The notes below the pieces were generated by a model, which searched no databases, was not told the origin of the DNA, and saw only the letters and a program-made list of their open reading frames with translations. Shown here one piece after another: positions 1 through 63,954 of a stretch of DNA of 63,954 bases. The stretch comes from a virus. The DNA lies in the IMG/VR virus record IMGVR_UViG_3300004154_000014, positions 1 through 63,954 of that record; one strand, written 5' to 3'. Numbering within the stretch: the stretch's first letter is position 1; every line of letters starts with the position of its first letter. A program made the translations under genes and the position numbers.

Positions 1-1
1 G

Positions 2-574
2 CCGACCGGCACCATCAGCCTGAGCCTGGCCAACAACGCCTCCAACGGCATCGAGCCGAGTTTCGCCCACAGCTACCTGCGCAACGTCATCAAGGACGGC
101 AAGAAGTCCAAGGAGCAGGTCGAGGTGATGAGCTACGAGCTGCTCGCCTACCGCACCCTGGTCAATCCGGACGCCAGCCTGGAAGACCTGCCGGCGAGCT
201 TCGTCTCCAGCGACACCATCCCGGCCAAGGCCCATGTGCTGATCCAGGCTGCCGCCCAGAAGTGGATCGACTCGTCGATCTCCAAGACGGTCAATGTGCC
301 CACGGATTACCCCTTCGAGGATTTCCAGGACCTGTACCTGTTCGCCTACGAGCACAAGCTCAAGGGCTGCACCACCTTCCGCTACAACCCAGAGGCCTTT
401 AGCGGCGTGCTGGTGAAGCAGGCGGACCTGGCCAACACCACCTACGAGTTCGATCTCGAGGACGGCACCACGGTGCGCCTACAGGGCGACGAGAAGGTCC
501 TCTACGACGGTGAGAGCCATGTCGTGGCCAATCTCTTCGACGCAATTAAAGAAGGCTATTACGGCAAGTTCTGA
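2..574 (+). CDS. nrdJ: Class II ribonucleotide reductase large chain, C-terminal part (5' truncated by window)
   Basis: Reduces ribonucleotides to deoxyribonucleotides for phage DNA synthesis; class II enzymes use adenosylcobalamin. The frame is open from the window edge, so the N-terminus is missing and 190 residues remain. Visible are the catalytic-barrel signature PTGTISL and GIEPSF near the start, and the late ISKTVNVP ... LKGCTTFRYNPE stretch typical of B12-dependent reductases. The chain ends without the usual C-terminal TSCPD/zinc-ribbon module, which is encoded by the next gene. That split resembles the nrdJa/nrdJb arrangement of Pseudomonas. Family assignment is confident; class II rather than class I rests on these motifs and on the partner gene. 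Confidence 0.85.
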   Translation, partial: PTGTISLSLANNASNGIEPSFAHSYLRNVIKDGKKSKEQVEVMSYELLAYRTLVNPDASLEDLPASFVSSDTIPAKAHVLIQAAAQKWIDSSISKTVNVPTDYPFEDFQDLYLFAYEHKLKGCTTFRYNPEAFSGVLVKQADLANTTYEFDLEDGTTVRLQGDEKVLYDGESHVVANLFDAIKEGYYGKF

Positions 575-619
575 CCCCTTCCCACGCCCTGGCCAAGCCA
601 GGGCAACAAGGACCCTTCC

Positions 620-1333
620 ATGAAAGAAATCAGCAGCAAAATCGTCGGCTTGCGCGTGGCCTCCAACGAAGCCAGAAAGGAAATCTTTCCGTCCATGGTC
701 CCCGACCACGATCCCCTCACCAGCCGCATCGACCGGCGTCCCGACGGTGCCCTGGAAGCGGTGGCCGAGAAGATCGACTACCACACCCAGGAAGGCCGCA
801 AACGGGTCTACCTGGTGGTGAGCTTCATGCCGGTCGAGGGCTGGCTGGATGGCGCTCCCGTGAGCCTGGAGCGCCCCGTGGAGTTCTTCGTGCCCGGAGG
901 CCTCTCCAGCGAGCACCAGTGGGTCACCGCGACCATGCGCAGCCTCTCCCTGGCTGCTCGTGCCGGCTTCGTTGCCAAGGCCCTCCAGGACCTTCGCAAG
1001 GTGGTCTGGGACAAGGGGCCGGTGCGTCTGGGCGTCAATGCCCATGGCAAGCCCCTGTACCACAACAGCGAGGTTGCCGCGATCGCCTGGAGCCTCCAGC
1101 AGATCCTGATTCGTCGCGGATTCCTCAGCGAGGACGGCAGCCCTCGGCAAGCCAGGGAAATCATCTTCTCGGCACTCTACCCCGAGCAGGGGACAGTAGA
1201 AGGAGCGACCCCCACGCCACCTCCGGTGGCTGCGGGTAGCGTGGTGGAAACCTGTCCCGAATGCCGGGGCGACATGGTGTTGATGGACGGTTGCGCCACC
1301 TGCATCGACTGTGGTCACAGCAAGTGCGGTTGA
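620..1333 (+). CDS. NrdJb-like partner of class II ribonucleotide reductase (TSCPD plus zinc ribbon)
   Basis: 237 residues, 45 bases downstream of the reductase gene, with an AAGGA-type ribosome site. The last 30 residues carry a four-cysteine-rich ribbon (CPEC, then GCATCIDCGHSKC). In one-piece class II reductases this forms the redox-active C-terminal tail that re-reduces the active-site cysteines. The body (residues about 60-170) fits the TSCPD domain normally fused upstream of that ribbon. I infer that it works with the preceding gene as the second half of a split enzyme, as NrdJa/NrdJb do in Pseudomonas. The domain reading is from motif memory, not a search. Confidence 0.75.
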   Translation: MKEISSKIVGLRVASNEARKEIFPSMVPDHDPLTSRIDRRPDGALEAVAEKIDYHTQEGRKRVYLVVSFMPVEGWLDGAPVSLERPVEFFVPGGLSSEHQWVTATMRSLSLAARAGFVAKALQDLRKVVWDKGPVRLGVNAHGKPLYHNSEVAAIAWSLQQILIRRGFLSEDGSPRQAREIIFSALYPEQGTVEGATPTPPPVAAGSVVETCPECRGDMVLMDGCATCIDCGHSKCG

Positions 1334-1690
1334 ACCCCCTTTGACTCCCCCCTCCCTTCACAGGCCGAGCAGTGCGCGAGGGCGCGCAGCGACCCGAGCA
1401 AGCACGGCGCCGAGGCCTGTGAAGGGAGGTAGAAGTAATACCTCCCTCTATTACCTCTTCATTCCTTTCCTCCCGGTCCCTGCCCAAATCCCCTTCCTGT
1501 CCTTTGCCGGTGCTCGCTTCGCTGCGCGCCGGCAGGACCGGGGATTTGGGCAGGGACCGGGGAACCCCTCTTTTCCCTCTGTCCCGCAAAGCGAGGGCAG
1601 GGGAAAAGTTCGCCGTCGAGAAAGCGAAGACGGGGAAGCAGGGGTTCCCCCTTTATATATGGGACGTACTGGAAGTTATAAAGGACTGCC
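1334..1690 (+). other. Gene-free array of large stem-loops
   Basis: No credible gene. Four inverted repeats follow each other: 1351-1366 with 1414-1429 (16 bp, perfect), 1423-1431 with 1439-1447 (9 bp, loop 7), 1472-1493 with 1540-1561 (22 bp, perfect, with a smaller inner hairpin), and 1559-1569 with 1640-1650 (11 bp, enclosing a longer imperfect stem). An AT-rich block (CTTTATATATGGG) follows directly at 1651-1663, before the next gene. Possible roles are terminator plus promoter, RNA-stability element, or recognition structures for the phage polymerases. The sequence alone does not decide. Confidence 0.7.
1651..1663 (+). promoter_or_regulatory. Candidate middle promoter (AT-rich TTTATATA block)
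   Basis: A short AT-rich tract in otherwise GC-rich DNA, placed 28 bases before the gene at 1691 and just after the stem-loop array. N4 RNAPII middle promoters are AT-rich around the start site, so this is a plausible site for the RNAP1/RNAP2 enzyme. This is inference from position and composition only. Confidence 0.3.
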
Positions 1691-2134
1691 ATGCTTATTC
1701 CAATTGATCATACAAAAATCGTTACTCCCGATTACCCCATCGACAGCATGCCGACCCTCTCGGCACGCCTGGGCAAAGCCGGCTGCGCACGCATTCGCCA
1801 AGCCCAAACCCCGGCAAGACCGGAGAGAAAACACGGCAAGCGGATCGTCAATCGTCACCTGGCTTCCATGCAGGCGGTTACCCCGCATGCCAGCGGCCCC
1901 ATCGACGACATCCTGGCCGGCATCGCCCGACTGGACTGGGGAAGCGACAAGCCCCTCAGCACCGGAATTCTCTATGCACTCCTGCAGTGCCTGGAGACCT
2001 TCACGACCCCTGTCGTGATGGAGATGCTCGCTACGCAGGAACGGCGAGCGCAGAAGTACATCAAGGCCCTGGAGCTGTGCCTGACCGCCCTGGACCGGCA
2101 GTGGGCGCCGCAAGCAAATGCAGGGAGTCGCTGA
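1691..2134 (+). CDS. Hypothetical protein, 147 aa
   Basis: Not recognised. The start ATG follows AAGGA by seven bases. The N-terminal 60 residues are basic (several Arg/Lys, an ERKHGKR run near residue 45). The C-terminal half is predicted helical (residues about 70-135) and contains an ETFTTPVVMEMLATQERRAQ stretch. It is the first gene after the stem-loop array and may head the transcription unit that includes the nuclease and primase genes. No function is claimed. Confidence 0.6.
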   Translation: MLIPIDHTKIVTPDYPIDSMPTLSARLGKAGCARIRQAQTPARPERKHGKRIVNRHLASMQAVTPHASGPIDDILAGIARLDWGSDKPLSTGILYALLQCLETFTTPVVMEMLATQERRAQKYIKALELCLTALDRQWAPQANAGSR

Positions 2135-2185
2135 CCCCCCACATAGAATCCTTCGCCGTCATCCCTCATCCGTAGTAAGGCAGTC

Positions 2186-2605
2186 ATGAACCAGAAACCT
2201 GTACCCACCTGTCATGCCACCCACCGCCATCTGCGTACCGGCGGCCACCCTCTCAACCCTTCGGATGCGATCGCAGCATCCCCGGTGCTGACCGACGCAG
2301 AGTTGGACGCCTACCTGTTGAGGACCGGGTCCTCCGGACCCTCCGACGACGATGCCGAGCTGGAGAAGCAGGCAGTCCCGTACAGCCACTACTTCAAGAA
2401 CGTCCAGGGGCTGGTAGTGATCGACGTGTATCGCGTCATCGAGCTTTGGCAGGTCCCTGCCGGCCCTCTCGACCATGCCTTGAAGAAGATCCTCAACCTC
2501 GGCCAGCGCGGCGGCAAAGACGCCATCCAGGACATCACCGAAGCCCGTGATTCCCTCAATCGCTGGCTGGAGATGCGCAGCGAAGACGCGGCCCTCGGCC
2601 GATAA
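2186..2605 (+). CDS. Conserved phage protein with a KKIL-x-GQRGGKD motif
   Basis: 139 residues. The C-terminal half (about 65-130) has the pattern HYFKNV, IDVYRV, LDHALKKIL, GQRGGKD, DITEARDSLNRWLEM. I recognise this pattern from small phage proteins of unknown function encoded near replication genes. The N-terminal 60 residues look disordered and acidic. It sits between an unknown gene and the PD-(D/E)XK nuclease gene. A role in DNA metabolism is a guess from position. Confidence 0.6.
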   Translation: MNQKPVPTCHATHRHLRTGGHPLNPSDAIAASPVLTDAELDAYLLRTGSSGPSDDDAELEKQAVPYSHYFKNVQGLVVIDVYRVIELWQVPAGPLDHALKKILNLGQRGGKDAIQDITEARDSLNRWLEMRSEDAALGR

Positions 2606-2608
2606 CCC

Positions 2609-2628
2609 ACCCTCCCTGCGGGGAGGGT
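2609..2628 (+). terminator. Stem-loop, 8-bp stem, TGCG loop
   Basis: Perfect stem ACCCTCCC/GGGAGGGT with a four-base loop, just after the stop at 2605. There is no downstream T-run, so it may be a processing or attenuator hairpin rather than a full terminator. A near-identical design (8-bp stem, TGCG loop) occurs at 7808-7827. Confidence 0.4.
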
Positions 2629-2649
2629 AACCTCCCCAAGGACCCTCCC

Positions 2650-3624
2650 ATGCTCTACACCAACCAGACCAAGATCCCGCTCTCCATGGCCGTGTTCCTG
2701 GCCACCGACTACTACGACTACCAGCCCGGGGCGATGAGCGCGACCAGCCTGCTCAAGCCCCTGCGCCAGCTCCTGCTGGCCGAGCGGGTGCCTCCGGCCC
2801 AGCGGGTGGTCGACATCGCCGAGCTGGCCAAGTCGCGGATGGGCACCGCCTACCACGACGCCATCGAGAAGGCCTGGAAAAGCAACTACGTCCAGGCCAT
2901 GAAGCGGCTCGGCTACAAGGACGCGATCATCGATCGCATCCGCATTAATCCCGAACCAGGGACCCTACGCCCGGGCGACATCCCGGTCTACATGGAAGAG
3001 CGGATGTTTCGGGAGATCGACGGCCAGGTCATCAGCGGCAAGCCCGACTTCATCGGCAACGGCCGTCTCGAGGACTACAAGTCCACCTCCGTCTACTCCT
3101 GGCTTCATGGCCGCAACGACTGGAAGTACCGGATGCAGGGCAGCATCTACCGCTGGCTTGATCCGAAGAAGATCACCGAGGAGGTGATGGCCATCCAGTT
3201 CCTGTTCACCGACTGGCAGAAATCCTCCGCCAAGGCCGATCCGCAGTACCCGCAGAACCTCACCCAGCACAAGGAGTACCCGCTGTTCTCCCTGGAGGAA
3301 ACCGAGGAATTCATCCGCACCCAGGTTTACCGCTATCAGCACTTCAAGAACGTCCCGGAAGCCAGCCTGCCCCTGTGTACGAACGAAGACCTGTGGCGCA
3401 AGCCCACGGTCTGGAAGTTCTACGGCAAGCCCGATGCCAAGCGGGCCACCAAGGTCTTCGAGGACAAGGCCAAGGCCTACAGCCATTGCGCCAAAGAGGG
3501 CAAGGGCGTCGGCGTCGTCAAGGAAGTTCCCGGGGAAGTGGCCGCCTGCCTGTACTGCTCGGGCTTCGATCTCTGCACCCAGAAAGACGCCCTGATCAGG
3601 TCGGGCGAACTCAAACTTGCCTAG
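2650..3624 (+). CDS. PD-(D/E)XK superfamily nuclease
   Basis: 324 residues, ATG after AAGGACCC. The nuclease core is visible: D133 in GKPDFIG and D142-x-K144 in LEDYKSTSVYSW, the metal-binding and catalytic residues of the Cas4/RecB-like nuclease fold. Three C-terminal cysteines (CLYCSGFDLC, about 298-307) recall the Fe-S ligands of Cas4-like exonucleases, although the first Cas4 cysteine is not obvious. It lies ten bases before the primase gene. N4 relatives have a nuclease of this type in their replication block (gp43 region), so it likely processes phage DNA during replication or recombination. Confidence 0.75.
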   Translation: MLYTNQTKIPLSMAVFLATDYYDYQPGAMSATSLLKPLRQLLLAERVPPAQRVVDIAELAKSRMGTAYHDAIEKAWKSNYVQAMKRLGYKDAIIDRIRINPEPGTLRPGDIPVYMEERMFREIDGQVISGKPDFIGNGRLEDYKSTSVYSWLHGRNDWKYRMQGSIYRWLDPKKITEEVMAIQFLFTDWQKSSAKADPQYPQNLTQHKEYPLFSLEETEEFIRTQVYRYQHFKNVPEASLPLCTNEDLWRKPTVWKFYGKPDAKRATKVFEDKAKAYSHCAKEGKGVGVVKEVPGEVAACLYCSGFDLCTQKDALIRSGELKLA

Positions 3625-3633
3625 GAGGCTATC

Positions 3634-5784
3634 GTGATTCCTGTCCAATCGATGCAACACCATCCGCTCAGCGAGCAGCTGGTGCAGGTCCTGGTCGACC
3701 GTACCCAGAACCAGAACCCGTTGTTCTTCCGGGTTCTGGTCGGCTACTACTTCTCGGTGGTGGCCAGCCACATGCGCTGCCAGATCAACACCCCCGACCG
3801 CGGCCTGATCCCGGTCAACATGTTCGCCATCAACCTGATGCCCTCCGGCGCCGGCAAGGGCCACTCGACTGGGATCATGGAGGACGAGGTCGTCCACCTG
3901 TTCCGCCAGACCTTCATGGAGGTCACCTTCCCGACCCTGGCCAACGACAACATACCGACCTTGGCGGTCAAGCGCGCCACCCGCAAGTCGACCGACCCGG
4001 ACGACGAACTCAAGCTGGTCACCAAGGAGTTCAACCAAACCGGCGAGATGGTCTTCGGCTTCGACTCCGGCACCGCACCGGCGGTCAAGCAACTGCGTCA
4101 CAAGTGCCTGATGGCCAACGCCGGCTGCGTCAACCTGCAGATGGACGAGATCGGCTCCAACCTGATGGCCAACACCGAGGTGCTCAATGCCTTCCTCGAG
4201 CTGTTCGACAAGGGAATGATCAAGTCCAAGTTGACCAAGAACACCTCGGAGAACACCCGGGTGGAGGAGATCAAGGGCGCCACCCCGACCAACATGATGC
4301 TCTACGGCACCCCGGTGAAACTGCTCAACGGCAGCAAGACCGAGGAGGAGCTGATGTCCTTCCTGGACACCGGCTACGCCCGCCGCTGCTTCTTCGGTTA
4401 CTCCCTGGTTTCCCATCGCCGGCAGGACCTGACTCCCCAGGAGGTCTTCGACCTGATGACCAACCCGTCCACCAACCTGTTCCTCGAGCAGTTGGCGGAC
4501 AAGCTGGAACGGCTGGCCAACATCATCAACGTGCGCAAGAAACTGGTGATGGCCAAGGACACTTCGCTGCTGTTGATCGAGTACAAGCTCGACTGCGAGA
4601 AGCGTGCCGAGGCCCTGGCCGACCACGAGGAATCCAGGAAGGCCGAGATCAGCCACCGCTACTTCAAGGCGCTCAAGTTGGCCGGGGCCTATGCCTTCGT
4701 CGACGAGTCGCCAGAGCTGACCCAGGATCACCTGCTGGCGGCGATCAAGCTCGCCGAGGAATCCGGAGAAGCCTTCGACATGCTGCTCACCAGGGACCGT
4801 CCCTACGTCAAGCTGGCCAAGTACATCGCCAGCGTGAACCGGGAAGTGACCCAGGCCGACCTGGTCGAGGATCTGCCCTTCTACCGGGGCAGCGCCAGCG
4901 CCCGCTCCGACCTCATGCAGCTGGCGATCAGCTGGGGCTACCGCAACAACATCATCGTCAAGAAGTCCTTCCAGGACGGCATCGAGTTCCTGCGCGGCGA
5001 GAGCCTCAAGGAGACCGATCTGAAAGAGATCATCCTGGCGTTCAGCGACGACATGACCACCGGCTACCGCAACGAGCTAGCCCCCTTCGACAAGCTCCAC
5101 CAGATGACCCAGGTCAACGGCCTGCACTGGGTCACCCACCATCTCAAGGACGGCTATCGCAACGAGGAGAGTGCGGCGCCTGGCTTCAATCTGATCGTCA
5201 TCGACGTGGACGGCACCTGCAACCTGAGCACGGCCAAGTTGGTGCTCAAGGATTACAAGGCGCTGTACTACACCACCAAGCGCCATACCGAGAAGGAGAA
5301 CCGCTTCCGGATCATCTTGCCCACCAGCCATGTGCTCAAGCTCGATGCCAAGGATTACAAAGAGTTCATGAACAACATCTACCAGTGGCTGCCGTTCCCG
5401 GTCGACGACCAGACCGATCAACGCGCTCGCAAGTGGCTGACCCATCCGGGCCACTACGAGTACACCGAGGGCCAGACGATCGACGTGCTGCCGCTCATCC
5501 CGAAAACCGACAAGAACGAACAGCGCAAGGCTCAGCTGGATTCCCAGCAGGCCATGGACGCCCTCGAGCGCTGGGTGATCAACAACACCGGCGACGGCAA
5601 CCGCAACAACATGCTGCTGCGCTTCGCAATGATCCTCGTCGATGCCGGCTTCGACTTCGAGTCCACTCGCCTGAAGGTGATGGCCCTGAACGACAAGCTG
5701 CCCGACAAGCTCGACGAGGCCGAGATCCTCGGCTCGATCATGATCACCGTCGGCAAGGCCCTGGCCAAACGTGCCGCGCCTTAA
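3634..5784 (+). CDS. Primase-helicase-like replication protein (N4 gp44-like)
   Basis: 716 residues from a GTG start preceded by AGGAGG. The N-terminal half has a P-loop (PSGAGKG, K75) as in DUF3987-type helicase domains. The C-terminal third has an archaeo-eukaryotic primase-like block: the acidic pair in IVIDVDGT (D524, D526) followed by HTEKENRFRIILP, matching the catalytic DxD and basic motif of that fold. Together these suggest priming of phage replication. The neighbours (nuclease, RecA-like ATPase, SSB) form the same block as in N4. The primase assignment rests on motifs and synteny. Confidence 0.7.
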   Translation: MIPVQSMQHHPLSEQLVQVLVDRTQNQNPLFFRVLVGYYFSVVASHMRCQINTPDRGLIPVNMFAINLMPSGAGKGHSTGIMEDEVVHLFRQTFMEVTFPTLANDNIPTLAVKRATRKSTDPDDELKLVTKEFNQTGEMVFGFDSGTAPAVKQLRHKCLMANAGCVNLQMDEIGSNLMANTEVLNAFLELFDKGMIKSKLTKNTSENTRVEEIKGATPTNMMLYGTPVKLLNGSKTEEELMSFLDTGYARRCFFGYSLVSHRRQDLTPQEVFDLMTNPSTNLFLEQLADKLERLANIINVRKKLVMAKDTSLLLIEYKLDCEKRAEALADHEESRKAEISHRYFKALKLAGAYAFVDESPELTQDHLLAAIKLAEESGEAFDMLLTRDRPYVKLAKYIASVNREVTQADLVEDLPFYRGSASARSDLMQLAISWGYRNNIIVKKSFQDGIEFLRGESLKETDLKEIILAFSDDMTTGYRNELAPFDKLHQMTQVNGLHWVTHHLKDGYRNEESAAPGFNLIVIDVDGTCNLSTAKLVLKDYKALYYTTKRHTEKENRFRIILPTSHVLKLDAKDYKEFMNNIYQWLPFPVDDQTDQRARKWLTHPGHYEYTEGQTIDVLPLIPKTDKNEQRKAQLDSQQAMDALERWVINNTGDGNRNNMLLRFAMILVDAGFDFESTRLKVMALNDKLPDKLDEAEILGSIMITVGKALAKRAAP

Positions 5785-5796
5785 AGACCTATGGGG

Positions 5797-5811
5797 GGTG
5801 GCTCCGCCACC
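5797..5811 (+). promoter_or_regulatory. Hairpin with TCC loop (candidate vRNAP promoter)
   Basis: GGTGGC and GCCACC form a perfect 6-bp stem around the three-base loop TCC. N4 vRNAP promoters are small hairpins with a three-base loop that reads TNC on the non-template strand (TCC in P2). The site is 53 bases before the next start codon. It could instead be a weak terminator for the primase gene, since pyrimidine-rich DNA follows. Confidence 0.35.
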
Positions 5812-5863
5812 TCTCGCCCTTTCCAAGAAACTCTTCAAGCAGGCTTTCACAGGAGGTGCCGAG

Positions 5864-6310
5864 ATGGACACTGATGTCCATATCTACAGCGAGTACCGGA
5901 TGGGCGATGAGTGGCACGCCCATGCCGCCCATACCTTCAAAAAGGATGTCGACTCCGAATGGCCCGAAGTGAGTTTGAATCCCTTCGAGCCATTCACCGA
6001 CAGGGACTATTACCTATTCGGCCTGCTCGCCGGCGTGAAAAAGCACACCTCTGTAGCTACCCCAGCCAAAGGCTTCCCCGAGGACACCAGCGAGGAGGTA
6101 CGCGAGGTCTATGAGAGCTGGGGCAACGATGCCCATACCCCGAGCTACATGACCCTCCAGGAGCTAAAGCAGAAGGCCGTGGAGCTGCTCCTGCTGCCCG
6201 ACACCGGCGAGCGCGAGCATCTGCTTGCCAAGCTGACAATCGGCATCGACAGCTTCGGCCCCGACGCCGTCCCGGAAGACCATCGCCTGGTCTACTGGTT
6301 TGATAATTGA
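5864..6310 (+). CDS. Hypothetical protein, 148 aa
   Basis: The start at 5864 is chosen because AGGAGG precedes it by seven bases; the upstream in-frame extension lacks such a site. The protein opens MDTDVHIYSE and is acidic, with several Trp/Tyr residues. This opening is shared by small phage proteins that I know only as hypothetical. It is followed after eight bases by the RecA-like ATPase gene and is probably co-transcribed with it. Confidence 0.65.
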   Translation: MDTDVHIYSEYRMGDEWHAHAAHTFKKDVDSEWPEVSLNPFEPFTDRDYYLFGLLAGVKKHTSVATPAKGFPEDTSEEVREVYESWGNDAHTPSYMTLQELKQKAVELLLLPDTGEREHLLAKLTIGIDSFGPDAVPEDHRLVYWFDN

Positions 6311-6318
6311 GGAATCCC

Positions 6319-7056
6319 ATGACCGCCGTCAATGACCACCTGATCCTCCTTGGCGGCAAGTCCGCCGGAGGCAAGTCCGCCTCGCTGCGCAACTTGCGCA
6401 ATCCCGAACGAGTGCTTTACCTAAACTGCGAGTCGGGCAAGAAACTTCCCTTCCAGGCCAAGTTCAAGCAGATCACCATCACCAATCCCGAACAAGTATA
6501 TGAGGCCTTCACCTTTACCTCACCGGGCAATCCCGGTCACGACAAGTACGACGTGATCATCATCGATACCCTGACCTACTTGCTGGACATGTACGAGTCG
6601 ATCTTCGTGTTCAACTCGGTCAATACCCAGAAGGCCTGGGGAGACTTCGCGCAATACTTCAAGAACTTGATGCAGCAGTTTGTTGCCAAGTCCGACAAGA
6701 AAGTTGTATTCCTCGCCCATACCCTGGGTGACTACAACGAAAACGAGATGCAGATGGAAACCAAGGTACCGGTGAAAGGCGCCTTGAAGAACAACGGCAT
6801 CGAGTCGTACTTCTCGATTGTGATCAGTGCGAAAAAGATGCCGGTTACCCGGCTGCAAGACTACAGTTCGTCGCTGCTCACCATTACGCCGGAGGAAGAG
6901 GCGCTGGGTTTCAAACATGTCTTCCAGACGAAGTTGACCAAAGACACTGTCGGCGAGCGCCTGCGTGGCCCAATGGGGCTGTTTGCGACCCAGGAAACAT
7001 TTACGGACAACGACCTCCAGTTGATTCTCGATCGACTGGACACTTACTACGCTTGA
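6319..7056 (+). CDS. RecA-like P-loop ATPase
   Basis: 245 residues. Walker A is GGKSAGGKSAS (K19) and Walker B is VIIIDT (D83), the compact RecA/Sak4-like layout of phage recombination or single-strand-annealing ATPases. ATG at 6319 follows GAGGAATCC. The gene is placed directly upstream of the SSB-type gene, with a 13-base gap. Phage Sak4-type ATPases commonly pair with SSB proteins, so a recombination or replication-restart role is likely. Base composition here is less GC-rich than in the flanks. Confidence 0.7.
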   Translation: MTAVNDHLILLGGKSAGGKSASLRNLRNPERVLYLNCESGKKLPFQAKFKQITITNPEQVYEAFTFTSPGNPGHDKYDVIIIDTLTYLLDMYESIFVFNSVNTQKAWGDFAQYFKNLMQQFVAKSDKKVVFLAHTLGDYNENEMQMETKVPVKGALKNNGIESYFSIVISAKKMPVTRLQDYSSSLLTITPEEEALGFKHVFQTKLTKDTVGERLRGPMGLFATQETFTDNDLQLILDRLDTYYA

Positions 7057-7069
7057 TGAGGAAAGAGTT

Positions 7070-7798
7070 ATGTCTCTGCTGAATGCACTCAACCACGAAG
7101 ACAAAGGTATCCAGGGCGAAGAGGATCGCCTGGGTGGAGGCCGCGTCTGGGACTCCGGTATCTACCCGGTCAAGGTCAGCCTGGCTTACCTGCAGAAATC
7201 CGCCGGCGGTGCCCTGGGCCTGTTCCTGGTCTTCAAGAACGCCGAGAACAAGGAACTCAAGGCTACCCTGTGGATGACCTCCGGCAACGAGAAGGGCTGC
7301 AAGCCCTACTTTGAGAAGGACGGCGAGAAGAAGTACCTGCCTGGCTTCATCCAGGCCAAGGCACTGGCGCTGCTGACCTGCGGGCGCGAGATCGCCCAGC
7401 TCGGTACCGAGATGAAGATGGTGAAAATCTACAACTACGATGCCAAGACCGAAGTGCCGACCCAGGTCGAGGTGGTCACCGAGCTGCTCGACAAGGAGAT
7501 CCTCGCCGGCGTGGTCAAGCAGGTGGTCGACAAGAACGTGAAGAACGGCAACGGTCAGTACGTCGCCTCCGGGGAAACCCGCGAGGAGAACGAGATCGAC
7601 AAGTTCTTCCGCGCCCGCGACCGCATGACCGTCACCGAGATCATGGGCAAGGCCGAGACCGCCGCCTTCGCCGACACCTGGGAAAAGCGCTGGAAGGGTG
7701 AAGTCAACAACCGTGCCCGCGGCGCCTCCGGCACTGCCGGTGCTCCAGGTGCCAAGACTGCAGCTTCTCCTGCGGTCGCCTCCGGCCTGTTCGCCTGA
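7070..7798 (+). CDS. Single-stranded DNA-binding protein (N4 gp45-like)
   Basis: 242 residues, preceded by GGAAAGAG. Length, position after the ATPase and overall layout fit the N4-type SSB: a beta-rich core in residues about 25-130 and a low-complexity Ala/Gly linker ending in GLFA. In N4 the SSB serves replication and recombination and also activates late transcription by the host polymerase. The flexible tail with a short hydrophobic tip resembles protein-recruiting SSB tails, though it is not the acidic DDDIPF of bacterial SSB. The assignment depends partly on synteny. Confidence 0.65.
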   Translation: MSLLNALNHEDKGIQGEEDRLGGGRVWDSGIYPVKVSLAYLQKSAGGALGLFLVFKNAENKELKATLWMTSGNEKGCKPYFEKDGEKKYLPGFIQAKALALLTCGREIAQLGTEMKMVKIYNYDAKTEVPTQVEVVTELLDKEILAGVVKQVVDKNVKNGNGQYVASGETREENEIDKFFRARDRMTVTEIMGKAETAAFADTWEKRWKGEVNNRARGASGTAGAPGAKTAASPAVASGLFA

Positions 7799-7807
7799 TC
7801 CCCTCCC

Positions 7808-7827
7808 AGAGGCCCTGCGGGGCCTCT
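7808..7827 (+). terminator. Stem-loop after SSB gene
   Basis: Perfect 8-bp stem AGAGGCCC/GGGCCTCT with TGCG loop, ten bases after the SSB stop. The following DNA is pyrimidine-rich but lacks a T-run, so termination is uncertain. It has the same loop and stem length as the hairpin at 2609. Confidence 0.4.
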
Positions 7828-7856
7828 ACCTCCCCCGAAATTGGAATACCGCTACC

Positions 7857-8264
7857 ATGACCGACCCGATCGTCAAGACCGAACAGGATGCCGAACAAGC
7901 CATCCAGGCTGCCGGCGCCACTCAAGGCCCTCGCATTACCCCCGAGCACATCGATGCCCTGATGGATCGCGTCAGTGTCGCCGTGCTGTACGTGGAAGGT
8001 ACCCGCCTGTTCCAGGCCATGGCCTTCCTCGACAACGATTACTTCCTGGCTTCGGGATTCAGCGCCTGTGTCTCACCGGAGAACTTCCGCCCCGAACTGG
8101 GCGAGGAATTCGCTGTGCGCAACGCCACCCGCAATGCCCGCGAGAAGCTCTGGGAGCTGGAGTCCTATGGGCTCTGGCAGAAGCTCCAGGCCGAGAAGCA
8201 AGCGGCTGCCACTGCAGCTCCAGAACCGGTCGAAGGCGACGGCATCGCCCCGATCGTGGAGTAG
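7857..8264 (+). CDS. N4 gp49 / Sf6 gp66 family protein
   Basis: 135 residues from ATG 7857. The central block runs RITPEHIDALM, then SGFSACVSPENFRPELGEEFA, then LWELESYGL. This matches the small conserved family named after N4 gp49 and Sf6 gene 66, in which a helical start is followed by a beta-hairpin and a conserved C/F/E pattern. The molecular function is unknown in all phages. In N4 it also lies just before the vRNAP gene. The last 20 residues are an acidic, Ala/Pro-rich tail. Confidence 0.75.
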   Translation: MTDPIVKTEQDAEQAIQAAGATQGPRITPEHIDALMDRVSVAVLYVEGTRLFQAMAFLDNDYFLASGFSACVSPENFRPELGEEFAVRNATRNAREKLWELESYGLWQKLQAEKQAAATAAPEPVEGDGIAPIVE

Positions 8265-8266
8265 CC

Positions 8267-8863
8267 ATGGCGACCCTGCGCGTCGTCGGTATGGACCCCA
8301 GCATGACCAACTGGGGCCTGGCTGCTGCCACTCTCGACCTGGACGGACTGCAGTTGCACAACCCGCGCCTGCAGGTGGTCCAGCCAGTGAAGCCAAAAGG
8401 CAAACAGTCACGGGTCAACAGCATCGACCTCGAAGTAGCACGCCAGCTGTTCAAGGTGGTCTATCCGGCCATCCTGGACGCCCAGGCGATCTTCGTCGAG
8501 GTTCCGGTTGGCAGCCAGTCGGCTGCATCGATGAAGTCCTACGGGATGTGCGTGGGCCTACTGGGCGCCCTCCGGGCGCTCGGCGTGCCGTTCTTCGAAG
8601 TGACTGCCAGCGAGGTCAAGCTCGCCGGCACACGCGACAAGAACGCCAGCAAGAAGGCGATGATCGCCTCGGCGCTCCAGAGCTACCCCCAGGCCAACTG
8701 GCCTACCTACAAGAAGAACGGTGCAACCCTGGTCTCGGAAACCAATGCCGAGCACATGGCCGACGCCCTCTTCGCCATCCATGCCGGCACCCAGTTGCCG
8801 GCCTTTCAACAGTACCTGGCCATCCTCAACGGCCCTATTCAACTCAAGGAAACTGCTGCATGA
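8267..8863 (+). CDS. RuvC-like Holliday-junction resolvase
   Basis: 198 residues. It begins with an RNase H-fold strand ending VVGMDPSMTNWG, where D9 is the expected first catalytic aspartate. EVPVGSQSA (about residues 85-93) supplies the second acidic residue, and ETNAEHMADALFAIHA near the C-terminus carries the terminal D/H pair. This is the RuvC-type resolvase layout. It likely resolves branched replication intermediates before packaging. It starts two bases after the preceding stop and overlaps the next gene (ATGA), so the three genes are translationally coupled. Confidence 0.75.
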   Translation: MATLRVVGMDPSMTNWGLAAATLDLDGLQLHNPRLQVVQPVKPKGKQSRVNSIDLEVARQLFKVVYPAILDAQAIFVEVPVGSQSAASMKSYGMCVGLLGALRALGVPFFEVTASEVKLAGTRDKNASKKAMIASALQSYPQANWPTYKKNGATLVSETNAEHMADALFAIHAGTQLPAFQQYLAILNGPIQLKETAA

Positions 8864-9300
8864 AAATCCAACTGAACCAAGACGAAATCGAAGTCGCCGT
8901 CCGCAACTATGTGAGCGAGATGGGCATCAACATTGTCGGCAAGGCGGTCGAAGTGAACTTCACTTCCGGCCGCGGCGAGCGTGGTCTGACCGCCGATCTG
9001 GACATCGTCGAGTTGCCGGCCGCCACTGTTGGCGTCCCCTTCGTCAAGGCTACTGCCGGCGAAACCACCGGCAAAGCCGCCACTAACGTGGTGGCACTGA
9101 CCGGCAAGGGCGAGACCAAGGCTGTCGTAGCTGCCGAAACGGTCAATCCGTTCGTGGCCGAAGCCGCCGTGGCGACGGTCGCCGAGGAACAACCCCATGT
9201 CGCCGAAGAAGCCCCTGTCCTTGAGGACCCGAAGGAACCCGACGAGCCTGTGGTCGAAGAAGGTGCCGAGCCGGCCGACACCGTCAACCTGTTCGCCTAA
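8860..9300 (+). CDS. Hypothetical acidic-tailed protein ending NLFA
   Basis: 146 residues, start ATG overlapping the resolvase stop. The first 50 residues look folded (INIVGKAVEVNFTSGRGERG). The rest is a low-complexity, increasingly acidic Ala/Val/Glu tail that ends VNLFA. The SSB-type protein at 7070 ends SGLFA, so both may present the same C-terminal recruiting motif. Function unknown; binding a common replication partner is inference. Confidence 0.6.
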   Translation: MKIQLNQDEIEVAVRNYVSEMGINIVGKAVEVNFTSGRGERGLTADLDIVELPAATVGVPFVKATAGETTGKAATNVVALTGKGETKAVVAAETVNPFVAEAAVATVAEEQPHVAEEAPVLEDPKEPDEPVVEEGAEPADTVNLFA

Positions 9301-9303
9301 GCC

Positions 9304-9492
9304 ATGAAGGAATGGCTGACCCTCGCCGGTCAGGTGCTGCTGGCAGCACTGATCGTCGCAGTAGCCATCGGGGTGGGCTTCGTGCTCACCCTTTTTTCTT
9401 CCGTGATCACCTTCCTGGCTATCGGACTGTGCGCCCTCGGCGGGCTAGTATTACTGGCCCGGGAATGGCGTGACCACCTAACGCGGAAATAG
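9304..9492 (+). CDS. Small membrane protein, 62 aa
   Basis: Two hydrophobic segments (about residues 7-28 and 30-52) with a basic C-terminal end REWRDHLTRK, predicting two membrane spans. It starts three bases after the preceding stop, so it belongs to the same transcript. Not recognised. A holin-like or envelope-modulating role is possible but unsupported. Confidence 0.55.
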   Translation: MKEWLTLAGQVLLAALIVAVAIGVGFVLTLFSSVITFLAIGLCALGGLVLLAREWRDHLTRK

Positions 9493-9561
9493 CGTCAGGT
9501 TCCAAGGAGGGCCTAGGTCTCACCGGGCTCTCCCCTCAACTACTTGCTCCTGAAAACTACA

Positions 9562-10164
9562 ATGAACGAGCCATCCGAAACACCGAAACAACAGGAGTTG
9601 TTGGAAGCGCAGACCCAGTGGTTTCACGTCTTCAAGGCGATGATCGAGCAGGGTGACGTGGCCAAGATGGGGCCGCATGCCTTCACGGTCTATGTCGTGA
9701 TCAAGGCCCATACCAATTTCTCGACTGGCCATGCCTTCCCCGGGATTGACGTAATCGCCGAGAAATCCGGGGTCTCCGTCGCGCAGGTAAAGCGCGAACT
9801 GAAAACCCTGGAAGCAGCCGGCTACATCACCAAGGAAAAGCGTGGGCGGTCCAACCATTACATCTTGCGCGAGAAGATCAACGTCACCGACGCACATGGC
9901 CGCCCGCAAGCCGTAGCCACCTGGGACTACCTGCCCAGCAGTGTCCAGCATGCCGTGGCCGACCTGAAAAACGTGCTGGTGTCCGGTGACCTGGCCGGCG
10001 CCAAGGTCGTGCATATCGAGCGCTTGCAGGTGAACGTCACCCACCTGCATGACAACGCGATGAACTTCAACGTGCAGGAGTTCACGGCGGATCTGGAGAA
10101 GCTGCCCAAAGCCATGCGGGACAAGCTGCTGGCCAACTGGAAAAGCCAGCAGGATGACGAGTGA
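9562..10164 (+). CDS. Winged-helix replication-initiator-like protein
   Basis: 200 residues from ATG 9562; an earlier in-frame start at 9544 is possible. Residues about 35-100 form a helix-turn-helix_36 type winged helix (GPHAFTVYVVIKAH, AEKSGVSVAQVKRELKTLEAAGYI, then a basic wing KEKRGRSNHY). Such domains occur in plasmid and prophage replication initiators and in phage regulators. The next 186 bases contain two DnaA boxes and inverted repeats, which favours a Rep or origin-binding role. The alternative is a transcription regulator acting at the late/early boundary. It is convergent with the vRNAP gene. Confidence 0.55.
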   Translation: MNEPSETPKQQELLEAQTQWFHVFKAMIEQGDVAKMGPHAFTVYVVIKAHTNFSTGHAFPGIDVIAEKSGVSVAQVKRELKTLEAAGYITKEKRGRSNHYILREKINVTDAHGRPQAVATWDYLPSSVQHAVADLKNVLVSGDLAGAKVVHIERLQVNVTHLHDNAMNFNVQEFTADLEKLPKAMRDKLLANWKSQQDDE

Positions 10165-10350
10165 GCAGACCGTCAGAGTTATACACAGCTCAGTGTGATA
10201 CGTATCAGCCTGAGACTTGTCGAACCTGAATAGGTCTCACCCTGACACCAATACTCCCCGAATAGGTGTCAGGGTGAGCCCCTAAAAAGAAAGATGTAAA
10301 AGCTTAAAAAGATCGCAGCGGAGCCCTCCGGCCCCGCCACGTTATCCACA
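10165..10350. other. Origin-like intergenic region
   Basis: It lies between the convergent Rep-like and vRNAP genes. It holds two perfect DnaA-box matches, TTATACACA at 10179-10187 and TTATCCACA at 10342-10350. It also has a 14-bp perfect inverted repeat (10236-10249 with 10265-10278), a repeated GAATAGGT inside it, and an A-rich stretch around 10282-10310. Rep gene, DnaA boxes, repeats and AT-rich DNA are the usual parts of a plasmid-type origin. The inverted repeat could also be a bidirectional terminator for the convergent transcripts. Confidence 0.5.
10236..10278. repeat. 14-bp inverted repeat with 15-base spacer
   Basis: CTCACCCTGACACC is followed, 15 bases on, by its exact reverse complement. 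It could act as a Rep-binding site or as a hairpin terminator between the convergent genes. No clear T-run follows on either strand. Confidence 0.7.
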
Positions 10351-13300
10351 TCACTCGCTGAACAGACCCATCCCCACTTTCAGTGTGACCAGCTCGTCGA
10401 GCGACTCCGGGTATTTCAGGACGCTCCCGTTGAGCGGATTGCCGAACTGGTTGAACACATGCCCGTCCATCACCGACTGCATGCTGCTGAAATACCCTTC
10501 CAGGGTTCCCAGCATCAGCGCCTTGGCCGGGTTCTCGCGGAACATCCGCAGCAGCACCTTCTGAATCCGGATGTAGTATTTGGTGAACATCAGGATGCCC
10601 TTGTCGTTCAGGTACTGGATTACCCGATGGCTCGGGATGTCGTAGTTGATGAACGCATCGGAGACCGTCTCCACGGCCTGCTCATGGGCCATCGGCTGGT
10701 TGCTGCGCCCGACCAGGTGCTGGTAGAGCGTGTAGCGGGCCATGAAGTCCGACAGCTGGGTGCCCTGTCCGAGCAGTCGGTAGAGCGGCGTGTCGTGGGC
10801 GACGTAGAGCGTCTTGCCCAAATCCTTGACGAAGCCAGGCAGGTTGCGGGTCTTCTTCTCCAGGTAGGCCAGCGCCTGTCCCCGGTAGCTGTAGGGATCG
10901 TCCTCCACCGAGACATCCTCGACGATCGACGGCAGCAGGCCTTCCTCGATCAGCTTGCCGACCGGATTGCGCGCCAGCGCATCGCGCAGCTCCACTACCC
11001 GCTGACGCAGCTCGTCCACCCCGCCCACCAGGTAGCCGGCATCGAGCATGCTCTGCAGCTTGACCAACTCGTGGGTATCGCGCCGGTAAGCCAGCGCCCC
11101 CTGCAAGGCGATCCGGTGGTGCTTGAGCACGTCCGCCGGCGACACCCCTTCCCACAGCAGCTGCGTCAAGTTCGACTGCATGTTGCCCAGCAAGGTCAGG
11201 CCCGACTTCACCACGATGATGTCCTTGGCTTCCCCCACCAGCGTCTCGACGATGCCTTCCCCCTGGCGAATCCTTACCGCCGCCTTCTCCCCGAATACCG
11301 CCTCCCCAAACATCACCACCAGATTTTCCCAAGTCGAGCGCAGCTCCGGGTCCTTGTCGAAGGCACTCGACAGGCTCGGCTTGCGGTACCCGAACACCAG
11401 GTCCAGCAGATCGCTGCGCACCAGCATCAGGTCTTCGCCCCACACTGCCCGGATCTTCTCCTTGGTCTGCTGAGGCAGCATGATCCAGGCCTCCCTGGCT
11501 TCGCTGTCGGGGCTGGTCGGGCTGACCTCCACATAGGCTTCCGGACGCTCGGCATATTCCTTGAGGTACTGCTCATGCAGAGCCTCCACCGTGCGATCGT
11601 TCTGCTCGCGCCCGCTCTCCTTGTCGAACAGGTTGCCGGCCATCACCCCGAGCACCTGGTCCATGGTGTCGGTGCGCTCGAGCAGTCGATCCTTGTTCTC
11701 CTCGCTCATCATGTAGCGGTAGTTGACCACCTGCCCCTGGGCATTCACGACCGGCAGCATTCGCCGCTGGGTCGACTTACCCGGATGGTAGGCCTCGCTA
11801 GCGGCGAACAACGCCGCGATCTCCTGCGCACGCTGGCGTGCCACTCGACCGTTGAGGCGAGTGCGGTACTTGCTCGGCTGCTCGGTAAGAAACGAGTTGA
11901 CCCCGCTGTGCAGCTCCCGCCCCCGGGTCTTGTCACCGGTGAAGGAAATCACCCCCGACTGGTAGGCCTGGGTACCGCCGTGCTTGAGCACATGCACATA
12001 CCGCAGGGCCTGGTCGGGATCGGCCGGGTCGACATGCACCGGATGCTCCAGGCGCACGTACCCGGACGCCACCAGCTGGTCAGCCACCTGCCCACCAGCC
12101 ACTTGCAGGTCGGTGTTGGGATTGAAGATTTCCGGTACGAAGCCCTGCAGGCGCAGCGCCTCGCTGCCACCGAACAAGCGCTGGGCCGACTGCTTCTGCA
12201 GCTCGCGGTGAGTCAGCAGGGTCAGCAGCGCACCGTTCTCGTTACCTCGTGCCAGCTCGCTGTTGAGCACCTGCCCGGCCATGGCCCGGTAGGCCATGTC
12301 GGTGTAGGACAGCGCCAGCAGGGCCTGCAGGCTGTCTAGCGCCGGTACCGCCAGCTCGACCTCGGCCTGAGACAGCTTGCCGGCCCGGGGCGTCCCGGCC
12401 AGGCTGGCGATGTTCAGGGTGTTGCTCATCACATGCGGCCCGACCACCAGCCCGGTGGCCTTGTAGTAGGCCAGGTCCTTCACCTGCCGAATGTAGTAGC
12501 GCCCCATCTGCCCGAGCTTGCGCACCCGTGCGATGTGCTCGGCGAGGGTCTTCTCGAGTTCCTGCGGATCGTTGATCAGCCGGGCGATGCCCTCGATCCC
12601 GTAACCGTCCAGCAGCGCCTGCAGATCGGTACGCAGCAGCACCTTGCTGAGCGCCGTCTTGTGCTCGCGGGTGAGGTCCTCGCCCTCGTTGGCATAGCTC
12701 TCGGCGATCAGCTTGCTCACATCGCCGATGATCCCCTTGCGCTGCTGCTCGAGCTGCTTGGTCACCCGCGACAGGGTGTAGGCATACTGCGTCGCCTCGC
12801 TAGCACCCCTGGTTTCGTTGACCAGTCCGGCCACCACGCCCAGGCGTCCCGGGAAGTGGGCATCGCGCAGCCGCTGCAAGCCGTCCATCAGGTAGTTCAG
12901 TCGCGCCGGCGCCGCTGCCCCCGGCAGCTTACCCATCACCCGGATGATGCCCTGGCTGGATTCGCGGAAGAACTTGGTCTTGCCGAGGGTCTCCAGATGG
13001 CTGCGCACTTCCTTGCTGGCACTTTCCAGCAGGCTGTCGAAGCGATCGGCCAGGGTCCCCTGGCTGCGCTGCATCAGGGCGTAGCGGCGCTTGGCCTCGA
13101 TGTCCACCAGCTGGTCGACCAGGTTGCCCAGGCGAATGTCCTGGCGCTCGCCGGCCGAGACGTTGGCCAGCTTGTTGCCGAGCCCATCGAGCAGATCCTC
13201 GAACAGGCTGCGCAGCTTCTCGAACCAGCCCATCGCCGCCCAGTCGCGTACCGCCACCTCGGCCGTCAGCTGGCCCATCTTCGCTTGCAAGGGCTCGTAG

Positions 13301-16300
13301 ACCAGCCCCAGGGCGACGAACCGGGCCAGGTAATCCGACCGTCCCTTGCTGCCCGCCGAGGCCTTGAAGACGAAGTCCCACTGCCCCTGCGCCGTCTGCT
13401 TGGCCACCGGCGAAGCCAGGAACCAATCGCCTGCGTAGAAGTCCTCTGGCTTGACCTGCTGGCGCGCTTCACGAAACAGCTCCTGCAGGCGGCGGTAGGC
13501 CACGCTCGATACCCCGTTCTCCTGCTCCAGGGCCGCCTTCACGGTAGCCTCGACCTGCTCCAGTACATAGGCCTCGGCTTCGCTGAACGGCAGGCCGGAA
13601 GCCAGGGAAGCACTGGCGAACGGCAGCTGCCCGGTGTACAGGGTCTTGAGGTAGACATCGGTCGGGGTCAGCGCCTGGTTCTGCTGACGCTGGACCTTGA
13701 AGCTACCGAACGGTCCATGCAGCTCGGTGACAATGCCATCGAGCAGGCCAAGCAGTCGCTCGCGGCGCGTCCCGTTCAGAACGGTCTGGCCGTACTGCTC
13801 GAGCGCTTCGAAGATTTCCACCGTGCCCAGCTCCAGCGCCGCCGTAGCAGCCTGGGCCGAAGGGCTGGCCATTGCCAGGGTGCGTACCCCGACCGCCGGC
13901 CGCAGCGAGGCCTCCTTGTAAAGTCCGGAGACGTTCTTGACCAACAGGGCCATCCCGGTCTTGTGAACCTTCTGCGGCGACAGCCCGCTGCCGGCGAAGA
14001 GCAGATCGATCAGCGTGCGGATGAAGGCGTTCACCCCGGTGATCAGCGAGTTCTTCGCCGTCGACTGGTTGAGGGTGATCCGCTTGAGCACCTGCTCCTG
14101 GAAGTCCTGGTTGGTCATCCCCCAGGCGACCAGCTCGTCGACATTGGCCACCGCCGGCCCGAACTGGTTGCCCAGTCCCTGCTCGTTCACGTAGGCCGCA
14201 GCCTTGCGGCGGATCTCCTCGAGGTTGCGTACCAGCTCCCAGACCTGGGGAGAACTGCCGTCCTGGCCCCGTTGGATCACTCCGGCGATCGAGGCGTGGA
14301 CCAGTTCGTGGAGCAGCAGCTCGGCGTTGATCCCGGCATGACGGAACTGTGCACCCTTGACGAAGATTTGCCCTTGGCCGTTGCGCACCTCGTACCAGCC
14401 GCGGAACCCGGTCACGCCCTGGGACGCGCTGACCGTCGGATCGGTGGCCGGTGTCACGTAACGTACCGTCAGGTTGCGGTCGATCACCTTGGCCACTGCC
14501 TTGAGCAATTCGGCATTGGCACCGGTCAGCCGGCCCTTGAGCAGACCCATGACCCGACCCACCGGCATCTCCGGCTGGGCAGCGAGCGCCTGCTCGAGTT
14601 CTGCATCGACCTCGAACAACGGCGTGCCCAGCTCGCCCCAGTGATTGACAGCCTCCCTGGCTTGCTCGGTTACTGCCTGCAGCACGTAGGCCGCTTCCCG
14701 GGGCGCCAGCACTTCGTTGGCTGCCGTCTCCAGCGCCTGGTTGTGCTCGAGCATCTGCTGCTGAACCTCGACCACCCGGGCCTGGACCTCGGTCAGGACA
14801 TTCGGTGCCCGAGCAGCTGCCGCCACTGCAGTCACCTGCGGCACGCTGGCCGGCGCCTGTATCGGGACCGCCTGGTCTTCCTGTAGCTCGGTCGAGGCCT
14901 CTACTGGCCTACCTGGCAGCAGGGCATCCAGCTCGGCAGCCTGCAGGCGCATCGATTCCCGCACCTGGGGCGACAGCTCGGCCTGCAGACGGCGGGCCTC
15001 CTGGCGCTGCTCTTCGGTGACCTCGTAGGCACCCCCTTCGAACGCATACTGGTCGACGATCGCCAGGTTGGCGGCGTTGTCCAGCTTGGCCCATTGGGCG
15101 TCGTAGGCCATCCGAGTCACCCGTTGCAGGACGAACTCCGCCGGCCCAAGGCCGCTGTTGACATACTCCTCCACCACTTCCTTGCCCATCCGGGTCATCA
15201 CTGACTGCAGGGCTGCGGCCATCGACTCGCGCAAGCCAGGAGAGTTATCCCGGGCCAGCAGATCGAGGGCACCCACGATGCTGCGCTCCCAGACCTCCTG
15301 GATTTCCAGCGGACCCGAGTAGCCGATCAGACGGTCGTAGAGGCTGGCGTTGTAGGCCCGCGCCATCTCCTGCATGCGCCCCACCCCGGTACCGCCGGCA
15401 TCATGCAGGTTGAGCACGTCCATCTTGCCGTAGACCCCCACCGCCGTAGCGCTGTCCAGCGAGTGGGTATCGAGGATCATCGGCGACACGCCGGGACTCT
15501 CATCGCCCCGGGCAATCCCCGAGAAGCGGCCAGTGGAGAATGCCGAAGGCTTGCCATCCATTCCGGTCAGCGCCAGCTCGCGGCCAAACTTGGTCTCGAT
15601 GCTGTAGGCCAGATCGTCGGTCAGGCTGGTGCCCCGCTTGGTCAGGTACAGCCCCGACGCCAGGTTGTCCGAAGCACGCGACATCGCAGTGTGCAGGACC
15701 GGCGCCAGCTTGCTGAGCTGGTTGCGGATGTCCTGGTCCTGCTGGCGAGTGATGTCGTGGATCGGCGTCGGCTGCTTGTCCCGGATCACCGTCTCGATAC
15801 CCTTCCTGGCTTTGTCGCGGTAGTGCCGGTAGGCCCCGTCGAACAGCCCGAAGGCTGCCTGGGCCGTCTGGTTGAACACATGCCGGCGCTCGATGAACAC
15901 CGCGAAGTTGCCCCGCAGGGTATCGGCGACGCTCACCCCGACGGTATTGACGAAGACATTGCGCAAGGCTGCGACCTGCTGGGGCGACAGGCTGAACTCC
16001 ATCGCCTGTTCCAGGGTCATCGCCGTGTCGAGCTTGGCCGACTTGTGCTTGGCCTGGGCCAGCAGCAGATTGACGGTCTCCAGCAATGGCCGGAGCTTGG
16101 TCGGGTCTCCCCCGTTGGCCAGCTTCTCCAGGTTCACGTAGAACTTGTCGACGAACTCGTCGGCCATGTTGCTGATCGCGTTGTCGATCCCCGACCCGAA
16201 GACCATCGCCGTCAGCGGGGTCTTGATCATCTTGCGGCCATCCGAGGTGACCTTGCCGTCGCTGTCGTTGTAGGGCTTGCCGGTCAGCCGGTAGATCCCC

Positions 16301-19300
16301 TCGAGCATGCTGCGCAGGTTGGGGCTCTGCTCCACCATCCGTTGCAGGCCTTCATTGACCTTGGCGATCGTGGCCTCGTAGAGATCGAGGTTGCCGCCCT
16401 GTCCCCGCCAGAGGTTGTAATTGCGGGTACCGTCGGTCAGCGAGTAGAAGCCACCCCGGTTGAGGGTCTGGAAGCTCGCCGCCCCCATGGCGAACAGGCT
16501 GAGCATCGGCCCGTTGGTAACCCCGTCGACCTCGCCCATCATCTGCACGGTGAAGGTCTTCTGCCCGGTGGCCTTGGCCTGGGCATAGTGGACCAGCCCG
16601 ACCAGTGCATCGAAGCTGTGGAAGTTCTCTCCCCCCTTGGCCACGGCCAGGCGAATCCGGTCCTGCTCGGCAGAGGTCAGCTCGCCTTCCCCGTACAGAC
16701 CCTTGCGCAGCGCCGAGACACCGGCGCGGATCACCGGATCGGCCAGCAGGCCCTGGAGCTTTTCCAGCGACTCAAGGTTGGCCATCTTGTCGGTCTTGAT
16801 CCCCAGACCCTCGGCCACCTGTAGCTTGAAGCCCTCCATCGAGGCCTCGTCGTCTACCGTGATCTCGGTCTCCCAGTCCTTCATGTAGAGCATGTGCCGA
16901 TGTACCTTGCTCGTCTGCGGATTGACCAGGTTGGTCTTGAACCCTACCCGCTGCGGCTTCCAGACGCTGGTCTCGAAGTACATGCCGAACCCGATGTCGT
17001 CCTCGCTGTCGCTGGTCAGCTGGTGCACGAAGTCGTCGAAGTTCTCGATCTGGCGCAGCAGGTCGTCGTTCTTGGCGATCGTCGAGGCGCGATGCTCCTT
17101 GTGCAGCTGCTTGCCATCGACACCTACCCCGCCAGCCAGCTCCAGAAGAGTCTGCCGGTCAAGCTTCTGCCAGAGCTTCCAGTTGTCCTGGCGGACGAAG
17201 AAGGGCGTGGACTGGACCTTCTCCAGGGCCATCGCCAGTTCCTGGGGCACCTCCTGGTTGGTCCGCTTGGCGAACTGCTGGGTGAAGGGAATCGGCTCGA
17301 AGCTCGGCTCGATCATCCCGTCCTCGGTGCCGAACAGCTTGCCCAGCACACCCTGGGTACCGACGCTGCTCTTGTAGATCGAGGTGGCCAGCTTGCTGGC
17401 TTCCCTGGTTCCCGGCTCGCGGGCGATGCGCAGGAAGTACACCCGACGCTTGCCGACCTCTTCCCACTCCTTGGCCGGGCGCTGGGCCTGGGCTTCCTTG
17501 GTCAGCGTGAAACGGTCCAGGGTGGCCTGGGATACCTCGCTGCGCTGGACCAGCTTCTGCTGCACCAGCAGGGCCATCACCTGGGCACCCAGCGCCTGCT
17601 CCAGACGGGACTGCTCGTTGACGAAGGCATTGGCCTTGGGTTGCAGACCGAGCGCTTCCATCACCCGCTGGCCGAACGAGAGCACGGCGAGCTTCTCCCG
17701 GCTGCCGACATGCCCCAGAGCAGCAACCATCGCCGGGGTGACGTAGGCATCGTCGTCACGCCCAAGGATGGCGTTGATCTCGTCGGCAGTGTTGGATGGC
17801 TTGCTGGCGTTCTCGGCGACCCAGCTGAATGCCGCATAGCTGATCGCCGTGGCCAGGTTCTCGTCGATCAAACCGTTCTCGTCGAGGAAATCCTGAATCG
17901 GGTCCTTGTAGTTGTGCTCGCGCTGGTTCGCCGGGCGCTGGAACAGGTTGGCCTGGATCTCCTGGCGCCAGTCGCCGGCCAGCTCGCGGAACTTGCCGAT
18001 CACCCCCAGCTGCTTGTCGTCGGGCGCAAAACCGAGGAAGTCCTCGAGGATGGCCCGACCTTCGCGCAGGGCACCGAGGAAATCGCCCACCGAAGCCAGG
18101 GGACGCAAGGTGGCGGCGTTGGCCCTGCCGGCCCGCTGCTCGAACTGCTGGGCGGTACGGTTGCCAGTGCGATAGTCCAGTCCGCTGTCCCGCTGGAACA
18201 GGGAGAGAGTTCCTTTCCTGGTTTCCGCCGGAGCGTCTCCTACCGGCTGCTCCTCCACAGGCGTAGATTCGACCGGAGACTGGTCCAGTACAGCAGCCAT
18301 CTCGCCAGGCACTGCCTCGGGTACCAGCGGCGCAGGGGCTTCTGCGACAGGGGCTTGAACGGATTGCTCAACGGCCGGAGTTGCTACCGGCACCGGCTCA
18401 ATCCCGGCGGCCGGTGCTTGTGTCGCCGGGATCTCCTGGGCGGGAACAGCACCGGCCGCCGGGACAGGCTGGTCCGGTACCGAAGCTGCCGCCGGCGCGA
18501 ACACCACATCGAAGCCGGCCTGCAACTCACGACTGGCTGCCCGCAACGCTTGTGCCTCGGCAACGATCCCGTCGACCAGTGGTCCGCTGCGGGCGCCGAT
18601 CTCCAGTCCCCCGTTGGCACGCAGCTCTTCCCGGCTCAGGGTCAGAGGCGCGATCTCCCACTGGCCGTTGCCGGCCGAGGTCATTTGCAGGCTTTCCCCG
18701 GAACTGCGTGCCTGCCGATAGGCCTGCACCGCCTGGCGGGCCTTGACCGAATGGACCTGGGCGAAAGTGCGCAGACCATCGATCTGAGTGCGTGCTGCTG
18801 CCGGGTCGCCGGACGAGACCGCCTGACGGAAGCCAGACCGGTAATCGGAAATCCCTAGGTAGCCCTGCTTGCGGTTACCCAGCAGCACATCCTGGTTCAC
18901 TCCCTGCAGACCCTTGGCCTGGTTCTCCGCCTGTCGGCTGGACGAGAGCATCCGCAGGTACTGGCGCTGGGGCGTGCTCAGGCCATTGGTTTCGTTGTCG
19001 GCCAGCTCGCTGAGCTGGGTATCGCTGAATGCTCCCGGGCTGCGCATTGCCAGAGTGATGACCTGGTCAGTAGCTTGCTGGCGTGCCTCCGGGGCCACCT
19101 CGCCTTCCGGTGCACTGACCTGCTGCAGCAGCCCATCCATCTGCTCGGAGGAAGGACGCACCAAGGCTTCCATCCGGGCGCGCTGCTCGCGGGCGACGCT
19201 CAGGCTCTTGTCCAGGGCAGCGACTTCCTTGCGCTGCTTGGTGGCATCGCCGGCAGTCTTCCGGTGATCGTCCAGGGTTGCCTTGACCAGGTCGATCGAC

Positions 19301-20901
19301 TCGGTCAGATCCGCCCGGGTCTGCTGGTCCTGCGGATCGGTGTTGGCCAGCATCTCCTGCAAGCCGGTCAACTGAGCCTGACTGGCCTTGACTTCCTCGT
19401 CGCTGAGGGTGCTGTCGAGGACCTTCTGCAGCTGACCGCGTCTGGCTTCCAGATTTCCGATTACGGCGTCTGCCTGCGCCAGGTTGTCGGCTTGCTTGAG
19501 CGGATCGTCCTTGCCGTCACGGGTCGCCTTGAACAACTCGCCCATCGACTGCAGGGCAGTCTTCTGCGCCGTGGTCACTCCCGATTCCTCGGTAGTACGG
19601 ATGCCGATCTTCTCGCCCTGGCGAGCGGCTTCGGATACCGCCTGGGCACCGCTGGTCATCGCCCCGCCGACCAGCCCGCCGATCGCTGCCCCCTGGTAGA
19701 TGTCCATCGCGGTGGCCGGCTTGTTGGTGGCCACGCCTTCGGCATAGGTCTGGAAGCCCTCGGTGGCTGCCTCACTGCCCGTACCCTTGATGGTGGCACC
19801 GACACCGCGGCCTGCCGAAGCCAGCAAGGTATCGGCACCGGCCTTGGTACCCGCCTTGCCAAACATCCCAAGGATCGAGGCATCGCCGACCAGCTCGGCA
19901 GCCCCGGCAGCCAGCGCATGCCCGGCCATCGAGTAGAGCTGATCCTCCGGTGGCAGCGCGCCATCGTTCTGCTTGGCGTAGTTCTCGATCCCCTGGCTGA
20001 AGGTGTCCAGGGCGTAGCTGCCGTTCATCGCAGTCATCGCCAGCTTGCCGGTGGCGCTCACCGCCAGCTGGGGAATGTTCTCGGTCAGGTAGCTGCGCAC
20101 CCCGTCCGGATTGTTGATCCCGGCCTTGATCGCATTGACCATCAGATCGGCTGCTGCCGGCACACCCTCGCGCAGGCCCTGAACCACTTCGCCGTCGCTG
20201 AGCTTGTCCCAGGCCTTGCCCAGGGTCTTGAGGTTTTCCTTGCTGCCCCCGGCAGCCAGATCGCTGGTCAGGTTGTTGCGCGATTCGTTCCAGACCAAAC
20301 CAGAGAGGTCGAAGAAGTTGCGCACCTTGCCCGAGGCTTCGCGCAGGGTCCGGGCATTGTCGAGGACCTCGCGGTTGTTGGTGCCGAGGTTCTGCGGCTG
20401 ATCGAGCAGGGTCTTGTCCTGCGCGGCCTGGGCATTCTCCGCGGCCCGCACGGCATCCATCTGTGGATCGGCGATCGGAGTAATGCCGTGACCGGTGTCC
20501 ATCGGCTGACCGAAGCCCTGCTGCTCGCGGGACCAAGCCTGACGTGCCGCCTCTGGGGTGTTGAATTCCTGGATTGCCGCGACCGCTTCCAGAGGCGCAG
20601 CCACCCCCCAGCCGGCCAGTCGGCTCAGGCCATTGAGCAACTCGGCCGATGCATTGACCGCCGTGCCGGCATAGCCTTCGGGATCGATACCGAAGTCCTG
20701 AACCACCTGACCGAGCAGAGAATCGTTAAGGTTGCGCTGATATTGCGCCTGGGTTGCCTGGAGGGCCTGCACTTTGCGCTGCTGCGCCTCGGCGACCTTC
20801 TGACGTTTGGAAGCGAACTCCCCCCGAGAGGGAGGAGCATAAGGATTGTCCTGATTCGACAGTGCAGCGAAATAGGCGTCTACATCAAATTGATCGGCCA
20901 T
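10351..20901 (-). CDS. Virion RNA polymerase (vRNAP), N4 gp50-like
   Basis: 3,516 residues, the size of N4 gp50 (about 3,500). It is packaged in the capsid and injected with the DNA to transcribe early genes from hairpin promoters. The central third carries T7-type polymerase motifs. Motif A is GEVDGVTNGP with D1459. Motif B is GRKMIKTPLTAMVFGSG with R1556 and K1560. Motif C is LNLHDAGG with D1834. Their spacing resembles the N4 mini-vRNAP (D559, R666/K670, D951). The N-terminal (about 1-950) and C-terminal (about 2,050-3,516) regions are long, helix-rich and linked by Pro/Ala-rich stretches, as expected for injection and packaging domains. It is the last gene of the leftward late block. Long plus-strand open frames opposite it are shadows. 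Confidence 0.95.
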   Translation of the reverse strand: MADQFDVDAYFAALSNQDNPYAPPSRGEFASKRQKVAEAQQRKVQALQATQAQYQRNLNDSLLGQVVQDFGIDPEGYAGTAVNASAELLNGLSRLAGWGVAAPLEAVAAIQEFNTPEAARQAWSREQQGFGQPMDTGHGITPIADPQMDAVRAAENAQAAQDKTLLDQPQNLGTNNREVLDNARTLREASGKVRNFFDLSGLVWNESRNNLTSDLAAGGSKENLKTLGKAWDKLSDGEVVQGLREGVPAAADLMVNAIKAGINNPDGVRSYLTENIPQLAVSATGKLAMTAMNGSYALDTFSQGIENYAKQNDGALPPEDQLYSMAGHALAAGAAELVGDASILGMFGKAGTKAGADTLLASAGRGVGATIKGTGSEAATEGFQTYAEGVATNKPATAMDIYQGAAIGGLVGGAMTSGAQAVSEAARQGEKIGIRTTEESGVTTAQKTALQSMGELFKATRDGKDDPLKQADNLAQADAVIGNLEARRGQLQKVLDSTLSDEEVKASQAQLTGLQEMLANTDPQDQQTRADLTESIDLVKATLDDHRKTAGDATKQRKEVAALDKSLSVAREQRARMEALVRPSSEQMDGLLQQVSAPEGEVAPEARQQATDQVITLAMRSPGAFSDTQLSELADNETNGLSTPQRQYLRMLSSSRQAENQAKGLQGVNQDVLLGNRKQGYLGISDYRSGFRQAVSSGDPAAARTQIDGLRTFAQVHSVKARQAVQAYRQARSSGESLQMTSAGNGQWEIAPLTLSREELRANGGLEIGARSGPLVDGIVAEAQALRAASRELQAGFDVVFAPAAASVPDQPVPAAGAVPAQEIPATQAPAAGIEPVPVATPAVEQSVQAPVAEAPAPLVPEAVPGEMAAVLDQSPVESTPVEEQPVGDAPAETRKGTLSLFQRDSGLDYRTGNRTAQQFEQRAGRANAATLRPLASVGDFLGALREGRAILEDFLGFAPDDKQLGVIGKFRELAGDWRQEIQANLFQRPANQREHNYKDPIQDFLDENGLIDENLATAISYAAFSWVAENASKPSNTADEINAILGRDDDAYVTPAMVAALGHVGSREKLAVLSFGQRVMEALGLQPKANAFVNEQSRLEQALGAQVMALLVQQKLVQRSEVSQATLDRFTLTKEAQAQRPAKEWEEVGKRRVYFLRIAREPGTREASKLATSIYKSSVGTQGVLGKLFGTEDGMIEPSFEPIPFTQQFAKRTNQEVPQELAMALEKVQSTPFFVRQDNWKLWQKLDRQTLLELAGGVGVDGKQLHKEHRASTIAKNDDLLRQIENFDDFVHQLTSDSEDDIGFGMYFETSVWKPQRVGFKTNLVNPQTSKVHRHMLYMKDWETEITVDDEASMEGFKLQVAEGLGIKTDKMANLESLEKLQGLLADPVIRAGVSALRKGLYGEGELTSAEQDRIRLAVAKGGENFHSFDALVGLVHYAQAKATGQKTFTVQMMGEVDGVTNGPMLSLFAMGAASFQTLNRGGFYSLTDGTRNYNLWRGQGGNLDLYEATIAKVNEGLQRMVEQSPNLRSMLEGIYRLTGKPYNDSDGKVTSDGRKMIKTPLTAMVFGSGIDNAISNMADEFVDKFYVNLEKLANGGDPTKLRPLLETVNLLLAQAKHKSAKLDTAMTLEQAMEFSLSPQQVAALRNVFVNTVGVSVADTLRGNFAVFIERRHVFNQTAQAAFGLFDGAYRHYRDKARKGIETVIRDKQPTPIHDITRQQDQDIRNQLSKLAPVLHTAMSRASDNLASGLYLTKRGTSLTDDLAYSIETKFGRELALTGMDGKPSAFSTGRFSGIARGDESPGVSPMILDTHSLDSATAVGVYGKMDVLNLHDAGGTGVGRMQEMARAYNASLYDRLIGYSGPLEIQEVWERSIVGALDLLARDNSPGLRESMAAALQSVMTRMGKEVVEEYVNSGLGPAEFVLQRVTRMAYDAQWAKLDNAANLAIVDQYAFEGGAYEVTEEQRQEARRLQAELSPQVRESMRLQAAELDALLPGRPVEASTELQEDQAVPIQAPASVPQVTAVAAAARAPNVLTEVQARVVEVQQQMLEHNQALETAANEVLAPREAAYVLQAVTEQAREAVNHWGELGTPLFEVDAELEQALAAQPEMPVGRVMGLLKGRLTGANAELLKAVAKVIDRNLTVRYVTPATDPTVSASQGVTGFRGWYEVRNGQGQIFVKGAQFRHAGINAELLLHELVHASIAGVIQRGQDGSSPQVWELVRNLEEIRRKAAAYVNEQGLGNQFGPAVANVDELVAWGMTNQDFQEQVLKRITLNQSTAKNSLITGVNAFIRTLIDLLFAGSGLSPQKVHKTGMALLVKNVSGLYKEASLRPAVGVRTLAMASPSAQAATAALELGTVEIFEALEQYGQTVLNGTRRERLLGLLDGIVTELHGPFGSFKVQRQQNQALTPTDVYLKTLYTGQLPFASASLASGLPFSEAEAYVLEQVEATVKAALEQENGVSSVAYRRLQELFREARQQVKPEDFYAGDWFLASPVAKQTAQGQWDFVFKASAGSKGRSDYLARFVALGLVYEPLQAKMGQLTAEVAVRDWAAMGWFEKLRSLFEDLLDGLGNKLANVSAGERQDIRLGNLVDQLVDIEAKRRYALMQRSQGTLADRFDSLLESASKEVRSHLETLGKTKFFRESSQGIIRVMGKLPGAAAPARLNYLMDGLQRLRDAHFPGRLGVVAGLVNETRGASEATQYAYTLSRVTKQLEQQRKGIIGDVSKLIAESYANEGEDLTREHKTALSKVLLRTDLQALLDGYGIEGIARLINDPQELEKTLAEHIARVRKLGQMGRYYIRQVKDLAYYKATGLVVGPHVMSNTLNIASLAGTPRAGKLSQAEVELAVPALDSLQALLALSYTDMAYRAMAGQVLNSELARGNENGALLTLLTHRELQKQSAQRLFGGSEALRLQGFVPEIFNPNTDLQVAGGQVADQLVASGYVRLEHPVHVDPADPDQALRYVHVLKHGGTQAYQSGVISFTGDKTRGRELHSGVNSFLTEQPSKYRTRLNGRVARQRAQEIAALFAASEAYHPGKSTQRRMLPVVNAQGQVVNYRYMMSEENKDRLLERTDTMDQVLGVMAGNLFDKESGREQNDRTVEALHEQYLKEYAERPEAYVEVSPTSPDSEAREAWIMLPQQTKEKIRAVWGEDLMLVRSDLLDLVFGYRKPSLSSAFDKDPELRSTWENLVVMFGEAVFGEKAAVRIRQGEGIVETLVGEAKDIIVVKSGLTLLGNMQSNLTQLLWEGVSPADVLKHHRIALQGALAYRRDTHELVKLQSMLDAGYLVGGVDELRQRVVELRDALARNPVGKLIEEGLLPSIVEDVSVEDDPYSYRGQALAYLEKKTRNLPGFVKDLGKTLYVAHDTPLYRLLGQGTQLSDFMARYTLYQHLVGRSNQPMAHEQAVETVSDAFINYDIPSHRVIQYLNDKGILMFTKYYIRIQKVLLRMFRENPAKALMLGTLEGYFSSMQSVMDGHVFNQFGNPLNGSVLKYPESLDELVTLKVGMGLFSE

Positions 20902-20933
20902 CTCTAAGTCCTGGATAAAGATGGCCGCTAGTG

Positions 20934-22529
20934 TCAGTTATTCAACAGGGAATTCAAAAATTCGCGTTCAGAATTGCGAATACCGTTCTCCTGATTAAAG
21001 CGAGTTCCGATGGAACGGGTATTGCCGATATGGGTACTCGTCTCACTGCGGATCTGTTGTTGGTGAACATTGAAGGCATTGATCCCTTCCTGGTACTTCG
21101 AGAGGAAGTTGGGATCTTGCTTGACCAACTGTTCGGCCAACTTTGTGAAGTCCGCACCGACACCACTGTAATTGTCCTTGACCTGGTTGAGAATCAACTG
21201 AGCCATCCCCGGCGTTACGGTGATATGTTCGCTACTGCCATCCTTCTGCTTGATCTCGATCCCCGTATTGAGCGCATTCATCACGCTCTTGACCAGGTCT
21301 TCCCGTTCGCCACTGTTGAGCCCCACCGGATCGAACTTGCTCGAGTCGCCGATGAAGCTGGTCAGGTCGGCTGCCGTGGCATAGGGATCGAAGGCCTTGT
21401 CCGCCGCATACGGGTTGCCTTCCTTGAGGCGCTGGTACTCGCGGTCGATCGAGGCCACCGCACTTTCGTAGCGGGTGTTCTCCGGCGTCAAGGTCTTGTC
21501 CAGGCGGGCCTTGTCCTCCGGGGTGTAGCGGATACCCTGACCCACCAGTCCGGCCACCTGCTGCCCGGCCTGAACCATGGTCGAGACCGGCAGGTGCGGG
21601 ATGGTCGCCAGCTGGCGCTGCAGGGTATCCAGCACCGAGGTACTCGAGGGAGGCGGTGCAACCCCGGCGGCCTTGAGCGCCTGACCGAAGGCCTGGGTCT
21701 GGGCGATGGTCATGTTCTGGCGGTCCACCGTGCCGTTGATCATCGGCATGCCCATCTCGGTGCCGAGCTTGTTGATGGTGTCCCAGGTCGCCTGATCGGC
21801 GTTGAGCTGGGTCGCCACAGTGCTCTGCAACAGCTGGGTGGCCGCATCCTCGGCCTGGTTGCGCTCCTTCTGCCGCCCGCGCTCGTACTGGTTCCAGGCC
21901 AGCCCTTCCCGGCCGATCTGCATCTGCAGGCTGTGGCTGGCGCCGGCCCGGGCATTGGCCTGCTCAGCGCGCGATTCCCCGGCGGCCTTGTAGCGGCGGT
22001 CGAGCTGGTTGCCCTCGATGGCGTAGATGTCACCCAGCACCGCGGCATTGTTCATCAGGTCGGCGGAACTGGCCTGCTGCCGGGCACCCTGCACGTCACC
22101 TCCTCTGGCTTGGGTAAGGACGCTGTCGATGAACTCCCGTTCGTTGCGGGTGCGCTGGGCATCCTGGAAGCGCGCCGTCTGGTCGAGCTGCTGCTGCAGG
22201 GCCGAGACCCGGACATCGCCGGCGCCCCGCACCGCCTTCGCATCGATATTGCCTCCCAGCTGACTGCGCAGCTGGGTCAGTGCTCCGCCGGCGCCCATAG
22301 CCTGTTGTAGCTGGGCTGGATCGGTGTACCCGCTGACCGCATCCAGGTAGGTGTTGGTGTTGTTCTCCCCCTGGATCTGCCAGTTGGTATCGGCCAGCGT
22401 GCGCTGGTTCTCGATAGCCTTGCCGAGTGCCCCGAAGCCAGAATTGAAACTCTGTTGGGCACCGGCGAGGAGGGCTGCCGGGTTCAATCCGGCGGACCCG
22501 ACGTTCCGCCAGGTGATAGGTTCGGCCAT
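20934..22529 (-). CDS. Internal virion protein candidate, 531 aa
   Basis: It is 32 bases upstream of vRNAP in the late block, where N4 encodes proteins co-packaged or injected with vRNAP (gp51-gp53 region). The composition is Gln/Asn/Ala-rich and largely helical, with no membrane segment. The N-terminus (ITWRNVGSAGLNPAALLAGAQQS) recalls N-terminal repeats of podovirus internal core proteins. No enzymatic motif is visible. Function is inferred from position and composition. Confidence 0.65.
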   Translation of the reverse strand: MAEPITWRNVGSAGLNPAALLAGAQQSFNSGFGALGKAIENQRTLADTNWQIQGENNTNTYLDAVSGYTDPAQLQQAMGAGGALTQLRSQLGGNIDAKAVRGAGDVRVSALQQQLDQTARFQDAQRTRNEREFIDSVLTQARGGDVQGARQQASSADLMNNAAVLGDIYAIEGNQLDRRYKAAGESRAEQANARAGASHSLQMQIGREGLAWNQYERGRQKERNQAEDAATQLLQSTVATQLNADQATWDTINKLGTEMGMPMINGTVDRQNMTIAQTQAFGQALKAAGVAPPPSSTSVLDTLQRQLATIPHLPVSTMVQAGQQVAGLVGQGIRYTPEDKARLDKTLTPENTRYESAVASIDREYQRLKEGNPYAADKAFDPYATAADLTSFIGDSSKFDPVGLNSGEREDLVKSVMNALNTGIEIKQKDGSSEHITVTPGMAQLILNQVKDNYSGVGADFTKLAEQLVKQDPNFLSKYQEGINAFNVHQQQIRSETSTHIGNTRSIGTRFNQENGIRNSEREFLNSLLNN

Positions 22530-22532
22530 GGT

Positions 22533-23051
22533 TTAGACCCCGTTTTGCTTCATGTACTCGGACACCGACTGATAGGCCCCCGGATTGCTCGCTACGCGAG
22601 CCCGCTGGCGATCTTCCAGGGCGGTGTTGACGGTCTGGCGCTGGGTGTTGAAGTTCAGGTTGAACTGGCGCTGCTGCTCGTCGAAGGACTGCTTGGCCAG
22701 CTGGTACTGCTGGTAGCCCATGAAGGCTCCACCGATTCCCTGCGCCGCACCCAGGGCCAGGTTGCCCCAGCCGTTGACCTGCATGCGGGTAGTCGGATCG
22801 CGGTAGCCCACCAGCTGGTCGAGGAAACTCGGTTGCCAGCCGGCCCCGGCGCCTGCCACCGCAGCAGCCCCTGCTTGCTGACCGTTGGATGCCAGGGCAT
22901 TGCCCCAGACACTTCCGCCGATATTGAGCGGAGAGGCTGCCGCTTCCACCGGGGAATAACTTCCCGGCGCCACGCCATTATTATTTCCGCCCGCATTGAA
23001 CCAACTCCCGACATTGGAAGTTAGGTTCGGAATGAAATCAGACAATGCCAT
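22533..23051 (-). CDS. Internal virion protein candidate, 172 aa
   Basis: ATG 23051 chosen for the MALSDFIPN start, which overlaps the end of the upstream gene. The first 80 residues are Gly/Ala/Asn-rich. A hydrophobic glycine stretch (about 85-110) is followed by a Gln-rich amphipathic helix (QLAKQSFDEQQRQFNLNFN). This is the layout of short podovirus internal or ejection proteins. It sits three bases from the next late gene, so is co-translated with it. Not recognised by family name. Confidence 0.6.
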   Translation of the reverse strand: MALSDFIPNLTSNVGSWFNAGGNNNGVAPGSYSPVEAAASPLNIGGSVWGNALASNGQQAGAAAVAGAGAGWQPSFLDQLVGYRDPTTRMQVNGWGNLALGAAQGIGGAFMGYQQYQLAKQSFDEQQRQFNLNFNTQRQTVNTALEDRQRARVASNPGAYQSVSEYMKQNGV

Positions 23052-25347
23052 TGAAGTGTTCCCCCAGCGTGTCGTTGATACTGGGCAGTTGCAACTGCAA
23101 GTCGTAATACTCCGACATTGCGGCAATACCCAGGGAGCCTATGTTACCTGCGTGGACCGTCCGCAAATAAAAATTCGCCGGTGTTTCATTAAGCAAGGTC
23201 ATCGGCTGCAAGTTGACCATCTCCAGCGGATCAATAGTGATTCCGGTATCGAGCAACTTGCGGGTTTCGTCGAGCAGATCCTGTTGTTCCAGGGCGTAGT
23301 CCTGGAAGTCCATCATGTCGTCCTGCAGCCCGGTAAGGTCTTCTTGGTAGGCCTGCGCCGAAGCCCGGGTCAATCCGTTGGAGGCCTGCAAGAGATTCTG
23401 CGCCCAGGTCGCGCTGTTGGGCATGTCGCTACCGAAGTAGACCGCCGCCGCCACCACCGCGGCGATGGCCCCGACCACCAGCGCTACGTCGCCTCCCACC
23501 GCTTCGGTGAACAGTTTGAGGCCGTACTGGATGACGATTGACATCACCAACCGGGTAAGGATCGCCGCCGCCAGGGCGGAGGCCGTCATCGAAGCCAGGG
23601 CAGTCCAGATCGCCGAGGCCCCACCCATCGAGACCACCGTGACCACGATCGCCACCACGATCACCACGGCCTTGAACCAGCCGCTCTGGTACCACTTCAC
23701 CTTGATGGTGATCCGGGTATTGAAGACGTAGTGCATCGAGCGGGCATACAGCTCCTCCCGGTCGATCAGCTGGACGGTGTCGATCAGCGCCCGGTCGATC
23801 GGAATCAGCAGGCAGTCGTCCCCGGTCTTGCCGGTGTAGGTGTGCTTGCCGTAGATGTGGTAGCGCAGTCGCGGATCGTAGACCACGATCTCGTCGTAGT
23901 AGAGCGCGTTGATCTGCCGGCGGTACCAGTGGTGATCGGTGTTGACGGTGGTCGGAACCACCACGGTAGAGCCATCCGACTTGCGCTTGATGTAGCTGCT
24001 GGTGACGTACTTGCTGCCGGTGCCGCTGGAGTGCGAGCCCACTGCTCCGATGCTGCCGGCGATCCGTCGCTTGCCGATTCCCCGGTAGCTCAGGGTGAAC
24101 TTGAAGGCCTGGTCCTGGAAGACGATCGCCTGACCTGCCCGCGAGGTGTAGGCGTCGTAGGCACCGGTTGCTCCGACCAGGTCCACCGGCTGGGCCGAGT
24201 TGAAATAGAGCAGGTCGAAGTGGTCGAACAGGTAGCTTCGCTCCACCTCGCTGGTAGCGTTGGCCGGTACCGCAAAGACCATGATCGCCTGTTCGATGTC
24301 GTTGATGTCGGGGTTCTCATGGATCGCATCGACGGTCGCCTGGAAGTCCATGTCGAGCTTGCGCAGCATCTCCTTGGAGGTCTTGTAGAGGTCGGTGTTG
24401 CGCACCGCCGTGCGGCCCATGTTCTCGTCGTCGAGCCGGAAGTAGACGAAGGGGAAGTAGCGCCCCAGCTCGGCGTAACTGGTGTTGCGGATGTTGTCGA
24501 CCGCCGGATAGGTGCCGGCCCCGTCGAGGTAGGTCCAGAACCCGGTATGCCAGACCGCCACCTCGGGCGTCATGCCCACCGCCGGGGTGATCACTTCCTT
24601 CCAGCGGTAGCGCACCTGGTAGTAGTCAGCGTCCTCATCGAAACCAGAGATAGGAATCTGCAGGGTGGCAGACCGCGCGGCTGCCCCCGGCGCGGTCTGC
24701 CAGACGTAGCGCACTTCCACGTAGTCCTCGGTGCCGTCCTCGTCGACCTGCCAGGGCGTGAAGCTGCGGTACTCCCCCAGGGCACCGCCGACCTGGGCCG
24801 GGCGCTGGGGCGTATAGCCGGCCCGGGGCGAGGTGCCCCACTGGTCCAGTTCCCCCGGATCGGCCTCGTCGATGGTTGCCTGCGAGTACACCGCGATCAT
24901 GTCGTCGAGGTAGACCGGACTGCCCACACTGGCAGAGAGCACCGTCAGCTCGTTGCTGTCGGCCACGTAGCCGTAGCTCTCGACCAGGGCCTGCCAGGCG
25001 ACGTGCAGGGAATTGATCCCGGCGAACTGGAAATAGTCGGTGGTGACGGTGTGGCCGATCAGCAGTTCGATGGTTTGCTCGACGATGTCCTGGCCTTCCA
25101 GGCTGGTGGTCAGCGTGCTGTACGGCAAGCCCAGGGGATAGTGATCCTCGGCATAGTCGTAGAACCGCTCGGCCTTGAACGCCATCGAGGCCACCAGATC
25201 CTCAAGCAGGTAGGCGGAAATATCGCCGTCCTGCATGATCGCCTTGATCACCCCGGTCTTGCTCGACTGGGGCAGCTGGTCGTCCTCGATGATCCGCATG
25301 ACCTCGGTGTGGACGACGGTCTTCTTCTTGCTGCCGAACAGGCCCAT
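23038..25347 (-). CDS. Large late virion protein with membrane segments, 769 aa
   Basis: Start at 25347 chosen because GGGGGAGA sits just upstream; an earlier ATG five codons before lacks a site. Residues about 1-560 are soluble, with many aromatic and acidic residues. Residues about 565-655 hold two to three strongly hydrophobic segments rich in Val/Ala/Ile, and a helical tail follows. Late position between capsid genes and vRNAP plus membrane segments suggests an ejected protein that helps DNA or vRNAP cross the envelope. N4-like phages encode a protein of this size here. Function is inferred. Confidence 0.65.
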   Translation of the reverse strand: MGLFGSKKKTVVHTEVMRIIEDDQLPQSSKTGVIKAIMQDGDISAYLLEDLVASMAFKAERFYDYAEDHYPLGLPYSTLTTSLEGQDIVEQTIELLIGHTVTTDYFQFAGINSLHVAWQALVESYGYVADSNELTVLSASVGSPVYLDDMIAVYSQATIDEADPGELDQWGTSPRAGYTPQRPAQVGGALGEYRSFTPWQVDEDGTEDYVEVRYVWQTAPGAAARSATLQIPISGFDEDADYYQVRYRWKEVITPAVGMTPEVAVWHTGFWTYLDGAGTYPAVDNIRNTSYAELGRYFPFVYFRLDDENMGRTAVRNTDLYKTSKEMLRKLDMDFQATVDAIHENPDINDIEQAIMVFAVPANATSEVERSYLFDHFDLLYFNSAQPVDLVGATGAYDAYTSRAGQAIVFQDQAFKFTLSYRGIGKRRIAGSIGAVGSHSSGTGSKYVTSSYIKRKSDGSTVVVPTTVNTDHHWYRRQINALYYDEIVVYDPRLRYHIYGKHTYTGKTGDDCLLIPIDRALIDTVQLIDREELYARSMHYVFNTRITIKVKWYQSGWFKAVVIVVAIVVTVVSMGGASAIWTALASMTASALAAAILTRLVMSIVIQYGLKLFTEAVGGDVALVVGAIAAVVAAAVYFGSDMPNSATWAQNLLQASNGLTRASAQAYQEDLTGLQDDMMDFQDYALEQQDLLDETRKLLDTGITIDPLEMVNLQPMTLLNETPANFYLRTVHAGNIGSLGIAAMSEYYDLQLQLPSINDTLGEHFNGIV

Positions 25348-25363
25348 GAAATCTCCCCCCATG

Positions 25364-25388
25364 AAAAAAGGGGAGCCAGGCTCCCCTT
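25364..25388 (-). terminator. Intrinsic terminator (minus strand)
   Basis: A 9-bp stem AAGGGGAGC/GCTCCCCTT with a three-base loop is followed on the minus strand by a run of T. It lies between the gene at 25406-26323 and the 769-residue gene and would limit read-through into the downstream late genes. Confidence 0.8.
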
Positions 25389-25405
25389 GTTCGTTGCTAC
25401 CTGGC

Positions 25406-26323
25406 TTAGAGGCCGACGCTGCTCAGCAGCCCGTTGATCGCCTGGCCGATCGTCGCATCGTCGAGCTTGTTGGTGCTGTCGGCCACGGTAGCGCTGTCGG
25501 TGGTGCGCCGGACGTTCCAGGTATCGACCAGGAGCTTGACCGCCTTGTGGGTGGCGTCCTGGCCGAAGCCGGTGATCTGCGCCTGATAGAGCCCTTTCTG
25601 GCGCCCGATGACCGAGTTCTCGTCGACCCCCATCTCGACCGTCTGGGCCTTCTCGGTGGTCTTCTTCTGCTCGATCAGCGCCGTCTCCGACACCGTGCGC
25701 AGCTTCTGCTCCATGGTCAGGTCGTACTCGGCGCGCAGCTTGCACTCCTGGGCGATCAGCACGGTGTTCTCGGTGACCGCATTGGTGGTCTGCTGTTGTG
25801 CCAGGAGCTTTTGCTGATTGACCAGGTTGGTATCGGCGGTGAGCTTGGTCTGCTGGAGCAGCATGGTCGCGTTTTCAGTGACCAGGTTGGTGGTCTGCTG
25901 CTCGGTCTGCAGCTTCTCGCTCTGCAGGTTGAGCAGCTGCTGATTGACCAGCGCGATGTCCACCGAGAGCTTGTCCTGCTGCAGGAGCATGGTCGCATTC
26001 TCGGTCAGCGCATTCAGTCGCTGTTGCTCGAGCAGATCGGTCTGGGCCTGGATCTGCAGGATCTGTGCAGTCTGGGCTTCGATCTGCTTTTGCAGCAGCT
26101 GGGCTTCGAGGTCGGTCTTCTGCTGGTTGAGCAGGAACTGCAGGGAGATGCTGAGCACCTGGTTTAAGCCACCCAGGTACACGTCGGCATACTCCGGACC
26201 CTTGATGCGACCACGCCCGAACTCCTCGTCAAGGTGGGCACGGGCCGCCCGCATCAGGGTATCGAAGACACCATTGCCACCAGTGGCCGCCTGGGTGAGG
26301 TCGGAGATCGTGATCGCAGTCAT
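25406..26323 (-). CDS. Gln-rich coiled-coil virion protein (N4 gp54-like position)
   Basis: 305 residues. Residues about 75-225 are one long Gln/Leu/Thr coiled coil built from imperfect repeats: TENATMLLQQ followed by KL, D and LVNQQ recurs twice, and a third degenerate copy begins TENTVLIAQE. Flanking regions are short and globular. This fits an internal or connector structural protein of the late block. In N4 the genes between the ejection proteins and the capsid gene (gp54, gp55) are structural. No catalytic motif seen. Confidence 0.65.
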   Translation of the reverse strand: MTAITISDLTQAATGGNGVFDTLMRAARAHLDEEFGRGRIKGPEYADVYLGGLNQVLSISLQFLLNQQKTDLEAQLLQKQIEAQTAQILQIQAQTDLLEQQRLNALTENATMLLQQDKLSVDIALVNQQLLNLQSEKLQTEQQTTNLVTENATMLLQQTKLTADTNLVNQQKLLAQQQTTNAVTENTVLIAQECKLRAEYDLTMEQKLRTVSETALIEQKKTTEKAQTVEMGVDENSVIGRQKGLYQAQITGFGQDATHKAVKLLVDTWNVRRTTDSATVADSTNKLDDATIGQAINGLLSSVGL

Positions 26324-26327
26324 GGGC

Positions 26328-26912
26328 TTACTCGCCTACCCCGCCGGCCAGGGCCTGCTGGCGGGCCAGCTCGGCGATTTCCTTCTCGGTCAGCGGCGGC
26401 AGGACCTCGATGGCGAACTCGCGGATCAGCTTGCCGCGGCGGGTCTTGAGGCCGTTGTTCGGGCCGCCGCGAAGGATCTCGGTGTAGAACACCTGGCACA
26501 TCCGATCGCGCAGCTGCTCGTAGATGATGTGTGGGACGTGGTACGGCGCACCGTCGAACGGTACGTATTTCTTGAAGGTGCCCACGGCGGCGTTGGACGC
26601 AGTGATCACCTCGCCCGGCCACTCACGCTTGGCGGGGTTCATGCAGGTCAGGCTGATGCGTACCAGGCGAGCCGCTTCGTCTTTCCGGCGCCGGCGAGCA
26701 CGCTCGGGACTCTCGGCGAATTCGACCACCTTGACCTCCTGACTTTCGTCGGGATCAGCCTGGTTGGTCAGGCGGGCATTGAGCTTCTCGCGCAGCTTCT
26801 CCACCCCGATGGAGGGATGAAAGCTGATACCCATCAGGGTGGCACGTTCTTTGAGGACGGTAAGCTCGTCGGGCATTTCCAGTTCAAGCTCATCAACAGG
26901 GGTATCGGTCAT
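26328..26912 (-). CDS. Late structural protein candidate, 194 aa (N4 gp55-like position)
   Basis: The acidic N-terminal 25 residues are followed by a SAP/HeH-like helix pair (residues about 20-50, FHPSIGVEKLREKLNARL), a very basic stretch (ERARRRRKDEAARL, about 71-84), and a compact C-terminal domain. The SAP-like and basic parts suggest nucleic-acid contact. It lies next to the capsid gene and four bases from the coiled-coil gene. I infer a minor virion or assembly role. Confidence 0.6.
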   Translation of the reverse strand: MTDTPVDELELEMPDELTVLKERATLMGISFHPSIGVEKLREKLNARLTNQADPDESQEVKVVEFAESPERARRRRKDEAARLVRISLTCMNPAKREWPGEVITASNAAVGTFKKYVPFDGAPYHVPHIIYEQLRDRMCQVFYTEILRGGPNNGLKTRRGKLIREFAIEVLPPLTEKEIAELARQQALAGGVGE

Positions 26913-26932
26913 GGCACTGCTCCTGAATCAAG

Positions 26933-26961
26933 AAAAAGGGAGGGGTGGTAACCACCCCTCC
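26933..26961 (-). terminator. Intrinsic terminator after capsid gene (minus strand)
   Basis: A perfect 10-bp stem GGAGGGGTGG/CCACCCCTCC with loop TAA, followed on the minus strand by CTTTTTC. It sits directly after the capsid gene stop and would set a high capsid-to-downstream ratio. Confidence 0.85.
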
Positions 26962-26971
26962 GCTTAGAGGG

Positions 26972-28372
26972 TTACAGCTTGGCAGCGGTCTTGATCAGGC
27001 CGATGCGCTCAGGACGCAGGGCCATGAACCCGTAGTACCACTTGATCGACATGAAGCCGGTCTCGCCGTAGGGATCGGTACGATCCGCCACGCCCTCGCC
27101 GGGCTTCTTGTTGTAGATGGTGAACTTCACGCTCTTGCCGTCGGTCTGGAAACCGATGGTGGTGAAGGACGCATCGCCAACCACCAGCATCGGGAACACG
27201 TCGTAGCGGCTGTTGGTCTCGTAGTGGGTGGCGGTGCCCGAGGCGTCGCCGCCGGCACCAGACCACTTGAGCATCTCCGGCACGATCACGATGCGGAACT
27301 TGTCGATCGCACCTTCTTCGCCGGTCAGGACGTTGCCCGCAGAGGCGTACTGCTGGACCGGGATGAACGCCGGATTGCCGTGCAGGTCGACCATCTCCTT
27401 GAGGGTCGGCAGCAGCTCGGAGCCACAGTAGAGCACCCGGCAGGACGGGACGGTCTTGGTGTCGACCATGCGCGAGCCGGTGATCACCGTGGTGTGCTTG
27501 GGCGTGCGGTTGTTGTCCAGGTCGATGCCCAGGCGCATCAGGTCGCCGTAGGTGACCACATCGGTAGCATCGATGGTGGCGTTGGTGGTGGCGTTGCCCG
27601 CGTAGCGGATGACCCCAGCTGCGTTGATCAGGTCGATCTGCAGCATGTCCTCGGTCAGCTCGTTGGCACCGTTCAGCATCTCGCGGTTGACGTGCATCAT
27701 CAGTTCCGCGTCGCTGTCGAAGTCCAGGGACTCCTGGGTGTACTCGCTGAAAAAGCCCATCTTCTCGAAGGTGCCTTCCAGCTCCAGGCGCTTGTAGCCG
27801 ACACGGTTGACACGGCCACCGGTCTCGGACAGCAGTGGCAGCTTGCCGGTGATGGTGCCGATGTCCTTGGACGAGCCGTAGAGGTAGCCCGAAGCTTGAA
27901 GGGAATGGGAACCCAGGAAGGAAGCCAGGGCGGTATTGGCCTGGGCCTGGGTGCCACCATCGACGATGCTCTGGCTGAGGGTCACGGTCCACGGAGTGAC
28001 CGAGCCGGTCTTCACCGCCACGCCAGACTTGATGGCGTTGGCCGCAGCAGCTGCAGCAGTGGCGTCGGCCTCGACCGCATAGGTCCAGACCAGCTTCGGA
28101 AACACCACCGAATACTTGGTGTTGTCGATGGTCACGCCGGCGGCATCGATGCCCTGGTCGTTGATGTTGCGATCATCGAGCAGCGGCATGTAGTGGTAGC
28201 GCTTGATCTTCTTGCCCATGTTCTTGGGCATCGCAGTGGTATCGGCCAGCTGGCTGAAATACTGCTCTTTTTTCAGCTCGATCAGCGCCTGCTTCTGCCA
28301 GTAGAACTCGACCTGCTGAACGCCAATGGACGATTGCGTGCCGCCGGCGGGATCGTTGTATTGCATACCCAT
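26972..28372 (-). CDS. Major capsid protein, N4 gp56 family
   Basis: 466 residues forming the icosahedral shell. The N-terminus ([42 protein letters not shown]) and the central [18 protein letters not shown] stretch are characteristic of the N4-gp56 capsid family. Its position between scaffold-like and gp55-like genes and the strong terminator after it agree. It is somewhat longer than N4 gp56 (about 400 residues), the extra length probably being an Ala-rich insertion near residues 90-140. Confidence 0.9.
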
Positions 28373-28384
28373 GAGAGATACCTA

Positions 28385-29566
28385 TCAGAATCGTGGTTGT
28401 GCGAGCTTGCTGAACTCTTCGTCACTGAGGCTGAGCGGGTTGAAATCCGCTTTCTTGCCTGCCGACGCCGGAGCCGTCTTGGTCGGACTGGCTGCCCGCT
28501 TCATGTCCTTCACCTGTTTGGGATCGGGCTTGTTCGTAGTTGGCGACTCGGTCTTCTTCACCGGCGGAGTTTGTTGCCCCTGGGCGCCCAGGTGGGCAAA
28601 TCCACCACGTTGATGAATCGCGTCCCCCACTTGCTGATAAGCTTCCAGATCCGACAAACCAACTAGCCGGCCCAGCATACGTTCCCGTTCAACCGTACCA
28701 CTCACCAGGTCATATATGCCGCTTTGCATGTGGCTATTGATGACGCGAAGCACGTTCGGATTGTCGGTGACCAACTGCTTACTTTTCCGGTCCCATTCTT
28801 TGCCGACCACGTTCAACATGCGCTGGTAGTGCTCGGAGTCCGAGATGTCCTGCAGTACCGAGTCCAGTGCAAGTTCACGATCGTCGACCGAATACTGGGT
28901 TGCCTGGTATTCGCCGGCTTTCTCATCCATATCCAGCGGATCAACTCCGCTGTCTTTCACGAGTTTCGCAACCGCCGCTGGGTTCTTCTTATCCAGGTCG
29001 ATCAAGAAACTCAGCTTGTTCTCGTCGAGGAGTCCATTATTTTCCAGGAGTTTCAGGACCTTCAAATTTGGTTTGATGGCCTGCATTTTCTTCTGGTAGT
29101 TAGCCCCCATCTGCATGAGAGCAATAACATCATCAGGAGACTCCAGTCGAATCTCCTTACCGTTGGCCTTGAAGGGTGCGAAGATTCGTTCGTAGGCTGC
29201 CTTGTAATCCGGGTCGGCAACCGGAGTCTGGAGCCCTTCATCAGCCGGCTTGTCGGCAGTGGCGGCAGGCGCAGCGGGGAGTTTTTCGGTACCTTGCGGG
29301 AGGGCCTTGCCAGCGGCTTCGACCCCTTCGGTTTCGCTGCCATCCCCTTGATTCCCCTCATCTTCGCCAGGAGGGTTTTCTTCCTCTTCCTCACCCGTAA
29401 CCACCCCACCGTCACCGGCATCGCCGGCGACGACTGCGTCGTCTTGGGCGCCGGTTACCGGTGGGGTGGTTACGGGCGGAGTGGTCTCTTCTTCAACTTC
29501 CAGCAGTTGTGCCGGGTCGAAGTTCAGAAGTTCCTCATCGCTCATTTCCAGTACGGAGCGGGCCAT
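28385..29566 (-). CDS. Scaffold-like capsid assembly protein (N4 gp57-like position)
   Basis: 393 residues immediately upstream of the capsid gene. Residues about 20-120 are low-complexity, extremely acidic (EEEEENPPGEDEG) with Pro/Thr and Gly/Ala. Residues 140-330 are helical with charged repeats, and the C-terminal 60 residues are basic and end SLSDEEFSKLAQPRF. Acidic disordered N-terminus, helical middle and basic C-terminus are typical of podovirus scaffolding proteins. Its start codon overlaps the stop of the upstream 109-residue gene (TAATG). Confidence 0.65.
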   Translation of the reverse strand: MARSVLEMSDEELLNFDPAQLLEVEEETTPPVTTPPVTGAQDDAVVAGDAGDGGVVTGEEEEENPPGEDEGNQGDGSETEGVEAAGKALPQGTEKLPAAPAATADKPADEGLQTPVADPDYKAAYERIFAPFKANGKEIRLESPDDVIALMQMGANYQKKMQAIKPNLKVLKLLENNGLLDENKLSFLIDLDKKNPAAVAKLVKDSGVDPLDMDEKAGEYQATQYSVDDRELALDSVLQDISDSEHYQRMLNVVGKEWDRKSKQLVTDNPNVLRVINSHMQSGIYDLVSGTVERERMLGRLVGLSDLEAYQQVGDAIHQRGGFAHLGAQGQQTPPVKKTESPTTNKPDPKQVKDMKRAASPTKTAPASAGKKADFNPLSLSDEEFSKLAQPRF

Positions 29567-29895
29567 TATTCAGCGCCCTCTTCCGAGTAATTTTCCGCCT
29601 CGTCGTAATCTTCCAGGGCCTTCTCGCCGAGCATGGCGAAGTGGTTGATCACGCCGAAGTAACTGTTCAGGTTGCCGATCGCATCGATCTGCAGAATGAT
29701 GCTTGCCTGCTTCTCGGGAGTTTGCATCGACTCGTGCGCTTTGAGATGGACAAGGCGCACCGGTTCATCGCGCAGGTAACCCTTGACAACAATCCGCTGG
29801 AAGTCGGGGTTCTGCTTCAAGCGCTCCAGAGCGCGAGCATTCTCCACATATTCGCGGGCTTGTTCTTTGCTGATTTCGTGATTGGGCAGGCTCAT
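29566..29895 (-). CDS. Small late protein, 109 aa
   Basis: Start at 29895 is preceded by AAGGAAC. The protein is helical and acidic at its end (EDYDEAENYSEEGAE). It is coupled to the scaffold-like gene by overlap and lies between it and the portal gene. N4-like phages have a small gene (gp58 position) here. Role unknown; perhaps head assembly. Confidence 0.6.
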   Translation of the reverse strand: MSLPNHEISKEQAREYVENARALERLKQNPDFQRIVVKGYLRDEPVRLVHLKAHESMQTPEKQASIILQIDAIGNLNSYFGVINHFAMLGEKALEDYDEAENYSEEGAE

Positions 29896-29961
29896 GGAAG
29901 TTCCTTGGTTCAACGAATGGCGCGACCCTAATACAGAACTAGGGCCGCATGCACATTTTTC

Positions 29962-32118
29962 TTACTTGCCTGCCGGCTTGGCTTTGATCTGCTCTTTCTT
30001 GTGCTCGTTGTCCAACACTTTAAGTTGCGCTTGCGACCTGGCTTGCTCGCCTTGTTTCTGCAAGTCGCGCTCCTGTTTCACCCCACTTTCCTGTTCCACG
30101 AAGTCCAAGTTCTTCTGGTCGGTATCGGCGTCGAGATTCTCTTTCTTGGCACTTGCCAGCGGAATGTTGGCACGGTCGAGTTCGGCCCGGGCGATATAGG
30201 CCTGGGTCTGCGCCTGCTCTTTGGCCAACTGTGCTTCCTTGAGTGCCATCTCCAGTTCCATCAGCCGTTGCTGAGTGGGGTCGGGTTGAGGCTGGAATTC
30301 CAGGATACGGTGGGCCAGATCCGGCATCTTCCTGAGCTTGGCGATCTCGGCCAGAACCATCCGGGTGAATTCCCCGTCCATGTTGTTGCCAGTGGTCTGC
30401 AGCATGAACGCCAGTTGCTCGGCCTTGTTGTTGTCTTCCTCGGCCGTGGAGATCGACAGCACCAGGTCGAAGTTGCCCGGCAGGTCGTCGCGGCGCACGG
30501 TGACGAACTGCTCTTCGGTGATTCGGACCACTTCCTCTTCGCTGAGGAATACCGCGTTCATCGCCAGGATCTTGCGGCCAATCTCTACCACCCCTTCGGA
30601 GAGCCGGCGCAGCAGGCCCAGCTCGCGCTTGCTGGCCGCATCCAGAGCGCCGCGGATACCGGCGGCGACATCCCCAAGCGACTGGCTGCCCAGGCCCTGA
30701 CTGAATGCCTTGACCCCGGTGATCGCCTCGGCCTCCATGTTCTGCTGCATCAACACGAACTGGGCCGACTGGGGGATCTCCGGGTAGGTGAACATGTGGA
30801 AGACTTCCTGGGGTGCCACCCCTGGGTTGAATTCGAAGTCCTCACCATTGACGAACTTGCGGCGGTTGTTGGCGTCCAGGGCATCCTTGCGCATACCGAC
30901 CTGACCGTTGGCCGCCCGGCCGAGGATGTCGATCATCCCGCGGGTGACCGCGCCGGCGATCTTCTGATTGTCCTCGAGGAGTGCACCGTCCGGTTCGCCA
31001 TGGGTGTTGCGACGAACCGGCAGGTATTGCTTGATCACGAAGGGCAGGGCTTTATCCGGAAAGGGATTCTCTTCCATTCGGATACAGATGCTGCCTACCC
31101 ATGCGGCGACGATTGGCTTAACCAGACCAGTACCATCAATATCCCAATATCCCCAATACTCATAAACAATAAATTTCTTGCGAGCCTGGTCAGAGAAGTT
31201 GAAGGTCTGAGTACCAGTGTTCGTAGCATGGTCGGGCTCTCCCAGGATGGAGTTGTTGTCGATCTGAATCTTCTCGAGATTCTTGTAGCGACCGTCCGCT
31301 TTGAGGATCGACAGCGACGACTCGTAACGATGGATGATGAACCCGGCCTTGCTGAGGTCCCACTTGCAGGTCGGATCGATGATCACGTTACGGCTGTCGC
31401 AGACCTCGACGGTTGGCTGATTGAGGAGAGTACGGGTTTTGGCCCGCTTCTCCCAACCGGTGATCACCGGGCGATGAGGGGTCCCGGAGGCCACCGACAT
31501 CTTCAAGGCCGACTGCCATTCCTCACTGGTTTCAGACTGATACCGCCCCGGATCGCTCGCCTGCAGCTGCTGCAGTTCGGCGAGGGTCTGGGCTGCCATC
31601 GGATCTGGGACGAACTCGACGTTGGGCTCCTCGGCGAGGTACTCCTCTTCCCGATTGTCCCAGCCCACTTTGACGATCACCGTACCCTCATCCACCGCGG
31701 TACGCACGTACTCGTCGATGAAGGCCACCTTGCCGAGCTTGGTGTTGAATTGGTTGTTGAGCAGCAGTTGGTTCTGCTCCGCCCGGGCCTTGTCGTCCCA
31801 GGTCACCGGCTTGACCTTGAACAGATCCGGGGTGCTCAGGAAGGGTTCGGTCAATGCCGGATAGCGCCACTCGGCCTGTTTGCGAATCAGCTTTGGAACG
31901 ACCCCCGAATGACCGGGCGCCGGTTTGACAGCTGCCTTACCGGTGCCATTGAAGTTGTCCATCCACTCGTTGATCTTGCGCACCTGAACTTCGTGGTGCT
32001 GGCGCGAGTCCTCATAGTCCTGTTTCAAGTTGTTCAAGGTGGGTTCGTTCTTCCACCCGGTCATCTTCACAGGTTCGATTTCCAACCTATTTTCCAGTTT
32101 AAAATTGGCCAATTCCAT
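29962..32118 (-). CDS. Portal protein, N4 gp59-like
   Basis: 718 residues, near the size of N4 gp59 (763). It forms the dodecameric vertex for DNA packaging and tail attachment. The N-terminal part contains a segment rich in aromatic and basic residues (KQAEWRYPALTEPF). The centre has KAFSQGLGSQSLGDVAAGIRG, a stretch typical of N4-type portals. The last 120 residues are a long Gln/Lys/Glu helix, as in P22-like portal barrels. GTG at 32121 is an alternative start. Confidence 0.85.
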   Translation of the reverse strand: MELANFKLENRLEIEPVKMTGWKNEPTLNNLKQDYEDSRQHHEVQVRKINEWMDNFNGTGKAAVKPAPGHSGVVPKLIRKQAEWRYPALTEPFLSTPDLFKVKPVTWDDKARAEQNQLLLNNQFNTKLGKVAFIDEYVRTAVDEGTVIVKVGWDNREEEYLAEEPNVEFVPDPMAAQTLAELQQLQASDPGRYQSETSEEWQSALKMSVASGTPHRPVITGWEKRAKTRTLLNQPTVEVCDSRNVIIDPTCKWDLSKAGFIIHRYESSLSILKADGRYKNLEKIQIDNNSILGEPDHATNTGTQTFNFSDQARKKFIVYEYWGYWDIDGTGLVKPIVAAWVGSICIRMEENPFPDKALPFVIKQYLPVRRNTHGEPDGALLEDNQKIAGAVTRGMIDILGRAANGQVGMRKDALDANNRRKFVNGEDFEFNPGVAPQEVFHMFTYPEIPQSAQFVLMQQNMEAEAITGVKAFSQGLGSQSLGDVAAGIRGALDAASKRELGLLRRLSEGVVEIGRKILAMNAVFLSEEEVVRITEEQFVTVRRDDLPGNFDLVLSISTAEEDNNKAEQLAFMLQTTGNNMDGEFTRMVLAEIAKLRKMPDLAHRILEFQPQPDPTQQRLMELEMALKEAQLAKEQAQTQAYIARAELDRANIPLASAKKENLDADTDQKNLDFVEQESGVKQERDLQKQGEQARSQAQLKVLDNEHKKEQIKAKPAGK

Positions 32119-32121
32119 CAC

Positions 32122-32166
32122 CCGCGGCTGATTAATGCCGCAATACTACTGACCCTTGGAGAGTTC
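32122..32166. promoter_or_regulatory. Short divergent intergenic region with small inverted repeat
   Basis: 45 bases separate the leftward portal gene from the rightward dut gene. They include GCGGC and GCCGC flanking an 8-base AT-rich centre. Both transcripts must be controlled from here or from further upstream, so this may be an operator or promoter. Confidence 0.35.
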
Positions 32167-32589
32167 ATGAAAATCCAGAAACTACGCGATATTCGCCTGC
32201 CAGAAAGAGCCACCCAATACTCTGGCGGCTACGACATCTACATGCCCGAAGACGGCACTATCGGTGGGATGTTCGGCCCTGCGAAAGTGGGGCTGGGATT
32301 TGCCACCGCTATTCCACCTGGCTTCGTCGCCCTGCTGTTGCCGCGTTCCGGTTGCGGTTCCAAGTTCGGTGTGGAGTTGCAGAACACCTGCGGCGTCATC
32401 GATGCCGACTACCGCGGGGAATGGTTTGCCACCTTGCGCACCAAGAACGGCGAAAAGTTCAGCTGGGAAAAAGGTGAGCGTGTATTGCAGATGATCCTGG
32501 TCCCGGTGATTACTCCAGATTTGGAAGTGGTCGACTCGTTGGATGAAACTTCCCGTGGCGCCGGAGGACTGGGCAGCACCGGGCGTTAA
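32167..32589 (+). CDS. dut: dUTP diphosphatase (dUTPase)
   Basis: Hydrolyses dUTP to dUMP, keeping uracil out of phage DNA and feeding dTMP synthesis. 140 residues, the usual trimeric dUTPase length, preceded by TTGGAGAG. All five family motifs are visible: SGGYDIYM, PRSGCGSK, GVIDADYRGE, GERVLQMI, and a C-terminal GLGSTGR arm that closes over the substrate. It is transcribed against the late genes around it, together with the next gene. Confidence 0.92.
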   Translation: MKIQKLRDIRLPERATQYSGGYDIYMPEDGTIGGMFGPAKVGLGFATAIPPGFVALLLPRSGCGSKFGVELQNTCGVIDADYRGEWFATLRTKNGEKFSWEKGERVLQMILVPVITPDLEVVDSLDETSRGAGGLGSTGR

Positions 32590-32608
32590 TTCCTATCGAG
32601 GGTAATCC

Positions 32609-33037
32609 ATGATCCAGCAGTACATCGGCAGCAAACTTATCCAGGCCCAGGCCATGAACCGTCAGACCTATAACGACTACCGAAACTGGCAACTTCCCGA
32701 CGATGAGAACGGTAGTGACGAAGGCTACCTGGTCGAGTACCTGGATGGTGGCAAACCCAATCACCCGGAGCATGTTGGCTACATCAGCTGGTCCCCAAAG
32801 GAGCAGTTCGACAAGGCCTATATGCTGGTTGGCAAGATTGATCACCTACCACCATTCCATCAGCGTCTGATCGCCGAGAAAACCCAGTTGGATGACAAGA
32901 TCATCAAACTGAGCGCCTTCCTGGGTACCACTGCCTTCTACGCACTGAGTGCCCAAGCAGCCGAGTTGCTTCATACCCAGCTGCACTGGATGGAAAGGTA
33001 TTCTGACACCCTTGGGCAACGCATTGCCCAACTGTAA
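32609..33037 (+). CDS. Tad1/Acb2-like protein (candidate anti-Thoeris/anti-CBASS sponge)
   Basis: 142 residues. Residues 1-75 form a beta-rich domain with the conserved pattern KLIQAQAMNRQTYNDYRNWQ, DEGYLVEYLDGG, GYISWSPKEQFDKAY. Residues about 80-142 form a two-helix hairpin (HQRLIAEKTQLDDKIIKLSAFL, then AAELLHTQLHWMERYSDTLGQRI), which I recognise as the Acb2/Tad1 hairpin domain. Known Tad1 and Acb2 proteins bind and sequester cyclic nucleotide or gcADPR immune signals. Many hairpin-domain phage proteins are untested, so sponge activity is inference. It lies 19 bases after dut and is probably co-expressed with it. Confidence 0.65.
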   Translation: MIQQYIGSKLIQAQAMNRQTYNDYRNWQLPDDENGSDEGYLVEYLDGGKPNHPEHVGYISWSPKEQFDKAYMLVGKIDHLPPFHQRLIAEKTQLDDKIIKLSAFLGTTAFYALSAQAAELLHTQLHWMERYSDTLGQRIAQL

Positions 33038-33042
33038 AACGA

Positions 33043-33062
33043 CAGCCCCAGGGATGGGGCCA
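33043..33062. terminator. Hairpin between convergent genes
   Basis: GCCCCA and TGGGGC form a 6-bp stem between the Tad1-like gene and the leftward lipoprotein gene. No T-run is evident, so it is a weak candidate for a shared terminator. Confidence 0.35.
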
Positions 33063-33067
33063 TTACA

Positions 33068-33511
33068 TCAATAGGTGTTGCACAGGGTTTGACCAGCTAC
33101 CCGGTTGCAGTAGGTCTGCCTGGGCCGATTATTGATCATGTTCTGCAGGGATTCCTGCTGGTCCTGGGCATTTTGATTATGGGTATCGATCTGACGGGTG
33201 CGCTCGGATACCCACATGGCGAACTTGTTGCAGGCTTCACGGCTGACTGTCGGGAAGTTTTGTTCGGTTACCTGCAGTTGTGTGGTCATTCGGCTCAGAT
33301 CATACCGATATGCATTGAGATCCGACTTGATATAAGCGACCCCCAATGAGGCGCTCTCGGGGCTGGTGTAACCCAGTGTCCCGCATTTGGTACCACCCAC
33401 TATTTCTTGTGCTGCTACGGCATAGCCGGCATCAGGTAACTCGGGACGGGGTGTGGAAGCGCAGCCCACCAGCAGTAGCGTGCTGCACAATCCCAGCGAT
33501 TTCAACGTCAT
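33068..33511 (-). CDS. Phage lipoprotein, 147 aa
   Basis: Start at 33511 chosen for its GGAAAGAG site and because it gives a classic lipoprotein signal: MTLKSLGLCST, then LLLVGC with the lipid-modified cysteine at about residue 18. The mature part has four further cysteines (KCGTLGY, EACNKF, TYCNRV, TLCNTY), suggesting disulfides in the periplasm. Phage lipoproteins in this setting often block superinfection or act as Rz1-like spanins, but the length and cysteines argue against Rz1. It lies within the late block beside the gp67-like gene. Confidence 0.7.
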   Translation of the reverse strand: MTLKSLGLCSTLLLVGCASTPRPELPDAGYAVAAQEIVGGTKCGTLGYTSPESASLGVAYIKSDLNAYRYDLSRMTTQLQVTEQNFPTVSREACNKFAMWVSERTRQIDTHNQNAQDQQESLQNMINNRPRQTYCNRVAGQTLCNTY

Positions 33512-33573
33512 TGCGCTCTTTCCATGAGGGGAGGCGGTCATGGTAGCCAAGCCCTCCCCTCCACCACAACGCC

Positions 33574-34287
33574 TTACACCCAACCGTTGCGGTACAGGCG
33601 GTAGTTCTCGAGGCCTTCCCGCAGTTCGTTACCCTGGCTTTCCAGGCGCTGACAGGAGGCCTCGAACAGGGCCATGTAGTTGTTCCCCTCATGGAAATCG
33701 TCGGTGATCCCGCCCGGGTTGTGTAGGCGCCAGGCCACGTAGAACAGTAGGGCCTCCAGGTGGGTCCACGGCAGCTCCACCTCCACGTTCGCCGGATTCC
33801 AGCCCAGGCCCCCATGCATGATTCGCGGCGCCGCTGCCCGGTAGAACACCTCCACGTAGTCCCCCTTGACCTCGGCCGGCACGATCACCGTCTGCATCGT
33901 CAGCGCGTGCAAGCTGCCGGTGAAGCTCTGGTGGCCAAGCTCCAGCTCGCAACCATCCTCCCGGTAGACCCGCTCGATCTTGAGCAGGCGGTCGTCGGTG
34001 AAGGGCTCGGCGCTGTCGTCCAGGTACTGCACCGCCTCGCTCGAAGAGGTATTGGACTGGGCGAAACGCTCGGCCAACAGGTAGCTCTCCTGTCCTTCCT
34101 GCCGCACCACCCGGACGCTTCCCAGGCGCAGCAGGAAGCGTTTGTGCAGCTCGAGCACCCCGAGGTTCACCGAGTTGAGCACCTTGACCTGCAAGGCGCC
34201 GGTGAGGCCCAGGGTTTCATTGCCCCCGGCGGCCATCTGCCACAGCTCGCCGTGGGTCAGTTGGTTGAAGATTTCTTGCAGTTTCAT
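33574..34287 (-). CDS. N4 gp67-like structural protein (head-tail connector candidate)
   Basis: 237 residues directly downstream of terminase (6-base gap), as N4 gp67 is beside gp68. It is mostly beta-rich in the middle (residues 40-150), with a helical end carrying LPWTHLEALLFYVAWRLHNPGG and NNYMALFEASCQRLE. That pattern is typical of podovirus adaptor or connector proteins that bind the portal. Assigned by synteny and general features. Confidence 0.65.
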   Translation of the reverse strand: MKLQEIFNQLTHGELWQMAAGGNETLGLTGALQVKVLNSVNLGVLELHKRFLLRLGSVRVVRQEGQESYLLAERFAQSNTSSSEAVQYLDDSAEPFTDDRLLKIERVYREDGCELELGHQSFTGSLHALTMQTVIVPAEVKGDYVEVFYRAAAPRIMHGGLGWNPANVEVELPWTHLEALLFYVAWRLHNPGGITDDFHEGNNYMALFEASCQRLESQGNELREGLENYRLYRNGWV

Positions 34288-34293
34288 GGGACC

Positions 34294-35916
34294 TCACACG
34301 ATATAGGAAGACATTCGGCTTGATTCTTGCATTCCAGTGTCCATCTCCCAAATCCCCGAATTGTCCTTGGACATTTCCAGATCCTGGGTCGGGCGCCAGC
34401 TCTTGAGCGCCGAGAGCATCGAGATACTGTCAATAAAGTCATCATGCTTGCTCTTGAAGCCAGCTGGGGAAGCCAGGGAGAGTTCGCTGTACATCTCCAG
34501 CATCACCGGCAGTTCCTTGAACTCGATCGGGAAGAACACCTTGTGCAGCTTGAACTGTGGGACCATGGTCTGGAACCGCACCAGCTTGTTGGTGTTGGGC
34601 CTGATCCCCGGCATGGCTCCGTTGTTGTCCGAGGCCAGGTTGAAGAAGATGTTGCGGTTCATCATCTCGTTCTGAATCCAGCGCACGAATCCCCCCTGCT
34701 GTCCGCTCACCTCGATCCCCACCTCCAGGGGTCGGTAGGTCGAAACCAGACGGAACAGATCGTCGATGGTCACATCCATCAGTTGGCGCTTGCAGATCCC
34801 GTCCACCCAGAACCAGTCCCCGTTCGCACTGTAGGCCCAGACACTGATCACGCAGAAGTCAGCCGATTGCTTCTCGCTGGTGGCGAAGTCGGTGGTGATG
34901 TACCAGTTGAAGAAGCCCTTGTTCCTGACCACATTGCCATGGCGGTACCAGCCAATCTCATGGTCCTGGATCAACCGATCCTCGGCGGACATGATCCGCA
35001 GCATCAGCTCCTGGTTGAAGGTGTCGACCTTGCCAGCCTTCACTGACTGGTCGTACTTTAGCTTCACGTAGTCGTAGTTGAAGCGGTCGTCCCAGGCTCC
35101 CTTGAATTCCTCCCGCGTGCAGGGGAAGCGCTCGCACACCGGATAGACGTTGACCTTCCAGGCTCCCGACTCGATCGCCTTGTACAGCGGGTCCCTGGCA
35201 TTGAACGGGGTTCCCGACCAAATGATCTTGTTGCGCTTGGGGTGCAGGGCGTAGTCGATCGCCTTGTAGACCGTGGCCTCGATGCTGGCGATCACCGTTT
35301 CCGAACGGGCATCCTCGTCCGAGAGCAGGTCGTCGAGCACTGCCAGCTGGGGTCGCTTGCCCATCTCCTTGGAACCCCGTACCCCGGTCTTGGCCCCGTA
35401 GCCCTTGACGATGAACACGTTGCCATCCCGGTTGCGGAACTCCCAGCGGATGTCGGTGAAGCGGATTTCCGGGATGTAATGCCTGAGAAAATCGCTATTT
35501 TCCCAGCGAAATTCCAGGTTTTTCCGCATGTTTTTCACGCCGTTTTCGATCGAATCTGACACGTAAAGGGCCAGATCCACCTTGCCGAAACCAGGCAGCA
35601 CACCGTAGACACCCAGGTAGAGAAACAGGTATTCCCCCAGCAGGGTGGTCTTGGCAGCCCCCCGGAACACCATGTTGGCGATCCGTGGCGTATCCCCAGC
35701 CACCTGGTCCAGCATCCGGTAGTGGAGTACCGGAGTCTTGTTCTCTTCCCCGGCCTCCCCGTTCACCAGCTTGATGAAGGCCACGAATTCCAGGGCGAAG
35801 TCACTGGGGATGTATCCCGGGTCATCCCCGTAGAACGCTTCGTTCAGCCAATCCTCAACGGACTTCGCAGCCAGCACATCCGCCACTGCCGAAGCCAGAG
35901 GGGAAAGAGTGGGCAT
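34294..35916 (-). CDS. Terminase large subunit, N4 gp68-like
   Basis: Packages DNA into the prohead: an N-terminal ATPase motor and a C-terminal nuclease. 540 residues. A Walker A-like FRGAAKTTLL lies at about 84-93, Walker B is QLAVLDDLLSDED, and the RNase H-fold nuclease starts TTDFATSEKQSADFCVI with further acidic residues in KHDDFIDSISML. The start codon overlaps the stop of the upstream gp69-like gene (ATGA), so the pair is coupled. Confidence 0.92.
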   Translation of the reverse strand: MPTLSPLASAVADVLAAKSVEDWLNEAFYGDDPGYIPSDFALEFVAFIKLVNGEAGEENKTPVLHYRMLDQVAGDTPRIANMVFRGAAKTTLLGEYLFLYLGVYGVLPGFGKVDLALYVSDSIENGVKNMRKNLEFRWENSDFLRHYIPEIRFTDIRWEFRNRDGNVFIVKGYGAKTGVRGSKEMGKRPQLAVLDDLLSDEDARSETVIASIEATVYKAIDYALHPKRNKIIWSGTPFNARDPLYKAIESGAWKVNVYPVCERFPCTREEFKGAWDDRFNYDYVKLKYDQSVKAGKVDTFNQELMLRIMSAEDRLIQDHEIGWYRHGNVVRNKGFFNWYITTDFATSEKQSADFCVISVWAYSANGDWFWVDGICKRQLMDVTIDDLFRLVSTYRPLEVGIEVSGQQGGFVRWIQNEMMNRNIFFNLASDNNGAMPGIRPNTNKLVRFQTMVPQFKLHKVFFPIEFKELPVMLEMYSELSLASPAGFKSKHDDFIDSISMLSALKSWRPTQDLEMSKDNSGIWEMDTGMQESSRMSSYIV

Positions 35917-36605
35917 CACGGCTGGGGCTCCTGGTCGATCACCAGACGCTGCCCGGCTACCTCCTTGGCATCCAGCGCCCCGGCTGCCAGCATCTGCTTC
36001 TGCTGGGCCACCAGATCCATCACTGCCGCTCGCAGGTTGCCGATCGCCCCGTCGTCCTTCACCCCGATGTCCAGTTGCACCTTGCTGGTTTCCGGCATCT
36101 TCAAGTGGGTGAGCAGGGAGTTGGCCGCATCGGTCCTGACCTTCTCGCTCTGGGCCGTCAGCATCAGGTCGGCCTGCACATTGAGTGCCTTCTGGTAGAG
36201 GTCCTGGTTTAACACGTAGTGCGGCGTCAGGGTCTGCTCGAAAATCTGCATCACCAACTTCGACTTGTTGTAGGCGGTGATGTAACTGGCGATGTCCTTG
36301 CTCGCTACCCCACGCATGACGAATGACTGGTAGCGATCGGGGAAGGTCTTGATATACGCATCGGTGTTGGTGCAGCCCATCAACTTGTGGCTGACATACT
36401 TCACCGCATTGATGTAGTCGGGCATCCGGAACTTGCCGTTCTGCATCACCGAGGTGTAGCCAAGCAGATTGTCCCGGTAGTTCTCGAACATGTCCGGATC
36501 ACTGAGCAAGTCGGTGATCTGTTTGATCAGGTCGGGATTGATGGACTTCTTGAGGGAAGGCGGCAGCACTTCCTTGAACTGCTCGATGGTCATGGAAATG
36601 GACAT
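35916..36605 (-). CDS. N4 gp69-like protein, possible small terminase partner
   Basis: 229 residues, first gene of the leftward late block and overlapping terminase. Its position matches N4 gp69. It is helical and moderately charged. The last 60 residues include a conserved-looking KVQLDIGVKDDGAIGNLRAAVMDLV and a Gln-rich helix. In N4 relatives this gene pairs with the large terminase, and a small-subunit or DNA-recognition role is plausible but not shown by motifs. Confidence 0.6.
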   Translation of the reverse strand: MSISMTIEQFKEVLPPSLKKSINPDLIKQITDLLSDPDMFENYRDNLLGYTSVMQNGKFRMPDYINAVKYVSHKLMGCTNTDAYIKTFPDRYQSFVMRGVASKDIASYITAYNKSKLVMQIFEQTLTPHYVLNQDLYQKALNVQADLMLTAQSEKVRTDAANSLLTHLKMPETSKVQLDIGVKDDGAIGNLRAAVMDLVAQQKQMLAAGALDAKEVAGQRLVIDQEPQP

Positions 36606-36962
36606 GGGATACCTCGCTCCACTGGATAGCGGAATGGTACGAGGCTGCAAAAGCAAACCAGAAATCAGGATTAAGGAGTGAAGGGGTAGGGGAAATTTTC
36701 TGCAGAATTTTTTGGAGGGAAGTTGGGGAAACGAAGAGGGAAGAAGCGAGAGTAGTGGGAATGAAGTCGGAGGGTCTGGTGATTTTTTATTTTTGGAGAC
36801 GAATGCTGGACTGGGCCTGGAAGCGTAAAAGCAAAACCACCCCCCCCCCTATCTCCACTTAGTTACCCTCCACGTACCCACTCCCCTGCCAAGTACCACG
36901 CTGCGCTCAAGCGACGGAGGTGTGACGACGCCTTCATCATCCCTTACTCTGGAGTATTCCCC
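36606..36962. other. Gene-free region between late and early blocks; candidate genome terminus
   Basis: 357 bases without a plausible gene. The plus strand from about 36660 to 36800 is markedly purine-rich with T tracts. A run of ten C lies at 36840-36849. The shared early element CGCTGCGCTCA occurs at 36899-36909. In N4-like phages the direct terminal repeat and early promoters lie between the end of the terminase/gp69 side and the first early genes, so a circularised assembly would place the termini here. Inference from gene order. Confidence 0.45.
36899..36909 (+). promoter_or_regulatory. Early upstream element, copy A (CGCTGCGCTCA)
   Basis: An exact 11-base element 53 bases before the start codon at 36963. 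The same element recurs at a similar distance before three other early genes (37348, 38204, 38857). Conserved spacing suggests a promoter or leader signal for the injected vRNAP. Confidence 0.5.
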
Positions 36963-37205
36963 ATGTTCAACATGCTCGCTCAACTGTGGTCCATGCTTGC
37001 CATTGCATTCGGTGCAGGTCAGAAGGGCGCCAATGCTCTCGACAACGTCATGACCCTTGCCGAAGAGGCCAGTCAGAATCTCCTTATCGAATCCCGCATG
37101 GAGCGCAAGGCCAAGCTTAACAAGCTGCAGACCAAACTCGGTATCAGTGCCGAGGATATGGCTGCCATGTCCCAGATACGCAAGCCCGAAGAAGAAGACG
37201 CCTAA
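36963..37205 (+). CDS. Early small protein, 80 aa, amphipathic helices
   Basis: ATG preceded by TGGAGTA. Residues 1-25 are hydrophobic (one possible membrane helix, MLAQLWSMLAIAFGAG), followed by a charged helix with an Arg/Lys-rich centre and an acidic end (KPEEEDA). First gene of the rightward early block. Not recognised. Such early small proteins often target host functions. Confidence 0.6.
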   Translation: MFNMLAQLWSMLAIAFGAGQKGANALDNVMTLAEEASQNLLIESRMERKAKLNKLQTKLGISAEDMAAMSQIRKPEEEDA

Positions 37206-37210
37206 GTAAC

Positions 37211-37244
37211 TACTCCCTGACTACGGTCGGGGAGTAACCCTTTT
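37211..37244 (+). terminator. Intrinsic terminator
   Basis: An 11-bp stem (TACTCCCTGAC with GTCGGGGAGTA, one G-T pair), loop TACG, followed by ACCCTTTT. It starts six bases after the stop of the early gene at 36963. Confidence 0.75.
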
Positions 37245-37347
37245 ACACAACACCACACAACACACCGGAGACAGACAGATCCAAGGAAGTAGCACCCACT
37301 TCCCTCCTATATCCCATCACGCTTATTCCCCTCGAGTAGCCTGCACA

Positions 37348-37358
37348 CGCTGCGCTCA
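37348..37358 (+). promoter_or_regulatory. Early upstream element, copy B (CGCTGCGCTCA)
   Basis: An exact copy 50 bases before the start codon at 37409. A perfect 11-bp hairpin (37359-37387) follows immediately, so element and hairpin may act together. Confidence 0.5.
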
Positions 37359-37387
37359 GGGACTGGAGTCATGTGAACTCCAGTCCC
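37359..37387 (+). promoter_or_regulatory. Perfect 11-bp hairpin in early leader
   Basis: GGGACTGGAGT and its reverse complement around a 7-base loop, abutting early element B and ending 21 bases before the start codon at 37409. There is no T-run, so it is more likely a leader-RNA structure or promoter part than a terminator. Confidence 0.6.
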
Positions 37388-37408
37388 TTACAGTAGAGGA
37401 GAAGAGCG

Positions 37409-37627
37409 ATGAGCAAGTGCCACTTGAGTGTCCAGATCCAGCCTGTGGAGTTCACCAGCAAGAAGACACGAGTGCCGGTGAAGTTATACAAGGCGAGCTT
37501 CTATAGAGAAGAAGAAGATGGGGGATTGAGTAGCGGAGTATATATCCGAGACCAATTCCTAACTTCTTCCGAAATTCACTCCTTCACCACTTCCCTCATT
37601 CGAGATGGCATCCACATCCGATACTGA
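37409..37627 (+). CDS. Early small protein, 72 aa
   Basis: Preceded by GAGGAGAAGAG. Predicted beta-rich, starting MSKCHLSVQIQPVEFTSKKTR, with alternating basic and hydrophobic residues. Base composition is more AT-rich toward the 3' end than in the replication genes. Not recognised. Confidence 0.6.
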   Translation: MSKCHLSVQIQPVEFTSKKTRVPVKLYKASFYREEEDGGLSSGVYIRDQFLTSSEIHSFTTSLIRDGIHIRY

Positions 37628-37673
37628 CCCGATACCCAATCGCCTCACCCCGATATACTCCGATCCCATGGGG

Positions 37674-37688
37674 GCCTACTCCGTAGGC
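37674..37688 (+). promoter_or_regulatory. Hairpin with TCC loop (candidate vRNAP promoter)
   Basis: GCCTAC and GTAGGC form a perfect 6-bp stem around TCC. The non-template TCC loop and C-G closing pair match the design of N4 vRNAP promoter P2. It lies in an early intergenic region 31 bases before the start codon at 37719, where an early promoter is expected. Confidence 0.5.
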
Positions 37689-37718
37689 TCCTTCGCCTAG
37701 TTCCCCAGAGAAGTCTCC

Positions 37719-37877
37719 ATGACGACCTCGCCCCAACCCTTTCCCAAGTGGATCTACTTCACAATCTCGGCTGCTGGTGTGTTGCTCCACCATGGCCTGA
37801 TCTGGCCAGAGGACCTCCCGATGCTCAAGCGCCAGCTCGAACACGGCCAGATCCTCGAGACAGGAATCCTCCACTGA
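37719..37877 (+). CDS. Early very small protein, 52 aa
   Basis: ATG 37719 preceded by AGAGAAG. It encodes MTTSPQPFPKWIYFTISAAG and a further 32 residues, with one hydrophobic stretch (residues 10-26) that may span the membrane. Its TGA overlaps the ATG of the next gene (TGATG), a translational-coupling arrangement that supports both. Not recognised. Confidence 0.55.
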   Translation: MTTSPQPFPKWIYFTISAAGVLLHHGLIWPEDLPMLKRQLEHGQILETGILH

Positions 37878-38146
37878 TGGACGCCTACCACAACAGCCAC
37901 GTCTTGCGGTACCGCTACAACCTGATGCGAATGGACCTGCTACTGGGCGATAAGGATGCAGCCCTATTGCACTTCCTCTACATCAAGCGTGAGGCCTACG
38001 CGATCATCCGAGCCCTCGATGAATCTGCAGAATCAACCATGATCAAAATCCTCAAACATGAGTTCCCTGTGGGTATCAATACCTGGGAGGAGTTCTGCCT
38101 CCATCACCTGCCCTACAAGACCCACACCACCAAGCTCTTCTCCTGA
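37877..38146 (+). CDS. Early small protein, 89 aa
   Basis: Coupled to the preceding gene by the TGATG overlap. Predicted all-helical: NLMRMDLLLGDKDAALLHFL, then KREAYAIIRALDESAESTMI, then a Trp-containing turn. It might bind protein partners. Not recognised. Confidence 0.6.
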   Translation: MDAYHNSHVLRYRYNLMRMDLLLGDKDAALLHFLYIKREAYAIIRALDESAESTMIKILKHEFPVGINTWEEFCLHHLPYKTHTTKLFS

Positions 38147-38203
38147 CCCCCATCGCTGGCCCCAATCCCTTGCCATTCATACCCTCTGGGCACTGGCTTC
38201 TCT

Positions 38204-38214
38204 CGCTGCGCTCA
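38204..38214 (+). promoter_or_regulatory. Early upstream element, copy C (CGCTGCGCTCA)
   Basis: An exact copy 54 bases before the start codon at 38269, preceded by CT instead of the A of copies A and B. Confidence 0.5.
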
Positions 38215-38268
38215 AGGGGTGGATGGGCGAAGACCCTCCATTCACATCCCTTACCTAGGAGAAACACC

Positions 38269-38553
38269 ATGGCTTTCCTCAAAGATAACGAAACCACTGG
38301 CAGCAACGGTTCCAACAGCAAGAAAGAAGACTGGCAGGCCGATGCCTTCCTGAACTTCTACCTGCCCGACCGCTCGGGTGAGCGACGCAAGATCGGCTCC
38401 ATTCCGTTGAAGAAATCCCGCCAGACTGACAAGCAGCTGATCGACCGTCTCAGCGCCGATCCCTCGCTGTCCCAAAAGCTCCTCGAACGCATGGTCTGCG
38501 AGTACAACTCCGCGGAGCTGGACGAGACCAAGAAGCTGGACTTGGACTTCTAA
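38269..38553 (+). CDS. Early small protein, 94 aa
   Basis: ATG 38269 with TAGGAGAAA upstream. The first 20 residues are Gly/Ser/Asn-rich. The middle reads DAFLNFYLPDRSGERRKIGSI, which I have seen in small uncharacterised phage proteins, and the C-terminus is helical and acidic. Single-gene unit bounded by the early element upstream and a terminator downstream. Confidence 0.65.
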   Translation: MAFLKDNETTGSNGSNSKKEDWQADAFLNFYLPDRSGERRKIGSIPLKKSRQTDKQLIDRLSADPSLSQKLLERMVCEYNSAELDETKKLDLDF

Positions 38554-38560
38554 CTCACAT

Positions 38561-38591
38561 GGGCAGGCCTTCAGGTCTGCCCGTCCTTTTC
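38561..38591 (+). terminator. Intrinsic terminator
   Basis: A 10-bp stem GGGCAGGCCT/AGGTCTGCCC with one G-T pair and a minimal loop, followed by GTCCTTTT, eight bases after the stop at 38553. The RNA loop would open by one or two pairs. Confidence 0.6.
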
Positions 38592-38603
38592 ATGGAGCAC
38601 CCC

Positions 38604-38798
38604 ATGGATACCTACACCCTCACCTACTTCACCGCAGACGGTAAGCCTGCCGAGTACCAGGTCCAGGCCTACAGCGCCAGCTATGCCGTCATCCTGACTG
38701 GCCAGTGGATCATGAACCACCACAACACCATTCACCGCCCGGCCCTCTATGGCCCCAAGGGCGAGGAGATCATGCCTGCCGGCGAAATCTGGTTCTGA
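38604..38798 (+). CDS. Early small protein, 64 aa
   Basis: Start ATG 38604 chosen because GGAG lies seven bases upstream; an alternative ATG at 38592 adds four residues. MDTYTLTYFTADGKPAEYQVQ suggests a small alpha-beta fold. It is followed at once by a strong terminator. Not recognised. Confidence 0.6.
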   Translation: MDTYTLTYFTADGKPAEYQVQAYSASYAVILTGQWIMNHHNTIHRPALYGPKGEEIMPAGEIWF

Positions 38799-38802
38799 TT
38801 TC

Positions 38803-38835
38803 TCGATCACCCTTCGGGGTGGTCGACCCTTTTTT
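38803..38835 (+). terminator. Intrinsic terminator, TTCG loop
   Basis: A 10-bp stem TCGATCACCC/GGGTGGTCGA around TTCG, followed by CCCTTTTTT, five bases after the preceding stop. Confidence 0.9.
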
Positions 38836-38856
38836 CCTTCCCCCGACAGACAGGCT

Positions 38857-38867
38857 CGCTGCGCTCA
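38857..38867 (+). promoter_or_regulatory. Early upstream element, copy D (CGCTGCGCTCA)
   Basis: An exact copy 45 bases before the start codon at 38913, just after a terminator, so a promoter is needed at this point. Confidence 0.55.
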
Positions 38868-38912
38868 TGGTGTGGCGTGCGCTCGTGCATGCCTGAAACC
38901 AGGAGACAGACA

Positions 38913-39656
38913 ATGGCCATCCTCAACAAGCACCACGGCAGCATCCCGGCAGATGCCATCTACATCGGCCGTGGCAGCAAGTGGGGCAATCCCCATGTGA
39001 TAGGCCAGCATGGCAACCGCGACGAAGTCTGTGATGCCTACGAGCGTGACCTACAGGCCAAGATCCGGGCCGGATCGATTCCACTCAAAGACCTCGCTGC
39101 CCTCCATGGCAAGGACCTGGTGTGCTTCTGCATGCCACAACGCTGCCATGGGGAAAGCCTGGTCAAGGCTGCCCGCTGGGCATATGACCAACTGCAAGCC
39201 AAGGAGTTACCCGTGACAGAACCTACCCCTGCATCCCGTCCCGAGTTCAAGCTGATCGTGGCCGGCGGTCGGGACTTCGACAAGTACCAGCGCCTGGTAG
39301 ACGAAGTCACTCGCCTGGCTGAGAACGAGCTGAAAGCCTTCGATGTAAGCATCGTCTCCGGCATGGCCAAGGGTGCCGACCGCCTGGCCTACCACTTCGC
39401 CAAGAGCAATGGCATCAAGGTCTACGAGATGCCCGCCGACTGGGATACCCATGGCAAGCGAGCTGGCTTCCTGCGCAACGAAGCCATGGCAGCCATGGCC
39501 GATGGTCTGCTGGCCTTCTGGGACGGTCAGTCCCGTGGCACCGCCCACATGATCGAGACCATGAAGGCCCTCAAGAAATCCACCCGGGTGGTTCGCTACG
39601 ACACCCCGCCGGCGGTGAAGGCCGGACTGTTCATCCCCAACGAAACTAAGGAGTGA
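38913..39656 (+). CDS. DUF4326-SLOG (DUF2493) fusion protein
   Basis: 247 residues from ATG 38913 after AGGAGACAG. The N-terminal domain (1-95) shows YIGRGSKWGNP and LVCFCMPQRCHG, the DUF4326 signature. The C-terminal domain (112-240) has LIVAGGRDFDKYQRL and SGMAKGADRLA, the nucleotide-binding Rossmann motif of the YspA/DUF2493 SLOG family. SLOG domains bind or process nucleotide-derived ligands. The fusion suggests that both halves act on the same metabolite, perhaps in salvage or immune-signal interference. The precise substrate is unknown. It lies just upstream of the early RNA polymerase genes. Confidence 0.8.
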   Translation: MAILNKHHGSIPADAIYIGRGSKWGNPHVIGQHGNRDEVCDAYERDLQAKIRAGSIPLKDLAALHGKDLVCFCMPQRCHGESLVKAARWAYDQLQAKELPVTEPTPASRPEFKLIVAGGRDFDKYQRLVDEVTRLAENELKAFDVSIVSGMAKGADRLAYHFAKSNGIKVYEMPADWDTHGKRAGFLRNEAMAAMADGLLAFWDGQSRGTAHMIETMKALKKSTRVVRYDTPPAVKAGLFIPNETKE

Positions 39657-39659
39657 ACC

Positions 39660-40628
39660 ATGCAACTGACCATGCTGCCCCGTGATCTGCAACGGGCCAA
39701 CGAGTACCGCTTCAACCGCCATGCCGTGGACCGCTACATCGAGATGGAGCTGCGCGCCGAGCCTGCGATCATGGAACGCCATGGCAAGGCCGTAGGGCTC
39801 GTTGAAGCGTGGTTGGCTACCGACCACTACCCCAGCAAGAACGAACGCCTCCTACCCCTGCTGCAGCTCGATACAGAGGCATTGGTGATGGACATCCTCA
39901 TCGCCTCGGCCTACTGCCAGATCCCCGAGACCCTGGTCTGTGTCAGCGCCAAGATCGCCAGCCGGCTTGGATTCTCGGACAAACCCACTGGGGTAAAGAC
40001 CGCTGCTGAGCTTTTGGCACTGGTCTGCGAGGTGGATCTGTACGACATCTTCAAGGTGTCCAAGTACGGCACCACCCTGGTCAAGAGCAAGCTCGGCTTC
40101 TCCGACCAGCTGATGACCTACATCGCCAACTGCCGCTACCTGCCACCCATGGTCTGTGAGCCCAACGAGGTGACCAGCAACATGGACAGCGCCCACCTCA
40201 CCGTGGGTAAGTCCAGCCTGATCTGCGGCAAGGGTAACCACCATGAAGGCAACATCTGCCTGGACATCATCAACCTGCAAAACCAGGTGCCCTTCCGCCT
40301 GTCCCTGGAAATGCTCTGCACCATGGACGAGCAGAAGCCCAGCAAGTTGGAGATCGAGGATCTCACCGACTTCGACAGCCCCGAGGCCAATGAGCTGCGC
40401 GAGCGTCTCGAGCAGTGGGAGCTGTTCCGTAACGAGAGCTACGAGCTTTACAAGCTGATGGCCCTGCAGCGCAACCGCTTCTTCCTGACCCACAAGGTCG
40501 ACAAGCGTGGACGCCTGTATCCGCAGGGCTACCACATCACCTACCAAGGCACTGCCTTCAAAAAAGCCATCGTCGAGCTGTATGACGAAGAAGTGGTGGA
40601 AGGCGTGCCCGATCACCTGCGTACCTGA
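39660..40628 (+). CDS. Early RNA polymerase subunit 1 (N4 RNAP1-like)
   Basis: N4 phages transcribe middle genes with a heterodimeric T7-type polymerase (RNAPII) whose two subunits together make one polymerase. This 322-residue protein corresponds to the N-terminal and palm-entry part. KVDKRGRLYPQGYHI near the C-terminus (R283-G-R285) is the T7 DxxGR motif that contacts the template-RNA hybrid. It starts three bases after the preceding stop and precedes RNAP2. N4 RNAP1 is about 270 residues, so this one is slightly longer. Confidence 0.88.
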   Translation: MQLTMLPRDLQRANEYRFNRHAVDRYIEMELRAEPAIMERHGKAVGLVEAWLATDHYPSKNERLLPLLQLDTEALVMDILIASAYCQIPETLVCVSAKIASRLGFSDKPTGVKTAAELLALVCEVDLYDIFKVSKYGTTLVKSKLGFSDQLMTYIANCRYLPPMVCEPNEVTSNMDSAHLTVGKSSLICGKGNHHEGNICLDIINLQNQVPFRLSLEMLCTMDEQKPSKLEIEDLTDFDSPEANELRERLEQWELFRNESYELYKLMALQRNRFFLTHKVDKRGRLYPQGYHITYQGTAFKKAIVELYDEEVVEGVPDHLRT

Positions 40629-40714
40629 TCCAACCTCCGCTGTAACCAAAACCAGAAAACTACAAGGCCCATCCGGGGCCTCTCTGGACCTGCGCCCATT
40701 TCTAGGAGAATCTC

Positions 40715-41971
40715 ATGGAAACCTTCACCGGATTCGAGTACCTGCTGATCGATGCCTGCAACACCTTCGGCAACGACAAGTGGCTGTTCCGTGATCGGAT
40801 TCAGTGGACCCTGGACCACCTGGATCAACTCGAGGACATGGTCCCGCAAGCCGAGACCAAGCCCTTGTTCCTCAAGGCCGTGCAGGCCATTCGCAAGGCT
40901 CAGACCGGGCAACCCTCCGGTCACCTGGTGGCCTTCGATGCCTGCTGTTCTGGCTTGCAGATCATGTCGGCCCTAACCGGCTGCGTGAACGGCGCCAGCG
41001 CGACCGGCCTGATCGATCCCGATCGCCGAGCCGATGCCTACACCGAGGGTACCGACCGCATGGGCGAGATCCTCGGCGGGACCATCGTGATGGACCGGGG
41101 ACCGGTGAAGAAGGCGGTGATGACTGCTTTCTACGGCTCGAAGAAGACGCCCCGCGATCTGTTCGGGTCGGACACCCCCGAGCTGAGTGCGTTCTATCAG
41201 ATGCTCAAGGAAATGGCCCCGGGCGCCACCGACCTGCTGGAAGTGCTGCGCGACAGCTGGAAATCCGATGCCCTGGTGCATGAGTGGACGCTGCCCGACG
41301 GCTTACATGCTCGCGTCAAGGTGATGGTCACCAAGCAGGTGCCCATCGAGGTGGACGAACTCGATCACCTGACCTTCGAATACCAGTTCGACGAGAACGA
41401 GCCGGTGAAGCGTGGAGTCGCCAACATCGCCAACGTGGTCCACTCCATCGATGCCTACCTGCTGCGCTCGCTGCTCAGGCGCTGCAACTACGACCACTCC
41501 CAGGCCTACTTTGCCTTGAAGTGCATGGAAGCCGAGAAGCTCTCGCGCCACCTGGGGCTAAGCCAGGAGATCGAACTCGACGAGTTCTGGTACCCGGAGT
41601 GGCACACCCTGTGCAAATCCTGGCAGCGCAACGGCATGGCCGATGTGGCGATCCTGCCCTACATCAACCGCGACACCGTGACTGGCATGAAGGATGCCCA
41701 TTTGAGCGCCCTGCTCAAGGTGGTCAACCAGATGCTGACCTACAAGCCCTTTCCGGTGGTGACCATCCACGACAGCTTCGCGGCCCACCCCAACAACGTG
41801 AACTGGGTGCGCCACTGGTACAAGGAACTGCTCGCCGAGCTGGCCGAGAGTCGGATCATCGACGACATCCTCAGTCAGCTCTACGGCTTCTCTGGAACCT
41901 TTTCGCGCAAGTGTGAAGACCTGTCGAGGCTGGCCGAGAAGATCCGCGCCAGCAACTACGCACTCTCCTGA
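40715..41971 (+). CDS. Early RNA polymerase subunit 2 (N4 RNAP2-like)
   Basis: 418 residues carrying the catalytic palm and fingers: motif A VAFDACCSGLQ (D75), motif B MDRGPVKKAVMTAFYG (R128, K132, Y140), and motif C VTIHDSFAAH (D353). With RNAP1 it makes the RNAPII that reads AT-rich middle promoters; in N4 it also needs a phage single-strand-binding cofactor. Good AGGAGA site. The 86-base gap after RNAP1 holds a small stem (AGGCCC/GGGCCT). Confidence 0.92.
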   Translation: METFTGFEYLLIDACNTFGNDKWLFRDRIQWTLDHLDQLEDMVPQAETKPLFLKAVQAIRKAQTGQPSGHLVAFDACCSGLQIMSALTGCVNGASATGLIDPDRRADAYTEGTDRMGEILGGTIVMDRGPVKKAVMTAFYGSKKTPRDLFGSDTPELSAFYQMLKEMAPGATDLLEVLRDSWKSDALVHEWTLPDGLHARVKVMVTKQVPIEVDELDHLTFEYQFDENEPVKRGVANIANVVHSIDAYLLRSLLRRCNYDHSQAYFALKCMEAEKLSRHLGLSQEIELDEFWYPEWHTLCKSWQRNGMADVAILPYINRDTVTGMKDAHLSALLKVVNQMLTYKPFPVVTIHDSFAAHPNNVNWVRHWYKELLAELAESRIIDDILSQLYGFSGTFSRKCEDLSRLAEKIRASNYALS

Positions 41972-41980
41972 GTAGAGGGG

Positions 41981-42043
41981 GCGGCCTTCCGGCCGCTCCT
42001 TCCCTGCCCCACCTGCGGACCCTTCGGGGTCTGCCCCTTTTTT
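41981..42043 (+). terminator. Tandem hairpins with terminator after RNAP2
   Basis: The first hairpin is GCGGCC/GGCCGC with loop TTCC (41981-41996). The second, at 42015-42034, is an 8-bp stem with one G-T pair and a TTCG loop, followed by six T (42038-42043), a standard intrinsic terminator ending the RNAP operon. Confidence 0.88.
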
Positions 42044-42057
42044 CAAGCCAGGAGACA

Positions 42058-42114
42058 GTCTCGAGACTTCTCGAAAGACTTCTCCGGAAAGGGGTACCGA
42101 TATTCTAGGTACCC
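42058..42114 (+). promoter_or_regulatory. Palindromes upstream of HTH gene (operator candidates)
   Basis: GTCTCGAGAC at 42058-42067 is a perfect 10-base palindrome. GGGTACC and GGTACCC at 42092-42114 flank a 9-base AT-rich centre. They lie between a terminator and the HTH gene at 42157, where an autoregulatory operator or middle promoter would be expected. Confidence 0.45.
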
Positions 42115-42156
42115 GAAAAACTGCTCATTCGACGATATACAGCCGAGGCCCTATCT

Positions 42157-42462
42157 ATGTCCCAACGCAAACTCAGCGATGCCCAGAAAGGGCAGATCGC
42201 CTATGCCTTCATCAACAAGCTGCTTGACCGCAGTGAATTGGCCGAGAAATACCAAGTCAGCCGGCGCACCATCGATCGTGTCCTCCTGGAGAAGGAGGCC
42301 GTGGAAGCCTGCGTGCGCCCCACCGAACAGGATCGAGAGTTCCTCAAGATCCTCAAGAGCCACGTCATCACCCCGGGGCAGCTGGAGTTCCTGCTGCGCA
42401 AGAACAAGGTCAAGATCAACACCAAGAGGCAGGCCGACTATGGCTACAAAGCAACCACATGA
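42157..42462 (+). CDS. Small helix-turn-helix protein, 101 aa
   Basis: Residues about 8-45 (LSDAQKGQIAYAF, RSELAEKYQVSRRTIDRVLLE) form a clear helix-turn-helix of the sigma70-region-4 or transposase-like type. The rest is helical and basic (RKNKVKINTKRQ). A DNA-binding regulator of middle transcription is likely, and the palindromes immediately upstream could be its target. Its 3' end overlaps the next small gene. Confidence 0.7.
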   Translation: MSQRKLSDAQKGQIAYAFINKLLDRSELAEKYQVSRRTIDRVLLEKEAVEACVRPTEQDREFLKILKSHVITPGQLEFLLRKNKVKINTKRQADYGYKATT

Positions 42463-42637
42463 GGCCGTAGTGCCTCAGACCCTATGGCCCACCCTGGGCA
42501 GCCTGAACGAAGCGGTGGAGCACATCGTCGGTTTACTGCCTCTGGTTTCCCGCAACGACCTGGTCGCTGCCCTGGGTACTTACCACAACACCCTGCTGCA
42601 TGTTCAGCACCAGCAGAGACAGTCTCATGGTCATTGA
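42440..42637 (+). CDS. Small overlapping protein, 65 aa
   Basis: ATG 42440 lies within the end of the HTH gene. The protein is helical with a conserved-looking SLNEAVEHIVGLLPLVSRNDLV and a His/Gln-rich end. Its 3' end overlaps the following gene by 11 bases, so three short genes are chained. Not recognised. Supported mainly by its neat overlaps. Confidence 0.5.
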   Translation: MATKQPHEAVVPQTLWPTLGSLNEAVEHIVGLLPLVSRNDLVAALGTYHNTLLHVQHQQRQSHGH

Positions 42638-42812
42638 CCTCGACGAGCGCCAGCTGGCCTGTGTGCTGGCAGGCCTCCGCCTGCTCCAACGTAGCCCCTC
42701 AAATGAACTGCCCAGGGACATAGCCTACATTGCCAGTGGCGAGGACGAGTTCGAAGTTCTTAACGAGGATGAGATCGACGAGCTGTGTTTCTTCATTAAC
42801 TACACCGAGTAA
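42627..42812 (+). CDS. Small acidic protein, 61 aa
   Basis: ATG 42627 chosen after AGAGACAG; an upstream start at 42600 is possible. MVIDLDERQLACVLAGLRLL is followed by a strongly acidic C-terminal half (SGEDEFEVLNEDEIDELC). It may be a DNA-mimic-like inhibitor or simply a small regulator. No family recognised. Confidence 0.55.
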   Translation: MVIDLDERQLACVLAGLRLLQRSPSNELPRDIAYIASGEDEFEVLNEDEIDELCFFINYTE

Positions 42813-42817
42813 GTAAT

Positions 42818-43018
42818 ATGGATGCTTTTGTTCTCTCTAGCTGTGTACTTTGTGCCTCCGCTTTTGCTGGTTATGTCGTAGGTGGGTCTGTGGGTAAAGA
42901 CGCACTAGCCAAAGGCTGTGTCGAACAAAGCGAAATGACTGTACGGAAAACCGTTTATTTCTGTAGGCCACTGGCTTATTCGGTAAATGGTGTCCGCTTC
43001 AACTTTAAAGAGCAGTAA
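42818..43018 (+). CDS. Small membrane or exported protein, 66 aa
   Basis: The N-terminal hydrophobic segment (residues 4-25, with two cysteines) could be a membrane anchor or uncleaved signal. The remaining 40 residues are polar with two more cysteines. Codon use is more AT-rich than in neighbours. Not recognised. Confidence 0.5.
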   Translation: MDAFVLSSCVLCASAFAGYVVGGSVGKDALAKGCVEQSEMTVRKTVYFCRPLAYSVNGVRFNFKEQ

Positions 43019-43046
43019 GTTCATTTTGAATATCTAGGAAACTTTC

Positions 43047-45053
43047 ATGCCCAACTTCAAACAATTTGCTGAACAAGTTCATGCTCGCTTTGTCGAGATG
43101 TCCCAGCATGAACTCTTCACCGTCGAGATGGACCGCGACGAACTCTTCACCGTATACCTGAATGCCTTTCCGGTAGGTACCAACGAAGTGTTCCGCGAGC
43201 GCACCGAACATGATTGTTCGTGCTGCAAACAGTTCATCCGTAACTTGGGCCATGTCGTCGCCATTGTCGACGGCATTATCCAGACTGTCTGGGATGTGGA
43301 GTTGGATACCAACTATCCCTACAACGTGGTGACTTCTGTTCTGAGCAACTATGTGAAGAACAAAACAATCGCTGGACTGTTCCGCACCAAGGAACGCCAG
43401 TATGGACAAGAGGTCAACTACGAGCAGACGGCCCAGGGTGTGCTCACCTGGCACCACTTCCATGGCCGGGTCAGCGATAAGCATTTCTTCCACTCTCCGG
43501 AACAAGCCAAGGGCGAGTGGGCCGGACGTGTCCAGGTGCTTCGCCGCGGCCTGGAAGAACTGGCGCCCAGTGCCTTCGAAACGGTCATCGAGCTGATCGA
43601 GGCCAAAACCCTGTACCGCGGGGAAGAATTCCTCGCCACCCTCAAAGACTTCCAAGCCGTGCAGGCAAACTATCGGAAGCTGGACAACCAGCAACGCGAG
43701 AGTTTCGTCTGGGTACATGGCGGCCCGTCTCGGATCGCTGGCCTGCGTAATTCAGCAATCGGTACCCTTCTTCAGGATCTTTCCACCGGCGTGGAACTGG
43801 AACGTGCTGTGCGCTCCTTCGAGAGCAAGGTGGCGCCGACCAACTACAAGCGCCCGACTGCACTGATCACTCCGCGGATGATCCAGGACGCGATGAAGAC
43901 CATCGACCAGCTGGGCCTGGAGCCATCCCTGACTCGTCGGCATGCAACCCTCCATGACCTCTCGGTGAACAACGTCCTCTGGGTCGACCGCGAGGTGCGA
44001 AACCAGATGAAAGACAGTCTCACCACCCTGCTGATGAAGACCGCGGTGATGCCCAAGCTCAGCCAGCAGCCGGATAGGGAGGTGGGCATCGACACCTTCA
44101 TGAAAGAGATAGTGCCCAACGCCCGGGAGCTGTCGCTCTACGTGACCAACCGGCACCTGGCGAACTTCGTCAGCCTGACCGCGCCCCAGGAAGACAACGT
44201 GAAACCGCTGTTCAAGTGGGACAACCCCTTCGCCTGGAGCTACGACGGCAACGTCACCGATGCGATCAAGGAGCGCGTCAAGAAAGCCGGTGGCAACACC
44301 GATGCCCATCTGCGCATCAGCCTGGCCTGGTTCAACACCGACGACCTGGACCTGCACGTCGTCGATCCGCAGGGCACCGAAATCTACTTCCTCAACAAGC
44401 GATCACGCTACGGCACGCTCGACGTGGACATGAACGCAGGCTACGGCACCACGCGCGAGCCGGTGGAGAACGTGGTCTTCAGCAGCAACCTGCCCGACGG
44501 CGAGTACAAGGTTTTCGTCCACCAGTACAACCGCCGTGAAACTGCGGATGTCGGCTTCACTCTTGAAGTCGAGCACCTGGGCAAGATCAAGCAGCTGAGC
44601 TATCCGCTGGCAGTCGACCGGAAGGCAGCGATCCAGGCCGTTACTCTGGTCCTGTACAAAGGGAAGATCGCCCATCTCACCCACCACTATGCAATGACCG
44701 GCCAAGGGATTTCCCAGGAGAAATGGGGAATCAAGACCGAGGACTATGTCCGCGTGTCGACCCTGATGCACAGCCCCAACCACTGGGACGGCGAGCAGAC
44801 CGGCAACAAGCACTGGTTCTTCATGCTCGAAGGCTGCCGCAATCCCGACCCGGTGCGCGGATTCTCCAACGAGTTCCTGCGCGCCGCCCTCGACAAGCAC
44901 CGCAAGGTCTTCGAGGTACTGGCCAACAAGACCCTCTGCCAACCAGCCGACCAGCAGCTGAGCGGCCTGGGTTTCTCGTCCACCCGCGGCGATACCGTCA
45001 AGGTCCGTGCCCGGATCGGCAGCTTCATCCACACCTACAACATCGCCTTCTAA
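43047..45053 (+). CDS. Large conserved protein with YfaP-like beta domain, 668 aa
   Basis: Residues 1-330 are helical with a CSCCKQF cysteine cluster near 57. Residues about 415-530 contain LRISLAWFNTDDLDLHVVDPQGTEIYF and NLPDGEYKVFVHQYNRRE, which match the YfaP/DUF2135 beta-sandwich. Position fits N4 gp22, just before small gp23-like, MoxR ATPase (gp24) and VWA (gp25) genes. MoxR-VWA systems often have a large dedicated client or scaffold gene, which I infer here. Many phages carry homologues of unknown function. Confidence 0.65.
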   Translation: MPNFKQFAEQVHARFVEMSQHELFTVEMDRDELFTVYLNAFPVGTNEVFRERTEHDCSCCKQFIRNLGHVVAIVDGIIQTVWDVELDTNYPYNVVTSVLSNYVKNKTIAGLFRTKERQYGQEVNYEQTAQGVLTWHHFHGRVSDKHFFHSPEQAKGEWAGRVQVLRRGLEELAPSAFETVIELIEAKTLYRGEEFLATLKDFQAVQANYRKLDNQQRESFVWVHGGPSRIAGLRNSAIGTLLQDLSTGVELERAVRSFESKVAPTNYKRPTALITPRMIQDAMKTIDQLGLEPSLTRRHATLHDLSVNNVLWVDREVRNQMKDSLTTLLMKTAVMPKLSQQPDREVGIDTFMKEIVPNARELSLYVTNRHLANFVSLTAPQEDNVKPLFKWDNPFAWSYDGNVTDAIKERVKKAGGNTDAHLRISLAWFNTDDLDLHVVDPQGTEIYFLNKRSRYGTLDVDMNAGYGTTREPVENVVFSSNLPDGEYKVFVHQYNRRETADVGFTLEVEHLGKIKQLSYPLAVDRKAAIQAVTLVLYKGKIAHLTHHYAMTGQGISQEKWGIKTEDYVRVSTLMHSPNHWDGEQTGNKHWFFMLEGCRNPDPVRGFSNEFLRAALDKHRKVFEVLANKTLCQPADQQLSGLGFSSTRGDTVKVRARIGSFIHTYNIAF

Positions 45054-45069
45054 GCCAAGGAAAAACCTC

Positions 45070-45471
45070 ATGAATATCTTTGAACAAGCCAGCCGGCAGA
45101 AGCTCCGTTTCGAGACCCATCGCGGCATTCTCTCCGTCGAGGACCTCTGGGACCTCAAGCTGCAATCCCGTGATGGTTTCGATCTAGACACCCTGGCCAG
45201 GAAGACCAACCACCAGCTGCGTGAGCTGACCGAAGAAAGCTTTGTCGAGACCAGCGTCAATCCGGCCAAGGTCACTCTGGAACTGAAGCTTGAGATCCTC
45301 AAGCACATCATCCAGGTCAAGCTCGAAGAGCGCGATGCCAAGACCAAGGCCGCCGAACGGGCCGTGGAGCGCCAGCGTCTGCTGGAAGCCCTCGAGCAGA
45401 AGAAGGGTGAGGAACTCAACGCCCTCTCCGCCGAGGAAATCCAGAAGCGAATCCTCGCGCTCAACAACTGA
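45070..45471 (+). CDS. Conserved helical protein, 133 aa (N4 gp23-like position)
   Basis: ATG 45070 after AAGGAAAAA. The first 50 residues include NIFEQASRQKLRFETHRGILSVEDLWDLKL, a motif common to proteins encoded beside MoxR-type ATPases in large phages. The C-terminal 60 residues are a charged coiled coil. Likely an accessory subunit of the MoxR/VWA module; exact role unknown. Confidence 0.65.
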   Translation: MNIFEQASRQKLRFETHRGILSVEDLWDLKLQSRDGFDLDTLARKTNHQLRELTEESFVETSVNPAKVTLELKLEILKHIIQVKLEERDAKTKAAERAVERQRLLEALEQKKGEELNALSAEEIQKRILALNN

Positions 45472-45478
45472 TCCATCC

Positions 45479-45507
45479 GGGGAGACGTGGCCTCCCCTCT
45501 TTTTTTA
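45479..45507 (+). terminator. Intrinsic terminator
   Basis: GGGGAG/CTCCCC stem with a 7-base loop, followed by TCTTTTTTT. It lies between the gp23-like and MoxR genes, so the MoxR gene must receive attenuated read-through or have its own promoter. Confidence 0.8.
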
Positions 45508-45517
45508 GGAGATTCCC

Positions 45518-46546
45518 ATGGCCGAACTCAACGCCGTATCCCTCAAGCAAGCCAAATCCCAAGTCGTCCTCGCTCTCAAAGCCGGCCTGGTGCCGATGCT
45601 CTGGGGCTCGCCGGCGATTGGCAAGTCCTCGTTGATCCACCAGATCGCCAAGGAATTCGGCCTCAAGGTCATCGACCTGCGCCTCTCTCAGTGTGAGCCG
45701 ACCGACCTGCTGGGCTTTCCGAGCATCGTCGGCGGACGCTCCAGCTACGTCCCCATGGACACCTTCCCGCTCGAAGGTGACGAAGTGCCCAAGGGCTACC
45801 GGGGCTGGCTGCTGCTGCTCGATGAGCTGCCCTCGGCCAGTCGTGCCGTTCAGGCCGCCAGCTACAAGCTGATCCTCGATCGCATGGTGGGCACCCACAA
45901 GCTCCATTCCAAGGTCTCGATCGCTGCCGCCGGCAACCTGCTGACCGACAACGCCATCGTCGAGGAAATGAGCACCGCGCTGCAGAGCCGGATGGTCCAC
46001 TACGTCATCAAGATCAATCCCAAGGACTGGCTGGAATGGGCCGTGGAGAAAGGCATCGATCACCGCATCGTGTCCTACATCAACTACCGCCCAGACATGC
46101 TCTACACCTTCGACCCGGACCACACCGACAAGACCTACGGCTCGCCGAGAACCTGGGAATTCATCGACAGGATCGGCCTGGCCAACAAGGGCGAAATCAG
46201 CCGGGAGATCCTGCCAACCCTCGGCGGAGCGATCTCCTTCGGTCTGGCCAACGAGTTCCTGGTGTTCTGCGACATCTACACCAACCTGGTGAAGGTCGAG
46301 GAGATCATCCACGCGCCGGATACCGCCCGGGTACCCACCCAGCCGAACATCCTGTTCGCCCTGACCGGGATGCTCAGCTACCACATGAGCGTCGAGAACG
46401 CCGAGGTGCTGATGAAGTACATCGCTCGCCTGCCCATCGAGTTCCAGATCATCACCCTGCGCCAGGGCATCCTGCGCGACAGCGGGGTGAAGGGCTTGAA
46501 GCCCGTGCAGGAATGGGTTGCCACCAACGCCAGCGCAATGTTCTGA
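45518..46546 (+). CDS. MoxR-family AAA+ ATPase (N4 gp24-like)
   Basis: 342 residues. Walker A is GSPAIGKSS (K36), Walker B is LLLLDELPSA (D102-E103), and an AAA+ sensor region around VSIAAAGNLLTDNA follows. MoxR ATPases remodel or insert metal cofactors into partner proteins with VWA domains, and such a partner is encoded at 47536. The N4 counterparts gp24/gp25 are conserved across the group. AGGAGATTC precedes the ATG. Confidence 0.88.
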   Translation: MAELNAVSLKQAKSQVVLALKAGLVPMLWGSPAIGKSSLIHQIAKEFGLKVIDLRLSQCEPTDLLGFPSIVGGRSSYVPMDTFPLEGDEVPKGYRGWLLLLDELPSASRAVQAASYKLILDRMVGTHKLHSKVSIAAAGNLLTDNAIVEEMSTALQSRMVHYVIKINPKDWLEWAVEKGIDHRIVSYINYRPDMLYTFDPDHTDKTYGSPRTWEFIDRIGLANKGEISREILPTLGGAISFGLANEFLVFCDIYTNLVKVEEIIHAPDTARVPTQPNILFALTGMLSYHMSVENAEVLMKYIARLPIEFQIITLRQGILRDSGVKGLKPVQEWVATNASAMF

Positions 46547-46554
46547 GGTGAACC

Positions 46555-47031
46555 ATGGGAGATCGCGTAGGCGTTACCCTGACCATTCTGGCTTGCCACC
46601 AGGCACAAGCCGAATCCTTGATGACAAATGATGGCGAAGTGGAGGGTTGGTATCCCTCTGAAGAAGATGGTGAAGCGCTGCTGGTCTACACCTTCACCGA
46701 GGTCAACTACGGCGAGCTGATTTGTTGTACAGCCTTCCGTAAAGCTGGCATTCCCTACCATACCGAGTGGGATGCCGGTGGTGGATTCCAGGCCGGTAAG
46801 GAATTCTCCCGTTACACCAAAAACGGTGAGAATCGCAAGAACGTAGTCGATGCTGACACCCTCAACCCCACTCTGGAGTCTCTCGAGAAGATCCTTGTCA
46901 ACCCAGAGCCCCTGGAGAATCTGCGTAGATACCTGACTGGATTCCGTGCGCTCTATCGTCCGCTCCCCTGGGCAAACCAGGAGGAGTACGCCAAGCGTTT
47001 TCTGGCCCTGCAGCTGATCGACCCTTCGTGA
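46555..47031 (+). CDS. Hypothetical protein, 158 aa
   Basis: It lies between the ATPase gene and a zinc-ribbon gene, eight bases after the former. Residues 30-100 look alpha-beta (EGEALLVYTFTEVNY is not contiguous, but the ALLVYTFTEVNYGEL strand-rich stretch is), and the C-terminus is helical. Its stop overlaps the GTG of the next gene (GTGA). Not recognised. The operon context suggests a small accessory of the MoxR/VWA block. Confidence 0.6.
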   Translation: MGDRVGVTLTILACHQAQAESLMTNDGEVEGWYPSEEDGEALLVYTFTEVNYGELICCTAFRKAGIPYHTEWDAGGGFQAGKEFSRYTKNGENRKNVVDADTLNPTLESLEKILVNPEPLENLRRYLTGFRALYRPLPWANQEEYAKRFLALQLIDPS

Positions 47032-47324
47032 GATACCACTGCCGGTGCCGCCAGTGCGGTACCCGGCAGGTCCTGTCCCGTCCCCCTGACACCTATCGAT
47101 CCGTTCCCCGCTGCCGCTCCTGTGGCGAGCGGAAGCTGCGCCTGGATCGCTGGATGAACGAACGCGATACCCCGGCCATGACCTGCCGCTGCGACGGCTA
47201 CCACCATCCCCACCGACGTGGCTCGCTGCGCTGCAACTACCAACCCGATGGCGAGTGGAAAACCCATGAGCAATTTCAGGCCCTCTGGCTTCAAGACGAG
47301 GAGCCCTGCTACGAGTTCGAATAG
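47028..47324 (+). CDS. Small zinc-ribbon protein, 98 aa
   Basis: GTG start overlapping the previous stop. At least seven cysteines are arranged as CRCRQCG, CRSCGE and CRCDGYHHPH, giving one or two zinc ribbons of the rubredoxin-like or DNA-binding type. Rich in Arg. Could bind nucleic acid or serve as a small metal protein. Not recognised by name. Confidence 0.6.
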   Translation: MRYHCRCRQCGTRQVLSRPPDTYRSVPRCRSCGERKLRLDRWMNERDTPAMTCRCDGYHHPHRRGSLRCNYQPDGEWKTHEQFQALWLQDEEPCYEFE

Positions 47325-47335
47325 GAATATCACGA

Positions 47336-47539
47336 GTGAAACACCCCATACCTCCCGAGGCGGTACAGGGTGCGTCCCGCACCCGCTATGGCAGTCCGGC
47401 CTCGCTCTACGGGCGAGTGACCATCGCCGGACACACCTTCCTCTACCACCGACGCACCGACGTGCTGGTGCGCCTGGACCTCTACAACGCCTATGTGAAA
47501 GCCCTGAAAGAAACCAGAGGGCTAGGGAGTATTCAATGA
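47336..47539 (+). CDS. Small protein, 67 aa
   Basis: GTG start with a weak AGGAAT site. The pattern YGSPASLYGRVTIAGHTFLYHRR suggests a small beta-barrel, then a basic helix. It overlaps the next start (ATG 47536), which supports it as a coupled gene. Not recognised. Confidence 0.5.
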   Translation: MKHPIPPEAVQGASRTRYGSPASLYGRVTIAGHTFLYHRRTDVLVRLDLYNAYVKALKETRGLGSIQ

Positions 47540-48717
47540 TCGATCATGATCTGCTCGAGCAAGCCGGCAAGGCACTGGCCAAGGCCAAGATCGCCCTGAT
47601 GGCCCGGCCCCAATGCACCTTCATCACCACCATCGTCCTGTCGATGCACCACGTCTGGGACGAGACGATCCCCACCGCCTGCACCAATGGCCTGGAGATC
47701 CGTTTCAATCCGGCGTTCTTCCTGAGCCAGAGTCCGGAGATCCGGGCCTCGATCCTTGCCCACGAAGGCTGGCACCCGGCCCTGCAGCACTGTGGCCCCG
47801 ACCGCATGGCCAACCGCGATCCGGAAATCTGGAACTACGCGGCCGACTACGTGGCGAACCTGCTGCTCAAGCAGGACAACTTCGCCATTGGTGCCGGCTG
47901 GCTGCTCGACGACAAGTACGAGGGCTGGGGTACCGAGCAGGTCTACAAGGACCTGATCGCCAATCCCCCACCACCCTCCAAGGGAGGTAATGGCAGTTCC
48001 AGCGGCAGCGGCGGACTGGGCAGGGACATCGTGACCACCCCGCCGGATTCCTCATCCCCTCAAAATGGCGAGACCCTGCCGCCCAGCCAGCAGATCCACA
48101 ACATGATCATGCGGGCCAACATGATGGCGCAGATGGCCGGGGACAACCCGGGCAAGATTCCCCAGGAAATCCAGATTTACCTGGAGAGCTTCCTCAAGCC
48201 CAAGCTGCCCTACGGCACGCTGTTGCGCCGCTACGTCAACGGCTTCGCCAAGGTCGACCACAGCTGGCGCAAACCCAATCGGCGGTTCTTCCCCGAGTAC
48301 CACCTGCCGACCCTGCACAGCGAGCACCTGGAATCCTTCGCCGCGGCGATCGACGTGTCCAGCTCGGTGCGCGATGCCCAGTTCCAGCAACTGGTTTCCG
48401 AAGTGAAAAGCGCCCTGGTGGTGGTCAAGCCCCAGCAGATGACCCTGTTGCAGTTCAACACCCAGATCACCCGGGAGAACAAGCTGCGCACCCTCAACGA
48501 GCTGCGCCAGGTGAAGTTCATCGGCCGCGGTGGTACCGACGTGTGCCCGGTCCTGGAATGGGCCAAGACCCACAAGCCCAAGCTGTTGCTGATTTTCAGC
48601 GATGGCTACTTCGGCTTGCCCAGCGATCTGGACCCCGGCATGCCAGTGCTCTGGGTCATCTACAACAACCCCAAGTTCACGGCCCCCTTCGGCCGCGTCA
48701 TCCATTTCAACCTGTGA
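47536..48717 (+). CDS. Metallopeptidase-like/VWA protein (DUF2201 type; N4 gp25-like)
   Basis: 393 residues. The N-terminal domain includes SILAHEGWHPALQH, where H76-E77-x2-H80 is a zincin HExxH motif. The middle (about 150-190) is a low-complexity Gly/Ser/Pro linker. The C-terminal domain has a VWA-type metal site (IDVSSSV, D273) and later FIGRGGTDVCPVLEW. This is the DUF2201 architecture that partners with MoxR ATPases. It may be remodelled by the ATPase to act on a host or virion target. Start set by overlap with the preceding gene. Confidence 0.8.
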   Translation: MIDHDLLEQAGKALAKAKIALMARPQCTFITTIVLSMHHVWDETIPTACTNGLEIRFNPAFFLSQSPEIRASILAHEGWHPALQHCGPDRMANRDPEIWNYAADYVANLLLKQDNFAIGAGWLLDDKYEGWGTEQVYKDLIANPPPPSKGGNGSSSGSGGLGRDIVTTPPDSSSPQNGETLPPSQQIHNMIMRANMMAQMAGDNPGKIPQEIQIYLESFLKPKLPYGTLLRRYVNGFAKVDHSWRKPNRRFFPEYHLPTLHSEHLESFAAAIDVSSSVRDAQFQQLVSEVKSALVVVKPQQMTLLQFNTQITRENKLRTLNELRQVKFIGRGGTDVCPVLEWAKTHKPKLLLIFSDGYFGLPSDLDPGMPVLWVIYNNPKFTAPFGRVIHFNL

Positions 48718-48724
48718 GGCTTGT

Positions 48725-49981
48725 ATGACCATATTGCTCGAGGATCTCAACGAAGGTCAGCGAGCAGGCTACGACGCCGTCGTGCAGTGGATGCTCGATC
48801 CCGGCTCGCCGATCTTCGTGATCAGCGGCGGTGCCGGGACCGGCAAATCCACCCTGATGCGTGCCCTGCTCGACAACCTCCCCACCGTCAACCAGACGAT
48901 CAAGTTGATCGACCCAACCCACAAACCCCTCGACACCGTTCTGACCGCCACCACCCATCCGGCTGCCGACAACCTGGCAGCGATCGCTGGACAGGGGGTA
49001 AGAACCATCCAGTCCCTGCTGGGTCTTCGTCCCCAGCGCGACTACGCCACCGGCGAAACGTACCTGGCAGTCAGGCAAGGTGCCGAGTTGCAGTACGACC
49101 GATTGATCGTCCTCGACGAGGGCAGCTTCGTCGACACCTTCCTGCTACGCCACATGATGCAGCGCACCGAGCGTTGCAAGTTTCTGGTGCTCGGCGATCC
49201 CTTCCAGCTGACCCCACCCAAGTCCACCGGCTGCCCGCTGTTCGAGCGCAATTATCCCGGTATCGAGTTGACCGAGATCATGCGCCAAGCTGCTGACAAT
49301 CCACTGATGCAGGTCTCAATGATGTTCCGCGAGACCGTGCGTACTGGGCAGTTCTTCAAGATCGTGCCCGACGGACAGGCGATCTGCCGGCTGAGCGACG
49401 ACGAGTTCAAGCAGGCGATCATCGACGAGTTCACCGATCCGGGCTGGACCTCGACGCGCTCGAAGATCCTCACTTACACCAACAACCGCTCGATCATGTA
49501 CAACGCCTTCATTCAGGAACAGCTGAGCGGCGTGCAGCAGTTCAGTCCCGGCGACTATGCGGTGGTCAACTCCTTCGTGCAGGGCCACGGTTTCGTCCTC
49601 AACAACAACGAGACCGTGCTGATCCAGGCAATCGAGCCGGCCACCGAACTGGCTACCCCTGGCTTCAAGGTGATGGTCGTCGCCGGCAGCAAGACCCTCG
49701 AGCTGTTCATGCCGGCCTCCCCCAAGCTCTATGAGAAAGCCCTGCGCGAAGCCCGTGCCCAGGACGCCTGGAATGCCGTGCAGAACATCGAGCGCAGCTG
49801 GGTCGACCTGCGGGCGGCCTATTCCTCGACGATCAACAAAAGCCAGGGCCGGACCTTCGACCGGGTCTACATCGACCTTAGCGACATCGGCACCTGCCGC
49901 CACAAGATCACCCTGGCCCGCCTGCTTTACGTGGCATTCAGCCGAGCGCGCTACCAGGTCTTCCTGCGCGGAGACATCTGA
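48725..49981 (+). CDS. Dda-like SF1 DNA helicase (N4 gp37-like)
   Basis: 418 residues. Helicase motifs in order: Walker A GGAGTGKST (K41), motif II VLDEGSF (D131-E132), motif III GDPFQLTPP, motif V INKSQGRTFDRVYIDL, and motif VI YVAFSRARYQV. These place it with RecD2/Dda 5'-3' helicases that drive replication forks and displace bound proteins. ATG 48725 follows the VWA gene by seven bases; a longer upstream frame is not supported by a ribosome site. Confidence 0.9.
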   Translation: MTILLEDLNEGQRAGYDAVVQWMLDPGSPIFVISGGAGTGKSTLMRALLDNLPTVNQTIKLIDPTHKPLDTVLTATTHPAADNLAAIAGQGVRTIQSLLGLRPQRDYATGETYLAVRQGAELQYDRLIVLDEGSFVDTFLLRHMMQRTERCKFLVLGDPFQLTPPKSTGCPLFERNYPGIELTEIMRQAADNPLMQVSMMFRETVRTGQFFKIVPDGQAICRLSDDEFKQAIIDEFTDPGWTSTRSKILTYTNNRSIMYNAFIQEQLSGVQQFSPGDYAVVNSFVQGHGFVLNNNETVLIQAIEPATELATPGFKVMVVAGSKTLELFMPASPKLYEKALREARAQDAWNAVQNIERSWVDLRAAYSSTINKSQGRTFDRVYIDLSDIGTCRHKITLARLLYVAFSRARYQVFLRGDI

Positions 49982-49990
49982 GGACACCCC

Positions 49991-50413
49991 ATGAACACGC
50001 TCACTCCCTTCTGCAACAAGTGCCAGGGCTTTTCCGAGAAAACCAGTGGTGCCGTGATCTACCCTCATCGAGAGGACCTGCACCACAAACTCTTCTACCG
50101 CTGTCCGACCTGCGGGGACTACGTCGGCGGGCACGAGAAGACCGGCAAGCCCTACGGGACCCTTGCCGACGCCGAACTGCGTCAACTCCGAATGGAAGCC
50201 CACACCCTTTTCGACCCTCTCTGGGAAGGGGAGCTGTGGCGTGCCCAGGCCTTCGGCAGCGGCAAGACCAGCAAGAACAAGATCCGCAAGAGCTACTACG
50301 AGAAATTGGCCGAGGCCATGCGCCTGGCTATCGACGACTGCCATATCGCGCTCTTCGACAAGGACCAATGCCGCCAAGCGATCGCATTGTGCCAATCGGG
50401 AGCGCTGACCTAA
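49991..50413 (+). CDS. DUF3268-type zinc-finger protein, 140 aa
   Basis: The start FCNKCQGF and RCPTCGDYVGGHEKTGKPYGTL (residues about 8-60) match the small phage DUF3268 zinc-finger domain. The C-terminal half has the usual helical FGSGKTSKNKIRKSYYEKLAEAMRL stretch. Two CxxC pairs bind zinc. Often found near recombination or replication genes, and here between helicase and polymerase. Function unknown; nucleic-acid binding likely. Confidence 0.75.
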   Translation: MNTLTPFCNKCQGFSEKTSGAVIYPHREDLHHKLFYRCPTCGDYVGGHEKTGKPYGTLADAELRQLRMEAHTLFDPLWEGELWRAQAFGSGKTSKNKIRKSYYEKLAEAMRLAIDDCHIALFDKDQCRQAIALCQSGALT

Positions 50414-50427
50414 ACCAGGAAACAACC

Positions 50428-50955
50428 ATGCCCACTCCCGCTCCGGTCCACGATCCAAAGATCAAACAACAACTAAAGGACGCCCTCTACGAGCTGCTCT
50501 ACCAACCGGTGCAGCGGCGCTTCAAGGAGCGTCTGGATGCAATCATCCGGCACAACGTCCAGCTGCTCTCCTCGCCCTTCGAGGCTTTCACCTACAAGGG
50601 GGAGGTCTACAAGATCGATCCCCAGGCGCGGGTACCCCTGCATCTGGATCGGCTGGACTCGAGCCTGCGTCCGATCATGGACAGCTACCTGGCGGAAGTG
50701 GAGAAGCTCAACCGTGAAGAACTTCCCTTCGCGGTGGGTTACATCACCAAAGTCCTCAACGCCTCGAACGACCTCCACGACTACATCAAGCTGCTCCCCG
50801 AATCGTTGCATCCAGTCATCCAGCAGGCCATCGACCGATGCCCCTGCCGGACGGAACACCTGGGCGCCGACGAAGTGAAGCAGTTTCAGGCGGACAATGA
50901 TCGGGAGCTGCAGATCCTCAAGCAGCGCCTGCTCCACAACCTCCTGTTGCCGTGA
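50428..50955 (+). CDS. Hypothetical helical protein, 175 aa
   Basis: ATG 50428 after CCAGGAAAC. It is all-helical, with the pattern RFKERLDAIIRHNVQLL and LHPVIQQAIDRCPCRTEHL, a positively charged first third and an acidic last third. It lies between the zinc-finger and DNA polymerase genes. Not recognised. Confidence 0.65.
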   Translation: MPTPAPVHDPKIKQQLKDALYELLYQPVQRRFKERLDAIIRHNVQLLSSPFEAFTYKGEVYKIDPQARVPLHLDRLDSSLRPIMDSYLAEVEKLNREELPFAVGYITKVLNASNDLHDYIKLLPESLHPVIQQAIDRCPCRTEHLGADEVKQFQADNDRELQILKQRLLHNLLLP

Positions 50956-50974
50956 GGTCTCATCAGGAGCTTCC

Positions 50975-53056
50975 ATGCGTCATCTGTCCTTCAAGGAATC
51001 GGCTACCTACCCGGTCGCCCTGCTGCTCAAACCCAACGCCTTCCTCCAGTCCGAAATCCTCCGCCACTACGGCGAACCCCTGGCAGCCGCCGGCATACCC
51101 CTCGACGATCTGATCGCCATGACCCTGGACAACCCGTCCGAGGGCAAGCTGACCGTGAAGTTCGCCAAGGAGTATGCCGACAAGCTGCTCCAGGCCCTCG
51201 ATACTGTGGACACCCGGCTGCTCTATTGCACCGACGCTACCTACTTCAAGGTGCTCACCAAGCAGACCAAGGCCGAGCCCCACCTGGGCTATGCCCTGCC
51301 CTGTGCCCTGCCTGGCTTCGAACACATGCAGGTGGTACTGGGCATCGGCTACCCGAGCCTGTTCTACAACCCGGCGCTGTCAGCTAAGCTCGACCTCTCG
51401 CTCAAGGCCTTGGTTGGGCAGTACGCTGGCAACTACCGACCACCGGGAGAGGGCATCATCCACCACGCCGAGTACCCCGCGAGCGTGGTGGAGATCAAGG
51501 CGGCACTGGACAAGCTGCACCAGTACCCCTACCTGGCAGCCGACATCGAGGCATTCAGCCTCAACCATTGGCTGGCTGGGATCGGCTCGATATGTTTTAC
51601 GTGGAACACTCATGAAGGCCTGGCCTTTCTGATCGACTACGTACCCCTCGCCGAGCCGGTTTGGGACAACCCCAAGAAGCAAACCACCGGGCAATTCGGC
51701 CAGCAAGTCTTCAACCCCGAAGTGCGTGCCCTGTTGCGTGAATTCTTCGAGACCTACCGGGGCACCTTGCGCTGGCACCGGGCAAGCTTCGACCTCAAGG
51801 TACTGATCTACCAGCTGTGGATGTCCTCGATCGACGATACCGCCGGGCTGCTACGGGGCCTGGAGGTGATGACCCGACACTTCGACGACACCCTGGTGAT
51901 CACCTACCTGGCCACCAACAGTTGTGCTGGCAACGAACTGGGCCTGAAAGCCAATGCCCACGAGTTCGCCGGCAACTGGGCCAACGAGGAGATCAAGGAC
52001 ATCCGGCGGATCAAGCCAGGTGAGCTACTGCAGTACAACCTGGTCGACGGCTTGTCCACCAACTACGTCTTCGACAAGCACTACCCGACCCTGGTCGCCG
52101 ACCAGCAGGAGGAGCTTTACCAGGGCTTCATGAAAGACAGCTTGCGGGTGCTGATCCAGACCATGCTGACCGGGATGCCGGTCAAGCCGGCGCGGGTCCA
52201 GGAGGTCAAGGAGATCCTCGAGACCAAGCGTGACGAGCTGTTCGACAGCATCGTCGCCAACCCCCTGGTCAAGGCGCTCAATCTGGTGTTCCAGAAGAAA
52301 GCCCAGGAGGCCGCCAACGCCAAGCTGAAGGTCAAGCAACACCCACTGGAACATTTCAGCGGCGTGATCTTCAACCCGGGCAGTCCGCAACAGGTTCAGT
52401 ACCTGCTCTACGAGCAGATGGGCCTGCCGGTGCTCGACAAGACCGACAGCGGGCAGCCGTCCACCGGCGGCGATACCCTGGCCAAGCTGATCCACCACAC
52501 CGAGGTGCCAGCCTACAAGGCGGTGATCCAGGCCCTGATCGACCTCTCCGGGGTGGTCAAGATCCTCTCTTCATTCATCCCGGCGCTGGAAGGTGCGGTG
52601 CCGATCCCGGGCACCGAGTACGCCCTGCTGTTCGGTAACTTCAACCTCGGCGGTGCGGTCTCCGGCCGGCTTTCCTCCTCGGACCCCAACCTGCAGAACC
52701 TGCCGGCCAAAGGCCTCTGGGGCAAGCTGATCAAGTCCTGCTTCATCGCTGCCCCGGGCTGGCTGTTCGCCGGATCAGACTTTGCCAGCCTTGAGGACCG
52801 CATCAACGCCCTGTTGACCAAGGACAGAAACAAACTGCGTGTGTACACGGATGGGTTCGACGGCCATTGCCTGCGAGCCTTTGCTTATTTTCCTAGTGAG
52901 TTGCCTGGGATAACCCAGGCCCAAGAAACTGATCGCTGTTTCCGGATCACGATAAAGGGCCAAACTTTTCTATGTAAAAGTGGGGACTTTATTATAACCT
53001 CAGCGGGAGAGCACATTCCAGTAGAGCAGTTTTATGATTCCTATCAAAGAGTATGA
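50975..53056 (+). CDS. DNA polymerase, family A, N-terminal part (gene split)
   Basis: 693 residues carrying the 3'-5' exonuclease (ADIEAF, D190 and E192; HRASFDLK) and the first half of the polymerase domain: SGRLSSSDPNLQN, then motif A GSDFASLEDRI with D602, then DGHCLRAFAYF. It stops before the O-helix, in a stretch (CFRITIKG to YDSYQRV) that I cannot assign with certainty to the polymerase. The rest of the polymerase lies beyond an HNH endonuclease gene. DNA becomes less GC-rich from about 52830, as if a segment around the split was replaced. Start ATG 50975 follows CAGGAG. Its N4 counterpart is gp39. Confidence 0.88.
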   Translation: MRHLSFKESATYPVALLLKPNAFLQSEILRHYGEPLAAAGIPLDDLIAMTLDNPSEGKLTVKFAKEYADKLLQALDTVDTRLLYCTDATYFKVLTKQTKAEPHLGYALPCALPGFEHMQVVLGIGYPSLFYNPALSAKLDLSLKALVGQYAGNYRPPGEGIIHHAEYPASVVEIKAALDKLHQYPYLAADIEAFSLNHWLAGIGSICFTWNTHEGLAFLIDYVPLAEPVWDNPKKQTTGQFGQQVFNPEVRALLREFFETYRGTLRWHRASFDLKVLIYQLWMSSIDDTAGLLRGLEVMTRHFDDTLVITYLATNSCAGNELGLKANAHEFAGNWANEEIKDIRRIKPGELLQYNLVDGLSTNYVFDKHYPTLVADQQEELYQGFMKDSLRVLIQTMLTGMPVKPARVQEVKEILETKRDELFDSIVANPLVKALNLVFQKKAQEAANAKLKVKQHPLEHFSGVIFNPGSPQQVQYLLYEQMGLPVLDKTDSGQPSTGGDTLAKLIHHTEVPAYKAVIQALIDLSGVVKILSSFIPALEGAVPIPGTEYALLFGNFNLGGAVSGRLSSSDPNLQNLPAKGLWGKLIKSCFIAAPGWLFAGSDFASLEDRINALLTKDRNKLRVYTDGFDGHCLRAFAYFPSELPGITQAQETDRCFRITIKGQTFLCKSGDFIITSAGEHIPVEQFYDSYQRV

Positions 53057-53747
53057 AGTGCAATACACCATTGCTGAAAATGGTGATGTCACCCGTAGGG
53101 AAACAGGGCGGATACTCCGCCCTAGTCTCAATAAGCAAACAGGTTATCTGTATGTTGGGTTGTGGAAGCACAACATTGGTAAGACGTTTGCTGTACATCG
53201 GCTGGTTGCTGAGCATTACATTTCCAATCCAGCAAACAAACCTTTCGTCAATCACAAAGACAGTATAAGAACCAATCCGCACAAGGATAATCTGGAATGG
53301 TGTACTCAAGGGGAAAATATACTCCACGGGTATGCCCAAGGATTCATGAGCCAGGAGAATCGCCGGAATTTCAAAGACTTCGAGTTGGATCTGCTTCTTC
53401 AATCCGTCCTTGCTGGAGAGACTATGACAACTCTCGCATCGGCTGCTGACGTGGGCTTAGGGCGACTGACGATCAACTTGCGTAAATATGCGGATACTGC
53501 TGGATTACTTGAAAAATTTCTGGAGGAGTTGTACCGACAAAAGTGTGAAAGGAACGCGCAGGCCAACGTGAATAAACGCAGACCTATTCTGCAGTGGACA
53601 ATCCAAGGCACTCTAGTATCGGAGCATGAAAGTGCAACAGCTGCTGCTAGAACTCTGGGGCGTTCTTCTGCAGGTTCTATATTCAATGCCCTTAATCCCG
53701 GTAAGACTCAGCAGAAGGCTTTTGGTTACTTATGGACATTCAAGTAA
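53034..53747 (+). CDS. HNH homing endonuclease inserted in the DNA polymerase gene
   Basis: 237 residues overlapping the end of the polymerase N-part by 23 bases. Residues 1-55 resemble a NUMOD4-type domain. The HNH core is HRLVAEHYI, VNHKDSIRTNPHKDNLEW (N73-H74, N86). Residues about 180-237 look like a NUMOD1 DNA-binding repeat ending FGYLWTFK. Such enzymes cut homologous alleles lacking the insertion and so spread by homing; I-HmuI of phage SPO1 is a known case in a DNA polymerase gene. AT-rich codon use contrasts sharply with neighbours and marks it as acquired. Confidence 0.88.
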   Translation: MIPIKEYEVQYTIAENGDVTRRETGRILRPSLNKQTGYLYVGLWKHNIGKTFAVHRLVAEHYISNPANKPFVNHKDSIRTNPHKDNLEWCTQGENILHGYAQGFMSQENRRNFKDFELDLLLQSVLAGETMTTLASAADVGLGRLTINLRKYADTAGLLEKFLEELYRQKCERNAQANVNKRRPILQWTIQGTLVSEHESATAAARTLGRSSAGSIFNALNPGKTQQKAFGYLWTFK

Positions 53748-53860
53748 ACGGTGACTTCTCAATAGAAGAAGTCACCACAGATATATTCAACGTCTTTCAA
53801 ATTAACCGGATTAAAAAGGAGTATGGGGCTCTTCGAGATGAATCGAAGAGCCCCACTTGA
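53732..53860 (+). CDS. DNA polymerase internal fragment encoding O-helix start (ends at TGA)
   Basis: A 42-codon frame from ATG 53732 to TGA 53858-53860. Its last 21 residues, FQINRIKKEYGALRDESKSP plus Thr, match the family A segment just before the conserved TFLLTYGG, including the O-helix Arg and Lys (R-x3-K). It is in the same frame as the polymerase N-part but not as the C-part. It is therefore genuine polymerase sequence cut off by a stop at the exact point where the other frame continues. Whether translation starts at this ATG is unknown. Confidence 0.6.
   Translation: MDIQVNGDFSIEEVTTDIFNVFQINRIKKEYGALRDESKSPT
53825..53854 (+). promoter_or_regulatory. Perfect 12-bp hairpin before the polymerase frame break
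   Basis: GGGGCTCTTCGA and its reverse complement flank a 6-base loop. The hairpin ends one base before the ACT codon that precedes the in-frame TGA. It also encodes conserved polymerase residues, so its perfection is notable. It could be a recoding signal, part of a self-splicing RNA, or coincidence. Confidence 0.65.
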
Positions 53861-54537
53861 CTTTCCTCCTTACCTACGGAGGTTCCTGGCGCGGCTTGAT
53901 GGCCAACCTCGGCTGGCCCAAAGAGAAAGCCCTGCGTATTGAGGCCAACTACCACGCGCTGTACGTCGAGTCCGACGAGTGGGTGAAAGCCAAGATCGAC
54001 GAAGCCGCCCGGCTGGGTTACGCCACCTCGGCCTTTGGACTGCGCATCCGGGCACCCTTGTTGACCCAGACCCTGCGGGGGAGGGCCAAGTGTCCCCATG
54101 AGGCGGAAGCCGAAGCCAGGACGCTTGGAAATGCCATCAGTGGCCAGTCCTATGGCCTGCTGACCAACCGGGCCGCCAACGCCTTCATGGCCAAGGTCTG
54201 GGCCTCGCCCTACCGGTTGGACATCCTCCCCGTGGCGTTCATCCACGATGCGATCTACCTGCTGATCCGCAGCCGTCCGGAGATCGTCGAGTGGGTTAAC
54301 CGCGAGCTGATCACCGAGATGCGATGGCAGGAGCTGCCGGAGATCACCCATGACCAGGTCAAGCTGGGCGCCGAACTGGACTTGTTCTATCCCAGCTGGG
54401 CCTACCCGGTCACCCTGCCCAACGGTGCCGATGCCGCCACCATTCTCGAACGCTGCCAGGCCCACCGGGACGAGCTGCACGAGAAGGGTGTTTTGCCTGC
54501 TTTACCCACGAAGAAAACCCCCATGTCTACCCCCTGA
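53857..54537 (+). CDS. DNA polymerase, family A, C-terminal part
   Basis: 226 residues covering the second half of the polymerase domain: TFLLTYGGSW (end of O-helix), FGLRIRAPLL, and motif C VAFIHDAIYLL with the catalytic Asp at codon 54247. The TTG that opens the frame is probably not a real start. The first conserved residues (TFLL) begin at 53860, right after the frame break, so this part must be joined to the upstream fragment by recoding or splicing, or be inactive. GC-rich codon use returns here, as in the N-part. Confidence 0.8.
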   Translation: MTFLLTYGGSWRGLMANLGWPKEKALRIEANYHALYVESDEWVKAKIDEAARLGYATSAFGLRIRAPLLTQTLRGRAKCPHEAEAEARTLGNAISGQSYGLLTNRAANAFMAKVWASPYRLDILPVAFIHDAIYLLIRSRPEIVEWVNRELITEMRWQELPEITHDQVKLGAELDLFYPSWAYPVTLPNGADAATILERCQAHRDELHEKGVLPALPTKKTPMSTP

Positions 54538-54582
54538 CTGGCGTCCTGTATGGACGCAGAAATACCCTCAAGGAACCCCGCC

Positions 54583-54918
54583 ATGAAAGAAGTTTCCGCC
54601 CTGCGTGCTGTCTCCGTTTTGCTGATCGCTGCGGCTGCCGTCGCCATCAGCGCCCAACGGGCCAAGGCTGCCGACACCCTGCCGATCCGCAACGCCCAGA
54701 TCGTCGACACCGCCCATGAAAGCTGGCTGGTGGCGACTCTGGTCAACACCACCCAGACCATACTCGATCACCCGGCCGTCACCTTCACGGTCGATGGCCA
54801 GCAGGTAGTGGTCGCCGGCCCGACGCTGGAAAGCGGTCAGGCCTGGCGCATCCGCCACCGCCTCGAAAAGAAACCCCAGGCGCTGACCGGCGCCTATGCC
54901 ACCTACGAAATCCGGTGA
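54583..54918 (+). CDS. Secreted small protein, 111 aa
   Basis: The signal peptide is clear: MKEVSALRAVSVLLIAAAAV with a cleavage site after AKA (about residue 29). The mature 82 residues are beta-rich (LPIRNAQIVDTAHESWLVATLV), like a small immunoglobulin-type domain that would sit in the periplasm. AAGGAACCCC precedes ATG 54583. First of several exported proteins in the accessory region. Function unknown. Confidence 0.65.
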   Translation: MKEVSALRAVSVLLIAAAAVAISAQRAKAADTLPIRNAQIVDTAHESWLVATLVNTTQTILDHPAVTFTVDGQQVVVAGPTLESGQAWRIRHRLEKKPQALTGAYATYEIR

Positions 54919-54999
54919 GGAACCACTATATGCAAGGTCACCACACCAAGGCTCGGCTTCGCCTGCGAGGCGTTCCGCTCAAACCAGGGGAAAAAATCG

Positions 55000-55317
55000 A
55001 TGGGTCCTGATGATCTGCTGGGCTACCTAAGCCCGCAGCAGATCCGCCAGCTGCTCGATGCCGGCGCCGTGAAGCTGCTCTACACCGTCTGCGAAAACCC
55101 TAAGCACCTGGGCGACATCTCAGTCATGCACTGGTTTGACCGGAACGACATCGAGATCGCCCACCAGACCGCCCTAAACAATCCGATTTTCTACCGCCGC
55201 TCCTGGGGCGGATGGGTGGATAATCGACCGGGCTATCGACGGTCCTACCGCTGGAACCTGTTCGTCGACAGCCCGGAAGAGCTATCGGATGCGGCGATCT
55301 CCTACCGCGTTGTCTGA
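55000..55317 (+). CDS. Hypothetical protein, 105 aa
   Basis: MGPDDLLGYLSPQQIRQLLDAGAVKLLY at the start suggests helices, followed by a Trp/Arg-rich region (FYRRSWGGWVDNRPGYRRSYRW). AGGGGAAAAAA precedes the ATG. Not recognised. The 81 bases upstream contain a GC-rich imperfect stem around 54945-54980. Confidence 0.6.
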   Translation: MGPDDLLGYLSPQQIRQLLDAGAVKLLYTVCENPKHLGDISVMHWFDRNDIEIAHQTALNNPIFYRRSWGGWVDNRPGYRRSYRWNLFVDSPEELSDAAISYRVV

Positions 55318-55393
55318 ACCAAGCTGGACACCACCGCCCAGCCGTCCATAGACTGCTAAAGACCCGCGACTACTTACAGGAGAGGGCCACTCG

Positions 55394-55651
55394 ATGACCT
55401 CTGAGAACTCTGAACTCGACCACGACCACATCGTCGCTCAAATAGCGAAACTCATGGCCGAAACCGGCAAGCTGAACTCCGAGAATGAAAAGCTCCGCGA
55501 GGAGTCGCGCAAGCTGAACGCCGAGCACGAGAAGCTGCAGGCAGAAGCCCTGAAAATAACCAGAGAAACCTTCTGGTATCCGATGGCCATCGCCAGCGCG
55601 CTGGTCGGATCTGTGGCCGGGATCACCCTCGCCTTGAGCAAGCTGATATGA
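55394..55651 (+). CDS. Coiled-coil membrane protein, 85 aa
   Basis: Residues 10-55 form a coiled coil with repeated KLNSENEKLREE-like heptads. Residues 60-83 form one hydrophobic segment (MAIASALVGSVAGITLALS). This is the layout of small phage proteins that tether to the inner membrane, and it resembles hemolysin-XhlA-like lysis or exclusion proteins. AGGAGAGG precedes the ATG. It overlaps the next gene by four bases. Confidence 0.65.
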   Translation: MTSENSELDHDHIVAQIAKLMAETGKLNSENEKLREESRKLNAEHEKLQAEALKITRETFWYPMAIASALVGSVAGITLALSKLI

Positions 55652-55890
55652 CCGAAGACGTGCGTTCCGCCCAGATCCACCAGGCGTATGACGCGCTGGA
55701 AGATGAGCTGCCGGGCTATCTGGTCACCATGCTCAAGCTGTTCTGCCTGCGGGAGCTGATGGGTGACTCGATGCACCAGGAGCTTGAGGCGCTGATCAAG
55801 GGCCTCGACGAAGACGGAGAACTGGAGGAGGGGGTTGCCGATAGCGCCCTGCTCCTCATCGAGGGCCTTCCGCTCCCTACCACCCCCTGA
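55648..55890 (+). CDS. Small acidic protein, 80 aa
   Basis: ATGA overlap with the coiled-coil membrane gene implies translational coupling and a shared task. All-helical and acidic (AYDALEDELPGYLVTMLK, GLDEDGELEEGVADSALLL). Not recognised. Confidence 0.55.
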   Translation: MTEDVRSAQIHQAYDALEDELPGYLVTMLKLFCLRELMGDSMHQELEALIKGLDEDGELEEGVADSALLLIEGLPLPTTP

Positions 55891-55903
55891 CCCCGAGGAC
55901 CCT

Positions 55904-56140
55904 ATGCAAGCCTTCAAAATTGTCGCCAATACCGAAGTTCCGGAAGCGGTCGGCGAGACCGTCAACCTGAACACCTATCTGCAGGGGTCGAGCTACTTCA
56001 GCGCGATCCTTCACAATGACGAGGTGCCCGGTCGGCTCGCCGGGGCTAAAGCCCACCTGCAGGAACACTTCGGGGCCTGGTGCCAGGCACGGATCACCCT
56101 ATCGGCGGTGGAGTGCGAGATCGAGCCGAGCGATCCCTGA
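55904..56140 (+). CDS. Small protein, 78 aa
   Basis: ATG 55904 after CGAGGACCC. Residues 1-78 appear alpha-beta. Not recognised. It is the last gene before a strong terminator, closing the unit that starts near 55394. Confidence 0.55.
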   Translation: MQAFKIVANTEVPEAVGETVNLNTYLQGSSYFSAILHNDEVPGRLAGAKAHLQEHFGAWCQARITLSAVECEIEPSDP

Positions 56141-56169
56141 CGTCCGTCCCATTACACCTGCTGTACCGG

Positions 56170-56194
56170 AACCCGCCCGCGTGGCGGGTTTTTT
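56170..56194 (+). terminator. Intrinsic terminator
   Basis: AACCCGCC/GGCGGGTT stem with a 5-base loop, running into TTTTTT. Confidence 0.9.
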
Positions 56195-56308
56195 CTGACC
56201 GCTTGACGGCTTTCCATCAAATAATGCCTGGTTAGCGCCAACTTTCTGAATTTGTCCGACTGGGCATATCCTCCCCCTAACTTACCGATTTACCCAAAGG
56301 AGAACTGC

Positions 56309-57205
56309 GTGAAATCGAAACTTGCAATCGGCTTTTTCGTTGCCGGCATGACAGGCGCCGGCCTTGCACTGGCCGCCCCCGATACCCGGGATATGGTCAA
56401 GTCCATCCAGACCCAGGGCTGGTTCAAGACCTGCCCGGGCATCATGGCCAGCCTGAGCGCCATGCCGGAACCGTCCGACCATGCCAGTGATACCTGGCGT
56501 GACTTCGTGCTGCTGCGCGCCGGCTGCCTGACTGAGGAACACCGGGAAGTCGAGGCGATCGCCTTCGTTAAGTCCCGGATGGCAGCCACTGGCCGGCGCG
56601 ATGCGAACCTGCTGAACTTCCTCGGAATCAGCCAACTGCGTGCCGGCAAGGACCAGGAGGCCATCGCCAGCTTCGAGGAAGCCCTGCAATACGGTGTCCA
56701 CGACCTCACCAAGAAGGCGATCTACAGCAAGATGGCCGGGGCCTACACTAAGATCGCCAGCCAAACCGGTAGCCGCGACCCTGAGCTGATGGCCAAAGCC
56801 GAGCAATATGGCCAACTCGCCGTCGACCACAACACCGGTCGTGGCGATCCGAGCATTTCCGCCCAGCTAGCGACCATTAAGGCACTGCGCGAGGACTATG
56901 CCGGGGCGATCCGCCTGTTCGACGATGCCCTGGCCCGCAACACCGCCTACCCCCACTGGAAATCGGAGAACATGCGCAAGGTCATGCAGGCCGAGTTCAC
57001 CATGGGTAAAGGTCAAGCGCTGTACAACCAGGGCGCCAAGACCCAAGGAGCTGCGCTGATGGCCCAGGCTGTCGAGATCGCTCCGACCGACAACCTCAAG
57101 ACCGTGATGAGCGCTTTGCGCGAAGTCACCCTCAACCCAGTCCCGGCCGGGCAACTGCCCGAGATCCTTTTGGTACCCTCTGTTCCTCTCGATGAAGACG
57201 TATAA
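56309..57205 (+). CDS. Exported TPR-like protein, 298 aa
   Basis: GTG start after AAAGGAGAA. Signal peptide MKSKLAIGFFVAGMTGAGLA with predicted cleavage after ALAA. The mature protein is all-helical with TPR-like units: LLNFLGISQLRAGKDQEAIA, FEEALQYG, LKEDYAG-like LREDYAGAIRLFDDALARN. So it is a periplasmic solenoid for protein contacts. An exported TPR protein is unusual for a podovirus; it might alter the envelope of a carrier cell or exclude other phages. That role is inference. Confidence 0.7.
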   Translation: MKSKLAIGFFVAGMTGAGLALAAPDTRDMVKSIQTQGWFKTCPGIMASLSAMPEPSDHASDTWRDFVLLRAGCLTEEHREVEAIAFVKSRMAATGRRDANLLNFLGISQLRAGKDQEAIASFEEALQYGVHDLTKKAIYSKMAGAYTKIASQTGSRDPELMAKAEQYGQLAVDHNTGRGDPSISAQLATIKALREDYAGAIRLFDDALARNTAYPHWKSENMRKVMQAEFTMGKGQALYNQGAKTQGAALMAQAVEIAPTDNLKTVMSALREVTLNPVPAGQLPEILLVPSVPLDEDV

Positions 57206-57215
57206 GGAAAGCTCT

Positions 57216-57380
57216 ATGAAAAAATTGTTCGCTGCCTCCTTGCTGCTGACCGGTCTACTGGTCAGCACCATGAGCATGGCCGGCTACCAGTCGGCGATGA
57301 TCCAACGGTGCGATGCAGTGGGTCACTGCTACGTGGTCAATGAACCCTGGGATACCAACCCGCCGCCCTGCTGGATCTGA
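57216..57380 (+). CDS. Very small exported protein, 54 aa
   Basis: ATG 57216 after AAGGAAAG. MKKLFAASLLLTGLLVSTMSM followed by AG gives a textbook signal peptide. The mature part is only about 32 residues with three cysteines (RCDAVGHCYV, PPCWI). It follows the TPR-like gene by ten bases and shares its transcript. Possibly a periplasmic peptide with a disulfide. Not recognised. Confidence 0.65.
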   Translation: MKKLFAASLLLTGLLVSTMSMAGYQSAMIQRCDAVGHCYVVNEPWDTNPPPCWI

Positions 57381-57398
57381 TTTAAAGGATGGTCCACC

Positions 57399-57425
57399 AA
57401 GCCCGCTTGCGCGGGCTTTTTTTTT
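57399..57425 (+). terminator. Intrinsic terminator
   Basis: AAGCCCGC/GCGGGCTT stem with TTGC loop and a long T-run. It ends the unit of two exported proteins. Confidence 0.92.
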
Positions 57426-57439
57426 GCCTGGAGAAATAT

Positions 57440-57859
57440 ATGTGCAAGATCACCACCGCCATGCTGGTCGTCAGCCTGGGCAAGATCGCGTATCACCGGA
57501 TGGACACCGGCCAGATCAACTTCCCCGAGGATCTGGGCATCCCCCTCGATCGCTTCCTCGGTGGCTGCCTGATCGCTGCAGAAGCTGCTGGCGACCTGCT
57601 CGACCAGGTGGTCGACTAGGACAGCTACCATGCCCTGCCCGAGACCGGCTGTTTCAGCTACGACCTCCTCAAGGTCGGTGTGCTCGATGAGTCCCATCCA
57701 GAAAGCTGGTCAGCCCACACAGACCTGGCCACCTACCTGAGCCTACACCTGTCACCAACCGACTGGTACTCGCTGGCCGAGAACCATCGAGTACCGCAGG
57801 GACTCTGTCATCACACCACGGCCTGGCTGTGTGCCCGCGGCATCCCCTTGAAACCATAG
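57440..57859 (+). pseudogene. Gene with in-frame amber codon at 57617
   Basis: ATG 57440 after TGGAGAAAT starts a 59-residue protein (MCKITTAMLVVSLGKIAYHR onward) ending at TAG 57617-57619. The same frame continues for 79 more codons to TAG 57857, with normal codon use and composition (DSYHALPETGCFSYDLLK, then LSLHLSPTDWYSLAENHRV). So a roughly 139-residue protein is interrupted by one amber codon. This may be a recent nonsense mutation, suppressed read-through or a sequencing error. No family recognised. Confidence 0.6.
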
Positions 57860-58165
57860 AAGATAATCGAGAAGGTTTAACCATGAATTAATTGAACATG
57901 AACCATGATTCACCAGTACACGAACCATGATCTAGTGAGCCATGACTCTCATGGAATCGTGATTCAGTAGATCATGATCATGTGATTACTGGTTTCATGG
58001 TTCATGTAACAATTGTTCATAGATCAGTAGTTCATGGTTCATGTTTCACGGATTGGCATTCCCTTAAACACGAATTCATGAGCCGGTGAGTCATGGTTAG
58101 GGGTTCAATAACTATGAGTTCATGAGGTAGCATCTCATGGTTCATGATCTCGTACAGGACCACAC
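57860..58165 (+). repeat. Partition-site-like repeat array upstream of parA
   Basis: 306 bases without a gene, filled with CATG-containing repeats. The exact 11-mer CATGAACCATG occurs at 57897-57907, and its reverse complement occurs at 57996-58006, 58033-58043 and 58136-58146. Many partial copies (ACCATGA, GTTCATG, GAGCCATGA) lie between. It runs right up to the parA start. In type Ib partition loci the centromere lies upstream of parA as an array of short repeats bound by the ribbon-helix-helix partner, which also represses the operon. Confidence 0.8.
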
Positions 58166-58810
58166 ATGATCACAATCATCGGGAGCAACAAGGGCGGGGC
58201 AGGGAAGACCACCACGGCCACCAACATCGCTGTTTGGCTAGCCAAACAGGGAAAAGAGGTATGCCTGGTCGATGCTGATCCGCAGCGATCCGCCTGCCAG
58301 TGGTACGCGGAACGTGAGGATGCTGGAATTGAGCCAGCAATCATCCTGATCGAGCGCCGGGACAATATCTCCAGTGCCCTCAAGTCACTCGGCGAAAAAT
58401 ATGCCCACGTCATCGTCGACGTGGCGGGCCGGAATAGCCGTGAGCTGATCACCGGCGCTGCTGCTGCAGATCTGGTCATCGCCCCGCATCAGGCCAGTCA
58501 GTTTGATCTCAACACCATGGCCGAGCTACAGGAGCAGATCATTCGAGTCCGAGACCTTAACCCTGATCTGCGGGTCCTGGCTTACCACACCATGGCCAGC
58601 ACCAACCCTTCCGTTCGTGAAACTGAGCGGAAGGAGTTCCTGACCTTCATAGCCGAGATCCCCGAGATCGAGGTGATCAATGCGGTCGGCTACTACCGCA
58701 AGGTCTATCGGGATGTGATCGTCACAGGGCGGTCGGTCATCGAGTCCGACAACCCAAGCGCCGTCGCTGAAATCGAAGCTCTTTGCCAGGAAGTATTCCC
58801 CCATGGTTAA
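58166..58810 (+). CDS. parA: ParA-type partition ATPase (type Ib)
   Basis: 214 residues, the short ParF/type Ib size with no N-terminal HTH. The deviant Walker A motif NKGGAGKTTT has both signature lysines (K9, K14). A second motif VDADPQ (D36) and the VDVAGRNSRELITGA block follow. Such ATPases form dynamic patterns on the nucleoid and position DNA bound by the partner protein. The gene overlaps its partner by eight bases. It has no evident own ribosome site except AGGAC, fitting autoregulation from the repeat array. Partition genes are normal on plasmids and phage-plasmids, not on N4-type phages. Confidence 0.9.
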   Translation: MITIIGSNKGGAGKTTTATNIAVWLAKQGKEVCLVDADPQRSACQWYAEREDAGIEPAIILIERRDNISSALKSLGEKYAHVIVDVAGRNSRELITGAAAADLVIAPHQASQFDLNTMAELQEQIIRVRDLNPDLRVLAYHTMASTNPSVRETERKEFLTFIAEIPEIEVINAVGYYRKVYRDVIVTGRSVIESDNPSAVAEIEALCQEVFPHG

Positions 58811-59147
58811 ACCACTCAGCGCTCGCGCAAACGCAAAACCTACCCTGGACCAGGACAAGCTGGAGAAGCTGACTACCGAGCTGGTCGACCGGCCTTTCGG
58901 CGGAGAGGTAAGCCAGAAGGAAAATTCCCTGGTCCTCGAGGTCAAGTCCGAGGCCTCGGCTCCAGAACAAAAGACGGAGAAGCCGGCACGGGTCAAGCGC
59001 CGATCGATCACCATCAGCCTTCCCGAATCGCAGATCGTTGCGCTGGAATATGCGGCTGTAGAGAACAAATATGCCGCCGGCAATGAGCCGTCCACCGTCA
59101 GCGCCATCATTTCGAAAGCATTGACCGACGCTGGCTACAAACCATGA
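58803..59147 (+). CDS. ParB/ParG-like centromere-binding protein (ribbon-helix-helix)
   Basis: 114 residues overlapping parA. The N-terminal 60 residues are flexible and charged. Residues 65-112 (KRRSITISLPESQIVALEYA, then STVSAIISKALTDAGY) give the strand and two helices of a ribbon-helix-helix dimer. This is the architecture of ParG-type partners of short ParA proteins: the tail stimulates the ATPase and the fold binds the repeats. Its stop codon lies inside a further exact repeat copy (59143-59153). Family named by architecture and operon position. Confidence 0.75.
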   Translation: MVKPLSARANAKPTLDQDKLEKLTTELVDRPFGGEVSQKENSLVLEVKSEASAPEQKTEKPARVKRRSITISLPESQIVALEYAAVENKYAAGNEPSTVSAIISKALTDAGYKP

Positions 59148-59153
59148 ACCATG
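59143..59153 (+). repeat. Fifth exact CATGAACCATG copy, downstream of parB-like gene
   Basis: It spans the stop codon of the ribbon-helix-helix gene, in the same orientation as the copy at 57897. So the partition operon is bracketed by copies of its presumed binding site. Confidence 0.8.
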
Positions 59154-59224
59154 AATTACGGTATCGTGATCTACCAGAACAGGAACCATTAGAGTTTTTC
59201 TAGTACACCTGGCCGTACCGCCCG

Positions 59225-59248
59225 AGCCCGCCCCGCGCGGGCTTTTTT
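59225..59248 (+). terminator. Intrinsic terminator of the partition operon
   Basis: AGCCCGC/GCGGGCT stem with a 5-base loop and TTTTTT. Confidence 0.9.
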
Positions 59249-59295
59249 GCGCCCCGCGGCGTCTCCCCTGGGATAACGCCGGCTTATCAATTCTT

Positions 59296-59354
59296 AGCGC
59301 CAGCTATGAGCTGGCGCTTTGCTATCTGTATTTCGTACTGTGGTACGTACCACA
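59296..59354. promoter_or_regulatory. Hairpin and 16-bp palindrome (operator candidates)
   Basis: A perfect 10-bp hairpin with loop ATG lies at 59296-59318. A perfect 16-base palindrome (TGTGGTACGTACCACA) lies at 59339-59354. They are in the 261-base gap between the partition terminator and the next gene, so they probably control the following unit. The palindrome has the form of a dimeric repressor site. Confidence 0.5.
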
Positions 59355-59408
59355 TACCAATTACATACCGAATCGTCCCTGACTTATATCAAGTGGAGAA
59401 CCCTAGCC

Positions 59409-59873
59409 ATGGGCTACACCCATTATTACGACCAGCAGCGCACCGTCCCGCCCGAGCAATGGACGCTGATCTGCGACGGCTTTCGTCAGCTACTGGTCTT
59501 CTCGCTGCTGGAAGGCAAAACCCTGCCCATCCAACGCGAGCTGGACAATCCTTCCCCCGCGGAAATCGATGAAGAGATAATCGCCTTCAACGGGATCGGC
59601 AATGATGGGCATGAAACCATGGTGCTGCGACGCCAGCTCGTAGCGTTTGCCGGGAACGCCGGCCCCCCCTCTATCCATAACTTCCAGTGCTGCAAGACCA
59701 ACCGCAAACCCTACGACCTGGCAGTCACCGCCCTGCTGGTGATCGCCGACTACTATTCCCCGTGCAGCTGGGAAATTTCCAGCGACGGTGGATCGGAGGG
59801 CTTCAACGAGGCTCTTGCCATGGTCCTGGGAATGCTCCCCAATGTTCACAACCCCCACAGGATTAGCACATGA
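59409..59873 (+). CDS. Conserved phage protein opening MGYTHYYDQ, 154 aa
   Basis: ATG 59409; an in-frame extension upstream lacks a good site. The opening GYTHYY and the later HETMVLRRQ, FQCCKTNRKPYDLAVTALL and ISSDGGSEGFNEA are features of a small phage family of unknown function that I recognise only as hypothetical. GGAGAACCC precedes the start. It overlaps the next gene by four bases. Confidence 0.65.
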   Translation: MGYTHYYDQQRTVPPEQWTLICDGFRQLLVFSLLEGKTLPIQRELDNPSPAEIDEEIIAFNGIGNDGHETMVLRRQLVAFAGNAGPPSIHNFQCCKTNRKPYDLAVTALLVIADYYSPCSWEISSDGGSEGFNEALAMVLGMLPNVHNPHRIST

Positions 59874-60088
59874 ACCTGGTTTGCTCAGTCAAGGAAGACG
59901 ACAACCTCTTCTCACTGGATGAATTCCGCGAAGGTTGTCTCAATGGATTATTCATCGACGACGACGGCACTGGCTATTACAGCAATGGCGTAGAATACCA
60001 AACCGAACAGTCGGCCCAGCCCGGCTCGATCTGTCGCGGTGAACATGCCCCCACCTGGGCCACCCATGTGGTCTGGTTCAACAACTGA
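59870..60088 (+). CDS. Small acidic protein, 72 aa
   Basis: ATGA overlap with the previous gene. Acidic (VKEDDNLFSLDEF, FIDDDGTGYY), with two cysteines and Trp residues near the end. Not recognised. Coupled expression suggests a joint function with the MGYTHYY protein. Confidence 0.6.
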   Translation: MNLVCSVKEDDNLFSLDEFREGCLNGLFIDDDGTGYYSNGVEYQTEQSAQPGSICRGEHAPTWATHVVWFNN

Positions 60089-60141
60089 TACTTCCTGCAC
60101 CCAGCAGACAGGTGTTGCAGGAATTCTTCAAGGAACTTCCG

Positions 60142-60312
60142 ATGACTGCCCTGCAGCGCCTGGCTCTCAACGAGTTGATCAATGCCATCAAGTTGGCCTC
60201 GATCAGCCATGCCTGGAATTTTATGCCCGAAGAACGCCAGCATGAACTTCTCAGGCTTCTTCCGGTGATTCAGACCGAACTCGACAAACCCGAAGAAACT
60301 GTCGAAAGTTGA
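60142..60312 (+). CDS. Small helical protein, 56 aa
   Basis: ATG 60142 after AAGGAACTT; a TTG at 60112 could add ten residues. LQRLALNELINAIKLASISH and RQHELLRLLPVIQTELDK form two amphipathic helices. Not recognised. Confidence 0.5.
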   Translation: MTALQRLALNELINAIKLASISHAWNFMPEERQHELLRLLPVIQTELDKPEETVES

Positions 60313-60347
60313 CACTTGCCTGTTTAACTGCTTGTCCTCTTCTTATA

Positions 60348-60380
60348 CACTTCGCGGCGACTACCATAAACCGCGAGGTG
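60348..60380 (+). promoter_or_regulatory. Stem-loop before the gene at 60387
   Basis: CACTTCGCGG pairs with CCGCGAGGTG (10 bp, one G-T) around a 13-base loop. The ribosome-site purines (GAGGTG) are inside the stem, so the structure could limit translation of the next gene. Confidence 0.4.
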
Positions 60381-60386
60381 TTTGTT

Positions 60387-60590
60387 ATGGCGCTCCCCTA
60401 TATCACCGACAACGTAATCGTAGGCAATGGCGAAGTTGTAGCACGACCGACCCAGCAAGGCCTCTGTTACATCCTGCCGGGTAAGGGAGAAACGTATGAT
60501 CGGCAGGAAGCCGTTGCCCATGCTACCCAACTCGATCAACTGATCAGCCGTAACTTGCACAAGTACAACCGCAGACTTTTTCGTCGTTGA
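60387..60590 (+). CDS. Small protein, 67 aa
   Basis: ATG 60387. Predicted beta-hairpins (YITDNVIVGNGEVVARPTQQ) followed by a basic helix ending HKYNRRLFRR. The basic tail could contact nucleic acid. Not recognised. Confidence 0.55.
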   Translation: MALPYITDNVIVGNGEVVARPTQQGLCYILPGKGETYDRQEAVAHATQLDQLISRNLHKYNRRLFRR

Positions 60591-60641
60591 ACCGGCAGTT
60601 CCCTACAATGGGTCATCTGCCAACTACGAAGGAGTCTCCCC

Positions 60642-60959
60642 ATGCCCTGGGGTAACAATCCGGATTTTCTCAGCCTACTTGGCGCCTTCCTCATCAGTTT
60701 GATTTCCGGCTTCATTTCGATTGCCCAGCGAATTGCCCGTGGGTATCAGGCGAATATTCTCTGGGTCGCCTCGGAGTTTCTCGCTGCAATTCTCTGCGGT
60801 TATTTGATGTGGGATGTTTATCCGATCGTCGCCCCCACGCTGCCCAATTGGGCCACCTTGCCGGTCATGGTGGCCCTGGCTTCCCATGTTGGTGGTCGCT
60901 CGTTCCAGGTGCTTGAGCTGGCTATTCTCAAGCGGTATCGTACCGATACATCTGTTTAA
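60642..60959 (+). CDS. Holin-like membrane protein, 105 aa
   Basis: Three hydrophobic segments: about residues 9-27, 40-58 and 68-84, with a cytoplasmic charged loop RIARGY. The third ends ALASHVGGRSFQVLE, a feature I associate with LydA-like holins. AAGGAGTCTCC precedes the start. No endolysin is seen next to it, so a lysis role is likely but not proven. Confidence 0.65.
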   Translation: MPWGNNPDFLSLLGAFLISLISGFISIAQRIARGYQANILWVASEFLAAILCGYLMWDVYPIVAPTLPNWATLPVMVALASHVGGRSFQVLELAILKRYRTDTSV

Positions 60960-60979
60960 TCCGTTGTTTCTTCCTAGAT

Positions 60980-61014
60980 CCGCCTGTCCCTCGTGGCCAG
61001 GCGGTTTTTTTTTT
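60980..61014 (+). terminator. Intrinsic terminator
   Basis: CCGCCTG/CAGGCGG stem with a loop of about 11 bases and a run of ten T. Confidence 0.9.
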
Positions 61015-61030
61015 GCCCGAGGAAATTCCC

Positions 61031-61282
61031 ATGATGCTGACTCCCCGGCAGGTCGAGTGCTGCCTGTGTTTCCGCGAGCGTGCCCTGCGCTGTGCTGCCA
61101 GCCAGGACGAGCTGCACCGTGCCTTCTACTTCGCCCTCGACGACATCGACCAGGCCTACCGCCTGGGTGCTATCAGCGCCCTCGAGCGCCACACCTACAC
61201 CTTCCACCTGAGCCGGCTCAACCGTGCCCGCCGGGCTGCCTTCGACCCCTGTTCCACCCCCCAGGAGAAAACCCCATGCTGA
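61031..61282 (+). CDS. Small helical protein, 83 aa
   Basis: Start chosen at 61031 (MMLTPRQVECC); GAGGAAATT lies upstream. Helical, Arg/Ala-rich, with two adjacent cysteines (ECCLCF). Overlaps the next gene by seven bases. Not recognised. Confidence 0.6.
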   Translation: MMLTPRQVECCLCFRERALRCAASQDELHRAFYFALDDIDQAYRLGAISALERHTYTFHLSRLNRARRAAFDPCSTPQEKTPC

Positions 61283-61653
61283 AAGCCCTGCTGTCCCTCT
61301 TCAAGCGCAAGAAACCCACACCCGCTGCTAAGCCCCAGGCCACCCCCAGCGGACGCCGTGAGCCCCGGCTGGGTACTACTCGCGTAGGCCACCAGCGCAA
61401 GGACCAGGCACCGGTCTTCGACGATCCCTTCACCAACCCAGCCCATCAGCTGAATCCCCAGAGTCTGGCGCTCCAGGCTCACACCCTCAACGCCCTGACC
61501 GACGATGAGCCGGCACGCCGCAGTCACTCCCCCGCTCCTTGCCACGGCAGCGTTTACGGTGGAGGCAGCTACGGCAGCTCTGATTCGAGTAGCAGTTCAT
61601 CCTCCAGCGACAGTGGTTCCAGCTGCTCGGGCGGAAGTTCGAGCTGCGACTGA
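61276..61653 (+). CDS. Serine-rich-tailed protein, 125 aa
   Basis: ATG 61276 after AGGAGAAAA. A hydrophobic-basic start (MLKALLSLFKRKKPTPAAKP), a basic middle, and a C-terminal 35 residues made almost only of Ser, Gly and Asp with two Cys. This resembles small phage proteins with a repeated Ser tail that I know only as uncharacterised. The tail will be disordered. It lies just upstream of the alginate lyase gene. Confidence 0.55.
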   Translation: MLKALLSLFKRKKPTPAAKPQATPSGRREPRLGTTRVGHQRKDQAPVFDDPFTNPAHQLNPQSLALQAHTLNALTDDEPARRSHSPAPCHGSVYGGGSYGSSDSSSSSSSSDSGSSCSGGSSSCD

Positions 61654-61689
61654 CCTATTTCACCTTCCACCTCTAAACCAGGAATCACC

Positions 61690-62385
61690 ATGCCCCTCAA
61701 TAGCCTGATCGAGCTGCACAAGTTCAACTTCACCGGTAGCGAAGTCGATACCGACGGCTTCGCCAAGACCCATTGGAATCCGAAGGTTCTGCCCAACGGC
61801 AACCTGGAGGAAACCCCCGAAGGCACCCTGGAACTCTGGGCGCCGACCAAGGGCGCCACCACCCCGGGCTCGAAGAAGACCCGCTCGGAATTCCGTGAAG
61901 TCCAGGAAGGTGTCGAGGACGAATTCAACTGGCAGATTGGCCAGTTCGACCAGTTCCTCAAGGTCACCCTGTTGATCGAGAAGGTCACCCCCGGCGGGCG
62001 GGTGTGTATCGGCCAGGTGCATGTCATCGACAACGACCGTCCACCGATCAAGATCGTGGTGGATGCCAACACCCGCAAGCTGCGGCTGATGTACCGCACC
62101 ACCTTCAATCAGCCGACCGATGTCGGCGAGACCCTGCTGGCCAACCTCGACCTGAGCAAAGCGATCGCCTACTCGCTGCACGTCACCCCTGGCGGAACGG
62201 TCTCGGTCAGCGTCTCCAACAATGGCGTCAGCGCCACCCTTGCCAAGCAGCTCGATGGCAGCTGGGCTTACCGCTGGCTATACTTCAAGGCCGGGATCTA
62301 CAACCAGGACGAGGCCACCGCCGATACCCTGGAAGAGTACGGCACCCATGCCTACCTGACCCGCCTGCTGATTACCCGCACCTGA
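61690..62385 (+). CDS. Alginate lyase, polysaccharide lyase family 7
   Basis: 231 residues, one PL7 jelly-roll domain. All three family signatures are present: R65-SEF-R69, Q109-V-H111, and Y198-FKAGIYNQ at 198-206. H111 and Y204 are the expected catalytic acid/base residues and R65/Q109 bind the uronate. It cleaves alginate by beta-elimination. There is no signal peptide or virion-anchoring domain, so it would be released at lysis, or attached by an unseen partner. CAGGAATC precedes the start. It would help phage spread through alginate-coated cells, which points to an alginate-producing host. Confidence 0.85.
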   Translation: MPLNSLIELHKFNFTGSEVDTDGFAKTHWNPKVLPNGNLEETPEGTLELWAPTKGATTPGSKKTRSEFREVQEGVEDEFNWQIGQFDQFLKVTLLIEKVTPGGRVCIGQVHVIDNDRPPIKIVVDANTRKLRLMYRTTFNQPTDVGETLLANLDLSKAIAYSLHVTPGGTVSVSVSNNGVSATLAKQLDGSWAYRWLYFKAGIYNQDEATADTLEEYGTHAYLTRLLITRT

Positions 62386-62392
62386 CCTCCAA

Positions 62393-62411
62393 GGGCCGGG
62401 GTTGCCGGCCC
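62393..62411 (+). terminator. Hairpin after alginate lyase gene
   Basis: GGGCCGG/CCGGCCC stem with a 5-base loop, eight bases after the stop. No T-run follows, so termination is uncertain. Confidence 0.45.
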
Positions 62412-62494
62412 CCATCCCTTATGTTCGCACCTGTATATTGTCTGGCTGCCGGCCCGCGCCGGCGGTGCGGCACCCTTTTGCATGGAGAAACGAT

Positions 62495-63649
62495 ATGACC
62501 AACGAAACGACAGCGCCGGCGCAGAGCCTGCACGACCAGATAATGCGCCTGCCGACTGACGCGACCAAGTTTTTCGGAGACATCGAAGAACTGCTCGCCT
62601 ACAAGGCGGGCCACCGTGACGCCTGCCACGCAGCCGCTGAGCTTGCCGCGGGGTATGAGGCTGACGCCCGGCAGGCCGCCCCGGTGGCCGTGCCTGATGA
62701 TCTGCGCGCCAAGGCGGAAAATTTCGTAGCCAGGATGCGCAAAGGCGCGGAGGGCGACCGGGCGGCAGAAAGAGAACTCGAAGGCGAAGACGCTGATGAG
62801 GCGCAGGCTTGTGCGGTTCAGGCGTACATACAAGAGGCTGCCGCTTCCATGGTCGAGCAGTTGCTCGCCGCCGCGCCGACCCCGCCCGCTGGTCCGTGGG
62901 AATTCCCATGCACCCCGCCAGCGCCGGAGACAGACGAATCCATTGCGGCTGACTGTTACGAGAGCATCGCCGACGTACTCAACACTGAGCCAGGCTGGTC
63001 GGTACTGGAGCATGTCGAGTGGATGAAGGAGCTTCTTGGGCAGGCTAGCGAGTACCTGCACGACGTACCGGAAAGCTCAGTCGGTGGCAGCGATGTAGCG
63101 GTTGAGTTGTGTCAACGAATGCGCCTTTGCCTGGCCGGTAAGGCGCCAGGATACTTGGCAGCTATCGCCCCTCCAGCGCCGACCCCGCCAGGGCAGCCGG
63201 CCGCCCCCGTGGACGTGCCGGATGAGCGTGAAGCGTTCGAGCAGTGGGTCGATAGCTACGGATGGCCGATCCAGCGGAGGTCCGATGGTGACACCCGATA
63301 TTATGAGGACCCGACCACCCAACTGGGCTGGGAGGCGTGGAAAGCCCGCGCCCTACTCGCCGCAGCGCCGACCCCGCCCGAGCATACCAAGGTGCAGAAG
63401 TGCGGCTGCACGATGCGCGAGAAACTAGTCGGCGACGGCTGCCACGTCTGCAATCCTGGGCGTGCTGCGGATTTACAAGCCGAGCAGCCCGAATGCGGAT
63501 GCTGCGGGAAGACAGGTCCGTGCGATCTGGACTGCGATGCTGTCGAGAGTGTGCCGCGGGAGCTGCTGTTCAGGATCACTCGAAATGGCGGAGTCGATAC
63601 CCTGCTGGCTATAGATGAACTGCGCGACCTGCTTGGGGGTGGCGCATGA
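62495..63649 (+). CDS. Ea22/Ead-like accessory protein, 384 aa
   Basis: ATG 62495 after GGAGAAACG. A mosaic of short domains separated by Ala/Pro linkers (AAAPTPPAG, APPAPTPPGQPA, AAAPTPPEH). The unit EAFEQWVDSYGWP ... TQLGWEAWKARA is the one shared by Ea22-like proteins of temperate Pseudomonas and Burkholderia phages. The C-terminal part has two cysteine clusters (KCGCTMREK ... GCHVC and CGCCGKTGPCDLDC) that could bind zinc. This gene type is typical of temperate phages and is presumably acquired. Function unknown. Confidence 0.7.
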   Translation: MTNETTAPAQSLHDQIMRLPTDATKFFGDIEELLAYKAGHRDACHAAAELAAGYEADARQAAPVAVPDDLRAKAENFVARMRKGAEGDRAAERELEGEDADEAQACAVQAYIQEAAASMVEQLLAAAPTPPAGPWEFPCTPPAPETDESIAADCYESIADVLNTEPGWSVLEHVEWMKELLGQASEYLHDVPESSVGGSDVAVELCQRMRLCLAGKAPGYLAAIAPPAPTPPGQPAAPVDVPDEREAFEQWVDSYGWPIQRRSDGDTRYYEDPTTQLGWEAWKARALLAAAPTPPEHTKVQKCGCTMREKLVGDGCHVCNPGRAADLQAEQPECGCCGKTGPCDLDCDAVESVPRELLFRITRNGGVDTLLAIDELRDLLGGGA

Positions 63650-63954
63650 GCGAGGCAGTGAAGCGGTTCATATGGCGTGCGCCAATCTATGAGGCGTCTA
63701 CCGAGATGACCGACCTTTATCCTGATGGCATTCAATATGTCCTCGCCACCGACCACGACCGCATCGTCGCGGAGCTGCACGCTCAAATAGAGCGGGAGGT
63801 GAGTGCGACGAACGCAGAGTGCAATGACTGGGCACGAGAGCACGTAATGCGCATGCAGGTGATGGATGAACGCGATGCCCTGCGCGCCGAGGTCGAGCGG
63901 CTGCGGAAGGATGCGGAGCGGTATCGGTGGCTGCGCGATCATGGGGCAACTGCG
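63646..63954 (+). CDS. Coiled-coil phage protein, 3' truncated by window
   Basis: It overlaps the previous gene (ATGA at 63646) and remains open to the window end, with 103 codons visible. RFIWRAPIYEASTEM is followed by LHAQIEREVSATN and a heptad-rich DERDALRAEVERLRKDAERYRWLRDHG. That last stretch is common at the end of accessory proteins in temperate Pseudomonas phages. Function unknown. Confidence 0.65.
   Translation, partial: MSEAVKRFIWRAPIYEASTEMTDLYPDGIQYVLATDHDRIVAELHAQIEREVSATNAECNDWAREHVMRMQVMDERDALRAEVERLRKDAERYRWLRDHGATA

Follow-up and report, generated by a model that had tools for sequence, protein, structure and literature searches.

ParF/ParG of TP228 and delta/omega of pSM19035, the type Ib partition systems whose mechanism and heptad repeats serve here as the comparison, combine a small ParA with an N-terminal Walker A motif, an overlapping downstream partner gene and repeats spaced at 7 bp. 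The locus described here shares these features, but its replicon is an N4-type phage, its repeats flank the operon at either end and its partner is too divergent for the family models tried. Related ParA proteins are also carried by phages D6, KS14, phiHAP-1, SSU5 and others, which we take to be plasmid-prophages and not of the N4 type. N4-like viruses are used in phage-therapy work, and the N4 genome enters the cell together with its own RNA polymerase.

According to passages of PMC10654107, N4-like viruses were formerly considered strictly lytic, and integrated proviruses and integrases have been reported. A preliminary description of the present DNA had taken N4-type phages to be virulent, which reflects the long-held view and is softened by these published proviruses. 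The words ‘plasmid’ and ‘partition’ do not occur in the main text of PMC10654107. Likewise, the available portions of PMC12977533 (the tyPPing paper) contain neither ‘N4-like’ nor ‘Schitoviridae’ nor ‘podovir’ and no such type in the table passage, those of PMC7650795 contain neither ‘lysogen’ nor ‘temperate’ nor ‘plasmid’, and those of PMC8224337, PMC13299392 and PMC10232697 report no N4-type plasmid. No report of an N4-type phage-plasmid was found in the literature searched, which was represented mostly by its listing entries.

The stretch of DNA analysed (the window) is the IMG/VR record IMGVR_UViG_3300004154_000014 of 63,954 bp, which may be incomplete and shows no exact end overlap. It carries the genes for a giant virion RNA polymerase (vRNAP), RNAP1/2, PolA, primase, the large terminase (TerL), portal and MCP in N4 order, as is characteristic of Schitoviridae. 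The following features are referred to below.

9547-10164, plus strand: HTH_36 protein, candidate replication initiator, located apart from parA
10351-20901, minus strand: 3516-aa ORF positioned where N4 has its virion RNA polymerase
34294-35919, minus strand: N4-type large terminase, the marker for finding relatives
50897-54537, plus strand: N4-type DNA polymerase A, split by an HNH-like ORF and bordering the accessory region on its left
57399-57418, plus strand: terminator-like hairpin upstream of the cassette, weak
57882-58165, no strand assigned: upstream repeat array, a candidate centromere/operator, whose CATGA-type units occur in either orientation and form pairs at 7 bp
58166-58810, plus strand: parA, encoding a small ParA ATPase of 214 aa (type Ib-like) with the Walker A motif KGGAGKTTT near the N terminus
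58803-59147, plus strand: partner gene, 114 aa, with a predicted C-terminal strand-helix-helix (ribbon-helix-helix, RHH, topology) and an N-terminal extension
59136-59160, plus strand: downstream repeat block spanning the partner stop codon, with an exact repeat copy at 59143
60642-60959, plus strand: homologue of the holin of N4-type phages, to the right of the cassette

As an N4-type PolA lies to its left and an N4-type holin to its right, the cassette is situated within phage DNA, and the window thus unites phage genes and a plasmid partition cassette on one element, as would be expected of a phage-plasmid. Homologues of the holin were found in 123 phage records; 38 of the 40 listed, with LUZ7 and KPP21 first, are 72-77 kb in size and many are listed among the terminase matches too. 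The PolA gene of the window is split by the HNH-like ORF (53034-53747, recognised as HNH-like by eye; interruption region 53034-53857, plus strand), and its two halves are adjacent in relatives; the insertion may be an intron, an intein or a homing element. The accessory region also encodes a TPR-repeat protein (56318-57205, plus strand).

ParA has the size (∼200-215 aa) and the deviant Walker A motif of type Ib proteins and lacks an N-terminal DNA-binding domain. It matched Pfam AAA_31 (69 bits) and PHROG 164, ‘ParA-like partition protein’ (E 3e-44), and ParF was the top solved structure in a PDB profile search (E 1e-26), although the score against the NCBIfam model ParA_partition (134 bits) fell under the 180-bit cut-off, which counts against a partition reading. 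The parA and partner ORFs overlap by 8 bp. These ORFs, the motif, the overlap and the ParF match bear out the type Ib ParA of 214 residues with an overlapping partner that had been proposed from the sequence. No Pfam, PHROG or NCBIfam model matched the partner, and Foldseek returned nothing at E≤0.001 with its single-sequence structural model. However, four of the 20 plasmid homologues listed are annotated RHH/CopG, the C terminus of that model (mean pLDDT 61) adopts a strand-helix-helix arrangement, and the sub-threshold matches of the partner profile in the PDB (E 0.05-0.27) were EndoAI, MetJ and CopG, which we take to be RHH proteins. Based on its homologues and the predicted topology, the partner is thus predicted to be RHH-like. 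Between 57300 and 59420, three terminator-like hairpins were detected versus 1.5 in shuffled sequences, for which reason the hairpin listed above is rated weak; no sigma-70-like promoter was found in the same region (1.3 expected), and Rfam gave no matches.

Exact copies of CATGAACCATG are located at 57897 (+), 57996 (−), 58033 (−), 58136 (−) and 59143 (+) and at no other site in the whole window, which reproduces all five positions, upstream of parA and across the partner stop, given in the preliminary description; the same pattern read backwards, used as a control, does not occur in the window. When up to one mismatch was allowed, seven matches were obtained versus 1.07 expected, a number reached in none of 100 shuffles, and one of the seven lies far from the cassette at 21569. 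Nine of the ten window copies of AACCATGA are located inside the array. Every exact copy of CATGAACCATG contains two CATGA units 7 bp apart, and this 11-mer is thus the conspicuous portion of an array made up of 7-bp units in pairs. At lag 7 the upstream array showed seven matching 5-mers (mononucleotide-shuffle mean 0.35, largest value 5 in 2000 shuffles), and the counts at lags 15 and 22 were higher still (12 and 17, respectively), indicating that the units are set in a 15/22-bp super-spacing. On the partner-stop side, 17 heptamers recur that are also present upstream, versus 2.1 in shuffles. The upstream array is A+T-rich, with 40.5% G+C within a genome of 60% G+C, and it adjoins the operon as in type Ib loci.

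A search with ParA against 72,556 plasmid records yielded at least 5000 matching records, the closest being from an Azotobacter plasmid (73.5% identity), followed by Pseudomonas plasmids at about 70%. For the partner, matches were obtained in 96 plasmid records; among the 20 listed, 12 overlap an annotated AAA-family ATPase gene. Among phages, the best ParA match was that of the N4-type Pantoea phage G19 (59%), and the partner had no match at E≤1; scanning IMG/VR with ParA gave a single distant locus (24%), and with the partner none. The searches proposed in the preliminary description thus place the nearest kin among plasmid cassettes. The window also encodes an alginate lyase (61690-62385, plus strand; Pfam Alginate_lyase2, 117 bits), which points to a host coated with alginate, for instance Pseudomonas or Azotobacter, fitting the ParA kinship.

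The Azotobacter chroococcum HR1 plasmid NZ_CP066313 and the Pseudomonas plasmid pA3J1 share with the window a ParA (70-73% identity), a homologous partner and 7-bp repeats located ahead of parA as well as at the stop of the partner, but lack an N4-type terminase; their repeat unit is of the ATGAATT/CAATTCA type, whereas that of the window is ATGAACC, which resembles ATGAATT. Repeats were compared in ten plasmid cassettes and that of phage D6, the end of the unannotated pPTMP25-1 partner being estimated. The ten plasmid cassettes are not all independent, as the ParAs of Z8 and p4 are identical. All 11 showed a repeat excess (p≤0.007). Lag 7 was the strongest among lags 4-15 in nine of the ten plasmid cassettes (tied with lag 14 in one of these), lag 14 leading in pPt0893-29, and heptamers common to both sides of the operon were significant (p≤0.02) in nine, the exception being p11K1 (p=0.18). 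The D6 cassette showed no match at lag 7 and no significant heptamer sharing across the operon. With a small ParA, an RHH-like partner, repeats on both sides and plasmid cassettes as nearest kin, the claim of a complete partition cassette is well supported. In a phylogenetic tree, read in its Pseudomonas/Erwinia part only because of very long Acinetobacter, Larsenimonas and Polaromonas branches, the window ParA paired with the Azotobacter ParA (support 85/84, not strong), and the ParAs of G19 and of a Pantoea eucrina contig described below grouped with an Erwinia plasmid ParA (support 100/99).

N4-type elements were sought by their terminase and thus independently of ParA. In PLSDB two matches were obtained, one of them N4-type, namely the Acinetobacter baumannii plasmid pRBH2-3, a circular molecule of 75,126 bp encoding a ParA, a small partner, an HTH_36 protein and a resolvase; the other, a Campylobacter plasmid, was set aside at 22% identity. 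When compared with vB_IME_Ab2712, a member of Schitoviridae from hospital sewage with an unverified record, 72,779 of the 75,126 bp of pRBH2-3 were aligned (97%) at a mean identity of 99.2%, and the ParA, partner and HTH_36 proteins were 100% identical. Judged from this alignment, the two are one element, recorded once as a plasmid and once as a phage, and short of culture work the pair is the strongest evidence that an N4-type phage can also be a plasmid; no paper was found under either name. Like the window, the pair is N4-type, carries parA and a small partner gene in the slot between PolA and the exonuclease, and has an HTH_36 homologue. Unlike in the window, the HTH_36 gene adjoins the cassette, a resolvase is present, and the ParA is distant from that of the window (24% in the alignment, 35% over 122 residues). 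The pRBH2-3 cassette had no repeat excess (p=0.35, 0 at lag 7). Another pRBH2-3 gene, annotated ‘chromosome partitioning protein ParB’, was identified by homology as the portal gene and rejected.

A GTDB scan with two short peptide patterns, and hence non-exhaustive, revealed eight N4-type loci. Two of them, from the named strains Larsenimonas suaedae DSM 22428 (74,886 bp) and Pantoea eucrina Russ (73,671 bp), stand alone as contigs, and both carry ParA on the N4-type contig itself. Their ends overlap exactly by 123 and 100 bp, respectively, as circles or collapsed terminal repeats would give. The Larsenimonas ParA occupies the same PolA-exonuclease slot as those of pRBH2-3 and the window, where the slot wraps the contig ends, and 0.2 kb from its parA lies a gene for a Rep_3 plasmid initiator (C6:49626-50384; Rep3_N 130 bits, Rep3_C 68 bits); the repeats of this cassette are weak (p=0.03-0.04, 0 at lag 7). 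The P. eucrina contig and phage G19 resemble the window in being N4-type and in having a ParA of its family, an RHH-like partner and flanking repeats, but their cassette is located between RNAP2 and an AAA ATPase gene on the other strand. Bracketing repeats are strong in P. eucrina (23 shared heptamers), with lag 14 leading (5 versus 3 at lag 7); in G19 the upstream repeats were significant (p=0.003, 1 at lag 7) and those after the partner stop were seen by eye. G19 also has annotated AbrB-like, PemK/MazF-like toxin and UmuD-like genes (PV483189, 64254-65188), which are plasmid-maintenance-like.

Two further GTDB loci reside on longer contigs, of 914 kb in Xenophilus and 233 kb in Alteromonas. 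In Xenophilus, integrases at C6:75144 and C6:118042 flank the N4 genes (76.9-115.9 kb; region C6:75144-118590), and within 50-150 kb no primase, exonuclease or vRNAP was found, so that these genes are perhaps a prophage remnant; no ParA matched within the N4 stretch, and two weak hits (32-33 bits) lie outside it at 121590 and 566986 of C6. In Alteromonas, where the element was seen within a 21.5-kb locus, an integrase (C65:94698) lies 28 kb from the terminase and no ParA matched on C65. The remaining four loci are metagenome bins, two of which were searched and had no ParA on the N4-type contig, the other two (13.4 and 7.5 kb) lying outside this search; the lack of ParA on a 74-kb N4-type contig of a Clostridia bin counts against a plasmid state.

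Thus, all three stand-alone ∼75-kb N4-type replicons from isolates (pRBH2-3, P. eucrina and Larsenimonas) carry ParA. In IMG/VR, 531 N4-type loci were confirmed, and the best 80, being the most query-like and not a random sample, were kept. Among these, a ParA profile matched none of the 30 contigs of at least 19 kb and none of the 12 above 65 kb, the 50 shorter contigs lying outside the search. The same profile recovered the Larsenimonas ParA, which was not among its rows, at E 4e-27; the IMG/VR run itself contained no known positive. By hand calculation on these small numbers, a split of three of three versus none of 12 would arise by chance once in 455. The ParA-less IMGVR_UViG_2522572179_000012 (55.9 kb), whose identifier is presumably of the isolate-genome kind, may stem from an isolate and counts against the association. 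When TerL was searched for across the orders of P. eucrina (295 genomes) and Larsenimonas (390 genomes), only the two starting genomes matched, indicating that N4-type replicons of this sort are rare, and E. coli genomes gave no match to G19 TerL DNA. Photobacterium phage TEMp-D1, a temperate lead by its name, has the holin in common and was dropped as its record is unannotated.

The window had no match to PF00589 or PF00239, the integrase signature expected of an integrated temperate phage, and no HTH_3 repressor, resolvase or Rep_3 match; a tyrosine integrase was likewise absent from G19, pRBH2-3, vB_IME_Ab2712 and the Larsenimonas and P. eucrina contigs. The HTH_36 protein had three plasmid matches, in pRBH2-3 (43%), Polaromonas pA29BJ2 (35%) and Clostridioides difficile (26%), and matched four phage records, vB_IME_Ab2712 first. 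In pRBH2-3/vB_IME_Ab2712 and in pA29BJ2, the gene for its homologue comes after parA and a small gene. Its best PHROG is a family without known function (2e-35), followed by replication-initiation families (best 9.5e-11), and none of ten IMG/VR N4-type controls reached the HTH_36 cut-off. These weak PHROG matches and the gene neighbourhood make it a candidate replication initiator, which might serve the plasmid state.

Taken together, we consider it likely, from sequence comparisons, that a plasmid-derived type Ib cassette maintains the N4-type window phage at low copy number, as a plasmid, while its hosts divide. By analogy with type Ib systems, the RHH-like partner would bind the repeats that flank the operon at either end, thereby assembling a partition complex on the phage DNA as well as repressing the operon. 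ATP-bound ParA would coat the nucleoid, its ATPase would be stimulated by the N-terminal extension of the partner, and the partition complex would travel along the ParA gradient so that each daughter receives a copy. The phage-plasmid state implied by the preliminary description is supported by those N4-type relatives that bear ParA and are on record as a plasmid or as stand-alone isolate contigs, and for the window phage itself we infer it. The DNA of pRBH2-3, Larsenimonas and P. eucrina could also be lytic-phage carry-over in the cultures.

ParA and its partner might instead have been repurposed for lytic growth with no plasmid state, for example in placing or concentrating phage DNA or in separating the host nucleoid from the phage genome. 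The lack of an HTH_3 repressor or Rep_3 match in the window would fit, as would the deposition of two ParA-bearing N4-type records, G19 and vB_IME_Ab2712, as free phages, on account of which ParA is no proof of a plasmid state for a given isolate. However, a lytic role should be commoner: 479 INPHARED records matched the terminase (60 listed), whereas the 27 and 21 phage records matched by two ParA queries each included one that is N4-type by name, G19 and vB_IME_Ab2712. As the ParAs of the window and G19 moreover group with different plasmids, and as the assemblies of isolates contain ParA-bearing N4-type DNA in the form of a plasmid or of contigs standing alone, we hold such repurposing to be unlikely. 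Capture of a plasmid cassette by recent recombination, as an unused passenger, appears quite improbable: the cassette, flanked by repeats of its own, does look like a plasmid block, and the G+C content of parA is 57.5% versus 60.3% for the window, but neither frame is broken, the array is intact, and N4-type elements differ in the ParA cassettes that they hold, two of these lying in the slot used by the window, which argues for selection. A chimeric assembly joining N4-type phage and plasmid DNA, conceivable for an IMG/VR record with no mapped core N4 gene between the cassette and the right contig end, is most improbable given the holin homologue 1.5 kb to the right (identities of 52% with LUZ7, 57% with Larsenimonas and 34% with pRBH2-3) and the ParA in the same slot of the Larsenimonas contig and pRBH2-3.

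Beyond low-copy maintenance of the window phage, part of the N4-type family probably lives as plasmids between infections, since related phages carrying ParA turn up as free-standing DNA in bacteria. At least three sequence-distinct ParA types occur in different genomes, namely a Pseudomonas/Erwinia-plasmid type, an Acinetobacter type and a Larsenimonas type accompanied by Rep_3, and we think there is a good chance that N4-type phages became phage-plasmids repeatedly and form an unrecognised, integrase-less temperate class of Schitoviridae. If the plasmid-prophage state is true, some N4-like viruses can persist silently and carry genes, which raises the question of how a genome that enters with its own RNA polymerase stays quiet. 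The isolate-borne relatives make the plasmid-prophage question directly testable.
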